From: a virus
Reading direction: 5' to 3' (one strand)
Length of the DNA stretch: 43,557 nt
IMG/VR virus record: IMGVR_UViG_3300037541_000305
Span: 1-43,557 of that record
The notes under the pieces are model-generated. The model was given only the letters and a program-made list of their open reading frames with translations, did not search any database and was not told the origin of the DNA. The position numbers and the translations under genes are program-made. Shown here piece by piece: positions 1 through 43,557 of this stretch; within the stretch, counting starts at the first letter, position 1, and each line of letters begins with the position of its first letter.

Positions 1-127
1 CAACAGGCAACACCTTTGCCACGGGCGACAACCCGACAGCGGCGACGCTTAATGCGGCGGTGAATAGTGCTACGTTTGCTTCGGGAGCGGTGGATAGCAG
101 CACGACGCAGCTTTCGGGTGGGGCTAT
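1..127. repeat. 127-bp terminal redundancy, left copy (circular contig)
   Basis: Bases 1-127 are identical to 43431-43557. The repeat lies inside a fibre gene that becomes whole when the ends are joined. Exactly 127 bp is a standard de Bruijn k-mer overlap, so this most likely reflects circular assembly of a circularly permuted or concatemeric genome rather than a biological direct terminal repeat. Confidence 0.95.
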
Positions 128-683
128 TATCGTCAAGGATGGGGGCGTAACGCCGGCCAAACTAAGTACGGGGCATCCTGAGTGGACGGTAAGCGGGGCT
201 TTGAGTGCCACGTCGATGCAATCAACGCCTATTGGGGCCACAACCCCCTCTTCCGGTGCGTTTACGACCCTTTCGGCCACGGGGACGGTTTCCCTCTACG
301 AAGTGATAGAAAAGGCTTCTATTACGGGTGGAGCCCTATCTGGGACGGTGCAGCACGATGTCTTGAGCGGTGCGGTGGTCTATTATACGGCGAATGCGTC
401 GGGGAACTGGACTTTGAACGTCCGGGGCGATAGCGGGACTACGCTTAACGCCTCGATGGCGACGGGAGACAGCGTAACGCTGGCGATGGTGACGACCCAA
501 GGTGGGACGGCCTACTATGCGTCGGCGCATACGATTGACGGCAACGCGGTGACGCCGAAGTGGGCGGGGGGTACGGCTCCGTCAGCGGGCAATGCATCCA
601 GCGTGGACCTTTACACGTACACGATCATCAAGACGGGTGCCGCAACGTTTGTGGTATTGGCTAGCCAAACGCGATTTGCCTAA
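1..683 (+). CDS. Tail fibre/virion protein, main part (gene wraps from 43418)
   Basis: The frame is open from base 3 and joins, across the circle, the ATG at 43418, giving a 231-aa protein. The N-terminus is low-complexity (T/A/G/S), followed by a phage fibre-type motif GATTPSSGAFTTLSATG near residue 80. A C-terminal beta-rich domain of about 120 residues carries NASGNWTLNVRGDSGT and ends in ASQTRFA. This style of C-terminal domain is common in virion proteins of marine and freshwater tailed phages; that family link is from memory. The stop overlaps the next start as TAATG, so it is coupled to the 637-aa protein. It follows the nozzle-like gene, so a short fibre or nozzle-associated decoration is likely. 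No enzymatic motif is visible. Confidence 0.75.
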   Translation, partial: TGNTFATGDNPTAATLNAAVNSATFASGAVDSSTTQLSGGAIIVKDGGVTPAKLSTGHPEWTVSGALSATSMQSTPIGATTPSSGAFTTLSATGTVSLYEVIEKASITGGALSGTVQHDVLSGAVVYYTANASGNWTLNVRGDSGTTLNASMATGDSVTLAMVTTQGGTAYYASAHTIDGNAVTPKWAGGTAPSAGNASSVDLYTYTIIKTGAATFVVLASQTRFA

Positions 684-2596
684 TGGCTGAGGTTATTACC
701 AATCCATACGATCCGTCCAACCCGTTTGATTTTAACAACCAGGGTGGTGATGGCGGGTTCTATGACGGCGGCGCCAACATGCCGTGGAACCCTTTTGCGA
801 ACAGCAATTACGGCAACCCGTTTACGGGTGTCGATCCGTCGAATCCTTACGACACGTTTCCTTCTGGAACCTATGTAGGTGACGGAAGTAATCCGTTTAC
901 GGGCGGGCTTGGTGGCAATCCCTTTGGGACGGTGAACTTTGGTGGCACGGGTGTTGGGCCTTATGCTGGGCCCACCGGCACAACGCAGCCGGGTGGCTTT
1001 AATCCGCCGGCTGGCTGGGAGGTTGACAAAGTTGATCTTGGCCCGTGGAGTCAGGGTGGCGGAGAGATTTGGTCTAAACCTCTGCCGCCTCCGAGTCAGT
1101 TCCCCAACATTCAATTTGGCATCCCCGACTTTAACATCGGGACGGGAGGTTTAATTATTGGGGGCGGTATCCTTGGAAGTGGTATTTTTGGTGGTGGAGG
1201 TGGCGGTGGCGGCGGAATGCGCGGTGGTGGTCCCGATGTGGAAAGTGGAACGGGGACACAGGGGCCCATCGTACCGCCTATTACTGACGGTGGTGGCACA
1301 CAGAACCCGCCTTTGACAAAGGATGACATAAGCGGTCCATCCAAAGACGTTCTCTTCCCGCCAGCCGTCTGGGACGGCAGCATGGATCAGGAGTCCAAGA
1401 ATCGTTGGGACCCGCGCATCCCTTTTCCCGGAACTAGCCAGCCCCCAAGCGGCGAAGGGACCAAGCCCGCTGATATAATCGTCCCGCCGATCATTCCGGG
1501 CGCCCCTCCGGGTAGCCCTAACGAGAACACTACGCCAACCACGATTTATAAGCCACTTGGCCCCGTGATGCCAACTCCGCCTGCCGGCGGTGGTAGCAGC
1601 GGTGGTGGTGGCACCAATCCGCCGACTAATACACCCCCAGCTACGCCCAACATTCCGATCAACGTTATGAACCGCAATTATCTCCAAGAGGGGCAGCTAG
1701 GCGTAGATGCCATGCGCCAGCTCATGCCTCAGCTTTTGGGGCAATATGCGCAGTTCTCGGGGCAACCGGGGCAGGCTGATGCCGCCAATTTCTACAATCA
1801 GCTTATCGGGCAGAATGGGGCAAATACGTGGAATCCTGAACTGACGCGGCTGGCCAATGAGCAAACGATGGCGTCCAATACGGCGCTGCGGTTTGCCAAT
1901 GTGGGCGACGTGGAGGCTTTGTCGGGGCGGGCACAGGCTGCGCAGCGTGCAGCCAATCCTGAACTTTACGGGATGCTGGGTGCGTATTCGGGCGGGGCGC
2001 AGCAGCAGCTTGCCAACGACTATGCCGCCGTTGGGCGCGGGGGCCAGCTTACGGCTGACGAGATTCGCATGGCGCAGCAGAGTGCCCGTGAGGCGGCTGG
2101 TGCCCAAGGGCGCTTGCGGGGTAGTGGAACGCAGGCTGCGGAGGTCTTGAATCGTTTTCAATACCAGCAGCAACGCGACCAGCAGAACCGGGCTAACCTC
2201 GGGCAATCGCAACAGGCGGCGCTAGGGGGCATGAATGCTTCGGCGCAGGCTGCTTTTAATCCGTTCTCGACGCTGCTGGGTCAGGGCATGAATACGCAGA
2301 ACGTGGGGACGAATCAGACGCTGTTTAATCAAGGCACGGGCTTTTCGTCTGGGGCGTTGTCGAATCAATACACGCAGCAGCTTACCAATCCGTTCAACCC
2401 GTATGCGGCTGACGTTTACGGGAGCAACTTTAATGCGGAGAATGCTCGTGCGATTGCCAACAGCAACAACTCGGCGTATTCTGACGCTGCTAGGAACAAG
2501 CTACTGCTTGATGGTCTGGGCAAAATCTTCAACATTGGCGCGGGCCAAGGCTGGTGGGGCGCTCCTGCCGGTTCTACTGGAACCAAGGGTCCTTAA
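683..2596 (+). CDS. Large Gly/Pro- then Gln/Ala/Asn-rich internal virion (ejection-type) protein
   Basis: 637 aa, with the start overlapping the previous stop (TAATG). Residues 1-330 are disordered: repeated N-P-F and Y-D-P motifs, a run of nine glycines near residue 170, and long G/P/T stretches. Residues 330-637 are predicted helical and rich in Gln, Ala and Asn, with segments such as GGAQQQLANDYAAVGRGG and GTQAAEVLNRFQYQQQRDQ. Large low-complexity proteins with Gln/Ala-rich helices, placed after the tail genes and before other ejection-type proteins, are typical of podovirus internal proteins released into the host at infection. The role is inferred from composition and position; no catalytic motif is visible. 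Confidence 0.65.
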   Translation: MAEVITNPYDPSNPFDFNNQGGDGGFYDGGANMPWNPFANSNYGNPFTGVDPSNPYDTFPSGTYVGDGSNPFTGGLGGNPFGTVNFGGTGVGPYAGPTGTTQPGGFNPPAGWEVDKVDLGPWSQGGGEIWSKPLPPPSQFPNIQFGIPDFNIGTGGLIIGGGILGSGIFGGGGGGGGGMRGGGPDVESGTGTQGPIVPPITDGGGTQNPPLTKDDISGPSKDVLFPPAVWDGSMDQESKNRWDPRIPFPGTSQPPSGEGTKPADIIVPPIIPGAPPGSPNENTTPTTIYKPLGPVMPTPPAGGGSSGGGGTNPPTNTPPATPNIPINVMNRNYLQEGQLGVDAMRQLMPQLLGQYAQFSGQPGQADAANFYNQLIGQNGANTWNPELTRLANEQTMASNTALRFANVGDVEALSGRAQAAQRAANPELYGMLGAYSGGAQQQLANDYAAVGRGGQLTADEIRMAQQSAREAAGAQGRLRGSGTQAAEVLNRFQYQQQRDQQNRANLGQSQQAALGGMNASAQAAFNPFSTLLGQGMNTQNVGTNQTLFNQGTGFSSGALSNQYTQQLTNPFNPYAADVYGSNFNAENARAIANSNNSAYSDAARNKLLLDGLGKIFNIGAGQGWWGAPAGSTGTKGP

Positions 2597-2614
2597 CCCT
2601 TAATCTTTAATCAA

Positions 2615-3973
2615 GTGCCCTACAATCCAGGCGTTAATGACATCAGTGGCCAGATCAGAGCCCAAGGGTTCTTGGCTGGCGGCAACAGCCTGCTTGAAGG
2701 CATTACAGCGGGCTTTGAGACCATCAAGAAGAACAAGGACGAGGACAAGGCCAACATTGCTTCCATCAAGGCGTTTGACACCATGATGAAGGGGATGGAG
2801 GGCATTGCTGAGGGCCTTGGTCCGCAGTTTAAGGAGGCGGTGACGGCCTTGCAGCTCAAAGTAAGTGATACGTCCCAGTCCAACAAGGCGCGGGCACAGG
2901 TTGCCGCCCAAGGTATGAAGGGCCTTACGGAGCTGTTCAAGATTGGCGCTGACGTAAAGCAGCAGAACGCCATTGCGGAACAGAATCGCCTTATCAATCA
3001 GGCTCGGATTGATTCGGAACTGGCGCAAATGCAGAAGGCCCAATTTGAGCAGGGTGTACAAACACTAACGGGGCGCCTGCTGGAGAACGATCTAAAGATT
3101 CCGCCCGAATTGATCGGCAAGGTTGATCCTCGCATGATCCCATTGGCGATGGCGGAAGCCCATAAATTGGGCGGCATGAAGGCGGACGCTAAGGCGGTGG
3201 AGATTGACCGACTCCTAAAGAGCAATCCGAATCTGACGCACCCAGAAGCCACGCAGCTTGCTTATGGAATGGCGCAGCTCAGTAAAGACCCGGTGAGCGG
3301 CCAAGAAACCATTGTCAACTTGGCTACGGGTCAATCTAAACCCATCAAGTCTGCCCCAAAGCCGGCAGCAGCCCCAGCCGCTGAACCCGCCCAAGCGCCA
3401 TTTGGCACTCCGCCGTCGCCAGCTCCCGTCGCAGCGGCAAACCAGCCCAAACTTTACGATATGGCCGATAAGGCGACTGGCATCCTGCCCAATGCCATTG
3501 CGGCAGTGCAGCGGGTGGCTGGGCTCACGGGTCAGGCTTTGGGCAAGGACAACCTTGAAATCCTTAATGCGCCCGAGATCATTGAGGCGCAACAGGCGCT
3601 TGTGTCGGCAAAACAAGACCTTGGCCGCGCTCTTGCAAACAACCCACGCTTTGCAGAGGGGGAACAGCAGCGCATTATGAAAGAGGTGGACATCAGTGGG
3701 GGCCTCCTTACTGATCCAACTACGCTAAAGGCGAAGATGCGCAGCGTTAATTCTACCCTGAAGCAGCGTATTGACGATGCCTACAAGGATTACAATAACG
3801 AATCGCTTCCGGCATCTGAACGTGCTTTGGCAATTCGAGCGGCTAACGACATGACGCAGTTCCTTATCAAGCTTGGCGTTCCCGAAGAGGGCAAGTCGCA
3901 GCCAAAGGAAAAGGCTTCGTTAGAGGAACTTAAGATTGACGGGTACAAGGTGAGGGTTAAATCAACCCGCTAA
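2615..3973 (+). CDS. Helical internal virion/ejection-type protein
   Basis: 452 aa from a GTG start at 2615, preferred because the N-terminus MPYNPGVNDISGQIRAQG is of a kind common at the start of such phage proteins. No Shine-Dalgarno sequence is visible in the 18-bp gap behind the preceding gene. Residues 20-230 are predicted long helices rich in Ala, Gln, Lys and Glu (coiled-coil-like). Residues 245-275 are a Pro/Ala-rich hinge (SAPKPAAAPAAEPAQAP). The C-terminal 180 residues are helical again. The stop overlaps the next start (TAATG at 3971-3975). Composition and the position in the block of three large proteins at the late-arm end suggest an internal head protein ejected with DNA. No enzyme motif found. 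Confidence 0.65.
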   Translation: MPYNPGVNDISGQIRAQGFLAGGNSLLEGITAGFETIKKNKDEDKANIASIKAFDTMMKGMEGIAEGLGPQFKEAVTALQLKVSDTSQSNKARAQVAAQGMKGLTELFKIGADVKQQNAIAEQNRLINQARIDSELAQMQKAQFEQGVQTLTGRLLENDLKIPPELIGKVDPRMIPLAMAEAHKLGGMKADAKAVEIDRLLKSNPNLTHPEATQLAYGMAQLSKDPVSGQETIVNLATGQSKPIKSAPKPAAAPAAEPAQAPFGTPPSPAPVAAANQPKLYDMADKATGILPNAIAAVQRVAGLTGQALGKDNLEILNAPEIIEAQQALVSAKQDLGRALANNPRFAEGEQQRIMKEVDISGGLLTDPTTLKAKMRSVNSTLKQRIDDAYKDYNNESLPASERALAIRAANDMTQFLIKLGVPEEGKSQPKEKASLEELKIDGYKVRVKSTR

Positions 3974-6588
3974 TGGCTGATAAAACCTACATCATTACCG
4001 ATGAGCGTACCGGCGTAGAACTGGAGATCACCGGAGATAAGCCGCCTAGCAAGGAACAGGCAGATCGCATCTTCTCGCAGGTAAGGGCCAAGCAGGATGG
4101 CCCCAGTGGCTTCCTTCCGTTTGCGAACAAGGCTATTGCTCAGACCCTTGGCGCTCCCGTTGACGTGGTGAACCTTGGCCTGTCCAAGATTGGCTTAGGC
4201 ACAGATAGGCCCTTTGGTGGTTCTGAGAGTATTCGCGCAGGTATGGAGGCCATTGGAGCCCCCACCCCCAATCGTGCCCCCCAGAGCACTTCCGAGTACA
4301 TTGGACAGGTGGGTGGCGAGGCAACGGCAATGTCGGTTCCCATCCTGAAGGGTGCTCAGATGATGTCCCGTGGTTCTGGCGCTATGGCCGGGGCGGCAAG
4401 GCAGATCAATCAACAGGTGGTTTCGGCTCCGATTAAGGCATTGGCCGCTGAGTCTGCCGGCGTGGTGGGTGCAGGCGTTGGGCGCCAGATCGGCGTAGAG
4501 AATGAAATGGGGCCGATTGGCCAGTTCGTTACAGAGATGGCTGGCGGCATGACCCCGGCTGTTCTTCCCACCAAACTAGCGGCAGCGGCTACGGGCAAGG
4601 CTGCGGGATGGGCCTTCCTGCCCTTTACCCGCCAGGGGTCTTATGATCGGGCCTCTAGGCGCATTCAGGAGCTTGTAGCCGATCCTATCAAGGCCGCTAG
4701 GTCCATTGAGGACTTGAAGGGAACCAATCTAAGGCCATCGGCAGCTAGCGAAGAGCCCGGCCTGATGGCGCTGGAGAACGCCGTGCTGGCGGCAGACCCC
4801 GCCGAAGCATCTAGGGTCTCAATCAAAACCTCTGAAACGGTCAACGATCTTGTTGAAAGCATCAGGATCAGCGGCAAGGTAACTGACGCGAAAGAGTTCA
4901 TCACGGCCAAGCGCAACCGGCTTTTTGCGGCGATTGATGCACGCATTGAAAAGGCTTCGGATGAGGCTGCGGCGGCACTTCAATCGGTACAGACCGATCC
5001 GGCTGATGGCGCTTCCGCCGCCGTGGCGGTCAGGCAATCATTGGAGACGGCTTTGGCTGATGCCAAGGTTCAGGAGGACTTGCTTTGGAGTGCCGTACCG
5101 AAGGACGTTAAAGCACCGATTAGTCCCATAACGAAGAAATACCAGGAGTTAAACGCCTCTCTATCTCAGGCGCAGATCGACGATATGCCCGAGGTTGCTC
5201 GGCGAATCCTTGATTCCGCGATTGAGAACAACGTCAAAACGGCCACCGTTCAAGAGATTGACGGGCTTTACAAGCGGCTGGGTGAGGTTGGAACGCAGGC
5301 TAGGGCCAACAAGGAATTCAACAAATCGCGCATTACTTCCGGTTTGCGTGAGGCGATTTTGGAGTCCATCGGCAAGGCGGAGGGCAATCCTACCACTAAG
5401 GAGGCTTTGGACACGGCCAGGGCTTTCAGCTATGAGCTAAATCAGAAGTTTGGCCGGGGAACTGTCGGCAAAATCTTGGGGCACAGCCGGGAGGGTGGTT
5501 CTTCCGTTCCGCCTGAGCAAACGCTGAACGTAGGTGTGGCCAAACCCCGCATGTCGGGTGAACTTGCCCTGCGCGAACTAAAGAAGGCCACGGATGACCC
5601 CAACGTTCTTGATGGCGTTCAGACGTTCTTAAAGGAACGCTTTGTACGGGCGGCAACGAGAAACGATGAAGTGGTGCCGGCGCAGGCTGATGCCTTTTTC
5701 CGTTCGCACGCTGAAATCCTTGAAGCTATTCCAGAGCTGAATCAGCAGCTTCGGACGGCGAGGAATACGGCAGACGTTGCCCGCCGAATCGAAAAGTCGG
5801 GAGACTCCATGCGTCGTGCCCTTGATCGGCCTGACGTTTCAGCCACGGCCCGATTTCTCAATGGTCCCGTGGACGCTGAAATCAATCGGGTGATGACCTC
5901 GAATGATCCAGTGGCGGTGATGGAGCAGGTTGTCCGAGTGGTCAAGAAAGACACCTCTGGCAAGGCCCTTGCTGGCCTGAAGGCTGGCGCAAGCGATTGG
6001 CTGATTGACCAAGTGACAAGCCCCAGCGTTACGGACATTGCGGGTCGTCCTGCCTTCAATGGGATCAAGCTGAAGTACGAATTGGAAAAGGATAGCGTAA
6101 TCACCCCGCTTTCCAAGGTCTTCTCACCGGACGAAATCAAGAACTTGAAGCGGAGTGCCGATCTTCTTGCCCGCATAGAGCGGCAAAGAAAAACGGGGGA
6201 AACGGTTCCGATCATCAATGACCGGCCGGCGTGGCTACTGGACATTGCCGGGCGCATCGTAGGCGCCAAGGCTGGTGCGGCGCTTTCACAGACCCCTGGC
6301 GGGTCAATTCAGGCGGCTTCCATTGGTTCCAGCGCCGTTCGTGACTTCATGCAGCGCATGACGGCCAACAAGGCCAAGCAGCTCATCATTGACGCCCTTT
6401 CAGACCCCGCTCTGATGCAGGCTCTGCTTGAACATCGTCCTAACCTAAAGCTGGAACGGGCAAAGCATGAGGGCGTGATTCGTTCATGGATGCTGGCGGC
6501 TGGTTCTCGACTTCTGACTCCAGAGGAGCTTGAGAAAGCCAGACGAGAAGAGGATCAGCGTCGTCAAGTTGGCCTAAGAGGTCCATGA
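3973..6588 (+). CDS. Large ejection-type protein (871 aa), last gene of the late arm
   Basis: 871 aa. Residues 1-45 form a small domain (TYIITDERTGVELEITGDKP). Then comes a segment found in many large phage virion proteins (LGAPVDVVNLGLSKIGLGTD, then FGGSESIRAGMEAIGAP). Residues 110-220 are Gly/Ala-rich and mildly hydrophobic, compatible with membrane insertion during ejection. The remaining 600 residues are predicted helical, rich in Ala, Glu, Lys and Arg, without recognised catalytic residues. It is TAATG-coupled to the preceding gene and is the third of three ejection-type proteins. The function, forming part of the conduit or travelling with DNA into the cell, is inferred from family style and position. 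Its 3' end faces the early arm. Confidence 0.65.
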   Translation: MADKTYIITDERTGVELEITGDKPPSKEQADRIFSQVRAKQDGPSGFLPFANKAIAQTLGAPVDVVNLGLSKIGLGTDRPFGGSESIRAGMEAIGAPTPNRAPQSTSEYIGQVGGEATAMSVPILKGAQMMSRGSGAMAGAARQINQQVVSAPIKALAAESAGVVGAGVGRQIGVENEMGPIGQFVTEMAGGMTPAVLPTKLAAAATGKAAGWAFLPFTRQGSYDRASRRIQELVADPIKAARSIEDLKGTNLRPSAASEEPGLMALENAVLAADPAEASRVSIKTSETVNDLVESIRISGKVTDAKEFITAKRNRLFAAIDARIEKASDEAAAALQSVQTDPADGASAAVAVRQSLETALADAKVQEDLLWSAVPKDVKAPISPITKKYQELNASLSQAQIDDMPEVARRILDSAIENNVKTATVQEIDGLYKRLGEVGTQARANKEFNKSRITSGLREAILESIGKAEGNPTTKEALDTARAFSYELNQKFGRGTVGKILGHSREGGSSVPPEQTLNVGVAKPRMSGELALRELKKATDDPNVLDGVQTFLKERFVRAATRNDEVVPAQADAFFRSHAEILEAIPELNQQLRTARNTADVARRIEKSGDSMRRALDRPDVSATARFLNGPVDAEINRVMTSNDPVAVMEQVVRVVKKDTSGKALAGLKAGASDWLIDQVTSPSVTDIAGRPAFNGIKLKYELEKDSVITPLSKVFSPDEIKNLKRSADLLARIERQRKTGETVPIINDRPAWLLDIAGRIVGAKAGAALSQTPGGSIQAASIGSSAVRDFMQRMTANKAKQLIIDALSDPALMQALLEHRPNLKLERAKHEGVIRSWMLAAGSRLLTPEELEKARREEDQRRQVGLRGP

Positions 6589-6655
6589 CGGGATAGAGCG
6601 CGGATTCGTGTTCTTCGACGAGCGCCACGAGGCGCTTTAGTTCTTGTTTGTCCAT
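6440..6655 (-). CDS. Doubtful 71-aa ORF overlapping the late arm antisense
   Basis: The first part (MDKQELKRLVALVEEHESAL) reads like a real helical protein, but there is no Shine-Dalgarno sequence before the ATG and the last 149 bp are antisense to the 3' end of the 871-aa ejection gene. It follows the HTH gene by about 20 bp. It could be a small gene with a convergent overlap or a chance ORF over a terminator hairpin. Confidence 0.25.
   Translation of the reverse strand: MDKQELKRLVALVEEHESALYPVMDLLGQLDDADPLLVWLSQAPLESEVENQPPASMNESRPHALPVPALG
6621..6649 (+). terminator. Possible late-arm terminator
   Basis: AGCGCC (6621-6626), loop ACGA, GGCGCT (6631-6636), followed by a T-rich tail (TTAGTTCTTGTTT). 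It lies 33 bp after the stop of the last late gene, in the convergent gap. The stem is short and the T-tract interrupted. The hairpin also falls inside a weak minus-strand ORF, so confidence is moderate. Confidence 0.4.
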
Positions 6656-6674
6656 AAAGACGACGAGCTAGCGG

Positions 6675-6956
6675 CTAACGGCAACGCTCGTCCTTGAGCT
6701 TGATCCCGCGATAGTGGGTGGCGTGTTGCACCACGCTGCGCTTCAGCCCTACGGCCTTGGCAATCTCGTTGGCGGTGTAGCTTCCGCTTTTTGCCATCTT
6801 CACCACCGCTTCCACCTGTTCGGGGCTGGTGCGTGGCTTGCGATAGACGCAGCTTGGGTTCTGTTCCTTGGGCAATGCGCCTCCGCCAGCACGCATAAAC
6901 TTGGCGCATTTGCGCGCCACCATATCGAGGAATCCTTCGGTTTCTGTCATGTACAT
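6675..6956 (-). CDS. Small helix-turn-helix DNA-binding protein
   Basis: 93 aa. The ATG at 6956 is chosen over the one six bases later because AAAGGA stands 8 bases upstream. The N-terminal 40 residues contain two cysteines and are basic. Residues 42-85 match a resolvase/Trp-repressor-type HTH: a helix at SPEQVEAVVKMAKSGSYT, then TANEIAKAVGLKRSVVQHAT as turn and recognition helix. It is the last credible gene of the early arm, directly after dnaB, so a regulator of replication or of the early-to-late switch is plausible. No target site is recognised. Confidence 0.65.
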   Translation of the reverse strand: MYMTETEGFLDMVARKCAKFMRAGGGALPKEQNPSCVYRKPRTSPEQVEAVVKMAKSGSYTANEIAKAVGLKRSVVQHATHYRGIKLKDERCR

Positions 6957-6970
6957 GTTAGTTGTCCTTT

Positions 6971-8317
6971 CTATTGGGTGTAGTTTTCAAAGCGGGTGAT
7001 GTCCCGCAGGAAAGACAGTTTAAGGGTGCCCACAGGGCCGTTGCGCTGCTTGGCAACCACTAGATCCATGCTATCCGCCGCCGTCTGATATCTATCATCC
7101 GCGTCCTTGGGCCTAGAGAGCATCAGCACCACATCGGCATCCTGTTCAATGCTCCCCGACTCACGCAAGTCTGAAAGCCTCGGCGGGCGATTATCCTTCT
7201 CCGAAGAGCGGTTGAGCTGCGATAGGACAATGACAGGAACGTTCAGCTCTTTGGCCAATGCCTTAAGCCCCCTAGAAGCCTCCGCCACCTGCTGTTCCCG
7301 TGGCGTAGAGGCGTTCGTAGGTGCCATGAGTTGCAGGTAGTCCACGATGATGCAGCCAAGCGGATTCCGGGCATGAACCCGCCTTGCACGGGCTCGAATG
7401 TGTGAGACGGGGATGGCGCTCGTATCGTCAATAAACAGGCCGGCACGGGCGATGTCGTCGGCAGCGTTCTTCATCCGCAAGAGGTCGTCCCCGGTCTTGG
7501 AAACCAAGCCGTCACGCAGTAGCTTCATGTTCACGCGGGCACGGGAGCAGATCATGCGCTGCATGAGTTGGGTGCCGCTCATCTCCAAGGAGAAGATAAG
7601 GACGCCCACGCCCTTGCCCGTTTGAGGATAGATCATAGCCTCGGCGATGTTCAGGGCGAGGGCAGTTTTTCCTTGGCTAGGGCGGGCTGCAATGATGATG
7701 AGGTCAGACTTCTGGAAGCCCCAAGTGAGGCAGTCCAAGTCGGCGAAGCCGGAACGAAGCCCCGTCATTTCCCCCTTCCGCGACACCATCGTATTGATGA
7801 TGGCCATAGCTTCGGGGACAATCTGCCGGGCGGGCACCGTCTTGTCGCTCACCCGTTTCTGGGTGGCGGCAAACATCTTTTGTTCGATGCCGTCCATCAG
7901 CTCGTCGATGTGGCCTGAGTTGGCGTAGCACTCCTCCACGGCCATCGTGCTCGTCCGAATCACCTCTCGGCGCAGGGCCAACTCCCTTACCTTGCCGAGG
8001 AAGTAATTAGCTTCGGCGGTGGTTGGGACCCGGCTGCTTATCTGAGCTAGGAAGGGATAACCACCGAGGCTGTCCAACTCTTGCCTAGAGCGCAGCTCCT
8101 CGCCCAGAACGTCCACGGTGCAGGCTTTGCCGGCGGCAAACAGCGATTCCAGCACGTAGAAGATGCGGGCGTGGCGGGGCTCGTAGAACGAAGTGCTGGT
8201 AACGTGAGCCTCGTAACAGCGATTGATGACATCGGGGCCGTCGAGGAGGATGCAGCCCAAGAGCTGTTCCTCTGCTTCGATGCTATGGGGCAGGGTACGC
8301 GGTAATTGGTCGCTCAT
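6971..8317 (-). CDS. dnaB: Replicative DNA helicase (DnaB family)
   Basis: 448 aa from the ATG at 8317, which overlaps the upstream stop as ATGA; the longer in-frame start adds 15 unrelated residues. The DnaB N-terminal domain starts at PHSIEAEEQLLGCILLD. The RecA-like motor domain has Walker A ARPSQGKTAL (about residue 208), Walker B GCIIVDYLQLM (about 315), the motif VIVLSQLNR (about 350), and DLRESGSIEQDADVV with the arginine-finger and glutamine region. Length agrees with bacterial DnaB (about 450-470 aa). It unwinds the replication fork as a hexamer. The upstream coupled gene looks like its loader/initiator. No phage polymerase or primase is visible, so host enzymes probably complete the replisome. 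Confidence 0.95.
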   Translation of the reverse strand: MSDQLPRTLPHSIEAEEQLLGCILLDGPDVINRCYEAHVTSTSFYEPRHARIFYVLESLFAAGKACTVDVLGEELRSRQELDSLGGYPFLAQISSRVPTTAEANYFLGKVRELALRREVIRTSTMAVEECYANSGHIDELMDGIEQKMFAATQKRVSDKTVPARQIVPEAMAIINTMVSRKGEMTGLRSGFADLDCLTWGFQKSDLIIIAARPSQGKTALALNIAEAMIYPQTGKGVGVLIFSLEMSGTQLMQRMICSRARVNMKLLRDGLVSKTGDDLLRMKNAADDIARAGLFIDDTSAIPVSHIRARARRVHARNPLGCIIVDYLQLMAPTNASTPREQQVAEASRGLKALAKELNVPVIVLSQLNRSSEKDNRPPRLSDLRESGSIEQDADVVLMLSRPKDADDRYQTAADSMDLVVAKQRNGPVGTLKLSFLRDITRFENYTQ

Positions 8318-8994
8318 TTCTCTAGGAGGGCATTCCTGATGGTGGAAGAGAGTTCTGCCCAAGTTGCAGGACGTGCTGCATCGGGGAACTTAATGTTCCA
8401 TGCTTCGCGCCAATTGGGGGGTTCGCTGTAAATGTCTGGTCCTGCCTTCGGGCGCCCAGGGGTGAACGTCGTGTCGGCAGAAGCCTTGGCCAGAAACTTG
8501 TCAAACAGCATTACATCGTCCTTCTTGTCCCTCAGCTTGGACGGGGAAAAGAAGTTCTGGCGCCAGAAGGGATCGTGCCTTCCAAACTTGCACACCAGTA
8601 CAACCTGTTCCTTGGTGCGCTGGTCAATGCGGATCATCTTGTCGTAGCAATCTGCCCAACGATTGCGGGTGGCCTCCGTCACTTCAATCTTCGGCGCCTC
8701 CGTTTCGGCCAGCAGGGCAAGGAACCAATCGACGAACTTGTGGCCTTCGTCTGAAGCTTTCTTACCTAGTTCTTCGGCATCTGGCGGCACGGGCTGCGCC
8801 AATTGGCCAGACGTGTCTGGCTTTGGTTCGGGCTTCGGGAAGTACAGCTCGTTCAGGAAGTCGGCGAGATAGCCGAACAGCATGTACCATTGATCCCGCT
8901 GAGTTGGGGAAAGGTATCCGGGTTCGCCGTCACGTTCAACTATCCATTGGCGGGCAATGGCTAGGGCCTCTGTGTGTGTTTTTGTGGTCTTCAT
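8314..8994 (-). CDS. Replication initiator / helicase-loader-like protein
   Basis: 226 aa. The start at 8994 has AGGGA six bases upstream. The middle part (about residues 107-165) has the pattern common to C-terminal modules of phage O-type/DnaD-like replication proteins: a WADCYDKMIRID segment, then FWRQNFFSPSKLRDK, which resembles the frequent 'FW..NILSPAKLR' motif. The N-terminal half has an acidic/proline linker (FPKPEPKPDTSGQLAQPVPP). The stop overlaps the dnaB start as ATGA. The expected role is recruiting or loading DnaB at the phage origin. The family assignment rests on this short motif and the neighbour. Confidence 0.65.
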   Translation of the reverse strand: MKTTKTHTEALAIARQWIVERDGEPGYLSPTQRDQWYMLFGYLADFLNELYFPKPEPKPDTSGQLAQPVPPDAEELGKKASDEGHKFVDWFLALLAETEAPKIEVTEATRNRWADCYDKMIRIDQRTKEQVVLVCKFGRHDPFWRQNFFSPSKLRDKKDDVMLFDKFLAKASADTTFTPGRPKAGPDIYSEPPNWREAWNIKFPDAARPATWAELSSTIRNALLEK

Positions 8995-9038
8995 GTTTAG
9001 TCCCTAAAATAGTATTTGACAAAGATGTGCATAAATGA

Positions 9039-9047
9039 TGCTACAAT
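9039..9047 (+). promoter_or_regulatory. Extended -10 promoter element, rightward against the early arm
   Basis: TGCTACAAT fits TGn plus a -10 box. A TTGACA lies at 9016-9021, but the 20-bp spacing is too long for a classical pair, so the extended -10 would have to act. The start would be about 9054, directly before two hairpins and antisense to the gene at 9116-9331. Confidence 0.35.
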
Positions 9048-9060
9048 ACCTCCAACATGT

Positions 9061-9115
9061 AGTGGTAGCTCTGAGGAGAACCACTGGGGGCGCAGGGGAG
9101 ATTCCTCTCGCCCCC
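9061..9115. other. Two back-to-back hairpins in the gap between early genes
   Basis: The first is AGTGGT (9061-9066) with ACCACT (9080-9085), with an inner CTC/GAG. The second is GGGGGCG (9086-9092) with CGCCCCC (9109-9115). They abut exactly and end at the stop codon of the 71-aa gene. Neither is followed by a T-tract on either strand, so they look like a processing or stability element, or the body of a small plus-strand RNA, rather than a terminator. Confidence 0.5.
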
Positions 9116-9331
9116 TTAACTGCCTTCGTACCTGACCACCGTCAACGTACCATCGGCCATTGCAGCCTTGAGGGCTAGGGCCAGCTCATGCCCAAAGTTC
9201 TCGGCATTCTGCCGATTGAAAGTTGCCGCTCCTTCTATGGCTTCTGCCAGAACTAAGATAGCTGCTCCCGTTTCCGTTATGTCGAGGTCTTCCCGGAGGT
9301 TAATGTATCGCTGTACTGCGTTTGAGTTCAT
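9116..9331 (-). CDS. Small early protein, unknown function
   Basis: 71 aa. The ATG at 9331 has AAGGAA five bases upstream. It is a helical, acidic protein (pattern LREDLDITETGAAILVLAEA) with no cysteine motif, signal or membrane segment. It stands alone between a structured-looking non-coding stretch and a double hairpin, outside the ATGA chain, so it may have its own transcript. I do not recognise the family. Confidence 0.65.
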   Translation of the reverse strand: MNSNAVQRYINLREDLDITETGAAILVLAEAIEGAATFNRQNAENFGHELALALKAAMADGTLTVVRYEGS

Positions 9332-9359
9332 GTTATTCCTTGTTTTGGTTTCTCTAGGC

Positions 9360-9760
9360 TAAGATGTACCGTTCGGCCTTGCGGCCGCACTCTCGGTTCG
9401 CTTTGCTCACCTCGTACGAGATGTTTTTCTTAGGGGCTGATACGCTGAGGTTCAGGGTTAGTCGCGTCGCTACACCTCACCCCCTATAAGGAGGAAGTGA
9501 GGGTTCTAAGGGGATACGCTAGAGGACTAGGAAGCCTGCGTTTGCCACGTTCCCGGATAGCCGTGCTGGTTCTGCTCGTCGCCCACGTTGCAGCTTGAGG
9601 CTGCACTATCCGGCATTCACCCAGGATGTATGTCTCCTGCGCAAGATTAAGCTCCTGTCGGGTGTCTAGGGAGCGCCAGATCACTAAGCCCGGCTGGCAG
9701 CAATAGCCAGCGTTGCAGGTTGTCCGGCCCTTATCGCCAACCCCTCGCCGTGAGAGTGGG
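9360..9760 (-). ncRNA. Candidate structured non-coding RNA region
   Basis: About 580 bp (9332-9912) lacks a confident gene. On the minus strand this part holds several perfect helices: 9693-9711 (GCTGGC/GCCAGC), 9589-9605 (TGCAGC/GCTGCA), the flanking pair 9606-9613 with 9553-9560 (CCGGATAG/CTATCCGG), 9475-9480 with 9497-9502 (CCTCAC/GTGAGG), and 9374-9387 (CGGCC/GGCCG) closed by a GCAA tetraloop of GNRA type when read on the minus strand. It begins just after a terminator. ORFs here either cross the terminator or lack a start; one open stretch ending at 9359 (SKANRECGRKAERYILA) could be a short peptide. The RNA interpretation is inference. Confidence 0.4.
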
Positions 9761-9761
9761 C

Positions 9762-9802
9762 CAAAAGAAAAGGGCCCCGCGGTATGTGCTTCCGGGGGCC
9801 CT
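9762..9802 (-). terminator. Rho-independent terminator of the main early operon
   Basis: AGGGCCCC (9771-9778) pairs with GGGGCCCT (9795-9802). Reading leftwards the stem is followed by TTTTCTTTT. It lies 110 bp past the stop of the PPC-motif gene, so it should end the ATGA-linked early transcript. Confidence 0.75.
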
Positions 9803-9912
9803 CCAAGGACTAACACGAACAAATTGAAGGCTCGCAGCGGCACATATCGCTTTGAACAAGGCCAAGAGAATACCACAGAGTCCGACCGTCAAGCCGATTT
9901 GTTCGTTATTTT

Positions 9913-10545
9913 TCATCTATTTTCGTAAACGGATGTAGCCAAGGAAATAAGCCTATGACGAAATTCTGCCGGCGTGTGGATTCTGGGCGTGCTATCGGTG
10001 CCGCCACCCCTTGCGCCCACTTCGCCCAGCCGTTTCGCCCTAGTGAGTCCCATGCGGGCTATTACGGCAGGATCTAGTCGGGCCTCACTATGGCCCCAAA
10101 GAAGTTCGGGAAGCTCGGTTTTGCAGGCGTACAGCAGGGTGGGCTTGCGGGCATAGTGGCCGTATTTGCCCTGTTCCACGCAGCAGGTGTAGCCCCCTTG
10201 GTCATCAGCCACTATCCACCCACCGCCCCTGGACGGCTTCGCAAGGCCGAAGTGCTTCCATGCGTGCGATCCCCAGGGGTGCTCCAGTACGCCGCCCCAC
10301 TTGCGGACGGCATACAAGGCCGCAGCAAAGCACCCGCCATCGGCGCCCTTCTGCTTCCTGACTCCGGTGAGCTTTACCGTGAGCGGCTGGCCGAACCACA
10401 TCTTGCCCCAACGCTGACAGGGTGGATGTGCCACGACGGGATAAGGACCGGCATATAGGCGTGCGTCGCGTGATTCAGGCCACGGGTCCACGTTTGGCAG
10501 TCCGTAGTAGCTTCCCCCCTCCTGGACAAAGAGTGCAGCGATCAT
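9913..10545 (-). CDS. PPC-motif DNA methylase-like protein
   Basis: 210 aa, start in ATGA overlap with the preceding gene. The segment YAGPYPVVAHPPCQRWGKMW carries a PPC motif like the catalytic PC of cytosine-C5 methyltransferases, followed by KWGGVLEHPWGSHAWKHFG. This arrangement is shared by a widespread phage family often annotated as methylase-like; that is from memory. A clear S-adenosylmethionine-binding FxGxG motif is not visible and the protein is shorter than full methyltransferases (over 300 aa), so activity is uncertain. It is the last gene before the terminator at 9762-9802. DNA modification against host restriction is one possible role. Confidence 0.55.
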   Translation of the reverse strand: MIAALFVQEGGSYYGLPNVDPWPESRDARLYAGPYPVVAHPPCQRWGKMWFGQPLTVKLTGVRKQKGADGGCFAAALYAVRKWGGVLEHPWGSHAWKHFGLAKPSRGGGWIVADDQGGYTCCVEQGKYGHYARKPTLLYACKTELPELLWGHSEARLDPAVIARMGLTRAKRLGEVGARGGGTDSTPRIHTPAEFRHRLISLATSVYENR

Positions 10546-10730
10546 GGTGTCGGCACGAAGTTGTTAAAGTCCTCTTTTTCGTCTAGCATGGCCCGTTCTG
10601 CGCCCCTATGCAGGGCAGAAACGGCCGAATGGCTCTTGGCTATGGCCTTGTGCCATTCCCTGTCGTAGCCGTCCCGCTCGGCGTTGTAGGCCATGCGGCG
10701 TAGCTCATCTAGGTGTTCTTTGGTGGTCAT
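10542..10730 (-). CDS. Small basic helical early protein, unknown
   Basis: 62 aa starting MTTKEHLDELRRMAYNAE. The ATG at 10730 overlaps the upstream stop (ATGA) and its own stop overlaps the next start. A longer in-frame ORF upstream only translates the tRNA-like element and is rejected. Charged and helical, without recognised motif. Confidence 0.6.
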   Translation of the reverse strand: MTTKEHLDELRRMAYNAERDGYDREWHKAIAKSHSAVSALHRGAERAMLDEKEDFNNFVPTP

Positions 10731-11038
10731 GTTAGATTGGCGCCACGGGCGGGATTCAAACCCGCATCCGCCCTCGTCGGGCAAGCTACTTCGCACCCAT
10801 CCCTGGGGCCGGTATTCATTCCCGGTTGCTCCACCGTGGCAAAATTGGTTAAAGCCTCAATAGCTTTGGTTTGAAGTGCCGAACTCCAGTCGTCTGCGTT
10901 CACGTAGCCTCTCAGCGCCTCACGCAGCTGGTTGTTCTCGCGTTCAAGCTCGCGGGCAAATTCCGGTGTAATCGGGCAGCGATCCCAACCCGCGTTGAAG
11001 CCTTCCATGTGCTTGTCCGTTCTGGGTGTATCGCTCAT
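10727..11038 (-). CDS. Small coiled-coil early protein whose C-terminus reads through the tRNA-like element
   Basis: 103 aa from the ATG at 11038, overlapping the HNH gene stop (ATGA). It starts MSDTPRTDKHMEGFNAGW, then a helix FARELERENNQLREAL. This 'SDTPRTD...LERE' layout is frequent among small phage proteins and recurs here in the 131-aa gene at 12895-13290. The last 34 residues (after FATVEQPG) are the translated tRNA-like element, so the ancestral protein probably ended earlier. The stop codon still overlaps the next ATG, keeping coupling intact. Function unknown. Confidence 0.6.
   Translation of the reverse strand: MSDTPRTDKHMEGFNAGWDRCPITPEFARELERENNQLREALRGYVNADDWSSALQTKAIEALTNFATVEQPGMNTGPRDGCEVACPTRADAGLNPARGANLT
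10738..10840 (-). tRNA. tRNA-like element (degenerate or atypical; no anticodon assigned)
   Basis: Read on the minus strand, 103 nt. The 5' GCCACGG pairs perfectly with 3' CCGTGGC, followed by a discriminator G and encoded CCA (10738-10740). The T arm is GCGGG-TTTGAAT-CCCGC, with T instead of the near-universal C at position 56 of the loop. Before it lies a GCCC-GACGA-GGGC hairpin like a type II variable arm. The 5' half starts TGGAGCAA, as in a D arm, but I cannot build a D stem or an anticodon arm with U33; instead there is a CCGG/CCGG hairpin. Total length exceeds any normal tRNA. It lies within the 3' end of an ORF that is ATGA-coupled onward. Confidence 0.4.
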
Positions 11039-11538
11039 TGTAATTTCCTCACTTCGTTGTCCAGCATGGTCTTCTTGGTATGACATTTACGGCATAAGAC
11101 CTGAAATCCGCCCTCCACCGTCATCCTGGCCACGAACCCCGGCAGGTCTTCCAAGCACTTGAGGCGCCCGCAGGGCACCACATGGTCCACCTGTACGTCA
11201 TCCCGCTTGAACTTGCCGTCACAGGCCGCGCACCTGTACCCATGTTTCCGGCCCCGAGGCCCCGGCCAAGGGAACTTAGCTGCCCTCAGCGCATCCTGGG
11301 CCGGCTTCCAATAGCGGAACATCCGCCGCAGCCCCGAACGTATCATGCCCCAATACTTCGCTTCCGTCCATGTTCCGCCATTACGGGTGCGCTCTACGCG
11401 GCCCTTCTTTGGCCCTTTCCTGCCCTTTACAGGCGATTTGACCCCCTGGACGGGTGCTGACACGGGTGGGAGCAGCAAAGAGGCTGGAATCGTGTAGATT
11501 CGCGTCGATCCTGTCCCAATGGTGAAATGTTCGTTCAT
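11035..11538 (-). CDS. HNH endonuclease
   Basis: 167 aa from the ATG at 11538 in ATGA overlap; a longer ORF start adds 11 residues without support. The N-terminal 60 residues are basic and Pro/Lys-rich (VKGRKGPKKGRVERTR). The HNH domain has a zinc pair CAAC near residue 108, the catalytic segment VQVDHVVPCG, and a second pair CRKC followed by HTKKT at the C-terminus. Phage HNH proteins can be homing nucleases, packaging partners of terminase or recombination nickases. The early location, away from the terminase, favours a homing or replication-linked role, but the sequence does not decide. Confidence 0.85.
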   Translation of the reverse strand: MNEHFTIGTGSTRIYTIPASLLLPPVSAPVQGVKSPVKGRKGPKKGRVERTRNGGTWTEAKYWGMIRSGLRRMFRYWKPAQDALRAAKFPWPGPRGRKHGYRCAACDGKFKRDDVQVDHVVPCGRLKCLEDLPGFVARMTVEGGFQVLCRKCHTKKTMLDNEVRKLQ

Positions 11539-11723
11539 TTGATAGTCCCTGCCCTTAGTGCTGCCTTGCAATCGCCCCGCAGGTAGTGCCCCGCCATGTC
11601 CTGCGAAATACCTAGGAACTCGGCAATGTACTTCCTACTCACGTTGAACCTGCGAAGGTGGTACACCTGCCACGCCAGCTTCTCGGCTTCAGCGTGGTTT
11701 CGTCGTGGCCGGTGTTTCTTCAT
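11535..11723 (-). CDS. Small HTH protein
   Basis: 62 aa, ATGA overlaps at both ends. Very basic N-terminus (MKKHRPRRNHAEAEK). Residues 27-52 form a helix-turn-helix, NVSRKYIAEFLGISQDMAGH, followed by YLRGDCKAA. Probably binds DNA as a regulator or as part of a recombination machinery. Immediately upstream of the HNH gene in transcription order. Confidence 0.6.
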   Translation of the reverse strand: MKKHRPRRNHAEAEKLAWQVYHLRRFNVSRKYIAEFLGISQDMAGHYLRGDCKAALRAGTIK

Positions 11724-12004
11724 TTCTTCTCCTCGTTCTCGGAAAGGGCTCGCGCCGCAATTTCACGGCACAACTGAAAGCCCTCGGCTGCGTCTCTTAC
11801 TTGGCTCATTGTAAGCCCTTGGATTCTAGCCAGCGCCTCCCGCAGCTCGCGCGTGGCGGGTTCGACGGCGTGCGTGTCGATAATCCGCGACGCCTCTAGG
11901 CCGATGCCGTCTGGCATGCCGTTGCCGGCAACCAGCGTTTTTAGCGCCAATCCCAACAGCTCACCTGCCGCGCGCATCGCGTGCTTGCTCGGTTGCGTGC
12001 TCAT
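11720..12004 (-). CDS. Early protein, unknown function
   Basis: 94 aa from the ATG at 12004, overlapping the upstream stop (ATGA). Mostly helical: AMRAAGELLGLALKTLVAGN, then ATRELREALARIQGLTMSQV, then an acidic-lysine tail (NEEKK). No metal-binding, signal or membrane motif seen. Family not recognised. Confidence 0.6.
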   Translation of the reverse strand: MSTQPSKHAMRAAGELLGLALKTLVAGNGMPDGIGLEASRIIDTHAVEPATRELREALARIQGLTMSQVRDAAEGFQLCREIAARALSENEEKK

Positions 12005-12219
12005 GTGGTCTTTCGCGGACGGAATAGTCCGCCGCATTTTGCGTTTTGGGTGTAGGTGTCGCGAGCCGTGAAACAGTTGGTTCTGATGCAATACGTTTCA
12101 CCAGGAGCGATCCTGAAGTACTCGCATTCACAGCACTTTGTTGCGCGGATGGTCGGTACCCTATCGGCTTCTTTCAGCCGGCCATCAGCAAATGCCCGCT
12201 CAATATCGCTGTCGCTCAT
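12001..12219 (-). CDS. Small cysteine-rich (putative zinc-binding) early protein
   Basis: 72 aa in the ATGA chain. After an acidic helical start (MSDSDIERAFADGRLKEADR) come six cysteines: CCEC, YC, NC and KCG. The spacing suits one or two zinc knuckles. Small zinc proteins in phage early regions often bind host proteins or nucleic acid; the target here is unknown. Confidence 0.6.
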   Translation of the reverse strand: MSDSDIERAFADGRLKEADRVPTIRATKCCECEYFRIAPGETYCIRTNCFTARDTYTQNAKCGGLFRPRKTT

Positions 12220-12449
12220 GTGCTCGCTTCCTTCTGCGCCCGCTTGGCCAAGTTCGCGATCTCGGCCGAGTAGTCAGAAGCTCGATCCGAACCTCCGCCT
12301 CCTTCAAGGCCATGAGCTTTGCAATATCGGTCGTATTCGTAGTCGCTCCAGATCGGCGCATTCATCACGTAGTAGAGATATTGGTGTATTAGCACGATTT
12401 GGTAGTGGGTCAGTTTGAATTTCAACCGAAACTTCAAGTTTTGAGGCAT
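12216..12449 (-). CDS. Small early protein downstream of a terminator-like hairpin
   Basis: The conserved-looking part is residues LTHYQIVLIHQYLYYVMNAP to the C-terminus, with WSDYEYDRYC after it, a pattern common in small phage proteins. I place the start at the ATG at 12449 (77 aa). An alternative start at 12620 is ATGA-coupled to the upstream gene and would give 134 aa, but those extra residues run through a 10-bp hairpin and AT-rich bases and begin with a copy of the neighbouring gene's first codons. Which start is used is open; Shine-Dalgarno support is weak for both. It ends in the ATGA chain. Confidence 0.55.
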   Translation of the reverse strand: MPQNLKFRLKFKLTHYQIVLIHQYLYYVMNAPIWSDYEYDRYCKAHGLEGGGGSDRASDYSAEIANLAKRAQKEAST

Positions 12450-12556
12450 TTCTAGGCGCGCTGAAAAATAAGCCTTGATTTTTTTGAGGAAAATGCGATT
12501 TTCCCGCCACTTTCTGCTAAATGCAGTTGAGGCGATCTGAAAAGGTTTCTTCACGA

Positions 12557-12580
12557 AAACCCCGGAGAAATCCGGGGTTT
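12557..12580. terminator. Strong hairpin, probable intra-operon (bidirectional) terminator
   Basis: AAACCCCGGA (12557-12566), loop GAAA, TCCGGGGTTT (12571-12580). Leftwards the stem runs into TTTTCG, and rightwards into TTTCTTCGTTT. It lies 37 bp past the stop of the gene ending at 12617 and may attenuate transcription between the upper and lower halves of the early arm. Confidence 0.6.
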
Positions 12581-12602
12581 CTTCGTTTCTGAGATTTTGG
12601 CT

Positions 12603-12628
12603 TTTGCGTTGTGGGTTCATGGTTTCAT
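12603..12628. repeat. 26-bp direct repeat at a gene junction, copy 1
   Basis: Identical to 12881-12906. On the minus strand it contains the end of one gene (codons for MKP), the stop, and the ATGA-overlapping start of the next (MNPQRK). The copies lie 278 bp apart, one gene length, so a junction has been duplicated. Confidence 0.9.
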
Positions 12629-12898
12629 CCCTCCCTTAATCGGCACGCCGATGGAGCGCAGGGCTGCGCGGGCAATATCCTCCCATGTCTTCAGATACTG
12701 TCCACTCCGGCCATAGGCTGCCATGTCGTTGGCCACCTGCTCAACCAGAGCGTCTGGGTTGTCGATTGGGAGTTCAAGGTATTTTGGCACTTCCCTCCAG
12801 CGTATCGTAAGGCCGTCACCGTTCTTCACGGCGGTAAATGCTGGCACAATATGGCCCTTAATCCTCGCCGGCTTCTTGGCTTTGCGTTGTGGGTTCAT
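12617..12898 (-). CDS. Early protein, unknown function
   Basis: 93 aa from the ATG at 12898 in ATGA overlap; the longer ORF start is not supported. Basic start MNPQRKAKKPARIKGH, a central strand-helix part (GLTIRWREVPKYLELP, VEQVANDMAAYG) and the end GGMKP. Both ends carry the 26-bp duplicated junction. Family not recognised. Confidence 0.55.
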   Translation of the reverse strand: MNPQRKAKKPARIKGHIVPAFTAVKNGDGLTIRWREVPKYLELPIDNPDALVEQVANDMAAYGRSGQYLKTWEDIARAALRSIGVPIKGGMKP

Positions 12899-12906
12899 GG
12901 TTTCAT
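12881..12906. repeat. 26-bp direct repeat at a gene junction, copy 2
   Basis: Second copy of the stop/start junction, between the 131-aa and 92-aa genes. Confidence 0.9.
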
Positions 12907-13290
12907 TGCTGCGTCGATTGCTGCGCGGGTAGTCGGGTGCGAACGGACGCTTTGAATCTTTCCCGCCTCTTGCGTAAGATCGTAAGCCCTCCAGCCGTTC
13001 AGTTCGCAAAGGTCGGCTTTCTTCTCATCCAGCCAATCCAACCGCTCCGAATCCTTGCGCGCCTCGGCAAGCTGGGCCTCTAGCTGGGTGACGCGCTTTT
13101 CAAGCCTCTGAGTGTATAGGTAGCTGCCCGGCTGTCCGGCTGATTTCTCAATAACCTGTTCGGCGGATTGAAGCTCGGCCTCTAGCTGGCTGACGCGGCG
13201 TTCGAGGGTGCGGGCGTGGTTAAGGAAGTCTGCTGGAACCTTCCCAGCGCATTTAAACTGCCAATCCGTCAGTGGCGTGTCGCTGCTCAT
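12895..13290 (-). CDS. Coiled-coil early protein
   Basis: 131 aa, ATGA overlaps at both ends. Starts MSSDTPLTDWQFK, like the SDTPRTD protein at 10727-11038. Residues 27-85 are two heptad-like stretches, TLERRVSQLEAELQSAEQVI and RLEKRVTQLEAQLAEARKD, suggesting a dimeric coiled coil. The C-terminal part is globular (ELNGWRAYDLTQEAGK). Small phage proteins of this type are common and of unknown role. Confidence 0.65.
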   Translation of the reverse strand: MSSDTPLTDWQFKCAGKVPADFLNHARTLERRVSQLEAELQSAEQVIEKSAGQPGSYLYTQRLEKRVTQLEAQLAEARKDSERLDWLDEKKADLCELNGWRAYDLTQEAGKIQSVRSHPTTRAAIDAAMKP

Positions 13291-13490
13291 GGCTGCTCCT
13301 CCTTCGGCTTAAACTTGCGCCGGGCATCCGCTGCCGCCTTTTCCTTCACCCAAGCGTCAAACTCACCCTTGGCCAGCGCAGCATAGTCCACATCTCCCCT
13401 ACGTTCCAGACGCTCACGAACGGCCCGTGCCTGCCAATTACGTTCGCTGTCACGGGTGATGTCGTCCCTGTCAAATGGGCTGTGATTCAT
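13287..13490 (-). CDS. Small charged early protein, unknown
   Basis: 67 aa in the ATGA chain. Highly charged and helical (WQARAVRERLERRGDVDYAA, then WVKEKAAADARRKFKPK). No recognised domain. Confidence 0.6.
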   Translation of the reverse strand: MNHSPFDRDDITRDSERNWQARAVRERLERRGDVDYAALAKGEFDAWVKEKAAADARRKFKPKEEQP

Positions 13491-13735
13491 GGCGCGACCT
13501 CCTCCATCTTCGGTTTGGTTGATTCAACCCAAGCCAGATACGCCTTCAATTCCCTCAGGGCGTTCTTCGGAAACGTAGGCGAATGCCAATCGTCCCGATC
13601 CCCCGCTTCTAGCCATGCGTTGACGCCAACGATGGCCAGTCGCGCTTGCAAAAGCTGCTCGCGTGTGGCGCGCAGCTCGTCGTAAAGACTATCCGTATAG
13701 TCTTGAATCCTGTCCGTGCAGTCCTTGTCGCTCAT
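13487..13735 (-). CDS. Small early protein sharing a NAWLEA motif with its neighbour
   Basis: 82 aa. The C-terminal half, NAWLEAGDRDDWHSPTFPKN, resembles NAWLEAYEADDFRSPEQKAD in the protein at 14388-14681, so the two are probably diverged paralogues on either side of the SSB gene. The N-terminal half is helical with a possible coiled coil (LYDELRATREQLLQARLA). The start is 18 bp after the SSB stop. Function unknown. Confidence 0.6.
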   Translation of the reverse strand: MSDKDCTDRIQDYTDSLYDELRATREQLLQARLAIVGVNAWLEAGDRDDWHSPTFPKNALRELKAYLAWVESTKPKMEEVAP

Positions 13736-13753
13736 TTGATTGTGTGGTTAAGG

Positions 13754-14401
13754 TTAGAATGGAACGTTTTCACTGTCGCCGACAATGGCCGGATCGGCCC
13801 CGGCTTCGAGCTTCTTGGTCTCGGTGATGGCCTTGCCGCCGCTAACCTGGGCAATCCACTCCTCGGACTTCATGATCTTGTCCTTGATGAACTCCGGCAT
13901 GGCCTCGGGGAGCACAATCGCCCCAGTTTTAGGCAGGTCGAACGTCAGGGTTGGGGCCAAGGGCTTAACCAGCGGCATTCCCTTTGGCAATGGCATCAAC
14001 CCCTCGATACGGGCGTAGGTTTTCGTCCCGTCGTCGCTCTTCTTGTGAATGACGTTGATGAGGCAGTTCGCCCCAATCAACTTGGACAGCTCGAAACCCT
14101 TCAGCTCCTCCTCGGTGAAGGGACGGCCCCGCCACGATTGAAGGGCCGCACGCAGATTCGCCTTCTTACCAAGACTGAGCGTGTATTCCTTGCCAATGAC
14201 GCGGGGTTTCGGGCCGTCATCGGTCACGACCGTCTCGCCGGGGATTTCCCAGCCAATCTGGACCTTGCGTGCGGCGATGTACGCCGTGTTGGTCGGCGTT
14301 TGCGTGCCGAGGTCAATCACGCTGTAGCAAACCCCCTGATGGACTCCCGCACTTACGGGCTCGAATGTCTTTCCTTCTGAACCTTGTTTAGCGATGGGCA
14401 T
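13754..14401 (-). CDS. SSB-like single-stranded DNA-binding protein
   Basis: 215 aa. The N-terminal region (residues 15-125) follows a pattern seen in a phage family usually called SSB-like: YSVIDLGTQTPTNTAY, then a beta-rich stretch with QIGWEIPGE, YTLSLGKKANLRAALQSWRG, and LIGANCLINVIHK. The very C-terminus is DSENVPF, an acidic tail ending in Pro-Phe like the partner-binding tip of bacterial SSB. It should coat single-stranded DNA at the fork or during recombination, in keeping with the DnaB and initiator genes further along the same arm. The start overlaps the upstream gene by 14 bp. Confidence 0.75.
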   Translation of the reverse strand: MPIAKQGSEGKTFEPVSAGVHQGVCYSVIDLGTQTPTNTAYIAARKVQIGWEIPGETVVTDDGPKPRVIGKEYTLSLGKKANLRAALQSWRGRPFTEEELKGFELSKLIGANCLINVIHKKSDDGTKTYARIEGLMPLPKGMPLVKPLAPTLTFDLPKTGAIVLPEAMPEFIKDKIMKSEEWIAQVSGGKAITETKKLEAGADPAIVGDSENVPF

Positions 14402-14681
14402 GATGTTTAATCGGTATGGTTTTGGGTATCGTTTTGGTTTTGTTGTGAAATCGGCTTAACGCCGAAGTGGGATCAACTGGGAAATAGCTCTTGTCGGCTT
14501 TTTGCTCAGGCGAGCGGAAATCGTCGGCCTCATAGGCTTCTAGCCATGCGTTAGCCGACGACACGACTAAAGCCTGTTCAATGCACGTCGGCGCCGCGAA
14601 ACGGTTGAGAAAACCGTTGATGATGTTGGCGGCGCTATCCTTTGCCGCGCAATCGCTCAATTCTCTTTGGTATGGGTTCAT
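14388..14681 (-). CDS. Early protein, paralogue-like NAWLEA motif
   Basis: 97 aa from the ATG at 14681, one base after the stop of the lipoprotein gene; the longer ORF start is rejected because it overlaps that gene. Helical middle (AANIINGFLNRFAAPTCIEQ), then the NAWLEAYEADDF motif shared with the gene at 13487-13735, and a basic Lys/His-rich end (IPIKHHAHR). Overlaps the SSB start by 14 bp. Function unknown. Confidence 0.55.
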   Translation of the reverse strand: MNPYQRELSDCAAKDSAANIINGFLNRFAAPTCIEQALVVSSANAWLEAYEADDFRSPEQKADKSYFPVDPTSALSRFHNKTKTIPKTIPIKHHAHR

Positions 14682-14682
14682 G

Positions 14683-14895
14683 TTAGTCAATCGGCCCCGC
14701 AAAGGTCCAGTTTCCGTTATAGGTTTGCGTTGCAACAAAGGTTCGCCCCTCAATTTTGACGAGCCTGTACTTAATACCGTCTCTGGTCTCCCGCAGGCCG
14801 GGAGAGTGCTTGTTTCCCATGTTCTGAGCCTCGCCGCAACCTGCTAGCAGCAGAGTCGCAATGACCAATGCAACGGCTGTGTATGTGTTTTTCAT
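14683..14895 (-). CDS. Small early lipoprotein
   Basis: 70 aa. A type II signal peptide is clear: MKNTYTAVALVIATLLLAGC, with lipobox LAGC and the modified cysteine at residue 20. The mature part is about 50 residues, polar then strand-forming (RLVKIEGRTFVATQTYNG). AAAGGA stands upstream of the ATG. It follows the beta-helix gene in the early arm. Phage T5 makes an early lipoprotein (Llp) that blocks its own receptor from the periplasmic side; the timing, size and lipobox here fit a superinfection-exclusion role, but sequence similarity to Llp is not claimed. An outer-membrane spanin subunit is less likely because the lysis genes are in the late arm. Confidence 0.75.
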   Translation of the reverse strand: MKNTYTAVALVIATLLLAGCGEAQNMGNKHSPGLRETRDGIKYRLVKIEGRTFVATQTYNGNWTFAGPID

Positions 14896-14910
14896 GTTAG
14901 TCCTTTGGGG

Positions 14911-16020
14911 TTATACTACGATTGTGTCGGGAACGGCCCCGGCCTGCCCTTGTAAGTTGTTTTTTGCTTGGCTGGAATAGGTGCCGGGACCGAACGTAAC
15001 GGGGCTTGTATTGTAAGGGAAGTTATTCCCGATGATGTTAAAACCACTACAAACATCCGTTGTCAACACTCCGTTGTGATATGCGTTGATTTCGCAGCCT
15101 TGCACCTGCACGTTTCGGCAGTTTTGGGCGATGACACCATACGATGCCTCCAAGCAATTCATGGTTTCGGGTATCATTTGGCAACCCATGATCGACACCC
15201 CGTGCGTGTGTTCGAGGTGGAAGGCCGCAAGCCCTCCTGTGACCCCGCCAAACCTATTTTCGATCATTCCACCCTGCCATTGCAGCGTGTGAATCCGCCC
15301 CGCGCCCACGTAGGGATCGCCCCGGAGCCAAACGCCACGCTTTACGGCTACCATGCTGCAATTTGAACAAAACAGCCCCTCGGTGTTGTATTTCTCGGCG
15401 TGCGCCTGGAGCCCTGTTGCCCAAAAGTTGCAACGAACGTTGGACAAGTGGGCATTGACGCACATGCCACGCAATTTGACGCCGGCCCCGGTCATCTTTG
15501 CCCAGTCGCCACCGTAGGAGCCACCGGAAACGAACACGTCCTCAAGCTTAGGATTCCAAACCCCTTCAATTTCGATGCCTTCGCGCCAGTAGCTATGCGC
15601 ATTTGATCGCACTTCGACATCCCGCAGCCTCAGCGGACACCCGCCGTGCTCGTTTGAGGCTGTTGGCTGGCCCATGCTGATCTTGAGCCCCCTGCCGCAT
15701 TGGCCTGCCCCTGCGTTGAAGGAAAGGCCCTGTATGTCGAGCCCATAAGGCTGATGGATTCCGTCCTGCTCCATCAGGAACGTGAACCCATCGCAATTCT
15801 CGAATAGCAGCCGAGACACGTTCGGCCCGTAGCCACGCAGGCTGAGGCTATGATTGCCCACCAAGCGCACCATGCTTTCGGTTATGCGATATGTGCCAGG
15901 CGGAAACTCCACGCAGCCATCGCGGCCCATTGCTGCCGATAGGGCCGAGGAAACAGCCGTTGTGTCATCGTTGGATCCGTTGGCCTTGGCTCCAAAGTCT
16001 TGTGGTCGAAATATGTTCAT
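14911..16020 (-). CDS. Right-handed beta-helix (pectate-lyase-like) protein, tailspike-like, in the early arm
   Basis: 369 aa, start in ATGA overlap with the gene at 16017-16307. The N-terminus is the classic pectate-lyase-3/tailspike entry, FRPQDFGAKANGSNDDTTAV, followed by FPPGTYRITES and the repeated short beta-strands with stacked Asn, Cys and Val (EIEGVWNPKLEDVFVSGGS, NCRNVQVQGCEINAYHNG) of a parallel beta-helix. There is no signal peptide and no N-terminal head-binding domain beyond about 10 residues. Such folds degrade or bind capsular and O-antigen polysaccharide as tailspikes. Its position among tiny early genes on the strand opposite to all virion genes is unusual: it may be a spike with its own expression or a non-virion polysaccharide-binding enzyme. 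Confidence 0.8.
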   Translation of the reverse strand: MNIFRPQDFGAKANGSNDDTTAVSSALSAAMGRDGCVEFPPGTYRITESMVRLVGNHSLSLRGYGPNVSRLLFENCDGFTFLMEQDGIHQPYGLDIQGLSFNAGAGQCGRGLKISMGQPTASNEHGGCPLRLRDVEVRSNAHSYWREGIEIEGVWNPKLEDVFVSGGSYGGDWAKMTGAGVKLRGMCVNAHLSNVRCNFWATGLQAHAEKYNTEGLFCSNCSMVAVKRGVWLRGDPYVGAGRIHTLQWQGGMIENRFGGVTGGLAAFHLEHTHGVSIMGCQMIPETMNCLEASYGVIAQNCRNVQVQGCEINAYHNGVLTTDVCSGFNIIGNNFPYNTSPVTFGPGTYSSQAKNNLQGQAGAVPDTIVV

Positions 16021-16307
16021 GTGCTGCCCCTAAAAGATAATTTCGGCATACCATCCACCGGCATTGACCCAACAAACTCTTCGCCGTTAGCTGTTTTGTG
16101 CCTTTGGGAAAGGTATCCCCAGTTCACCAAACGACGTTCTATCTCAATTTCTGGCGGCGATAACTTAACCACAGGGCGACAGGCTAGGGCGAAGGCGCAG
16201 AGGGCTTCAATCGTCCATTCTTCTGCATTGATTATCAAGGGCGCGCGGAGGGAAAAACCAAAGTCTCGCGTATCTGGCTTAAGCGGCGTTGAATCGTCTG
16301 TTTTCAT
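16017..16307 (-). CDS. Early protein, unknown function
   Basis: 96 aa with ATGA overlaps at both ends. Strands SLRAPLIINAEEW, a helix IEALCAFALACRPVV, then a winged-like C-terminal part (IEIERRLVNWGYLSQRHKTA). It could be a small winged-helix fold, but this is a weak impression. It directly precedes the beta-helix gene in the transcript. Confidence 0.55.
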   Translation of the reverse strand: MKTDDSTPLKPDTRDFGFSLRAPLIINAEEWTIEALCAFALACRPVVKLSPPEIEIERRLVNWGYLSQRHKTANGEEFVGSMPVDGMPKLSFRGST

Positions 16308-16480
16308 CGAAAAAGCCTCCGTTCTTCTGAGGCGATGTAAAACGCATCCTTAAGGCGCTTAATTTCTGCACCAAATAGCCATTGCGCGGCAATAGGTGCC
16401 CGGCGCTGGCGAGACACGGCATCTCTGTAAAGCCGGGCAATTTCTTGAGGCGGCGTGCTTAGTAATTTATCTATATTCAT
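16304..16480 (-). CDS. Small early protein, unknown
   Basis: 58 aa from the ATG at 16480, in ATGA overlap; a longer start inside the upstream gene is rejected. Helical and basic (EIARLYRDAVSRQRRAPIAA). No recognised motif. Confidence 0.55.
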   Translation of the reverse strand: MNIDKLLSTPPQEIARLYRDAVSRQRRAPIAAQWLFGAEIKRLKDAFYIASEERRLFR

Positions 16481-16764
16481 GTGCTCTTTTCCTCCTGTTT
16501 GGTTTCCTGTTCTCTCTGTTCGTGATTCTCTAACCATTGGACGCGGGCTAATGCTTCGCGCCATGCAATGTCCATTGGCCAGCCGTTAAGCGTTAGTCGC
16601 GTGTAAATGTCCGTAAAGCTTTCGCCAAGTGGTGAAGGCGAATCTGCTAGGGATGGAACCTCGTGCCAGTTTGCCAAACAGTTGGGATTGCTGAAGGCGT
16701 TATCCTGGCGGAGTTGCCATTGAAACCCGGCACGCGGAGCCCTTAGAAAATCTGGTTTGTTCAT
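16477..16764 (-). CDS. Early protein, unknown function
   Basis: 95 aa with ATGA overlaps at both ends. Contains FTDIYTRLTLNGWPMDIAWR followed by a Glu/Gln/Lys-rich tail (REQETKQEEKST). No signal, membrane segment or metal site seen. Confidence 0.55.
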   Translation of the reverse strand: MNKPDFLRAPRAGFQWQLRQDNAFSNPNCLANWHEVPSLADSPSPLGESFTDIYTRLTLNGWPMDIAWREALARVQWLENHEQREQETKQEEKST

Positions 16765-16898
16765 GAGTTGGAATCTTCTTTGTCTGTCTGTTCTGTTTCA
16801 AGTGGTGGCATAGCCTTGCGGCTGATGAGCGCAACGCCCAACACGAGCACGCCAAAGGCAAGTAGGGCCATGCCGCAGATGATGAGAAACGTATTCAT
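16761..16898 (-). CDS. Small single-pass membrane protein
   Basis: 45 aa with ATGA overlaps at both ends, which strongly supports the frame. Residues 3-26 are one hydrophobic helix (FLIICGMALLAFGVLVLGVA), then ISRKAM and a polar acidic tail. Probably an inner-membrane peptide made early. Role unknown; candidates are superinfection exclusion or modulation of a host membrane protein. Confidence 0.6.
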   Translation of the reverse strand: MNTFLIICGMALLAFGVLVLGVALISRKAMPPLETEQTDKEDSNS

Positions 16899-17008
16899 GG
16901 CGTGATAAAGCCCAGCAGCACCAGCGCGAACACGTAGCAAATGCCGATGTAAAGCGCGGCATGGAATAGAGCGGAGAGAACAGAGGGGAATGCGTTGTGT
17001 CGTTTCAT
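16895..17008 (-). CDS. Small single-pass membrane protein
   Basis: 37 aa starting MKRHNAFPSVLSALF, with the helix AALYIGICYVFALVLLGFI filling most of the rest. Both start and stop lie in ATGA overlaps with neighbours. It forms a pair with the 45-aa membrane protein that follows it; the two could act together. Confidence 0.6.
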   Translation of the reverse strand: MKRHNAFPSVLSALFHAALYIGICYVFALVLLGFITP

Positions 17009-17178
17009 GGGCTGATGGCGTCAGCTACCAAATTAAACCATTGCTCATCCGAGACGTCGGCCGGATCGGCGATTCCACGGGCAGACAGAAGCCCGATCAT
17101 GCGTTCCGCCTCCTCGGTGCTGGCGTCAGCGCCCATGCGTTGGCGAATTTCCTCTGTACTAAGTGTATTGTGTTTCAT
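17005..17178 (-). CDS. Small acidic early protein, unknown
   Basis: 57 aa, start MKHNTLSTEEIRQRMGAD, end WFNLVADAISP. ATGA overlap at both ends and a GAAGGGA Shine-Dalgarno sequence upstream. Helical and acidic, without recognised domain. Confidence 0.6.
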   Translation of the reverse strand: MKHNTLSTEEIRQRMGADASTEEAERMIGLLSARGIADPADVSDEQWFNLVADAISP

Positions 17179-17483
17179 GTTTGATTCCCTTCGCGATCAC
17201 AAAAAGCGAATCCCTCCTCAGCCAAAATAGAGCGCACGCAATCATTCGCGTCGTCCATTGCACTGGCAAGGTTGCCAACATTCAGGCCGTCCCCTTCCCA
17301 CGTTTCTTGCCATTGGTCGCGAAAGTACATGCCGCAGGGCAAATCGGGCAAGTCCTGAATTGAAAGTCCGCAAATCCGTTTTGCTGCTAGGCTAAGGCAA
17401 GCCGTTGCAAGTGATCTGGCCCCTTTCCTTGTCAAAATGCTTTGCGCCCGTTCAAGCAATGCCGAATCAATCTTTGTGTTCAT
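17175..17483 (-). CDS. Early protein, unknown, directly downstream of the ribozyme
   Basis: 102 aa from the ATG at 17483, with AAGG upstream; a start 30 bp earlier lacks support. Helical N-terminus (SALLERAQSILTRKGARSLA) and four cysteines scattered without an obvious zinc pattern. It is the first gene after the hammerhead, so its mRNA would begin with the 5'-OH end made by self-cleavage about 60 bases upstream of the start. Confidence 0.6.
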   Translation of the reverse strand: MNTKIDSALLERAQSILTRKGARSLATACLSLAAKRICGLSIQDLPDLPCGMYFRDQWQETWEGDGLNVGNLASAMDDANDCVRSILAEEGFAFCDREGNQT

Positions 17484-17516
17484 GTCTTTGCCTTGTTTAC
17501 TAGTTTGAATCAATCT

Positions 17517-17571
17517 GGACTCATCAGCGCCCGCAAATACGGGCGGACCGGCACCGCTGCCGGTTTCGTCC
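17517..17571 (-). ncRNA. Type II hammerhead ribozyme
   Basis: Read on the minus strand from 17571: GGAC (stem II, 3' strand), GAA plus A15.1, stem III ACCGGC/GCCGGT (17564-17559 with 17552-17547), then the GUC cleavage triplet with C17 at 17546, stem I CGCCCG/CGGGCG (17545-17540 with 17533-17528), core CTGATGA (17527-17521) and GTCC (17520-17517) closing stem II. Every invariant core nucleotide (CUGAUGA, GAAA, UH) is present and stems I and III are perfect 6-bp helices. Stem II is the open end, so it is a type II hammerhead, a form known from bacteria and phages. It starts three bases after the GP88 stop codon and should cut between 17546 and 17545. Confidence 0.9.
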
Positions 17572-17573
17572 TT

Positions 17574-18263
17574 TCAACCAACCACAAATCCGCTCTCGTC
17601 TTTCTTGCCCTGGCCTTTCGCCTTCAGGCCAACGACCACACCTTTGCGATCTAGGAAGCGCAAATCCGAAACATCGCCGTCAATGACGGGAAAACCAGCC
17701 CAAATTGCCGGCAAATCCGAAGCGAAAACGACCGCGACATTTCCGCCAGCCCTTAGCACGTCGATTGCTTGCGCTTCGTTCACTTCAGAACGGGAAAAGG
17801 TCAAATCATAGTTAGCTGGCAACGCTCCCTTTGCTGCCTGCAATGCACGTATCGGCGATTTTGTGTAATCGTAAAACTGCACCTTGGGAAACTGTTCCAT
17901 AATGCCGAGCCGCTCCCATGAAATATCCGACGTTCCGTTAAGGCGAATGCACGCTTGCTTGCCCTCCTTTTCGCAGTGCATAACAAACGTAGCGATGTCC
18001 GCGATGAGTTGAGCCTTAAACACAGGAAACGAATCAAAGAAAAGCCGGGTCTTGCGAATCCGGGCCGATTTCACGTTGGCAAAAGCGCCCCGGCCTGCCG
18101 AATAAAGACATGCAAGGGTGCATCCCGCAGATCGATTCGGGCAAACTTCACCGCGCCCCGCCATCTGCGCCGGAGCCAAATAGAGAATAGCAGTGCGCCA
18201 GCCGAATTGTTCGCCTTTGCTAGTCTTGGCGTCGGCGCCCACTGATAAGAGATTCAATTTCAT
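17574..18263 (-). CDS. GP88-family phage protein
   Basis: 229 aa. AAGGAA stands upstream of the ATG. The family signature is a cysteine cluster near residue 40, EVCPNRSAGCTLACLYSAGR, followed by RIRKTRLFFDSFPVFKAQL, then KQACIRLNGTSDISWERLG and VQFYDYTKSPIRALQ. I recognise this as the 'gene product 88' (GP88) family of phage proteins, whose function is unknown to me. The three clustered cysteines could hold a metal or an iron-sulfur cluster. It is the second gene of the early arm and is followed directly by the hammerhead ribozyme. Confidence 0.75.
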   Translation of the reverse strand: MKLNLLSVGADAKTSKGEQFGWRTAILYLAPAQMAGRGEVCPNRSAGCTLACLYSAGRGAFANVKSARIRKTRLFFDSFPVFKAQLIADIATFVMHCEKEGKQACIRLNGTSDISWERLGIMEQFPKVQFYDYTKSPIRALQAAKGALPANYDLTFSRSEVNEAQAIDVLRAGGNVAVVFASDLPAIWAGFPVIDGDVSDLRFLDRKGVVVGLKAKGQGKKDESGFVVG

Positions 18264-18314
18264 GTTCGTATTCCTTGTTTGTTTCAGTGTTGCTGTTTGC
18301 TGTGCTGGGAAGGG

Positions 18315-18488
18315 TTAGCGTGCGGCAAGCACCGCCTGCCAACCCATGTTGGAGTAAAACGCATCGGGCTTGCCCGCCACCTCAGCCTGTAAGACTGCAA
18401 TTGCGGCAGCGTGTGCAGCACTCGGGTCAGCGATAAGTTTCTTGGCAGCCTTCTTAGCCTTAGCGAAGTAACAGTGTTTTGTTTCCAT
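18315..18488 (-). CDS. Small basic early protein, first gene of the leftward arm
   Basis: 57 aa from the ATG at 18488 (METKHCYFAKAKKAAKKLIA). An upstream in-frame start at 18536 would cross the inverted repeats and is not preferred. Lys/Ala-rich helix, then AAAIAVLQAEVAGKPD and GWQAVLAAR. As the first gene after the divergent region it may bind DNA or a host factor. Not recognised. Confidence 0.55.
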   Translation of the reverse strand: METKHCYFAKAKKAAKKLIADPSAAHAAAIAVLQAEVAGKPDAFYSNMGWQAVLAAR

Positions 18489-18520
18489 GCCGCACACTTT
18501 ACCAGATGAAGGATAAAATA

Positions 18521-18566
18521 CTAGCTGGGAGAACACCTCATATTTCAGCTAGGGTGATTTCCCTAG
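18521..18566. promoter_or_regulatory. Nested inverted repeats, operator-like
   Basis: CTAGCTG (18521-18527) pairs with CAGCTAG (18546-18552), and CTAGGG-TGATTT-CCCTAG (18549-18566) is a second perfect inverted repeat overlapping the first. They sit 33-78 bp upstream of the first leftward gene, where an operator or a 5'-leader hairpin would be expected. Confidence 0.45.
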
Positions 18567-18783
18567 TCCTCCCGACCATACCACCAAAGTAGTATGCCGC
18601 ACTCAGTGACTTCAAAGGTAAGCGTCTAGAATCCATCCCCACGCCCCCCATGCATCGCCCACGCGCCCTGGCGCCGCCCCGGAGCCTCTCACTCATATAC
18701 AGTTGAGCCGCCCCAGTGGCCGCCCCGGCTCGCGGTGCTCGCCGCACCGGTCAGATCCAAACCGATAGGTTTAGCTTCGCTAA

Positions 18784-18799
18784 GGGTGGGGGGAGGGGG
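18784..18799 (+). other. G-quadruplex-capable run
   Basis: GGGTGGGGGGAGGGGG: sixteen bases with enough guanine for four tracts and one-base loops. Further G runs follow to 19130. It may affect strand opening or transcription. Confidence 0.5.
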
Positions 18800-18840
18800 T
18801 CACGGTGCGGCAACTGGCGTGATTATTGGGATTCAACACT

Positions 18841-18889
18841 GGGGTAGTTTTAAAAAATCCCAAGAGACACGGGGGTAGGTTTAAAAAAT
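18841..18889. repeat. Two iteron-like direct repeats
   Basis: GGGGTAGTTTTAAAAAAT (18841-18858) and GGGGTAGGTTTAAAAAAT (18872-18889) differ at one base and are 31 bp apart, about three helical turns. A related AAAAATTGGGGTA lies at 18932-18944. This suggests cooperative binding of an initiator or regulator. Confidence 0.6.
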
Positions 18890-18922
18890 TACAGATAGGA
18901 CAAGTGAGGCTTGGTGTATCTG

Positions 18923-18940
18923 CCAATTTTTAAAAATTGG
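18923..18940. promoter_or_regulatory. Perfect 18-bp AT-rich palindrome
   Basis: CCAATTTTTAAAAATTGG is exactly self-complementary and follows the two direct repeats by 33 bp. Suitable as an operator for a dimeric protein or as a DNA-unwinding site. Confidence 0.55.
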
Positions 18941-19144
18941 GGTAAAGGGGAGACCCTTTGGGCGTCCCTACGTTCGGCCCATTCGCCCCCTCAAAGCGGG
19001 GGGCTCATTATGGATGGGGGGAAAGGGTGGAGGTCGTCAAGCATTATTTTCAAGAAATGTTGAAATAGTTTGTAGATTGAAAGGGTTGGGGAATTTTACA
19101 CAATAGGCTTGACAGTCAAATTGGGGGGCGTCAGGAAATGGAGG

Positions 19145-19720
19145 ATGGAGCAAACGGAGGAAGAGAAGCGGGCTGTTAGGGCGCAGTTGAGAAAGGAGGC
19201 TGCGGCGTCGGTGCAGGAGGTGGGGGAGGAAAACAAGATGCTTTTGGAGTACAAGAAGCCGGGGAAGGCGGTGCAGATTGTGGAGGCGTTGGCGGAAGGG
19301 AAGAGTACAAAGTGGATCAAGGAGAAGTTCAAGATTGACTGGAATGCGTTGTGCCGGATTCGGACGACCCATGCGGATTTGATTCGGCGAAGGCGGGAGG
19401 TGATTGCGGAGGATGCGCTGGAGCTGGCGGAGGGGACGCGGATGCTGGCAATGGACAAGATGGCAATGATGAGCGATGACCCGGAGATGCTGGCGGCGAC
19501 GCCCTTGCGGGATTTGGCGCTCAGTTACGGGATATTCACGGACAAGCACATCTTGGCTACGGATGGGGGGAACAAGATGATTGTGGAGCACCAAGGGGCG
19601 AAAGCGGTGAGCTTGGCGGATGCGGTAAAGGCGATTGAGGAAGCAAAGGCTTTGCTGAAGGGCCGTCGGGAGGCCGTGGAAGTGGTTGTAAGCGAACCCG
19701 TGGCTGAATTAAAGGCATGA
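19145..19720 (+). CDS. terS: Terminase small subunit
   Basis: 191 aa. The ATG at 19145 is preferred over a TTG at 19109 because AGGA lies about 8 bases before it. Basic/acidic helical N-terminus, then an HTH-like segment (KAVQIVEALAEGKSTKWIKE followed by KFKIDWNALCRIR), long helices for oligomerisation, and a C-terminal tail that may contact the large subunit. It overlaps the large terminase by ATGA (19717-19720). The gene recognises phage DNA for packaging; identification rests on the domain plan and the coupled terL. Confidence 0.8.
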   Translation: MEQTEEEKRAVRAQLRKEAAASVQEVGEENKMLLEYKKPGKAVQIVEALAEGKSTKWIKEKFKIDWNALCRIRTTHADLIRRRREVIAEDALELAEGTRMLAMDKMAMMSDDPEMLAATPLRDLALSYGIFTDKHILATDGGNKMIVEHQGAKAVSLADAVKAIEEAKALLKGRREAVEVVVSEPVAELKA

Positions 19721-21345
19721 GCATGGTTTGGAAGGAACATGCGTTGCTGAAGCCTCCGACGGCGGAGGAGATGGCAGAGATGGAGCCGGAAAAGCTGGTG
19801 GAGCTGCATCGGCTTTACCATGCGGCGATTGAGAACAGCTTAAGAGATCCCTATCGGCACGGCTGGGAGTTCGATAATTGGAAGGTGGCGGACAAGTTAT
19901 TGGTGGATGCCCGTACTTTGCTGCTGCTAGGCGCCAATCGCAGCGGAAAGACCTTTTACGGGGCCAAGGCAGTCATCAAGGCGGCGATTAACAACCCAGA
20001 GAGCACCATCTTCTGCTTTTCGCAGGATGCCCAGACGAGTGTAATGGTGCAACAAGCGGCGGTATGGGGCATGTTACCGGCAGAATTGCGGCAGCGGGTG
20101 ACAAACGAAACGCATTACGTCAGCTATTCGCAGCAGAACGGCTTTGCGGGGTACAAGCTGACGCTGCCGAACAAGTCTCAGATCGTTTTTAAGACGTACA
20201 CGCAGTTTCAGCAAAACGAAAGCATCCTAGAGGGTCAGAAGTTAGGCAGTCCGGCGCCTACGGTGGTAAACATTGGGGCCTGGTGCGACGAATACCTGCT
20301 CGGGATGGCCATGCTGGACCGCTTGTATCTGCGGTTGGCGACGCATGATGCCAAGTTGTTGCTCACGTTTACGCCGATTCATGGCGAAACGGAGACGGTG
20401 AGGAACTATCGGGGCGGGGCTCGGACGATTGAAGAGCGGGATGCGCCCTTGATGAAGGAATTGCACGGGCTGGAGGGCTACAAGGTGCCCTATGTGCAGC
20501 AGAACGCCCAGAAAAACACGGCCATCATCTATTTCCACACGAAGGACAACCCGTGGGGCGGGTACGAGACCGTAGCGGAGATCTGCCGGGCGAAGAACGA
20601 CGTTTCTTACACGCTTATGTCGGCGTATGGGGTGCCGACAAGCAATGCGACGACGAGTTTTCCCTGTTTCGGGGAAATGGTAAATGTCGTCAAGCCAGAG
20701 GACATACCAAAGGGTTTGACTTATTACATGGTGCTGGACCCTGCCGGCAAAAAGAACTGGTTTATGAGTTGGATCGGGGTGGATGCGTCCGACACCTATT
20801 GGGTGGTGGCGGAGTGGCCGGATGTGACGTTTGGCGACTGGGCAAAGACCAACGGCGGCAAGTGGGTGGAGGGCGAGGGAGCACGGGGCCGGGGGTACGG
20901 CTATGACGACTACATCGACATTATCAAAAACGTCGAAAAGCAGCTTGGGATTGCCGAAGTGTACGAGCGCCTGATTGACCCTCGTCTGGGTACAAACAAA
21001 CACCAGACGCTAATGGGTAGTTCCTCAATCATGGAGGAGATGTGCAACCTCGGGATGCGCTTTGTCCCGGCCCCAGGGCTGCATATCAACGAAGGATTGC
21101 AAGCTTTGCAGAGCAAGATGGCGTACAACGTCAAAAAGCCGATTGATGGGCTGAATCGCCCGCATTTCTACATTAGCAATAGGTGCGAGAACACCATCTT
21201 GGCGCTGAAGGAGTACATCGGCGAGGACGAGAAAGAGATCTTCAAAGACCCGATTGATTGCCTGCGGTATGCGGCGATTGATGGCATCCGGTACGTTGAT
21301 ATTAAGGCAGGCGGTAGAGGAATGAAAACCCGAGGAGGCTATTAA
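19717..21345 (+). CDS. terL: Terminase large subunit
   Basis: 542 aa. The ATPase has Walker A LLLLGANRSGKTFYGA (near residue 70) and a Walker-B-like VVNIGAWCDEYLLGMA with the catalytic acid. The nuclease half has the first acidic residue in YYMVLDPAGKKNWFMSWIGV, then YERLIDPRLGTNKHQTLMG, and an acidic end near DPIDCLRYAAIDGIRYV. Length and motif order fit phage terminases. It cuts the concatemer and drives DNA into the procapsid through the portal. Coupled to terS by ATGA and to the next gene by TAATG. Confidence 0.95.
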   Translation: MSMVWKEHALLKPPTAEEMAEMEPEKLVELHRLYHAAIENSLRDPYRHGWEFDNWKVADKLLVDARTLLLLGANRSGKTFYGAKAVIKAAINNPESTIFCFSQDAQTSVMVQQAAVWGMLPAELRQRVTNETHYVSYSQQNGFAGYKLTLPNKSQIVFKTYTQFQQNESILEGQKLGSPAPTVVNIGAWCDEYLLGMAMLDRLYLRLATHDAKLLLTFTPIHGETETVRNYRGGARTIEERDAPLMKELHGLEGYKVPYVQQNAQKNTAIIYFHTKDNPWGGYETVAEICRAKNDVSYTLMSAYGVPTSNATTSFPCFGEMVNVVKPEDIPKGLTYYMVLDPAGKKNWFMSWIGVDASDTYWVVAEWPDVTFGDWAKTNGGKWVEGEGARGRGYGYDDYIDIIKNVEKQLGIAEVYERLIDPRLGTNKHQTLMGSSSIMEEMCNLGMRFVPAPGLHINEGLQALQSKMAYNVKKPIDGLNRPHFYISNRCENTILALKEYIGEDEKEIFKDPIDCLRYAAIDGIRYVDIKAGGRGMKTRGGY

Positions 21346-21791
21346 TGAATGCAACAACAGCAAAACGGCGTGGACGTAAACCCCAGCCCCAACGTGAGCC
21401 GCAACCTGGGGACATCCGATTTATGTCCTTGGCCAAAGAGATGAAAATGGCCCCGCCTGAATTGGCAAGGTTGCGAGACAATCACCTTTGCGAAAAGGAT
21501 TTCTACGAGGTTGACGGGGCCAAATGGTTTACAGCATCCGGGGCCGACAAGTTGCGTTTAGCCGTGGAAATTCCGATGGTGGTGCCCAAGCGGCTCAAAG
21601 CGCATGTGATTCACCCGGCGCGCAACGAAAACTGGGTGTTTGCTGCCATTGAAGGGCGCGACGGCAAGTATCCTGTGGCAATTCCCCGCCGGCTAAAAGA
21701 TCGTCTCATCGGCAAATCCATTTTTGTCGATTGTATCAAGGACGAGTCGGGAGGGGAAAGTTTTCGCCATGAATTGCTCACCGGACTCTGA
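21345..21791 (+). CDS. Unknown protein between terminase and portal
   Basis: 148 aa. A strong GAGGAGG lies 7 bases before the TAATG-coupled start. Basic N-terminus (AKRRGRKPQPQREPQP), then a globular part with DFYEVDGAKWFTASGADKLR, which resembles an excisionase/Mor-like small DNA-binding fold, and a beta-rich end (VAIPRRLKDRLIGKSIFVDC). The position suggests a packaging accessory or late regulator; neither is shown. Confidence 0.55.
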   Translation: MNATTAKRRGRKPQPQREPQPGDIRFMSLAKEMKMAPPELARLRDNHLCEKDFYEVDGAKWFTASGADKLRLAVEIPMVVPKRLKAHVIHPARNENWVFAAIEGRDGKYPVAIPRRLKDRLIGKSIFVDCIKDESGGESFRHELLTGL

Positions 21792-22017
21792 AAAAGACCT
21801 TACAGAAGACCCTGTGTGGTTGAATCAGCAAGCAGACAGGTTTCTTGCCTTTGAAATGCTTTATCATGTGGTTCATGCGTCTTACAACGAAGTCGTTCCC
21901 TCTGCTTTGGCGGACAAGCTTGGGCTGAACTATAAACTTGTTTCCACGATGATCAGGCAGATTGGCAGACGCGAAACCACTAGCCAGCTCAAGCAACGTT
22001 TCAATGAACAACTCTAA
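21769..22017 (+). CDS. Small unknown protein, HTH-like C-terminus
   Basis: 82 aa from the ATG at 21769, overlapping the previous gene by 23 bp; an earlier start would overlap more. FLAFEMLYHVVHASYNEVVP is a helix pair, followed by ALADKLGLNYKLVSTMIRQI, which has the spacing of a helix-turn-helix. It overlaps the portal start by 14 bp. Confidence 0.5.
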   Translation: MNCSPDSEKDLTEDPVWLNQQADRFLAFEMLYHVVHASYNEVVPSALADKLGLNYKLVSTMIRQIGRRETTSQLKQRFNEQL

Positions 22018-24094
22018 CGACCACACTCAGGCCATGTTGTACGTCGGCGACAAGCCGAACATTATGGCGCTAAAGACCGCTTATGACCAGACGTTAAACG
22101 ACTTGGGTTGGTACATGACGACTTGCCGGGATAGCTTTGACTATCGGCGCAACATCTGGGCGGGCAAGGCAAAGGACTTGTTGAAGCATGGGGCCGATGC
22201 GTTTCCGTGGGAAGATGCGTCGGACACGGAAGTTTTTCTGATTGAAGAGCACATTGACGCTTACGTTTCGCTGTTCATGTCGTCTTTGGGACGGGCAAAC
22301 ATTCGAGCGTTTCCGGTGGAGATGGGCGACGTAGGCCGAGCCAAGGTTGTTTCGGCGTTCCTGAAGTGGATGATTCGGACGTATATTCCCGATTTTGCTC
22401 GGCAAATGGAGTTGGGCGCCAACTACCTACTTGAGAAGAACGTAATGATTACTTACGTTGGTTGGCAGAAGGAAGCGCGCACTTTCTTGCAAAAACTGGA
22501 CATTAACCAGATTGCCGAAATTAGCCCGCCGCTGGCCCGCCTAGTTTTGAGCGGTGAAAACGACGAACAGCTTATTATGCTGTTTAAGCAGCAGTTTGCG
22601 GGCATTAAAGACAAGCGCATCAAAAAGGCGCTGATTCAGCTTCGTAAGGACGGCGTCGCCGAACTGCCCGTTGTGCGGCAGTCAATCAATGCCCCCAAGG
22701 TGGCGGCGCTGGCGCCAGATGGTGACGTTTTCTTTCCCGCCTATACGACCAACCCGCAAGAGGCTCCATATTGCTTTTGGCGCGTCATTATGACGGCGCA
22801 GCAGCTTTGGAACAAAGTTGAGACTGAAGGCTGGGACGAAGAGTGGGTAGAGCAGGTTCTTAAAGGCCCTACGGCATCCGTGGAGATGGGCGAACCGCGT
22901 ACCAGCGCCACCCGTAGCCGCACCGTTAACACGTCTAGCAACGAACTGTTTGAGGTGATTTATTGCTATCAACGCCTCATTGACGACGATGACGGGAGCC
23001 AAGGCATCTATTGCACGGTGTTCCATCCTCATTTTACGGGCAAAGTGGACGAACCGGCCTATGCCAAGCGTGAACTTATGAACGGCTACGACGACTACCC
23101 TTTTGTCGTTACTCGCCTTTCCGAAGACAACAAGCGCCTCTACGAGTGCAATACGCTGCCCGAAAAAATGCGTGGCGCCCAGTGGCAGGTAAAGGTGGAA
23201 CGTGACTCCAGAATCGACCGGAACAGCCTTGCAACGTGTCCCCCGCGCATGGTGCCGGACAACTTCAAGGGTTCTCTGGATTGGTCCCCGAAGTCGCTCA
23301 TTCCCTACCGGCGCATGGGTGAGATCCACTTTGCCCCCGTCCCGCAGTTTAACCCTGGCAGCGTGGAGATCGAGCGCACTATTATCGACGAATGCCGCCG
23401 AATGATGGGCCGCGACCCCGAGACAGACGGCTTGGCTACGGTGAAGCAGCAGGCGTTTGTTTCCAAATTCCTGAACCACGTACAGGAGGTCATTCGGTAC
23501 GCCTTTCAATGCTTTCAGCGGTTTGGCCCCGAAGAGGTGTTCTTTCGCGTCACAGGTGTTTCGGACAGCGTGAAGTTTTCTCGTGGCGACCCAAATGAAA
23601 AATTTGACATCACGATCATGTTTGACGTGCTAAACAACGACCCCGAGACGGTAGAAAAGCAGATTCAGCAGATGGTGACGCTGAAGCAGATCGACACCGA
23701 AGGCCGCATGAAGATGGGCGACGTGCTTGAATTTGTAGCCTATACGATCAACCCGGCAATGGCGGATGCCGTCTTGCAGCCCGCCCAGCAGGCGCAAGAA
23801 AACGTCGTCAAAAAGGTCACGGACGACTTGGCCAAGATCTACGCTGGCATCGAGGTGGGGGCGCAACCCAATGGGGCGCAAATTGCCCTCCAGGTGGTAC
23901 AGCAGTACCTTCAGCAGCCGGATGTTATGCAGCGTGCCCAGCAGGACGAAGCCTTCAAGGCCCGCCTAGAGAAGTACGTCGAACAATATCAATTCCAAAT
24001 GACGCAGATGCAGAATGCGCAGATTGGAAAGATTGGCACCAAGCCCGCCCAAATGGCCGAGATGCAAACGCAGCAGCTTAATCAAGCCCAATGA
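22004..24094 (+). CDS. Portal protein (podovirus type)
   Basis: 696 aa from the ATG at 22004 (MNNSNDHTQAMLYVGD); a non-ATG start 42 bp earlier is not needed. The long length, the position between terminase and scaffold, and motifs such as WKAKDLL-like entry residues, DVFFPAYTTNPQEAPYCFWR, RRMMGRDPETDGLATVKQQ and FQCFQRFGPEEVFFRVTG fit portals of the large podovirus type (600-750 aa). The C-terminal 80 residues are Gln-rich and helical (QMTQMQNAQIGKIGTKPAQM), probably the barrel. A dodecameric ring at one capsid vertex is expected. The stop overlaps the next start (ATGA). Confidence 0.85.
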   Translation: MNNSNDHTQAMLYVGDKPNIMALKTAYDQTLNDLGWYMTTCRDSFDYRRNIWAGKAKDLLKHGADAFPWEDASDTEVFLIEEHIDAYVSLFMSSLGRANIRAFPVEMGDVGRAKVVSAFLKWMIRTYIPDFARQMELGANYLLEKNVMITYVGWQKEARTFLQKLDINQIAEISPPLARLVLSGENDEQLIMLFKQQFAGIKDKRIKKALIQLRKDGVAELPVVRQSINAPKVAALAPDGDVFFPAYTTNPQEAPYCFWRVIMTAQQLWNKVETEGWDEEWVEQVLKGPTASVEMGEPRTSATRSRTVNTSSNELFEVIYCYQRLIDDDDGSQGIYCTVFHPHFTGKVDEPAYAKRELMNGYDDYPFVVTRLSEDNKRLYECNTLPEKMRGAQWQVKVERDSRIDRNSLATCPPRMVPDNFKGSLDWSPKSLIPYRRMGEIHFAPVPQFNPGSVEIERTIIDECRRMMGRDPETDGLATVKQQAFVSKFLNHVQEVIRYAFQCFQRFGPEEVFFRVTGVSDSVKFSRGDPNEKFDITIMFDVLNNDPETVEKQIQQMVTLKQIDTEGRMKMGDVLEFVAYTINPAMADAVLQPAQQAQENVVKKVTDDLAKIYAGIEVGAQPNGAQIALQVVQQYLQQPDVMQRAQQDEAFKARLEKYVEQYQFQMTQMQNAQIGKIGTKPAQMAEMQTQQLNQAQ

Positions 24095-24321
24095 TCCAAG
24101 TATTTGACCATAAGACGCTGGAACGTCTACACAACAGCTCCGATTTTCTTGCCTTGATGGAGCACGTCAAGGATTGCCGCGAGGGCCACATCCGTGATTT
24201 GCACGGCGCTACAAGCGAAACCATACAGCAAATTAGCGGGCGGATTCTTGCTTTGGATGAACTGCTGGCCCTTGTTTCCTATACGGAGTTCAAAGAACGA
24301 TTCCGAAAACTTCAAGGATAG
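24091..24321 (+). CDS. Small helical protein after the portal
   Basis: 76 aa with ATGA overlap to the portal. Helical and mildly basic (FLALMEHVKDCREGHIRD, then ILALDELLALVSYTEFKE). Small proteins here in podoviruses are often head-assembly factors, but this one is not recognised. Confidence 0.65.
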   Translation: MIQVFDHKTLERLHNSSDFLALMEHVKDCREGHIRDLHGATSETIQQISGRILALDELLALVSYTEFKERFRKLQG

Positions 24322-24326
24322 GTGTG

Positions 24327-24335
24327 TGCTATACT
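24327..24335 (+). promoter_or_regulatory. Extended -10 promoter element before the scaffold/capsid genes
   Basis: TGCTATACT (TGn plus TATACT), no clear -35. The predicted start near 24342 falls at a hairpin TTACGC (24341-24346)/GCGTAA (24357-24362), followed by GGCGGAG before the scaffold ATG at 24390. It would give extra expression of scaffold, capsid and decoration genes up to the terminator at 26968. Confidence 0.45.
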
Positions 24336-24389
24336 CCGAATTACGCAGTCGCCTTGGCGTAAAGAGGGCGGAGTTAGATAACACATTCT

Positions 24390-25466
24390 ATGTCAGAACA
24401 AGCAGTCGTACAGTCCATCGCGGAGGACTCTAAACCAGCCGTGGCAGAGAAACCGAAGACGGAGGCCGATTTTATCGCTTCTCGAATCGCCAAGCGCAAG
24501 GAGAAGCAGACAAAGCAACCCCCGGCGCCGGAAAAGTCCGAGGCTAGTGCCACGGTGGTAAAGGAAGAAAAGAAACCTGAACCTCCTGAAGCAAAAGCTG
24601 AAGACGAGGCGGTACAAGTTCTTTCCAAGCCCATTAATGAACTGACGGAAGAGGAGATTGATCTTCTGGCGTCCAAGGGGAAGAGCGGTCTGCTCAAGCG
24701 GGTGTCCGAACTAACGGCCAAGCGCAAGCAAGTCGAAGAACGCCTCGCGGCCCTAGAAGACAGTATCAAGAAACAGCAGCCTCCTGCTCCCGAGCGGATC
24801 GAGAATAATCCCTACGAGTCCATTAGCGATATCACCACGCTTAACGGTAAGCGCAAAGAGGTGGAAACGCTCTTGGAAACGTTCGACGACGTACTCGACA
24901 AAGCCGATGGTCTGTCAGCCTCCGAAATCATTTTGGAATCGGAAGGCAAGCAATACACCAAGGCTGAAATCAAGGAACTGCGTCGAAAGGCCATTAAGGC
25001 CAAGGATAAGTACCTGCCAGCCCAGCACAACGAAATCGTGATGCGGGAGCAGGGAAAACAACTCGAAGCCCAACTCTCGCAGCAGGCGCGCAAGGAAATC
25101 TCTTGGGTGGAGAATAACGAGGACGACACTACGAAGCGTTATGCTTCAATGATCAATGACCCTCGTGTTCTGAAAGCCAAGAAACTCGTTCCTGAACTGG
25201 CCCCCCAACTGGATTACATCCTAGCCCACGCGGCAAATTCAATGTGGGGCCGGCGTCTGATTGTAGATGACAAGCCGTCCAACGGCAAGTCGCCCTCTCT
25301 TACGCCTCCGTCCAGTCCCAGCACGTCCACAGCGGCTCCTACCAATGTCGATGCGCGAAAGGAAAAGTCCATTAAGGAATTGGAAAGTCGGTTTAGAGAA
25401 AGTCAAAGCACCAACGACTACTTGGCCCTTCGCACAGCAAAACATCAATTACGTAAGCGTATTTAA
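24390..25466 (+). CDS. Scaffolding protein
   Basis: 358 aa. Acidic/basic low-complexity N-terminus rich in Lys, Glu, Pro and Ala (KPEPPEAKAEDEAVQVLS), a coiled-coil middle (KRVSELTAKRKQVEERLAAL, KAEIKELRRKAIKAKDKYLP), a Ser/Pro/Thr linker, and a C-terminal basic helical end (YLALRTAKHQLRKRI) like the capsid-binding tip of phage scaffolds. It lies directly before the capsid gene. It should line the procapsid and leave before or during packaging. No protease motif is visible. Confidence 0.8.
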   Translation: MSEQAVVQSIAEDSKPAVAEKPKTEADFIASRIAKRKEKQTKQPPAPEKSEASATVVKEEKKPEPPEAKAEDEAVQVLSKPINELTEEEIDLLASKGKSGLLKRVSELTAKRKQVEERLAALEDSIKKQQPPAPERIENNPYESISDITTLNGKRKEVETLLETFDDVLDKADGLSASEIILESEGKQYTKAEIKELRRKAIKAKDKYLPAQHNEIVMREQGKQLEAQLSQQARKEISWVENNEDDTTKRYASMINDPRVLKAKKLVPELAPQLDYILAHAANSMWGRRLIVDDKPSNGKSPSLTPPSSPSTSTAAPTNVDARKEKSIKELESRFRESQSTNDYLALRTAKHQLRKRI

Positions 25467-25469
25467 ACC

Positions 25470-26447
25470 ATGTCCTTCTCAAACACCTACGACACGACCT
25501 CTCCGGGTTCTGCCGCGCTCAACCGCGAGGAAATCGAATCGGCTGTCGCCCTGCTCGCCCCGTCGTCCACGCCCGTGTACTCGATGGCCGAAAAGCTCAA
25601 GATTCGCGCCACTTTCCATGAATGGGGCATCGACAAGTTGGCTGATGTCAACACCACGTCGGTTGCCGAGGGCTCCGACGTTACTAGCTTTACCAACAAG
25701 TTCGCCGATCTCGCTCGCGTGGGCAATTACGTCCACACGCTGCGGCGCGAATTTATGGAAACCAACATCCAAAAGGCTGTTGATTCGGGCGACGCCTCTA
25801 CCTACGCGAAGGCCGAACTGAAAGCCATTAAAGAACTTAAGCGCGACATTGAGGCGACCATCCTTGGCACCCAAGATCGTGCGGCAGAGAACGGTGGCGG
25901 CACCGCGTACACGCTGCGCGGTCTCGGCGACTGGCTGGATTCGACCGGCCCGTCCGATGTCCCTGCGGCCTATCGCACCCCGTCGGGCAGCATTCACGCT
26001 ACCGGCGCCATGTCGGAGGTCGCGTTCAATGGTCTTATTACGTCGGTTTACCGCACGAGCGGCGAAGCGGCGGATTTGACGCTCGTTGCCGACACGGCAC
26101 TTCGTACCGTTATTACCGCCTACACCCAGGCGGACACGACCACGGGTGCGATTCGCACGTATAACGCGAACAGCGGTGACGGCACCATCAAGCTGTTCGT
26201 AAAGCAATATATGGCGGACAACGGTTCGGTGTCCATCGTCAACATGAACCCCGTTACCTCGCCGGACACGACGAACAAGGACGTGGGCTATCTTATCAAC
26301 CCGGATTACCTCAAAGTTGGCGAACTCATCCCGATGGGCACCAATTCGCTGCCGAATCTCGGTGGCGGCGAACGCGGGTTTGTTGATTGGACCGGCACCC
26401 TCATCGTTAATCACCCGGCTGCGCATGGTGAGATCGTTGGTCTGTAA
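25470..26447 (+). CDS. Major capsid protein (DUF5309/SU10-like)
   Basis: 325 aa. The segment FTNKFADLARVGNYVHTLRR, followed by EFMETNIQKAVDSGDASTYA and LKAIKELKRDIEATILGTQD, is the signature I associate with the DUF5309 (SU10 major capsid) family of HK97-fold proteins. The N-terminal 60 residues would be the arm, and the C-terminal part (MNPVTSPDTTNKDVGYLINP) the A-domain. The start codon lies 3 bp after the scaffold stop with no Shine-Dalgarno sequence, so coupling to scaffold translation or leader-independent initiation is implied for what must be the most abundant protein. Confidence 0.85.
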   Translation: MSFSNTYDTTSPGSAALNREEIESAVALLAPSSTPVYSMAEKLKIRATFHEWGIDKLADVNTTSVAEGSDVTSFTNKFADLARVGNYVHTLRREFMETNIQKAVDSGDASTYAKAELKAIKELKRDIEATILGTQDRAAENGGGTAYTLRGLGDWLDSTGPSDVPAAYRTPSGSIHATGAMSEVAFNGLITSVYRTSGEAADLTLVADTALRTVITAYTQADTTTGAIRTYNANSGDGTIKLFVKQYMADNGSVSIVNMNPVTSPDTTNKDVGYLINPDYLKVGELIPMGTNSLPNLGGGERGFVDWTGTLIVNHPAAHGEIVGL

Positions 26448-26479
26448 CCACAACTAAACAACCTAAACTAAATACTTAC

Positions 26480-26941
26480 ATGCCTAAGCTTACCATTAAC
26501 GAAAACGCCGGTTTTACCGACGGTTTTCGATTCAGCTATCTCGACCTGCAAGAGACTGGCTTTTTGTCCACGCTTGGCGCTGCTAATCAGCGCATCATTG
26601 GCACGGTGCCAAAAGGCGCATACGTTGACCTTTTTGTCGTATCGTTGGTTACGGCGGAGGCTGGTGCTTCTGACATTACGCTTGATTGCGGCGTTACGTC
26701 GAATGACCCGGACGAGTTTATTGATAATCTTGACCTCGACGGAATCACGCAGGCGGCGGTTAATACGGGCGATGCTTTGCTTCAAAGCACGACCGGCGCG
26801 ACGCTTCCCATTCGTGGTTATTTCAACAACACCACTGCCACCGTTTCCATTTACATGGAAGTGAATGGCACGATTGCCAGCCTTACGGCTGGTGAATGGG
26901 TACTTGCTTGGCGCGTCAGCGATCCCAACCTCATTAAGTAA
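26480..26941 (+). CDS. Probable capsid decoration/head protein
   Basis: 153 aa, all-beta composition (FVVSLVTAEAGASDITLDCG, TTATVSIYMEVNGTIASLTA, WVLAWRVSD). It sits directly after the capsid gene and before a strong terminator, where head decoration or minor head proteins are usual. The 32-bp gap upstream is A/C/T-rich with no Shine-Dalgarno sequence. The decoration role is inferred from place and fold. Confidence 0.6.
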   Translation: MPKLTINENAGFTDGFRFSYLDLQETGFLSTLGAANQRIIGTVPKGAYVDLFVVSLVTAEAGASDITLDCGVTSNDPDEFIDNLDLDGITQAAVNTGDALLQSTTGATLPIRGYFNNTTATVSIYMEVNGTIASLTAGEWVLAWRVSDPNLIK

Positions 26942-26967
26942 CCGCGTATTGCATTGACTAGCGCCTT

Positions 26968-26999
26968 GGGGCACTCCTTAATCGGGGTGCCCCTTTTTT
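26968..26999 (+). terminator. Strong rho-independent terminator after the capsid genes
   Basis: GGGGCAC (26968-26974) pairs with GTGCCCC (26987-26993), followed by six T (26994-26999). The next base is the A of the glycosyltransferase ATG, so the T-tract touches a start codon. Confidence 0.9.
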
Positions 27000-28040
27000 A
27001 TGAGGTTTCACGTAGTTGCCAATCCGCAATCCAACACGACCCGCGAGTTCAGCCAATGCGGGTTTTCTCAGAAGACGATTAGGTTTTGCAAGCTTCTTAA
27101 GATGGGCGGGCACACGGTGTACCTGTACGGTGGCACCCAGAACGAGGCCATTTGCGATGAGTTTGTGTCCTGCTTTACCGAGCAGCAGCGAATTGGGATC
27201 TTGGAGATGAAGCACTATACCTATCCTTCGTGGAATCCCCGGTTTCCGCTTTGGGTGGACTACCGAGTAAACGTGGCCAAGGCCATCCACGAGCGAAAGC
27301 AACCGGGTGATTTTATCTGCCATTTGGGCGGCAATTGCCTTTCCGAATTGGAAAATCTGGTGCCAGGACATAAGGTAGTGGAGTACGGCATTGGGTACTC
27401 GGGGTACGCGAGCAAGTGGCTGGTGTTTGAGAGCTATGCGTGGATGTCGTTTTGTTTTGGGGTAGAACGCAGTTTGCATAACCCGGTAAACCCAAACACG
27501 CACGTCATCCATTCCTTCTACGATAATAAGGAATTTCCCATAAACCCTCGGCCAGGTACTTATGCGTGCTTTGTAGGGCGTCTAACGTCAGGTAAGGGCG
27601 TTTCTGAGGCTTGTGAGGCCGCAGCTAAAGCCGGGGTGCCAATGCTGGTGGCGGGGATGGGTGACAATCGACTTGTAACGCACGGGGCCAAGTATTTGGG
27701 GCCAGTGAGCCTAGCTGACCGAAACGAGCTGATGGCGGGCGCGCTGGCGGTGTTTTCTACGACCAAAACCTTTGAACCGTTTGGAAACGTGGCTTGCGAG
27801 GCCCAGATGTGCGGTACGCCGGCCATTACGTCCGATTGGGGCGGCTTTGTGGAAACGGTGGAAAACGGCGTTAGTGGTTATCGTTGCCGGAACGTAGATC
27901 AAATGGCGGCAGCATTAAAAAAAGTTGGAAACCTAGATCGTGGTAAAATTGCTTGGAGTGCCAGGTCCAAGTGGGGGCTTAAACGCAAGTCGGTTGAATA
28001 CGAGGAGTATTTCAGCCATTTGGCTTCCCTCCCCTGCTGA
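27000..28040 (+). CDS. Glycosyltransferase, GT-B fold (GT4-like)
   Basis: 346 aa. The N-terminal Rossmann entry is RFHVVANPQSNTTREFSQCG, then TIRFCKLLKMGGHTVYLYGG. The C-terminal donor domain has ACFVGRLTSGKGVSEACEAA and the E-x7-E motif in TKTFEPFGNVACEAQMCGTP, followed by DWGGFVETVENGVSGYRC, the GT4-family layout. It transfers a sugar from a nucleotide donor. In phages such enzymes may glycosylate phage DNA, virion proteins or host surface glycans. The ATG directly abuts the T-tract of the terminator with no Shine-Dalgarno sequence, so expression depends on read-through or an unseen start; the N-terminal motif argues against a later start. A truncated relative lies at 40301-40462. Confidence 0.85.
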   Translation: MRFHVVANPQSNTTREFSQCGFSQKTIRFCKLLKMGGHTVYLYGGTQNEAICDEFVSCFTEQQRIGILEMKHYTYPSWNPRFPLWVDYRVNVAKAIHERKQPGDFICHLGGNCLSELENLVPGHKVVEYGIGYSGYASKWLVFESYAWMSFCFGVERSLHNPVNPNTHVIHSFYDNKEFPINPRPGTYACFVGRLTSGKGVSEACEAAAKAGVPMLVAGMGDNRLVTHGAKYLGPVSLADRNELMAGALAVFSTTKTFEPFGNVACEAQMCGTPAITSDWGGFVETVENGVSGYRCRNVDQMAAALKKVGNLDRGKIAWSARSKWGLKRKSVEYEEYFSHLASLPC

Positions 28041-28046
28041 TATAAT
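28038..28046 (+). promoter_or_regulatory. Extended -10 promoter element before the adaptor block
   Basis: TGATATAAT (TGn plus consensus TATAAT) overlaps the end of the glycosyltransferase gene. The ATG of the next gene is at 28056, ten bases after the box, so a transcript from here would be almost leaderless. A similar TGGTAAAAT lies at 27939-27947. Confidence 0.45.
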
Positions 28047-28055
28047 GTCGGGACA

Positions 28056-28367
28056 ATGAACGTTATTGTCACGTCGATACCGTCCGACAGAGCTATTCGG
28101 GATGCGCTGATTAAGGAGGTCAAAACGGGGTTCCAACTGGCCAAGGAACTGACCCGAAAGGACGAAATCGTTGCGGCGGCTGAGGCCAAGGCCCTGCGAG
28201 GCCATCGCCCTATTGGTAAGGACGTAAACATGCGTTGCGTCGCCGTTTACCCCCAAGACGAGTATTTGCGCCTCGTGAACAAATACGGGCATAAAGAGGT
28301 GTCTAGCAAAGGGTTTATTCGCTATTTCCAGAAGAAATTCCCTGAGCTGTCGCCTAACAAGCTCTAA
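28056..28367 (+). CDS. Small basic protein before the adaptor gene, unknown
   Basis: 103 aa. Starts MNVIVTSIPSDRAIRDALIK, then a helical basic stretch (QLAKELTRKDEIVAAAEAKA) and a C-terminal FIRYFQKKFPELSPNK. The stop and the next start share TAATG. Genes of this size between portal/capsid and adaptor are common in podoviruses, but the function is unknown to me. Confidence 0.6.
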   Translation: MNVIVTSIPSDRAIRDALIKEVKTGFQLAKELTRKDEIVAAAEAKALRGHRPIGKDVNMRCVAVYPQDEYLRLVNKYGHKEVSSKGFIRYFQKKFPELSPNKL

Positions 28368-28975
28368 TGCAAACCGCCACTTACACGAGTTTGCTTTCCT
28401 TGGTCAAGGGGCTGACGGGCAACACCACCTTTGCCACGGCTGAAACAACACTTGTTGGCGAGTTTATTAACCGGCGGATCTACAACGCCTACCGCCAATA
28501 CGACTATTGGCCCCGCTACTTAGTGTTGGGAGAACAGCGGGCGGTATCTGACAGTACGATTCCGTTTACGCAGGTGACGTTAAACAGCATCGACACGTTC
28601 TTTCGCATCTACGATAACGAACCGCACGTAACCAATAGCGTTTGGGAGTACAGCTTTGTTGTCACATCGGCTGGTGCCCGACTCTTAGTTAACACGACAT
28701 CGGCTACGACGGCCTACGTGGACTACAAAAAGCGGTGGGAAGGGGACTACAACTCCACCACGAACGCCAACGTTCCGTTAGAGTTTTACCATTACGCGGC
28801 TCATGCGGCGGCTGCTGATTTTCTGCGGTACGATAAGCAGACCGAGAAGGCAATGGCGGAAGAACAGTACGCCCAAAGCCTGCTTGTTCTTGAAATGACC
28901 AACCCAATGAACGTCCGCAATGCCATGAACGCAGGCGTTCGGGTTCGCACCCACGCCAGCGCCCAGTCCCGTTAA
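28367..28975 (+). CDS. Head-tail adaptor protein (P22 gp4-like)
   Basis: 202 aa. N-terminal helix (TYTSLLSLVKGLTGNTTFAT), then LVGEFINRRIYNAYRQYDYW PRY, a beta-rich middle (AYVDYKKRWEGDYNS), and a C-terminal helix hairpin with EQYAQSLLVLEMTNPMNVRN. This resembles podovirus adaptors that extend the portal ring and receive the tail nozzle. Assigned by domain style and position; moderate certainty. Confidence 0.65.
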   Translation: MQTATYTSLLSLVKGLTGNTTFATAETTLVGEFINRRIYNAYRQYDYWPRYLVLGEQRAVSDSTIPFTQVTLNSIDTFFRIYDNEPHVTNSVWEYSFVVTSAGARLLVNTTSATTAYVDYKKRWEGDYNSTTNANVPLEFYHYAAHAAAADFLRYDKQTEKAMAEEQYAQSLLVLEMTNPMNVRNAMNAGVRVRTHASAQSR

Positions 28976-28984
28976 TTTCCTATC

Positions 28985-29284
28985 ATGTACAACCTTCTTT
29001 ATCTTGTTCCTACTGTCGGTGCCACCGATGAGCGTCTTGCCGTCAGTTCCAGCTCCGTATCGCTTGCCAGCGCCTCTTGGAGTGACAACACTCGCGCCGT
29101 CATCATTGATGTCCAGACGGCTAACGTGATGGTGACGTTTGACGGCAGTACGCCCAGCGCCACGAACGGCCATGACCTGATTGCCGGCGAAAAGTACACT
29201 TTTCACCGAGAAATGGCTAAAGCGGCTAAGTTCATTCGAAAGACGAACGACGCCGTGGTTCATGCCACCGAGCTGACGTACTAA
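28985..29284 (+). CDS. Small beta-rich virion-type protein
   Basis: 99 aa. TRAVIIDVQTANVMVTFDGS and HDLIAGEKYTFHREMAKAAK form a small beta-barrel-like layout seen in minor head or tail-joining proteins of tailed phages. Translation start MYNLLYLVPTVG without Shine-Dalgarno sequence. Structural role inferred from neighbours. Confidence 0.6.
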   Translation: MYNLLYLVPTVGATDERLAVSSSSVSLASASWSDNTRAVIIDVQTANVMVTFDGSTPSATNGHDLIAGEKYTFHREMAKAAKFIRKTNDAVVHATELTY

Positions 29285-29285
29285 C

Positions 29286-29378
29286 GTGAATAAGGGGCTG
29301 GCCTCAATTGCAAACCAGTTGGGGCAAAAAGTGGCTACTGCTATTGCCGCCAAAGTGGTCGTTCCACCACAACCATAA
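29286..29378 (+). CDS. 30-aa GTG-start ORF, truncated tandem copy of the next gene
   Basis: Encodes MNKGLASIANQLGQKVATAI and ten more residues ending VVVPPQP. The next gene starts MNKGLAAFNNQLGRRLGYAV, so the first 13 residues are near-identical. The stop and the next start share TAATG. Either a short paralogue that lost its C-terminus or a degenerate duplication; GTG start one base after the previous stop. Confidence 0.55.
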   Translation: MNKGLASIANQLGQKVATAIAAKVVVPPQP

Positions 29379-29566
29379 TGAACAAGGGACTTGCAGCTTT
29401 TAATAACCAGCTAGGGCGGCGGCTGGGTTATGCCGTGACGGCGGGCACGGTGTTCTCTTCGTCCGCGTCTCTCGACCCTGGCGAACCCGCTTCAACGGTC
29501 AACATCGTGACCGACGACGGCACCCTTTTTGTCACTGACGACGGTTTCGAGATTATCACTTCCTAA
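29378..29566 (+). CDS. Small virion-type protein
   Basis: 62 aa. N-terminal amphipathic part MNKGLAAFNNQLGRRLGYAV, then a Ser/Ala hinge and an acidic C-terminal repeat NIVTDDGTLFVTDDGFEIIT with two VTDDG units. TAATG overlaps at both ends link it to the 30-aa copy and to the fibre gene. Probably a small structural or fibre-attachment protein; not recognised. Confidence 0.55.
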   Translation: MNKGLAAFNNQLGRRLGYAVTAGTVFSSSASLDPGEPASTVNIVTDDGTLFVTDDGFEIITS

Positions 29567-31335
29567 TGAAAAACCAGCTTCTCAAAATCGCCCTGTTCGT
29601 CGGCATTCCGGCGATCCTGTTTGCGGCGTCTGCCCGAATCAAAGACTTTGGCACTACGGCAACCACGGTAAATAATGACGACTACGTGCCAATTGACGGT
29701 GCGACCAGTGGCACGCGCAAGATTCTTGGTGCTAGGTTTTTAACTAATGCGAGCGTTACGGGTACGGGCAACGTGGTGTTCGATACTTCGCCAACGTTCC
29801 CCAGCAACCTAACAATCACCGGCAACGCCACCCCCTCGACCACGACGGCTGGCACAATCAGCTTCGATACGAACGCTTGGGCGGCATCCCGTGGTTCGTT
29901 TCAGGCGTATGACGGGACGGCAAACATCATCCTCCTCGGAGCCTTGGCCAGCGACACGCCGAGCAATGGGCAGGTGCCAACGTGGAACACGGCTGGCACA
30001 ATTACTTGGGAGACACCACCGAGCGGCATGGGCGGGAACTACACGGTAACGGGAAACGTTGTCGCCTCCTCTGGCAATGTGACAATCCAAAGCGCGTCTG
30101 GGCAGAACATCACGCTTACCCCTGGTGCTGGCGGGGCAATCATTATGGGCACCGTGAACGCCACGGCGGTAAACGCCGGCAATATCACTGGCGCGACTGG
30201 CAATCTTCAACTGTTCGTGGGCAATAGCACGACCGGAAACTTCACGATAGGTAACTTGGTTGAGGGAACCGGCATCGACATCACCAAAGGCGCTACGGAT
30301 GTAACGATTACATCGACAGCGGCTAGCAACATCATTGTTGGCAATACCACCGTTACCACGAACTCAACGGGTAATTTGACGCTTATTGCGGGCGACAATA
30401 TCACGCTGACGGCAAACAATACCAATAAAAGCGTCACAATCAACGCGACTGGCGGCGGAAGCGGTGCCGAAACGGGCGATGTAAAGTTTATTCTCGACAG
30501 CGCCAGCGTGCCAAGCGGATGGGCGCTCACGGGCGTTAATGGCATCGCGGCCTTCACGACGCCGGACGCCGACTACAAGCCGGTGATCAAAATGGCAGGC
30601 ACCGTAGCGACGCCAACCTTTTCACCGGCAGCGGGTGCCGTCGCCAGTGGGACCACGATTACGTTTTCGTCAGCGACCAGCGGCGTTACCTTCATGACGA
30701 CGAACAATACGACCGATCCTAGCCGCTCAGTCGGCACCGCTGGCGGAACATGGACGGTATCAGCTAACCAGACACTCGAGGTAATGGCGTACAAAGACGG
30801 CGCCTACTTGATCGACAGCGCAATTGCGAGTGCGGCGTACACGATCACTGCTGGCTCGCCGACGTGGTATTACCCACCGGGAATCACAAGCAATCCGGCT
30901 GCTTTAGACGATAACAACGTTGTTGATAATGCGTACGCTGGCTTGTCCAAAATCACGTTTTCTTCGGCAGGCACCGTTACGAAACTCGGCTTCTGGACGA
31001 AGTACACAAACGCCACTTCGACGTTGAAGATGGCGGTCTACGACTCCAGTCGAGTTCTTATCGGCTCTGGCGTCTCAGCTTCGATCACAACGGGTAACGA
31101 TGTGTGGCAAGAGATTACAGCCAGCGTGACGATCCCATCAGCCGGGACGTACTACATCGGTCTTTCCGTGGATGGTCCTTTCGATGGATCTCTGGTTGGT
31201 AAGCGGACCTCAACCTCCTCGGGCGATGACTTTCAAACTTATGACTCTGGAAGCTACGGCAACTTTCCCGGTTCGCTCACTGGGCTAGCTTCCGGCAGCT
31301 ACCCTTGGGCCGTCCGCGCTGAACTTACACCATGA
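29566..31335 (+). CDS. Fibre protein with signal peptide and chitobiase-C-terminal-like domain
   Basis: 589 aa. Residues 1-23 look like a signal peptide (MKNQLLKIALFVGIPAILFA). Then a phage fibre entry (IKDFGTTATTVNNDDYVPID, GTRKILGARFL) with the VTGTGNVVFDTSPTF motif, long Gly/Thr/Asn beta repeats (residues 90-300), a chitobiase/hexosaminidase C-terminal-like module (TPTFSPAAGAVASGTTITFS to about residue 425), and a C-terminal jelly-roll-like domain (LKMAVYDSSRVLIGSGVSAS, GTYYIGLSVDGPFDG). Fibres normally lack signal peptides. It may be exported, or the hydrophobic tip may serve as a virion anchor. Its stop overlaps the next gene (ATGA), which has a similar module plan. Confidence 0.7.
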   Translation: MKNQLLKIALFVGIPAILFAASARIKDFGTTATTVNNDDYVPIDGATSGTRKILGARFLTNASVTGTGNVVFDTSPTFPSNLTITGNATPSTTTAGTISFDTNAWAASRGSFQAYDGTANIILLGALASDTPSNGQVPTWNTAGTITWETPPSGMGGNYTVTGNVVASSGNVTIQSASGQNITLTPGAGGAIIMGTVNATAVNAGNITGATGNLQLFVGNSTTGNFTIGNLVEGTGIDITKGATDVTITSTAASNIIVGNTTVTTNSTGNLTLIAGDNITLTANNTNKSVTINATGGGSGAETGDVKFILDSASVPSGWALTGVNGIAAFTTPDADYKPVIKMAGTVATPTFSPAAGAVASGTTITFSSATSGVTFMTTNNTTDPSRSVGTAGGTWTVSANQTLEVMAYKDGAYLIDSAIASAAYTITAGSPTWYYPPGITSNPAALDDNNVVDNAYAGLSKITFSSAGTVTKLGFWTKYTNATSTLKMAVYDSSRVLIGSGVSASITTGNDVWQEITASVTIPSAGTYYIGLSVDGPFDGSLVGKRTSTSSGDDFQTYDSGSYGNFPGSLTGLASGSYPWAVRAELTP

Positions 31336-34214
31336 AACACTTCATTTTTTACTGCGTTATCTTCGCTACCGCGATTGCTCTGCGTGGCGCGGATGCGTTG
31401 CCAGACGAACGCAAGCCGATTAGTTGGACGCCGGGAACCACAGTTGGTGTCCACGGAGGCATTCCGTCGGCGGGTTGGACTGTGGTTGACCTGACCACGC
31501 TCGGCGTCGCAACAGGAAACTCAGCCGCAGCAAATTCGGCGGCGGTGTCAGCCGCAATCACCACTTACAACGGCACCAACACGGTGCTCTACTTCCCCGC
31601 CGGAACCTACCAGTGGAACGGATACACGGCAGGCTCGAACCAAAGCGGTTTTGCGCTGCGAGGGGCAGGCATGTTCCAGACTACGCTAGTATCGAATGCG
31701 GGAGGCGCAGCCTTCGCGATTGGAGCGGGTCCGGGCTTTGGACAGCCCGCTTATAATCCCACGGGAACGGTCGCATCTGGGTTTACGCGGGGTAGTACAT
31801 CAATTACCGTTACCAGCAACGGCAACGGGGTCGGTTTCCGGTCTGGCGAACTGCTGTATTGTTCCATCCCAAACGATCCAGCCATCCCGGTGCTGGCATA
31901 CAGCAGTCAGGAAACAGGTTTTCTTGACCACATGAATTATGTCGTCACGGCGACCAACACCGGGGGTGGGTCATGGACGCTTACGTTGAGGCAGCCGATT
32001 TCCCGCGACTACGCCGGGACTATCACTGTCGATCAGGCGCAGCCCGGTGTAAACACATCGAGAAATGTCGGCATTGAAGACATGACGCTAAACTGCAACA
32101 GTGTCGTGAGTCGAAATGGAGTTGTATTTGACTCAGTTCATAACGCATGGGCTAAGAACGTGCGAGTAACAAATGCAGACAACTATCCGTTTTCAATCTA
32201 TAATTCGGTCCATGCAACCATTACCGGCTGCTTCGCAGCGGAGTCTATCGGCACGGGCTCTTCTCACGCCGGAATCGCAATCTATTCTAACTGCAATGGC
32301 GTCTTGGTGGAGGACAACATCGTAGTCGGAAACTTTGCGGGAATTATCGTTCAAACAAGCGTCAACTGCGCGGTCTCGCACAATTTTCTCTTCAAATGCT
32401 TGGTCACACTTTCTCCCAATCACTCAGCCTTCCCTCATCACAATGTATATGAGGGAAATGTCGCCGATAACGCAAATACTGACGGCACCCACGGTGGAAC
32501 ATCCACTTCAACGTTCCACCGTAATTGGTTTATGGCCGTATCTAATGCTACGTCTCCTCTTCCCCCAACGACGTGGAACACGTCCACCGGGCTACCAGTC
32601 GGCGCGGTGGAGAGTTACGGGTTTTCAGCAAAACGGTGGACGGTGAAATACACACTGCTCCGCAACATTTTCGGAACACCGGGATATTCTAACCCGGTCG
32701 GGGCACTCAACCTCGACGGACAACCAAATCTCGGCAACGGGTTCAGCTACGGTTACGGAACCTACGGCGGCGCAGCGGCAACCTTGAGTGTAAGGACCAG
32801 CGATAGTGCGGGCACGGTAACGGCACCGAGTGGCCACGGCATTACGACCGGAAGCTACACGGATGTTTATTGGGGCGCGCTTGATGCTGGCTATAACAAA
32901 TCTTTTATTCGTCGCAACATGCTCGTCGGAACTGTCAGTGGAGGCACGATCCCAGTGAGCGGTGGATTCGGACATGTTCTTCCAGCTCAGGCGAGTGCAG
33001 TTTTCGTCCCGACTAGCAACACCGCAGTCAGGACTTACCCGCAGGATTGGGACGGCACTAATTTCCGTCCCCATCGTTGGGCCGCAACGCTCACCGCCAA
33101 AAACGAGTGGACGAGTCTCGTGTTTACGGTCACAGCCGCTCAGTCTTCTGTTGCCACTGCGCAGGCTCGTGTGAGTCGGGCAATTTCCGAGATGCCATAT
33201 GCCGGCGTTACCACCTTCCGAATCTCCGGCTTTCAAACCGCCGAAGGGGACATTCTAATGTCGGGTTCGACGCTGACGTTAAATCTTGGGCTCGGCTCGT
33301 GGTTCAGTGGTCTCACGGTCGGAAACACGTACACACTCGACCCTTCGTCCGCCGGGTTTCAAGAACTTGACCTTGACGTGCGCCGCACGACGATTGCACG
33401 AGCCAACCGCACCTATCAAGGCACGCTAGTGCTCGACGATTTGCAGGCGGGCGAGACAACTCCAGCATCTTATATTTACGGATCGGCACCGGGATTCCTG
33501 ACTGGCTACGCATTTCCAGTCTTCGACGTTGATAGCATAGGCACACTCTCCGTTCGCCGCCTGCCTGCGGGGGATCGGTACATGACGTTCTTGGACACGG
33601 GGAGCTTCGATGGCACCACGGTAGCGACTCCACAGTTTAGTCCGGCGCCCGGCACGCACGCGGCGGGCACGACGCTGACGATCACGTGTTCCACCACGGG
33701 TCACGCGACGTACTATACGACGAACGGATCGGACCCGACAACTTCGAGCACGCTCTATTCTGGTCCTATCTCGCTTTCTGTTGGGACGACCGTCGTCAAA
33801 GCGCGCTCGTTCAAGTCCGGCTTAACTGATTCCGCGATTCAAAGCGGCACGTATATCCTCGTCAACGCGCCCGTCGCGGCTTCCGGCCTCAACGCGACGA
33901 CCGCGAGCACGACACAGATCAATGTCACGTGGAACGATAACTCCGACAACGAAACCGGATTCCGCCTTGAGCGCCGGATCGGAGCCGGCTCATGGAGCAC
34001 GGTCACGACGACCGCAGCGAACGCGACCAGCTACAGCAACACAGGGCTCACGCCGGCCACGACCTACGAGTACCGGGTGTATGCGCTCAATGCCGCGGGC
34101 GACTCGACGGCGTCGAACACCGACTCAGCGACTACGGATTCCGAAGGTGGCGGTGGCGGTGACGCCAACGCTACGATCCAAACCCTAAACGTCGGCACGC
34201 TCAACATCCAATGA
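31332..34214 (+). CDS. Large beta-helix protein with signal peptide, chitobiase-C-terminal-like and fibronectin III domains
   Basis: 960 aa. Signal peptide KHFIFYCVIFATAIALRGADA. Residues 30-130 are a pectate-lyase-type entry (AAITTYNGTNTVLYFPAGTY), then a right-handed beta-helix (residues about 230-480, with NCNSVVSRNGVVFDSVHNAW). Near residue 765, TPQFSPAPGTHAAGTTLTIT starts a chitobiase-C-terminal-like module. At about 850-935 is a fibronectin III domain (ETGFRLERRIGAGSWSTV, TYEYRVYALNAAGDS). A poly-Gly linker and TLNVGTLNIQ end it. This plan looks like a secreted bacterial protein recruited by the phage. Likely role: polysaccharide binding or cleavage. ATGA overlaps both neighbours. Confidence 0.75.
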   Translation: MKHFIFYCVIFATAIALRGADALPDERKPISWTPGTTVGVHGGIPSAGWTVVDLTTLGVATGNSAAANSAAVSAAITTYNGTNTVLYFPAGTYQWNGYTAGSNQSGFALRGAGMFQTTLVSNAGGAAFAIGAGPGFGQPAYNPTGTVASGFTRGSTSITVTSNGNGVGFRSGELLYCSIPNDPAIPVLAYSSQETGFLDHMNYVVTATNTGGGSWTLTLRQPISRDYAGTITVDQAQPGVNTSRNVGIEDMTLNCNSVVSRNGVVFDSVHNAWAKNVRVTNADNYPFSIYNSVHATITGCFAAESIGTGSSHAGIAIYSNCNGVLVEDNIVVGNFAGIIVQTSVNCAVSHNFLFKCLVTLSPNHSAFPHHNVYEGNVADNANTDGTHGGTSTSTFHRNWFMAVSNATSPLPPTTWNTSTGLPVGAVESYGFSAKRWTVKYTLLRNIFGTPGYSNPVGALNLDGQPNLGNGFSYGYGTYGGAAATLSVRTSDSAGTVTAPSGHGITTGSYTDVYWGALDAGYNKSFIRRNMLVGTVSGGTIPVSGGFGHVLPAQASAVFVPTSNTAVRTYPQDWDGTNFRPHRWAATLTAKNEWTSLVFTVTAAQSSVATAQARVSRAISEMPYAGVTTFRISGFQTAEGDILMSGSTLTLNLGLGSWFSGLTVGNTYTLDPSSAGFQELDLDVRRTTIARANRTYQGTLVLDDLQAGETTPASYIYGSAPGFLTGYAFPVFDVDSIGTLSVRRLPAGDRYMTFLDTGSFDGTTVATPQFSPAPGTHAAGTTLTITCSTTGHATYYTTNGSDPTTSSTLYSGPISLSVGTTVVKARSFKSGLTDSAIQSGTYILVNAPVAASGLNATTASTTQINVTWNDNSDNETGFRLERRIGAGSWSTVTTTAANATSYSNTGLTPATTYEYRVYALNAAGDSTASNTDSATTDSEGGGGGDANATIQTLNVGTLNIQ

Positions 34215-34417
34215 ACACGTCGCAACTTCAGGGCGCTATCCGCACGCTCATCGCCTACCTCGCCGGCCTAGCTGCGGGCAAAAGTGAGGCCCTGCGCGGA
34301 ATTGCCGACCCGCTTTTAATTGAAGCTGTAACCACGCTGGTAGTCGCCGCAGTCGGTCTTTGGTCCTTCAAGTCCAAGTCGCCAGCATCTACGCCGAACG
34401 AACCGCCCAAGCTATGA
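34211..34417 (+). CDS. Holin-like membrane protein
   Basis: 68 aa. Helix 1 IRTLIAYLAGLAAGK and helix 2 LIEAVTTLVVAAVGLWSF, with a charged KSKSPAS tail; the pattern resembles the small Pam3-gp28 holin group. Starts in ATGA overlap with the beta-helix gene and overlaps the lipoprotein gene. Expected to form inner-membrane lesions at lysis. The family name is from memory. Confidence 0.6.
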   Translation: MNTSQLQGAIRTLIAYLAGLAAGKSEALRGIADPLLIEAVTTLVVAAVGLWSFKSKSPASTPNEPPKL

Positions 34418-34599
34418 AACGCCTCGTACTACTCATTCCGCTTCTCACCGCAGGCTGTTTCTCTCACAAGCTGCCGCCGGATTCTTACATGCGCGGGGTT
34501 AAGTCTGAAATCAACACGCCTTGGGGTTCGCACAAGTTGGACATTCAGGAAGCGGGCACAGGCACCGCAGCCGTCAATGCCAGTAGTTTGAAGCCATGA
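34414..34599 (+). CDS. Small lipoprotein, spanin-like (lysis cassette)
   Basis: 61 aa from the ATG at 34414 in ATGA overlap. Lipobox in MKRLVLLIPLLTAGCFSHKL (cysteine at residue 15). The short mature part contains NTPWGSHKLDIQEA. Size, lipobox and position between a holin and a second membrane protein fit an outer-membrane spanin subunit of a Gram-negative phage. No separate inner-membrane spanin with an N-terminal anchor is seen, so this is an inference. Confidence 0.6.
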   Translation: MKRLVLLIPLLTAGCFSHKLPPDSYMRGVKSEINTPWGSHKLDIQEAGTGTAAVNASSLKP

Positions 34600-34859
34600 G
34601 TTACGACGAAAACTCCAATGATGCAATGTTTTCGCGTATACTTGGCCGACTTGACCAGCAAGCTAAAGAAACCGCTGCGTTTCGAGCTGATTTGCTTCAA
34701 GTTCTTGGTGAATTACGCAACGAGGTAAAACAAACCAACGGGCGCGTGTTAAGTTTGGAGCGTTGGCGGGACGTTATTACGGCTAAGGTAGCAGTTATTT
34801 CAGTCGTCGTTTCATTTATCATGGGTGGCATAGCTTGGGTTTTTAATCATTTGCTTTAA
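34596..34859 (+). CDS. XhlA-like membrane protein with coiled coil
   Basis: 87 aa. A soluble helical N-terminal part with a heptad-like stretch (FSRILGRLDQQAKETAAF, NEVKQTNGRVLSLERWRD), then one C-terminal membrane helix (VAVISVVVSFIMGGIAWVF). This is the plan of XhlA/haemolysin-type lysis accessories and of some holin regulators. ATGA overlap with the lipoprotein gene. Confidence 0.6.
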   Translation: MSYDENSNDAMFSRILGRLDQQAKETAAFRADLLQVLGELRNEVKQTNGRVLSLERWRDVITAKVAVISVVVSFIMGGIAWVFNHLL

Positions 34860-34870
34860 GCTTCCAAGCC

Positions 34871-34930
34871 ATGCGTGGCCCTGATGATGACGATGATTCG
34901 GACAATGGGGACGATTTCATCAACGTATGA
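34871..34930 (+). CDS. 19-aa acidic ORF, start of a micro-gene chain
   Basis: MRGPDDDDDSDNGDDFINV, ending in ATGA overlap with the next small ORF. Nearly half of its residues are Asp. No good Shine-Dalgarno sequence. Supported mainly by the overlap chain that follows. Confidence 0.35.
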   Translation: MRGPDDDDDSDNGDDFINV

Positions 34931-35061
34931 GCATCAGCCGGCGCCAGCAGATTAGGCTTCACATTCGCTGCATTAGGTGCCACGCTGTCCATACAGCGCG
35001 ACATTTAAGGGCAATGTTTTGGAGCTTTCCCGGCCTTATCCGCGCTCTTCTTAACCTATGA
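34927..35061 (+). CDS. 44-aa basic ORF in the micro-gene chain
   Basis: Starts MSISRRQQIRLHIRCIRCHA; Arg/His-rich with a CIRCH pattern, then a hydrophobic end (MFWSFPGLIRALLNL). ATGA overlaps at both ends. Possibly a zinc-binding or membrane-associated peptide; not recognised. Confidence 0.4.
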   Translation: MSISRRQQIRLHIRCIRCHAVHTARHLRAMFWSFPGLIRALLNL

Positions 35062-35153
35062 GTGAAAACCAAACGCCAAAAACCAACCCCGTCCAAGGTA
35101 AAGGAAACGAAGAGCGTTTTACCTTTGAGAAGTGTCCTTCTCGCCAAGAATGA
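35058..35153 (+). CDS. 31-aa ORF in the micro-gene chain
   Basis: Starts MSENQTPKTNPVQGKGNEER, ends FEKCPSRQE. ATGA overlaps to the 44-aa ORF and to the metallophosphoesterase start at 35150. It may serve mostly to pass ribosomes on to the next gene. Confidence 0.4.
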   Translation: MSENQTPKTNPVQGKGNEERFTFEKCPSRQE

Positions 35154-35861
35154 AGCCAAAGCGGTTCGTCATCGCCGGAGACAATCACGGCGATCAAGTG
35201 GACGAGGAAACAGATCGGGCGCTGGGGGCGTTCTTAAAGGAGTTTAAGCCCGAAATCAGGATTCATTCGGGCGATTGCTTTGACTTTCGGAACTTTAGGA
35301 AAGGAGCGGGGGACGACGAAAAGGCGCATTCCTTGGCTGAAGATTGGGAGGCGGGAAGCCAGTTTCTAAGGAAGTTCTTTGAAGGCGGAAAGCAGAACGT
35401 CCTTTTGCGTGGCAACCACGATGAACGCCTGTGGTACTTGGAGAGTGCTGTAACGGGGGTCTTGCGAGACTACGCCCGTGACGGCATAAAGCAGTTTACG
35501 CAGCTTGTCAGCCGATCTAAGGCTACGATGCTTCCCTATGACGCCCGTCTAGGGATTTTTCGTTTAGGGCACATGAAGGTGGTGCATGGCTACTTTGCGG
35601 GGCTAAGTTCGGCTAGACGGCATTCCATTACTTACGGAAACTGCCTTTTTGGGCATACGCACGCGACAGATTCGGCCCCGGTGGAGAATGCGGACGGGCC
35701 GGCAGAAGCGCGAGGCATTGGCTGCTGCTGCAAGATAGACATGAGCTACAACCAGCACATGCCGGGGAAGCTGAGGCACAACAATGCTTGGTGCTACGGA
35801 TTCTTGTTCGAAGACGGGACCTATCAGTTGTTTCAGGCCAAAAAACTCAATGGGAGATTCT

Positions 35862-35890
<29 letters not shown>
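35150..35890 (+). CDS. Calcineurin-like metallophosphoesterase
   Basis: 246 aa from the ATG at 35150 (ATGA overlap). All family motifs are present in order: FVIAGDNHGD (D-x-H), IHSGDCFDF (GD), LLRGNHDERLW (GNHD), KVVHGYFAG (His) and LFGHTHATD (GHTH), giving a two-metal phosphoesterase site. Substrates in this family range from DNA ends to nucleotides and phosphoproteins; nothing here decides. It is located in the late arm between the lysis genes and the collagen-like gene, together with a winged-helix protein, which is unusual for a virion block. Confidence 0.9.
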
Positions 35891-37122
<1,232 letters not shown>

Positions 37123-37132
37123 GGTAATTGCC

Positions 37133-37447
37133 ATGCCTGCATCTAACGTTGAGATAATGCGGACAGAAGACTTGCTGGTAGCTGTTTCCCGCATAACCAA
37201 ACTGCTTGAATCGTCCGGTGTCGTAGATCAGCAACAGCGTCAGCGCCTATCGCTGGATACTATCCCTGCTGGTGTAACGTTGCCGACGGTGACAACAGTG
37301 GGCACGGTTACAACAGTGGGCACGGTTACAACCGCCAGCACGCTTACAAATGCTGCGTCCATCGCTGGTATGGATCGCGAACAGTACATAAACATCGCCA
37401 AGAACACTTACGCCAATCGAATCCGGGCTCAATTGTCATTCGTCTAA
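37133..37447 (+). CDS. Stand-alone copy of the collagen-like protein's C-terminal module
   Basis: 104 aa with GAGGT upstream. [39 protein letters not shown], repeated TVGTVTT units and [19 protein letters not shown] match the last 105 residues of the preceding protein almost residue for residue. A tandem gene duplication in which one copy carries the collagen stem. The two may form mixed trimers. Confidence 0.8.
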   Translation: MPASNVEIMRTEDLLVAVSRITKLLESSGVVDQQQRQRLSLDTIPAGVTLPTVTTVGTVTTVGTVTTASTLTNAASIAGMDREQYINIAKNTYANRIRAQLSFV

Positions 37448-37456
37448 TTTATTTCC

Positions 37457-40099
37457 ATGCCAGCACTAAACAAAAACACACTCACCCAGGCTGTTGATCT
37501 CCCGACGTGGGAATGGACGCGGTTTGCGCCAGCCGTGTCGTCGGCAATCTCTTCTTCCTGCTCTGCGGACAACGGCAACTTTCTGCCGTCCGATCATGGC
37601 CGCTACATCTACTACCTGATTTCCGCCACGCAATTTGTCCGCTACGATACGTGGACGGACATGTATCAGCAGTTGCAATCGCCGCCGTTCACGCCAGCGA
37701 CGATGACTGCGATGAAATTCGCCGGGGCGCTTGGACCCGAAGGGGAGGTTATTTCCGCGACCTCGACCACGCTGCAACTCCCGGCAATCACGCAGGGCAG
37801 CATGGTGGGCTACGACGTAGTGATCGTCAGCGGTACGGGTGCCGGACAGCGGCGCACCATTACTGCGGCCGCTGATCCGGTGGTGGCAGACAGTGGCATT
37901 GCCACGGCGGTCGCCAACGCGCTCGGTGGCATCACGCTCACCGACACCCTCAAGGCTTTCACCTTCAATCAGTATGAGGGGTACACGTTGCGCGTGGCGA
38001 ACACGCCAGCCGGTAGCTCGGGCCAGATTCGCCGCATCTTGTCGAACACGGCGACGGTGCTGACGGTTGGAGACACCACGCAAATGAACCGGCCTTGGAA
38101 CAACCCGGCCATTTTTGCGCCCGCCATTTCGGCGACGGCAGGGTCGCAGACGTTTTACAGCATCGAGTCGCAGGTAGTGACGGTGAACTCGGCGTGGGCT
38201 ACGACGCCGGACGCAACTTCGATTTTTCGCATCCAGTCGGGCATGGTGCTGCTTGGCAGCGGTGGCGGAACGACGGCCACGCCAGCCGCTCCGTTCTACT
38301 CGATGCAGGCTTACGATATCTTGACGGATACGTGGTACATCCTGCCCGCGTATACAAACAACTACGTGGCGGCGTTGACGGATTTGTCCATTGAGCGCAC
38401 GACGGAAAACGCGTCGATCTGGGAGCGAGGCATTGCGACGGGCGGCACCAACACGACGCTCGTAGATGCCACACGCGGCGTAGATGTCGCCGCGTGGCGC
38501 ACAAATCAGTGGGCAAACTACTGGGTTTTCGTGTATTCAGGCACAGGGGCGGGAAATATTCGCCGGATCGACAGCAACACCAGCACCACGCTGACTTTTA
38601 CCAGTCACCTTTCGCCGAACACCGACACGACCAGCCGCTATTTGATTCTCGGCTTCGACGCGGGCACGGCGACGGCGGGCGCATCGACTACGCTCACCGA
38701 TTCGACGAAAGCGTGGACGACCGACCGCTGGAAGAACTACGTTGTGCGCATTCTGCACGGCACGGGTATCGGGCAGACGCGCATTATCGCCTCAAACACG
38801 GCGACGGTTTTGACGGTGCAGAATGCTTGGACGACAACTCCATCAACTGACTCGGTGTTCGCGATTCAGGGCAATCCTGACGCGCTGTATCTCGTTTCCG
38901 GCGGTAACGCTGCGATCCTGATGCACAATATGGATTCGATGGTCGCCACGTTTGGGCGACAGCAGGACTGGGGCATCGCTCGCAATGCGTCGGCAGTTGT
39001 CGGAGCCAATCAGCCGGTGGCAATTGCGTCCGCAACGTGGGTTGCAAACGTTGCCACGGTAACGACCGCGCACGCTCATCAGTTCAAAGTTGGCGACTCT
39101 GTGACTGTGGCGGGCATCACGACGACCACCGCGCTCAACACCACCGCAACGATTGCATCGGTTGCATCTGCGACCACCTTCACATATGCCGTGACCGGCA
39201 GCGGCTCACCGACTGTAACGGCTCAATCCACCACGACGCTGACCGACGCCACGAAAAACTGGACGACAAACGAGCACGCTGGGCGGCTGGTCTACCTCAA
39301 CACGGCGGCAATTACCGCCGCCTCGGGATCGGCAACTGGACAGGTGGTCCGCATCTCAAGCAACACGGCCACCACGCTAACCTTTGCGGCGACGGTGACG
39401 GCCCCGACGAACGGTGTCAGCCGCTACTCAATTGCTCGTGGAGACGCCATCGGTACGCTGGACTTCGGCGTGGCAACGGGCACGCAGTCCACCACCACGA
39501 TTCAGGACACCACCAAAACGTGGGCTGTCAACATCTGGGCGGGTCGCCGCGTGCGCGTGCTCACCTCGGGCGGCCCCATTGAGGTCATTATTGCCAGCAA
39601 CACGGTCAACACGCTGACCGTCGCGACCATAACGCTTCCGGTCACGCTCGTGACGCAGTACGCGATTCTTGAGGGCAACGCCAAGGGCGTCGGCACCAAC
39701 GCCAATTGGATCTTCGGCGCGAGCAACTCAGCGTATAAGGGCCGGTTTCTCTTCATTGCACGCGGCGGCGGCGCTTACGGCTTTGAGCGCGTAGACCTGA
39801 CGACGGATCGCATTAGCGTGATTAACACTTCACCACTTAGCGAAACGCTCACTACCGGCTCGATGACGGCCTACGACGGTGGCGACCGCATCTTTTTCCA
39901 CAAGGACGCCACGCAGCGTGTGATGAGCCTAGATGTGGTGACCGGCAAGATCAACGGCGCAAGCATGTTCCCGTATGCGGCCCCAACCGCCGTTATTGGA
40001 AACCGTATGGAGATTTTCACGACTAAAGACGGGCTCAAGTACCTTTGGCTCAATCGTGCGTCGTTTTCTGAATGTTTTCGGTGCCTCTTATTCTGGTAA
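37457..40099 (+). CDS. Large repetitive beta-propeller-like tail/fibre protein
   Basis: 880 aa. At least five copies of a 70-90-residue unit with the core W-x-n-(Y/V)-V-x-(V/I)-xSGTGxGQ-x-R-x-I-xSNTATTLTV, for example SGTGAGNIRRIDSNTSTTLT, HGTGIGQTRIIASNTATVLT and SGSATGQVVRISSNTATTLT. The N-terminal 100 residues (TFAPA-like GRYIYYLISATQFVRYDTWT) and the C-terminal 130 residues (KGRFLFIARGGGAYGFERVD, ending FRCLLFW) look like kelch/propeller blades. It lies next to adhesin and nozzle genes, so a tail-associated receptor-recognition or tail-stabilising protein is likely. Confidence 0.65.
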   Translation: MPALNKNTLTQAVDLPTWEWTRFAPAVSSAISSSCSADNGNFLPSDHGRYIYYLISATQFVRYDTWTDMYQQLQSPPFTPATMTAMKFAGALGPEGEVISATSTTLQLPAITQGSMVGYDVVIVSGTGAGQRRTITAAADPVVADSGIATAVANALGGITLTDTLKAFTFNQYEGYTLRVANTPAGSSGQIRRILSNTATVLTVGDTTQMNRPWNNPAIFAPAISATAGSQTFYSIESQVVTVNSAWATTPDATSIFRIQSGMVLLGSGGGTTATPAAPFYSMQAYDILTDTWYILPAYTNNYVAALTDLSIERTTENASIWERGIATGGTNTTLVDATRGVDVAAWRTNQWANYWVFVYSGTGAGNIRRIDSNTSTTLTFTSHLSPNTDTTSRYLILGFDAGTATAGASTTLTDSTKAWTTDRWKNYVVRILHGTGIGQTRIIASNTATVLTVQNAWTTTPSTDSVFAIQGNPDALYLVSGGNAAILMHNMDSMVATFGRQQDWGIARNASAVVGANQPVAIASATWVANVATVTTAHAHQFKVGDSVTVAGITTTTALNTTATIASVASATTFTYAVTGSGSPTVTAQSTTTLTDATKNWTTNEHAGRLVYLNTAAITAASGSATGQVVRISSNTATTLTFAATVTAPTNGVSRYSIARGDAIGTLDFGVATGTQSTTTIQDTTKTWAVNIWAGRRVRVLTSGGPIEVIIASNTVNTLTVATITLPVTLVTQYAILEGNAKGVGTNANWIFGASNSAYKGRFLFIARGGGAYGFERVDLTTDRISVINTSPLSETLTTGSMTAYDGGDRIFFHKDATQRVMSLDVVTGKINGASMFPYAAPTAVIGNRMEIFTTKDGLKYLWLNRASFSECFRCLLFW

Positions 40100-40103
40100 A
40101 ACT

Positions 40104-40277
40104 ATGACCATTGCGACCCTTATTCAACTGTTGGAAAATAGCCTTGTTGCGCTTGCCGAAAGGCGTGCGTTGCTAGTTCGCATCGGCGACATTGCTGGGG
40201 TCGTGGCCATTGACGCCGAGGTCGCCGAGACCGAAACCACACTGACAACTATAAAACAAGCCAACGAAGGGGCTTAA
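40104..40277 (+). CDS. Small coiled-coil protein, unknown
   Basis: 57 aa from the ATG at 40104, 4 bp after the previous stop. TIATLIQLLENSLVALAERR, then VVAIDAEVAETETTLTTIKQ, two predicted helices. Could be a fibre-assembly helper. The upstream extension of this ORF overlaps the 880-aa gene and is rejected. Confidence 0.55.
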   Translation: MTIATLIQLLENSLVALAERRALLVRIGDIAGVVAIDAEVAETETTLTTIKQANEGA

Positions 40278-40300
40278 TCTGTGTTTTTAGGGATATTTTA

Positions 40301-40462
40301 GTGGCTGAAAAATATCGAATCCACTTGTTGGCATTGCCTAGCACGCAAACTGCCAAGGCATACGATCTATGCGGTTTTACCCAAGTGACAATCCGTTTTG
40401 CTCGTTTTTTCAAAGACCTTGGGCACCTCAAGGAGAGCAATAAGGTGAGGGTTAAAGTGTGA
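40301..40462 (+). pseudogene. Truncated glycosyltransferase N-terminus (remnant or short ORF)
   Basis: The GTG start at 40301 has AGGGA upstream and gives 53 aa. KYRIHLLALPSTQTAKAYDL, then CGFTQVTIRFARFFKDLGH, aligns with the first 45 residues of the intact glycosyltransferase at 27000 (RFHVVANPQSNTTREFSQ, CGFSQKTIRFCKLLKMGGH) and stops there with an unrelated end (LKESNKVRVKV). The remaining 290 residues are missing. Most simply a broken second copy, although the retained start and Shine-Dalgarno sequence allow a short expressed peptide. Confidence 0.65.
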
Positions 40463-40468
40463 TAAACT
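40460..40468 (+). promoter_or_regulatory. Extended -10 promoter-like element before the glycine-rich adhesin
   Basis: TGATAAACT, 7 bp before the ATG at 40475, so initiation would fall on or near the A of the start codon (leaderless). No Shine-Dalgarno sequence precedes the ATG. Confidence 0.35.
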
Positions 40469-40474
40469 ACCCCG

Positions 40475-41224
40475 ATGCCGCTTCTTTCCACCATCGGAGG
40501 TGCTTCCGCCTTCGGCTTACGCAAACGTACTGCGGCAGTGACGTATATTTCGGCTACGGGTGGAACTGTAACGACATCTGGCAGTTATAAGATTCACGAA
40601 TTTACCAGCTCGGGTACGTTCACGGTAACTTCGGCCCCCTTTGGGGCGACAGTGCAGGCAATGTTGGTGGCGGGTGGAGGCGGCGGTGGGTACGGTGGTG
40701 GTGGCGGTGGCGGCTACGTGTACAATGCCGCTTTAACGGTCGCTGCGGGCTCTTATACGGCCACGGTGGGAGCAGGTGGGTTTGGCATCTCGGGTGGTCA
40801 TACAAACGGCGGAAACACGACCTTTAGCAGCCTGACAGCTATTGGCGGCGGCAAGGGTGGTATTGATTCTAATGGTTATTCCGGCGGTAGCGGCGGCGGT
40901 GGTAGTGGAGCTGGACGAAGCGGGGGCGCAGCCTTGCAGCCTACGTCTGGCAGTGGTGGCTACGGCTTTGCGGGTGGTCCCTGCGATGTGGATATTTACG
41001 ACGGCGGTGGCGGTGGAGCTGGAGGTGCGGGAAATATTGATGGTCAATCCGGCGTTGGCCGCTCGGCGGATGTTGGAACGGGCACTTTTGCGGCGGGTGG
41101 CTTTGGCAAAGATGGCACCGAATACAACACCAACGGGGCTGCTAACACGGGCGACGGCGGAGCAGCAAACAATGGCAACGGTGGCTCTGGCATCATTCGG
41201 ATTCGTTACCAATTCCAAGCCTAA
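40475..41224 (+). CDS. Glycine-rich receptor-binding adhesin-like protein
   Basis: 249 aa. Beta-type N-terminus (GTVTTSGSYKIHEFTSSGTF), then residues 65-235 are dominated by glycine runs (AGGGGGGYGGGGGGG, YSGGSGGGGSGAGRSGG, DGGGGGAGGAG) separated by short loops, ending GSGIIRIRYQFQA. This matches the plan of glycine-rich tail adhesins such as T4-type gp38, where polyglycine II helices carry variable loops that contact the receptor; no sequence homology is claimed. TAATG overlap with the nozzle-like gene. Confidence 0.7.
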   Translation: MPLLSTIGGASAFGLRKRTAAVTYISATGGTVTTSGSYKIHEFTSSGTFTVTSAPFGATVQAMLVAGGGGGGYGGGGGGGYVYNAALTVAAGSYTATVGAGGFGISGGHTNGGNTTFSSLTAIGGGKGGIDSNGYSGGSGGGGSGAGRSGGAALQPTSGSGGYGFAGGPCDVDIYDGGGGGAGGAGNIDGQSGVGRSADVGTGTFAAGGFGKDGTEYNTNGAANTGDGGAANNGNGGSGIIRIRYQFQA

Positions 41225-43416
41225 TGCCTATTTTTTCCCAGTATGGCGCCCTCGACACCCGTTTTTCAGAAACGGGAGATAGTGCATTCTTGCGGGTGAA
41301 TAACCGTCTTCGGCCCGATCAATTAAAGCCAGGGGAGGTTGCCGTAAGTCTTAATGGGCGAATGGATCTTAATGGCTCTTGGCAACCGCGTAAGGGCGTG
41401 CAGGCAGTGGGCGGCACCCTGACGGCTAATACGCGGGCAATTCAGCTATTGGACACGCCAACGTGGAAGTTGTATTCGGGCACGCCCGTCAGCATTTCGA
41501 CGGCTAGCCGTTCGACTACAACCATCACGATTGTCACCACGGGTTCTCATGGGTTTAGCTCAAATACGTTGGTTTACATTGGTGGGCTGACAGGAACGGT
41601 AGACCCGAACGGTAATCGGCTAATTACGGTGACAAATGCCACCACGTTTACGTTTACGATTTCCGGGGCTACGGGGTCTGAAACCTACGGCGGGACGGGT
41701 ACGGTGGAGGGTGCGGAATTGTCCGGTTCGCAGGTGTCTGGCGTTTACGGCAGTTGCACGTTTTCCGACCCGTCGGACAGCAACAAGTATTACATCATCC
41801 GGGCGACGAATCTATCTGCAATTGCCACCAACCTACTAACGGCTGCGGAAACAACCATTGCTTATCCTGTTGGCGTAACGCTTACTTCGGAGGTAAGTTT
41901 GCTGCAAGCCTTTGACAAGGTTTACATCTTTATCAACGGTTCCACGGCGCTGGAATGGAATGGGGTTCTTACGGGCAGTCCAGCTTTTACCAAGGTGGCA
42001 GAGGGTGCATTTACCCAGCCGGTGTACATGGACGCCGCTAGCAACACGGTAATAACCGATGGCATTGCGACCGTAACGGCTACTGCTCATGGGCTTGCGG
42101 TGGGGGACATTGTTTACGTGATTGAAAACAACACGACAATGCTTTTGGAGCATGTGGAGTACACCGTAATGGCAGTACCAACGGTTGATTCCTTCAAGGT
42201 GTATGCCCAAGTGCCTGATTCTGTTGCCAGCACCGTGGTTTGGTCAAAGAAGGTAAGTGAGGGCAAAGGCTTTATTCACATGCCGGCCCCGCCCTGGGCG
42301 ACGTACCACCAAGGGCGTCTCTGGATGCCGTACATGTACGAGCCAACGGTAAGTGGTCCGGTGGCAAGGGATCGGACGGATGAAATCATTGCCTCCGACG
42401 TGTTGGACGGAGACACGTATGACGCCCTTCAAAACCAGTTTCGCGTGACGGCGGGCATTAGCGACCACGTTGAGGGGCTGCACCCTTTTGCGGAAGACAA
42501 CTTGCTGGTTTTTAACCGTAACAGCATCCACCTGATTTCAGGGATTAGCGGTGAGTTGCGGGATACGGTGGTGCGTTTGGTCACGCCTGAGATTGGGTGC
42601 GTGGCCCGTCAAACGATTATTCAAGTGGGCAATGAGGTGCTTTTCTTGTCGGACAACGGCCTTTATGCGGCTGAGTTTGGCGACTTGTACAACTTGCGCG
42701 GGGCGGGCGTTCCTCTTTCGGAGTCGGTAAAGGCTACGCTTGACCGGCTCAATCGCAGCTACGCCTACAAAGCTTTAGCCAAGTACTACAACAATCGGTA
42801 CTACTTGGCCTTCCCGATTGATAACAGCACGGTAAACAATGCCATCCTGATCTACAACTTCTTGAACAAAGGTTGGGAGTCGTTGGACACGAATCAGAGC
42901 GGATGGGATATTCAGAACTTGTTGGTGGCTTCGTCAGAGGTAACGGGCAGCGGCTTTGGGCGCATCTACGCCATTTCCAGCAATGGTAGCATTCACATTC
43001 TTGACGAGCGGGAAGATGCTTACGACTACATCTCCGTTTTGGCGGGGGTGGCGGCAGCATCTTACGCTATTGAAAGCAGCGTTACAACCCGGCAGTACAA
43101 CTTTGGAATGATTAGCCGGAAGACGTTTTCCGATTTTGAGCTTCAGGTCCAGTCGTCGGACACTGAAAGTTCCAACGGAAACATTGGCGTGATTGTAGAG
43201 AACTACGACCACGAAGAGACGTTGACGACGGTGCGTGACCTTTTGGGTGGAAGCAATTTGGACGTGTCGGAAGACGCATCGCTACGTGGTAGAATAGGCA
43301 ATAAACGCGGTTACGGAATCCAAGTGGTTTTTACCCCTACCAATGGAAGGCCGATACTACGGACGACAAGTGTAACGGCTGGTATTACGAACGCATCAAT
43401 CTCCCAAGCAACCTAA
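41224..43416 (+). CDS. Tail nozzle/tubular-B-like protein
   Basis: 730 aa. The N-terminal stretch AFLRVNNRLRPDQLKPGEVA, then LNGRMDLNGSWQPRKGVQAV, is a frequent entry in podovirus tail tube/nozzle proteins. Two inserted beta modules of the 'HGF/HGL-GD-V' type follow (TGSHGFSSNTLVYIGGLTG; ATAHGLAVGDIVYVIENNT), then a propeller-like core (NLLVFNRNSIHLISGISGEL, VLFLSDNGLYAAEFGDLYNL, YLAFPIDNSTVNNAILIYNF). Length fits T7 gp12/P22 gp10-like proteins (about 480-800 aa). It probably forms the six-fold nozzle below the adaptor ring and carries the fibres encoded around it. Confidence 0.7.
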   Translation: MPIFSQYGALDTRFSETGDSAFLRVNNRLRPDQLKPGEVAVSLNGRMDLNGSWQPRKGVQAVGGTLTANTRAIQLLDTPTWKLYSGTPVSISTASRSTTTITIVTTGSHGFSSNTLVYIGGLTGTVDPNGNRLITVTNATTFTFTISGATGSETYGGTGTVEGAELSGSQVSGVYGSCTFSDPSDSNKYYIIRATNLSAIATNLLTAAETTIAYPVGVTLTSEVSLLQAFDKVYIFINGSTALEWNGVLTGSPAFTKVAEGAFTQPVYMDAASNTVITDGIATVTATAHGLAVGDIVYVIENNTTMLLEHVEYTVMAVPTVDSFKVYAQVPDSVASTVVWSKKVSEGKGFIHMPAPPWATYHQGRLWMPYMYEPTVSGPVARDRTDEIIASDVLDGDTYDALQNQFRVTAGISDHVEGLHPFAEDNLLVFNRNSIHLISGISGELRDTVVRLVTPEIGCVARQTIIQVGNEVLFLSDNGLYAAEFGDLYNLRGAGVPLSESVKATLDRLNRSYAYKALAKYYNNRYYLAFPIDNSTVNNAILIYNFLNKGWESLDTNQSGWDIQNLLVASSEVTGSGFGRIYAISSNGSIHILDEREDAYDYISVLAGVAAASYAIESSVTTRQYNFGMISRKTFSDFELQVQSSDTESSNGNIGVIVENYDHEETLTTVRDLLGGSNLDVSEDASLRGRIGNKRGYGIQVVFTPTNGRPILRTTSVTAGITNASISQAT

Positions 43417-43417
43417 C

Positions 43418-43557
43418 ATGGCCATCTTAGCAACAGGCAACACCTTTGCCACGGGCGACAACCCGACAGCGGCGACGCTTAATGCGGCGGTGAATAGTGC
43501 TACGTTTGCTTCGGGAGCGGTGGATAGCAGCACGACGCAGCTTTCGGGTGGGGCTAT
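43418..43557 (+). CDS. Tail fibre/virion protein, 5' end (continues at base 1)
   Basis: The ATG at 43418 lies one base after the stop codon of the nozzle-like gene (ends 43416). It starts MAILATGNTFATGDNP and runs off the window in frame with the ORF ending at 683. From 43431 the bases are identical to 1-127, so this is the start of the same 231-aa protein, cut only by where the circle was opened. Confidence 0.8.
   Translation, partial: MAILATGNTFATGDNPTAATLNAAVNSATFASGAVDSSTTQLSGGA
43431..43557. repeat. 127-bp terminal redundancy, right copy
   Basis: Exact copy of bases 1-127, giving a unique genome length of 43,430 bp. Confidence 0.95.

Follow-up and report, generated by a model that had tools for sequence, protein, structure and literature searches.

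The DNA analysed here, called the window throughout, is a stretch of 43,557 nucleotides (43.5 kb) from the IMG/VR record of an uncultured phage. Close to the start of a leftward operon on its minus strand lies a gene of the GP88 family (17574–18263; 229 amino acids; PF17338, E = 5.5e-49; phrog_1617), and its TGA stop codon (17576–17574) is separated by two bases (AA) from stem II of a type II hammerhead ribozyme (17571–17517, minus strand). The original prediction had put this ribozyme directly behind a GP88 gene, which the family match bears out, but had counted three bases after the stop codon. The ATG (17483–17481) of the next cistron, which encodes 102 amino acids of no family (17175–17483, minus strand), lies 33 nucleotides past the ribozyme end and is preceded by a Shine–Dalgarno-like AAGG (17491–17494, minus strand) that resides outside the ribozyme.

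The rest of the leftward operon (6971–17483, minus strand) comprises about 20 ORFs, and the earlier count of about 15 small genes downstream was too low. The operon ends with genes for a DnaD-like helicase loader (8994–8314) and a DnaB helicase (8362–6971), both on the minus strand, but also contains a tail-spike-like gene, so that ‘early’, the original label for this polycistron, is tentative. The gene in question, for a tail-spike/pectate-lyase-like protein (14911–16020, minus strand), resides within this replication-type operon and not among the rightward structural genes. Ahead of the operon, about 600 base pairs (18500–19100) have no evident gene and may constitute a control region. Near the ribozyme, the minus strand showed no consensus promoter or terminator-like site, and sites of these kinds are no commoner than in shuffled sequence. 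A search for DNA relatives of positions 14001–22000 returned none among 50,697 phage records. A near relative, contig L002, carries a letter-for-letter identical ribozyme within surrounding sequence that is about 97% identical.

Read directly from the minus strand, the ribozyme begins with GGAC (17571–17568), which pairs with the terminal GTCC (17520–17517) to form a perfect stem II of four base pairs. Between these strands lie GAAA (17567–17564; G12, A13, A14 and A15.1), the stem III hairpin (17563–17548; CCGGCA and TGCCGG closed by a GCGG loop), TC (17547 and 17546), the stem I hairpin (17545–17528; CGCCCG and CGGGCG closed by a TATTTG loop that starts with U 17539) and CTGATGA (17527–17521), in which core position N7 is T (U in the RNA). 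The hammerhead core CUGANGA...GAAA...UH is complete and unmutated; stem III has six perfect base pairs plus A15.1–U16.1, and stem I has six plus a U·G closing pair. An A follows the final GTCC, and another A (17572) immediately precedes stem II. Stem II is open and stems I and III each end in a loop, which in both the sequence and the minimum free energy (MFE) fold corresponds to the type II permutation; the MFE fold (−29.3 kcal/mol, z = −3.2) is exactly that of a hammerhead. Homology with the hammerhead fold predicts cleavage between C17 (17546), which follows U16.1 (17547), and C1.1 (17545), in agreement with the site originally proposed. The observation of a complete type II hammerhead behind GP88 is confirmed.

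Relatives with the same stem II and core were collected from IMG/VR with the pattern GGACGAAA-N15..45-GCTGATGAGTCC, which is present in at least 119 stretches. When one genome each for 84,980 bacterial and archaeal species was searched, the exact pattern occurred in two contigs alone (L135 and L136; JAFDVR010000020.1 and JAFDVR010000014.1), both in one Acidobacteria MAG; either the sub-class is essentially a phage feature or this MAG contains phage sequence.

To place these ribozymes relative to the neighbouring reading frames, the longest frame upstream of each was taken and its stop codon located. This test replaced greedy calling of the longest ORFs, which had assigned many of the ribozymes in GC-rich loci to the ‘inside’ of shadow ORFs. 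Among 94 non-redundant relatives, 70 have an upstream stop codon between −20 and +6 nucleotides from the first base of the ribozyme, a proportion that falls to 9% when positions are drawn at random. Offsets of 0 and +1 are the most frequent, and at +1 the stop codon is a TAG that shares its G with the start of stem II. A second set, in which stem II is formed by GGTC and GACC, behaves similarly, with the upstream stop codon abutting the ribozyme in 125 of 160 non-redundant loci. A separate Shine–Dalgarno sequence and start codon usually follow about 20–25 nucleotides past the ribozyme, and the flanking genes are mixed and mostly of unknown function. Thus, a strikingly fixed order is observed across hundreds of phage loci: upstream stop codon, A, ribozyme, ribosome-binding site and start codon. 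Tandem arrays also occur, with up to seven ribozymes in one locus. Seven type II hammerheads with a GGCC stem II are found within about 4 kb of contig L394 (IMGVR_UViG_3300038412_000035; 1142–5157, minus strand).

From the computed structure, homology, covariation and placement, we infer that the window element is probably a functional type II hammerhead serving as intercistronic punctuation, which would likely yield two mRNAs, each with its own lifetime and its own translation. Specifically, the leftward phage transcript would fold co-transcriptionally at 17571–17517 and cut itself between C17 and C1.1. The GP88 message would then end in the stem III hairpin carrying a 2′,3′-cyclic phosphate, and the downstream message would open with the stem I hairpin, its first nucleotide bearing a 5′-OH, and continue through a leader that contains the next gene’s ribosome-binding site to the helicase genes at its end. 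Each new end would carry a hairpin because type II alone among the permutations leaves a whole hairpin on both products. Hairpins at 3′ termini slow 3′ exonucleases, and paired 5′ ends without a 5′-monophosphate are poor entry sites for RNase E, so both cleavage products should be stabilized and uncoupled. In the fold predicted for the 3′ product, the AAGG and the ATG of the next gene stay unpaired. The predicted splitting of a co-directional transcript, also put forward in the original prediction, is strongly backed by the intercistronic placement seen throughout the family. Its description there as a ‘switch for differential stability’ is too strong, as a constitutive cut would fit equally.

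Cleavage could instead act mainly on translation, with the fold isolating the downstream ribosome-binding site until the cut releases the upstream strand of stem II. Support for this possibility comes from relatives in which core position 7, a free position of the hammerhead, is G and CUGAGGAG is placed as a Shine–Dalgarno sequence. At one locus (L218, 2204–3240), each of four tandem hammerheads has the core CTGAGGAG at Shine–Dalgarno spacing, with the ATG of the next small gene 5–6 nucleotides past its GGAG. Like the window element, the L218 copies are of type II with a stem II of four base pairs, and the series begins behind a GP88 homologue; they differ in preceding successive small genes and in having N7 = G, so that CUGAGGAG can double as a Shine–Dalgarno sequence. 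When four stem II types are pooled, non-redundant loci with N7 = G have a start codon within 8 nucleotides of the ribozyme in 25 of 32 cases (not fully independent ones, since L218 contributes four), and those with any other N7 in 15 of 376. The association is also evident within the GGTC set alone (Fisher p = 3e-15), in which 22 of the 23 loci that have N7 = G and a start codon carry no separate Shine–Dalgarno sequence and 95 of 115 with another N7 do carry one. A related expectation, that a GGAC 3′ strand of stem II (GAGGAC) would bring start codons close whatever the base at N7, failed for N7 = T, where none of 12 loci shows such proximity.

These sequence patterns suggest that in the N7 = G subset the catalytic strand CUGAGGAG doubles as a ribosome-binding site that would be buried in the intact ribozyme and freed when stem II comes apart following the cut. 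A limited literature search found no description of such a subset. The subset suggests a natural counterpart to engineered ribozyme-controlled translation. For the window element itself, a mainly translational role is unlikely: N7 is U, the start codon is 33 nucleotides away with its own AAGG, and the copy has no built-in ribosome-binding site. A broader reading, which we hold only tentatively and with less than even confidence, is that phage type II hammerheads form a general two-ended mRNA punctuation module, leaving a hairpin-closed 3′ end and a hairpin-closed 5′-OH end, with a subset that uses the catalytic strand as a ribosome-binding site so that cleavage unlocks translation. The window element would then be a member without the built-in site.

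The cut might also serve chiefly as a substitute for a terminator, giving the GP88 message a defined 3′ end and leaving the downstream message as a by-product. The location of the ribozyme directly after the stop codon, the terminal hairpin that stem III would provide and the lack of a terminator-like site on the minus strand immediately past GP88 are all compatible with this proposal. However, ribozymes in relatives are also tightly spaced from the downstream start codon, and tandem arrays have predicted cuts on either side of small genes, which makes a function confined to the GP88 end improbable.

A ribozyme directly behind a GP88 gene is found in at least four divergent lineages, represented by the window and L002, by L075 (GP88 45% identical), by L218 (IMGVR_UViG_3300048916_000152; GP88 homologue 50% identical) and by Rhizobium phage vB_RleA_TRX32-1 (MW023914; GP88 homologue 46.5% identical). 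The upstream gene in L075 had correctly been guessed to be GP88, and the same guess for L043 was wrong. Among the best 80 GP88 loci in IMG/VR, L218 is the only one where a ribozyme immediately follows the gene, and in L150 there is one about 1 kb beyond it; conversely, GP88 accounts for 2 of 71 genes upstream of ribozymes. GP88 was on these grounds rejected as an obligatory partner, and the pairing is recurrent, not obligatory. Most GP88 relatives are without a ribozyme at this place, so GP88 operons do not generally require the cut.

The TRX32-1 locus resembles that of the window in having a type II hammerhead directly behind the GP88 homologue and before the next small gene (L125, MW023914.1; L125:2772–2843). 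It differs in a possible pseudoknot of six base pairs between loop I and the 3′ tail, in a bulged base in the core strand and in a second hammerhead, of type I, about 700 nucleotides downstream (L125:3502–3566). Neither TRX32-1 hammerhead reaches the Rfam cut-off.

Another possibility is that the window element only resembles a hammerhead, being inactive or a relic, or is a pair of hairpins recognized by RNase III or another host nuclease. Certain consensus-like hammerheads were inactive in earlier tests (PMC3088659), and the element scores below the Rfam cut-off. At the gathering threshold, Rfam yields no match anywhere in the window. At a relaxed threshold, RF02276 (Hammerhead_II) gives a full-length match to the element at 32.1 bits (E = 6e-4 across all families), compared with a gathering cut-off of 37 bits, which is a detection threshold and not a structural feature. 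The check with this Rfam model proposed in the original prediction has therefore been run and falls short of threshold, but the threshold is badly calibrated for this sub-class: just 2 of 30 pattern-identical relatives from 15 loci reach it, and 28 are missed, so that it fails to tell these elements from noise. Because the cut-off takes so few of these relatives, the sub-threshold score is a property of the Rfam model, reflecting its treatment of the short stem II and different periphery, and is no counter-evidence to the window element.

Several features argue against a relic. Every core base of the window element is intact, the L002 copy is identical, and covariation and core constancy extend throughout the family. 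In relatives, both other stems form in 138 of 144 pattern instances versus 0.1% of shuffles. Helix II is fixed by the search pattern, and the covariation is accordingly read from helices I and III; in a 63-member alignment these stems give a covariation score of 0.614, a figure biased towards structure because the alignment favoured members with a short stem III hairpin, whereas shuffles reach 0.14 and slid partners no more than 0.10. Of the 17 base pairs in the whole structure, 11 (in stems I and III) have double changes, amounting to 251 double-change cells. A covariance model (R1) built from these 63 aligned phage elements, with the window element and its near-identical relative excluded, identifies the element with 69.9 bits (E = 4.1e-19, span 17574–17509) as its sole match in 43.5 kb. 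Together with the complete core and stems and the hammerhead MFE fold, this high class-model score upholds the originally predicted type II identity, and an inactive sequence or simple nuclease substrate has a low probability. A chance occurrence, conceivable for a small motif sought in 43.5 kb, is refuted by the significance under this independent model, by the exact intercistronic placement and by the controls, as a scrambled core with unchanged stem II occurs in 0 IMG/VR stretches and shuffled or reversed sequences gave 0 matches in a descriptor search over GP88-type loci.

Two further bases characterize the sub-class with a stem II of four base pairs. All 94 relatives of the first set have an A immediately before stem II, though the search pattern did not demand one, and loop I starts with U in 93 of these 94 and in 159 of 160 members of the GGTC/GACC set. 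The window element has both (A 17572 and U 17539); the original prediction had overlooked the A. We propose these two bases as a candidate tertiary contact of the sub-class. A pseudoknot between loop I and the 3′ tail is unsupported for this sub-class, in which the fraction with at least four pairs (0.27) equals that of shuffled tails; the window element could form four such pairs (UUUG with CAAA).

A blastn search with the ribozyme alone returned weak matches throughout. One of these, in the cultured marine Methylophilales phage MEP301 (E = 0.4; MW452941.1, L137:701–753), is an unannotated type I hammerhead candidate with the core CTGAAGA, located around the end of gp02 and ahead of gp03.

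Type II hammerheads were described by Perreault et al. in 2011 as abundant in bacteria and prophages, including arrays that flank single genes, and those lying between phage genes were proposed to process polycistronic mRNA (PMC3088659). In that work, 14 of 18 natural hammerheads cleaved in vitro (the tested set includes inactive look-alikes), and a hammerhead triplet from A. tumefaciens cleaved in E. coli, such arrays also being cut in vitro (PMC3088659). The paper also cites haloviruses HF1 and HF2, in which the 5′ end of an early transcript maps within 3 nucleotides of a hammerhead site (PMC3088659). There, as in the window, the ribozyme lies ahead of genes in a viral polycistron, an early one in HF1/HF2, whereas the halovirus element has a core variant, belongs to an archaeal virus, lies 13 nucleotides ahead of a helicase gene and is not behind GP88. 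The window sub-class shares with the published type II class (RF02276) its core, permutation, intergenic position in phage operons, occurrence in several copies per genome and proposed role in mRNA processing. It differs in its stem II of four base pairs, in the constant A before stem II and loop I U, in the unsupported pseudoknot, and in that the window element and most of the sub-class score below the Rfam cut-off.

The novelty implied by the original prediction is therefore modest, since a 2011 paper already made this proposal for phage polycistrons (PMC3088659) and the window element adds one member to a known type of phage ribozyme. As far as a limited literature search shows, three things are new: the quantified stop–ribozyme–start grammar, the A/U signature that marks elements with a stem II of four base pairs, and the N7 = G group with its proposed ribosome-binding strand. 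A cultured and inducible phage with the GP88–ribozyme arrangement, Rhizobium phage TRX32-1, offers a laboratory system. The role of hammerheads in bacteria and phages has been open since 2011, and a 2017 review still treated their prokaryotic function as such while drawing the link to phages (PMC6155905). The order of stop codon, ribozyme, ribosome-binding site and start codon gives these RNAs a sharp and testable candidate role in the processing of phage mRNA.
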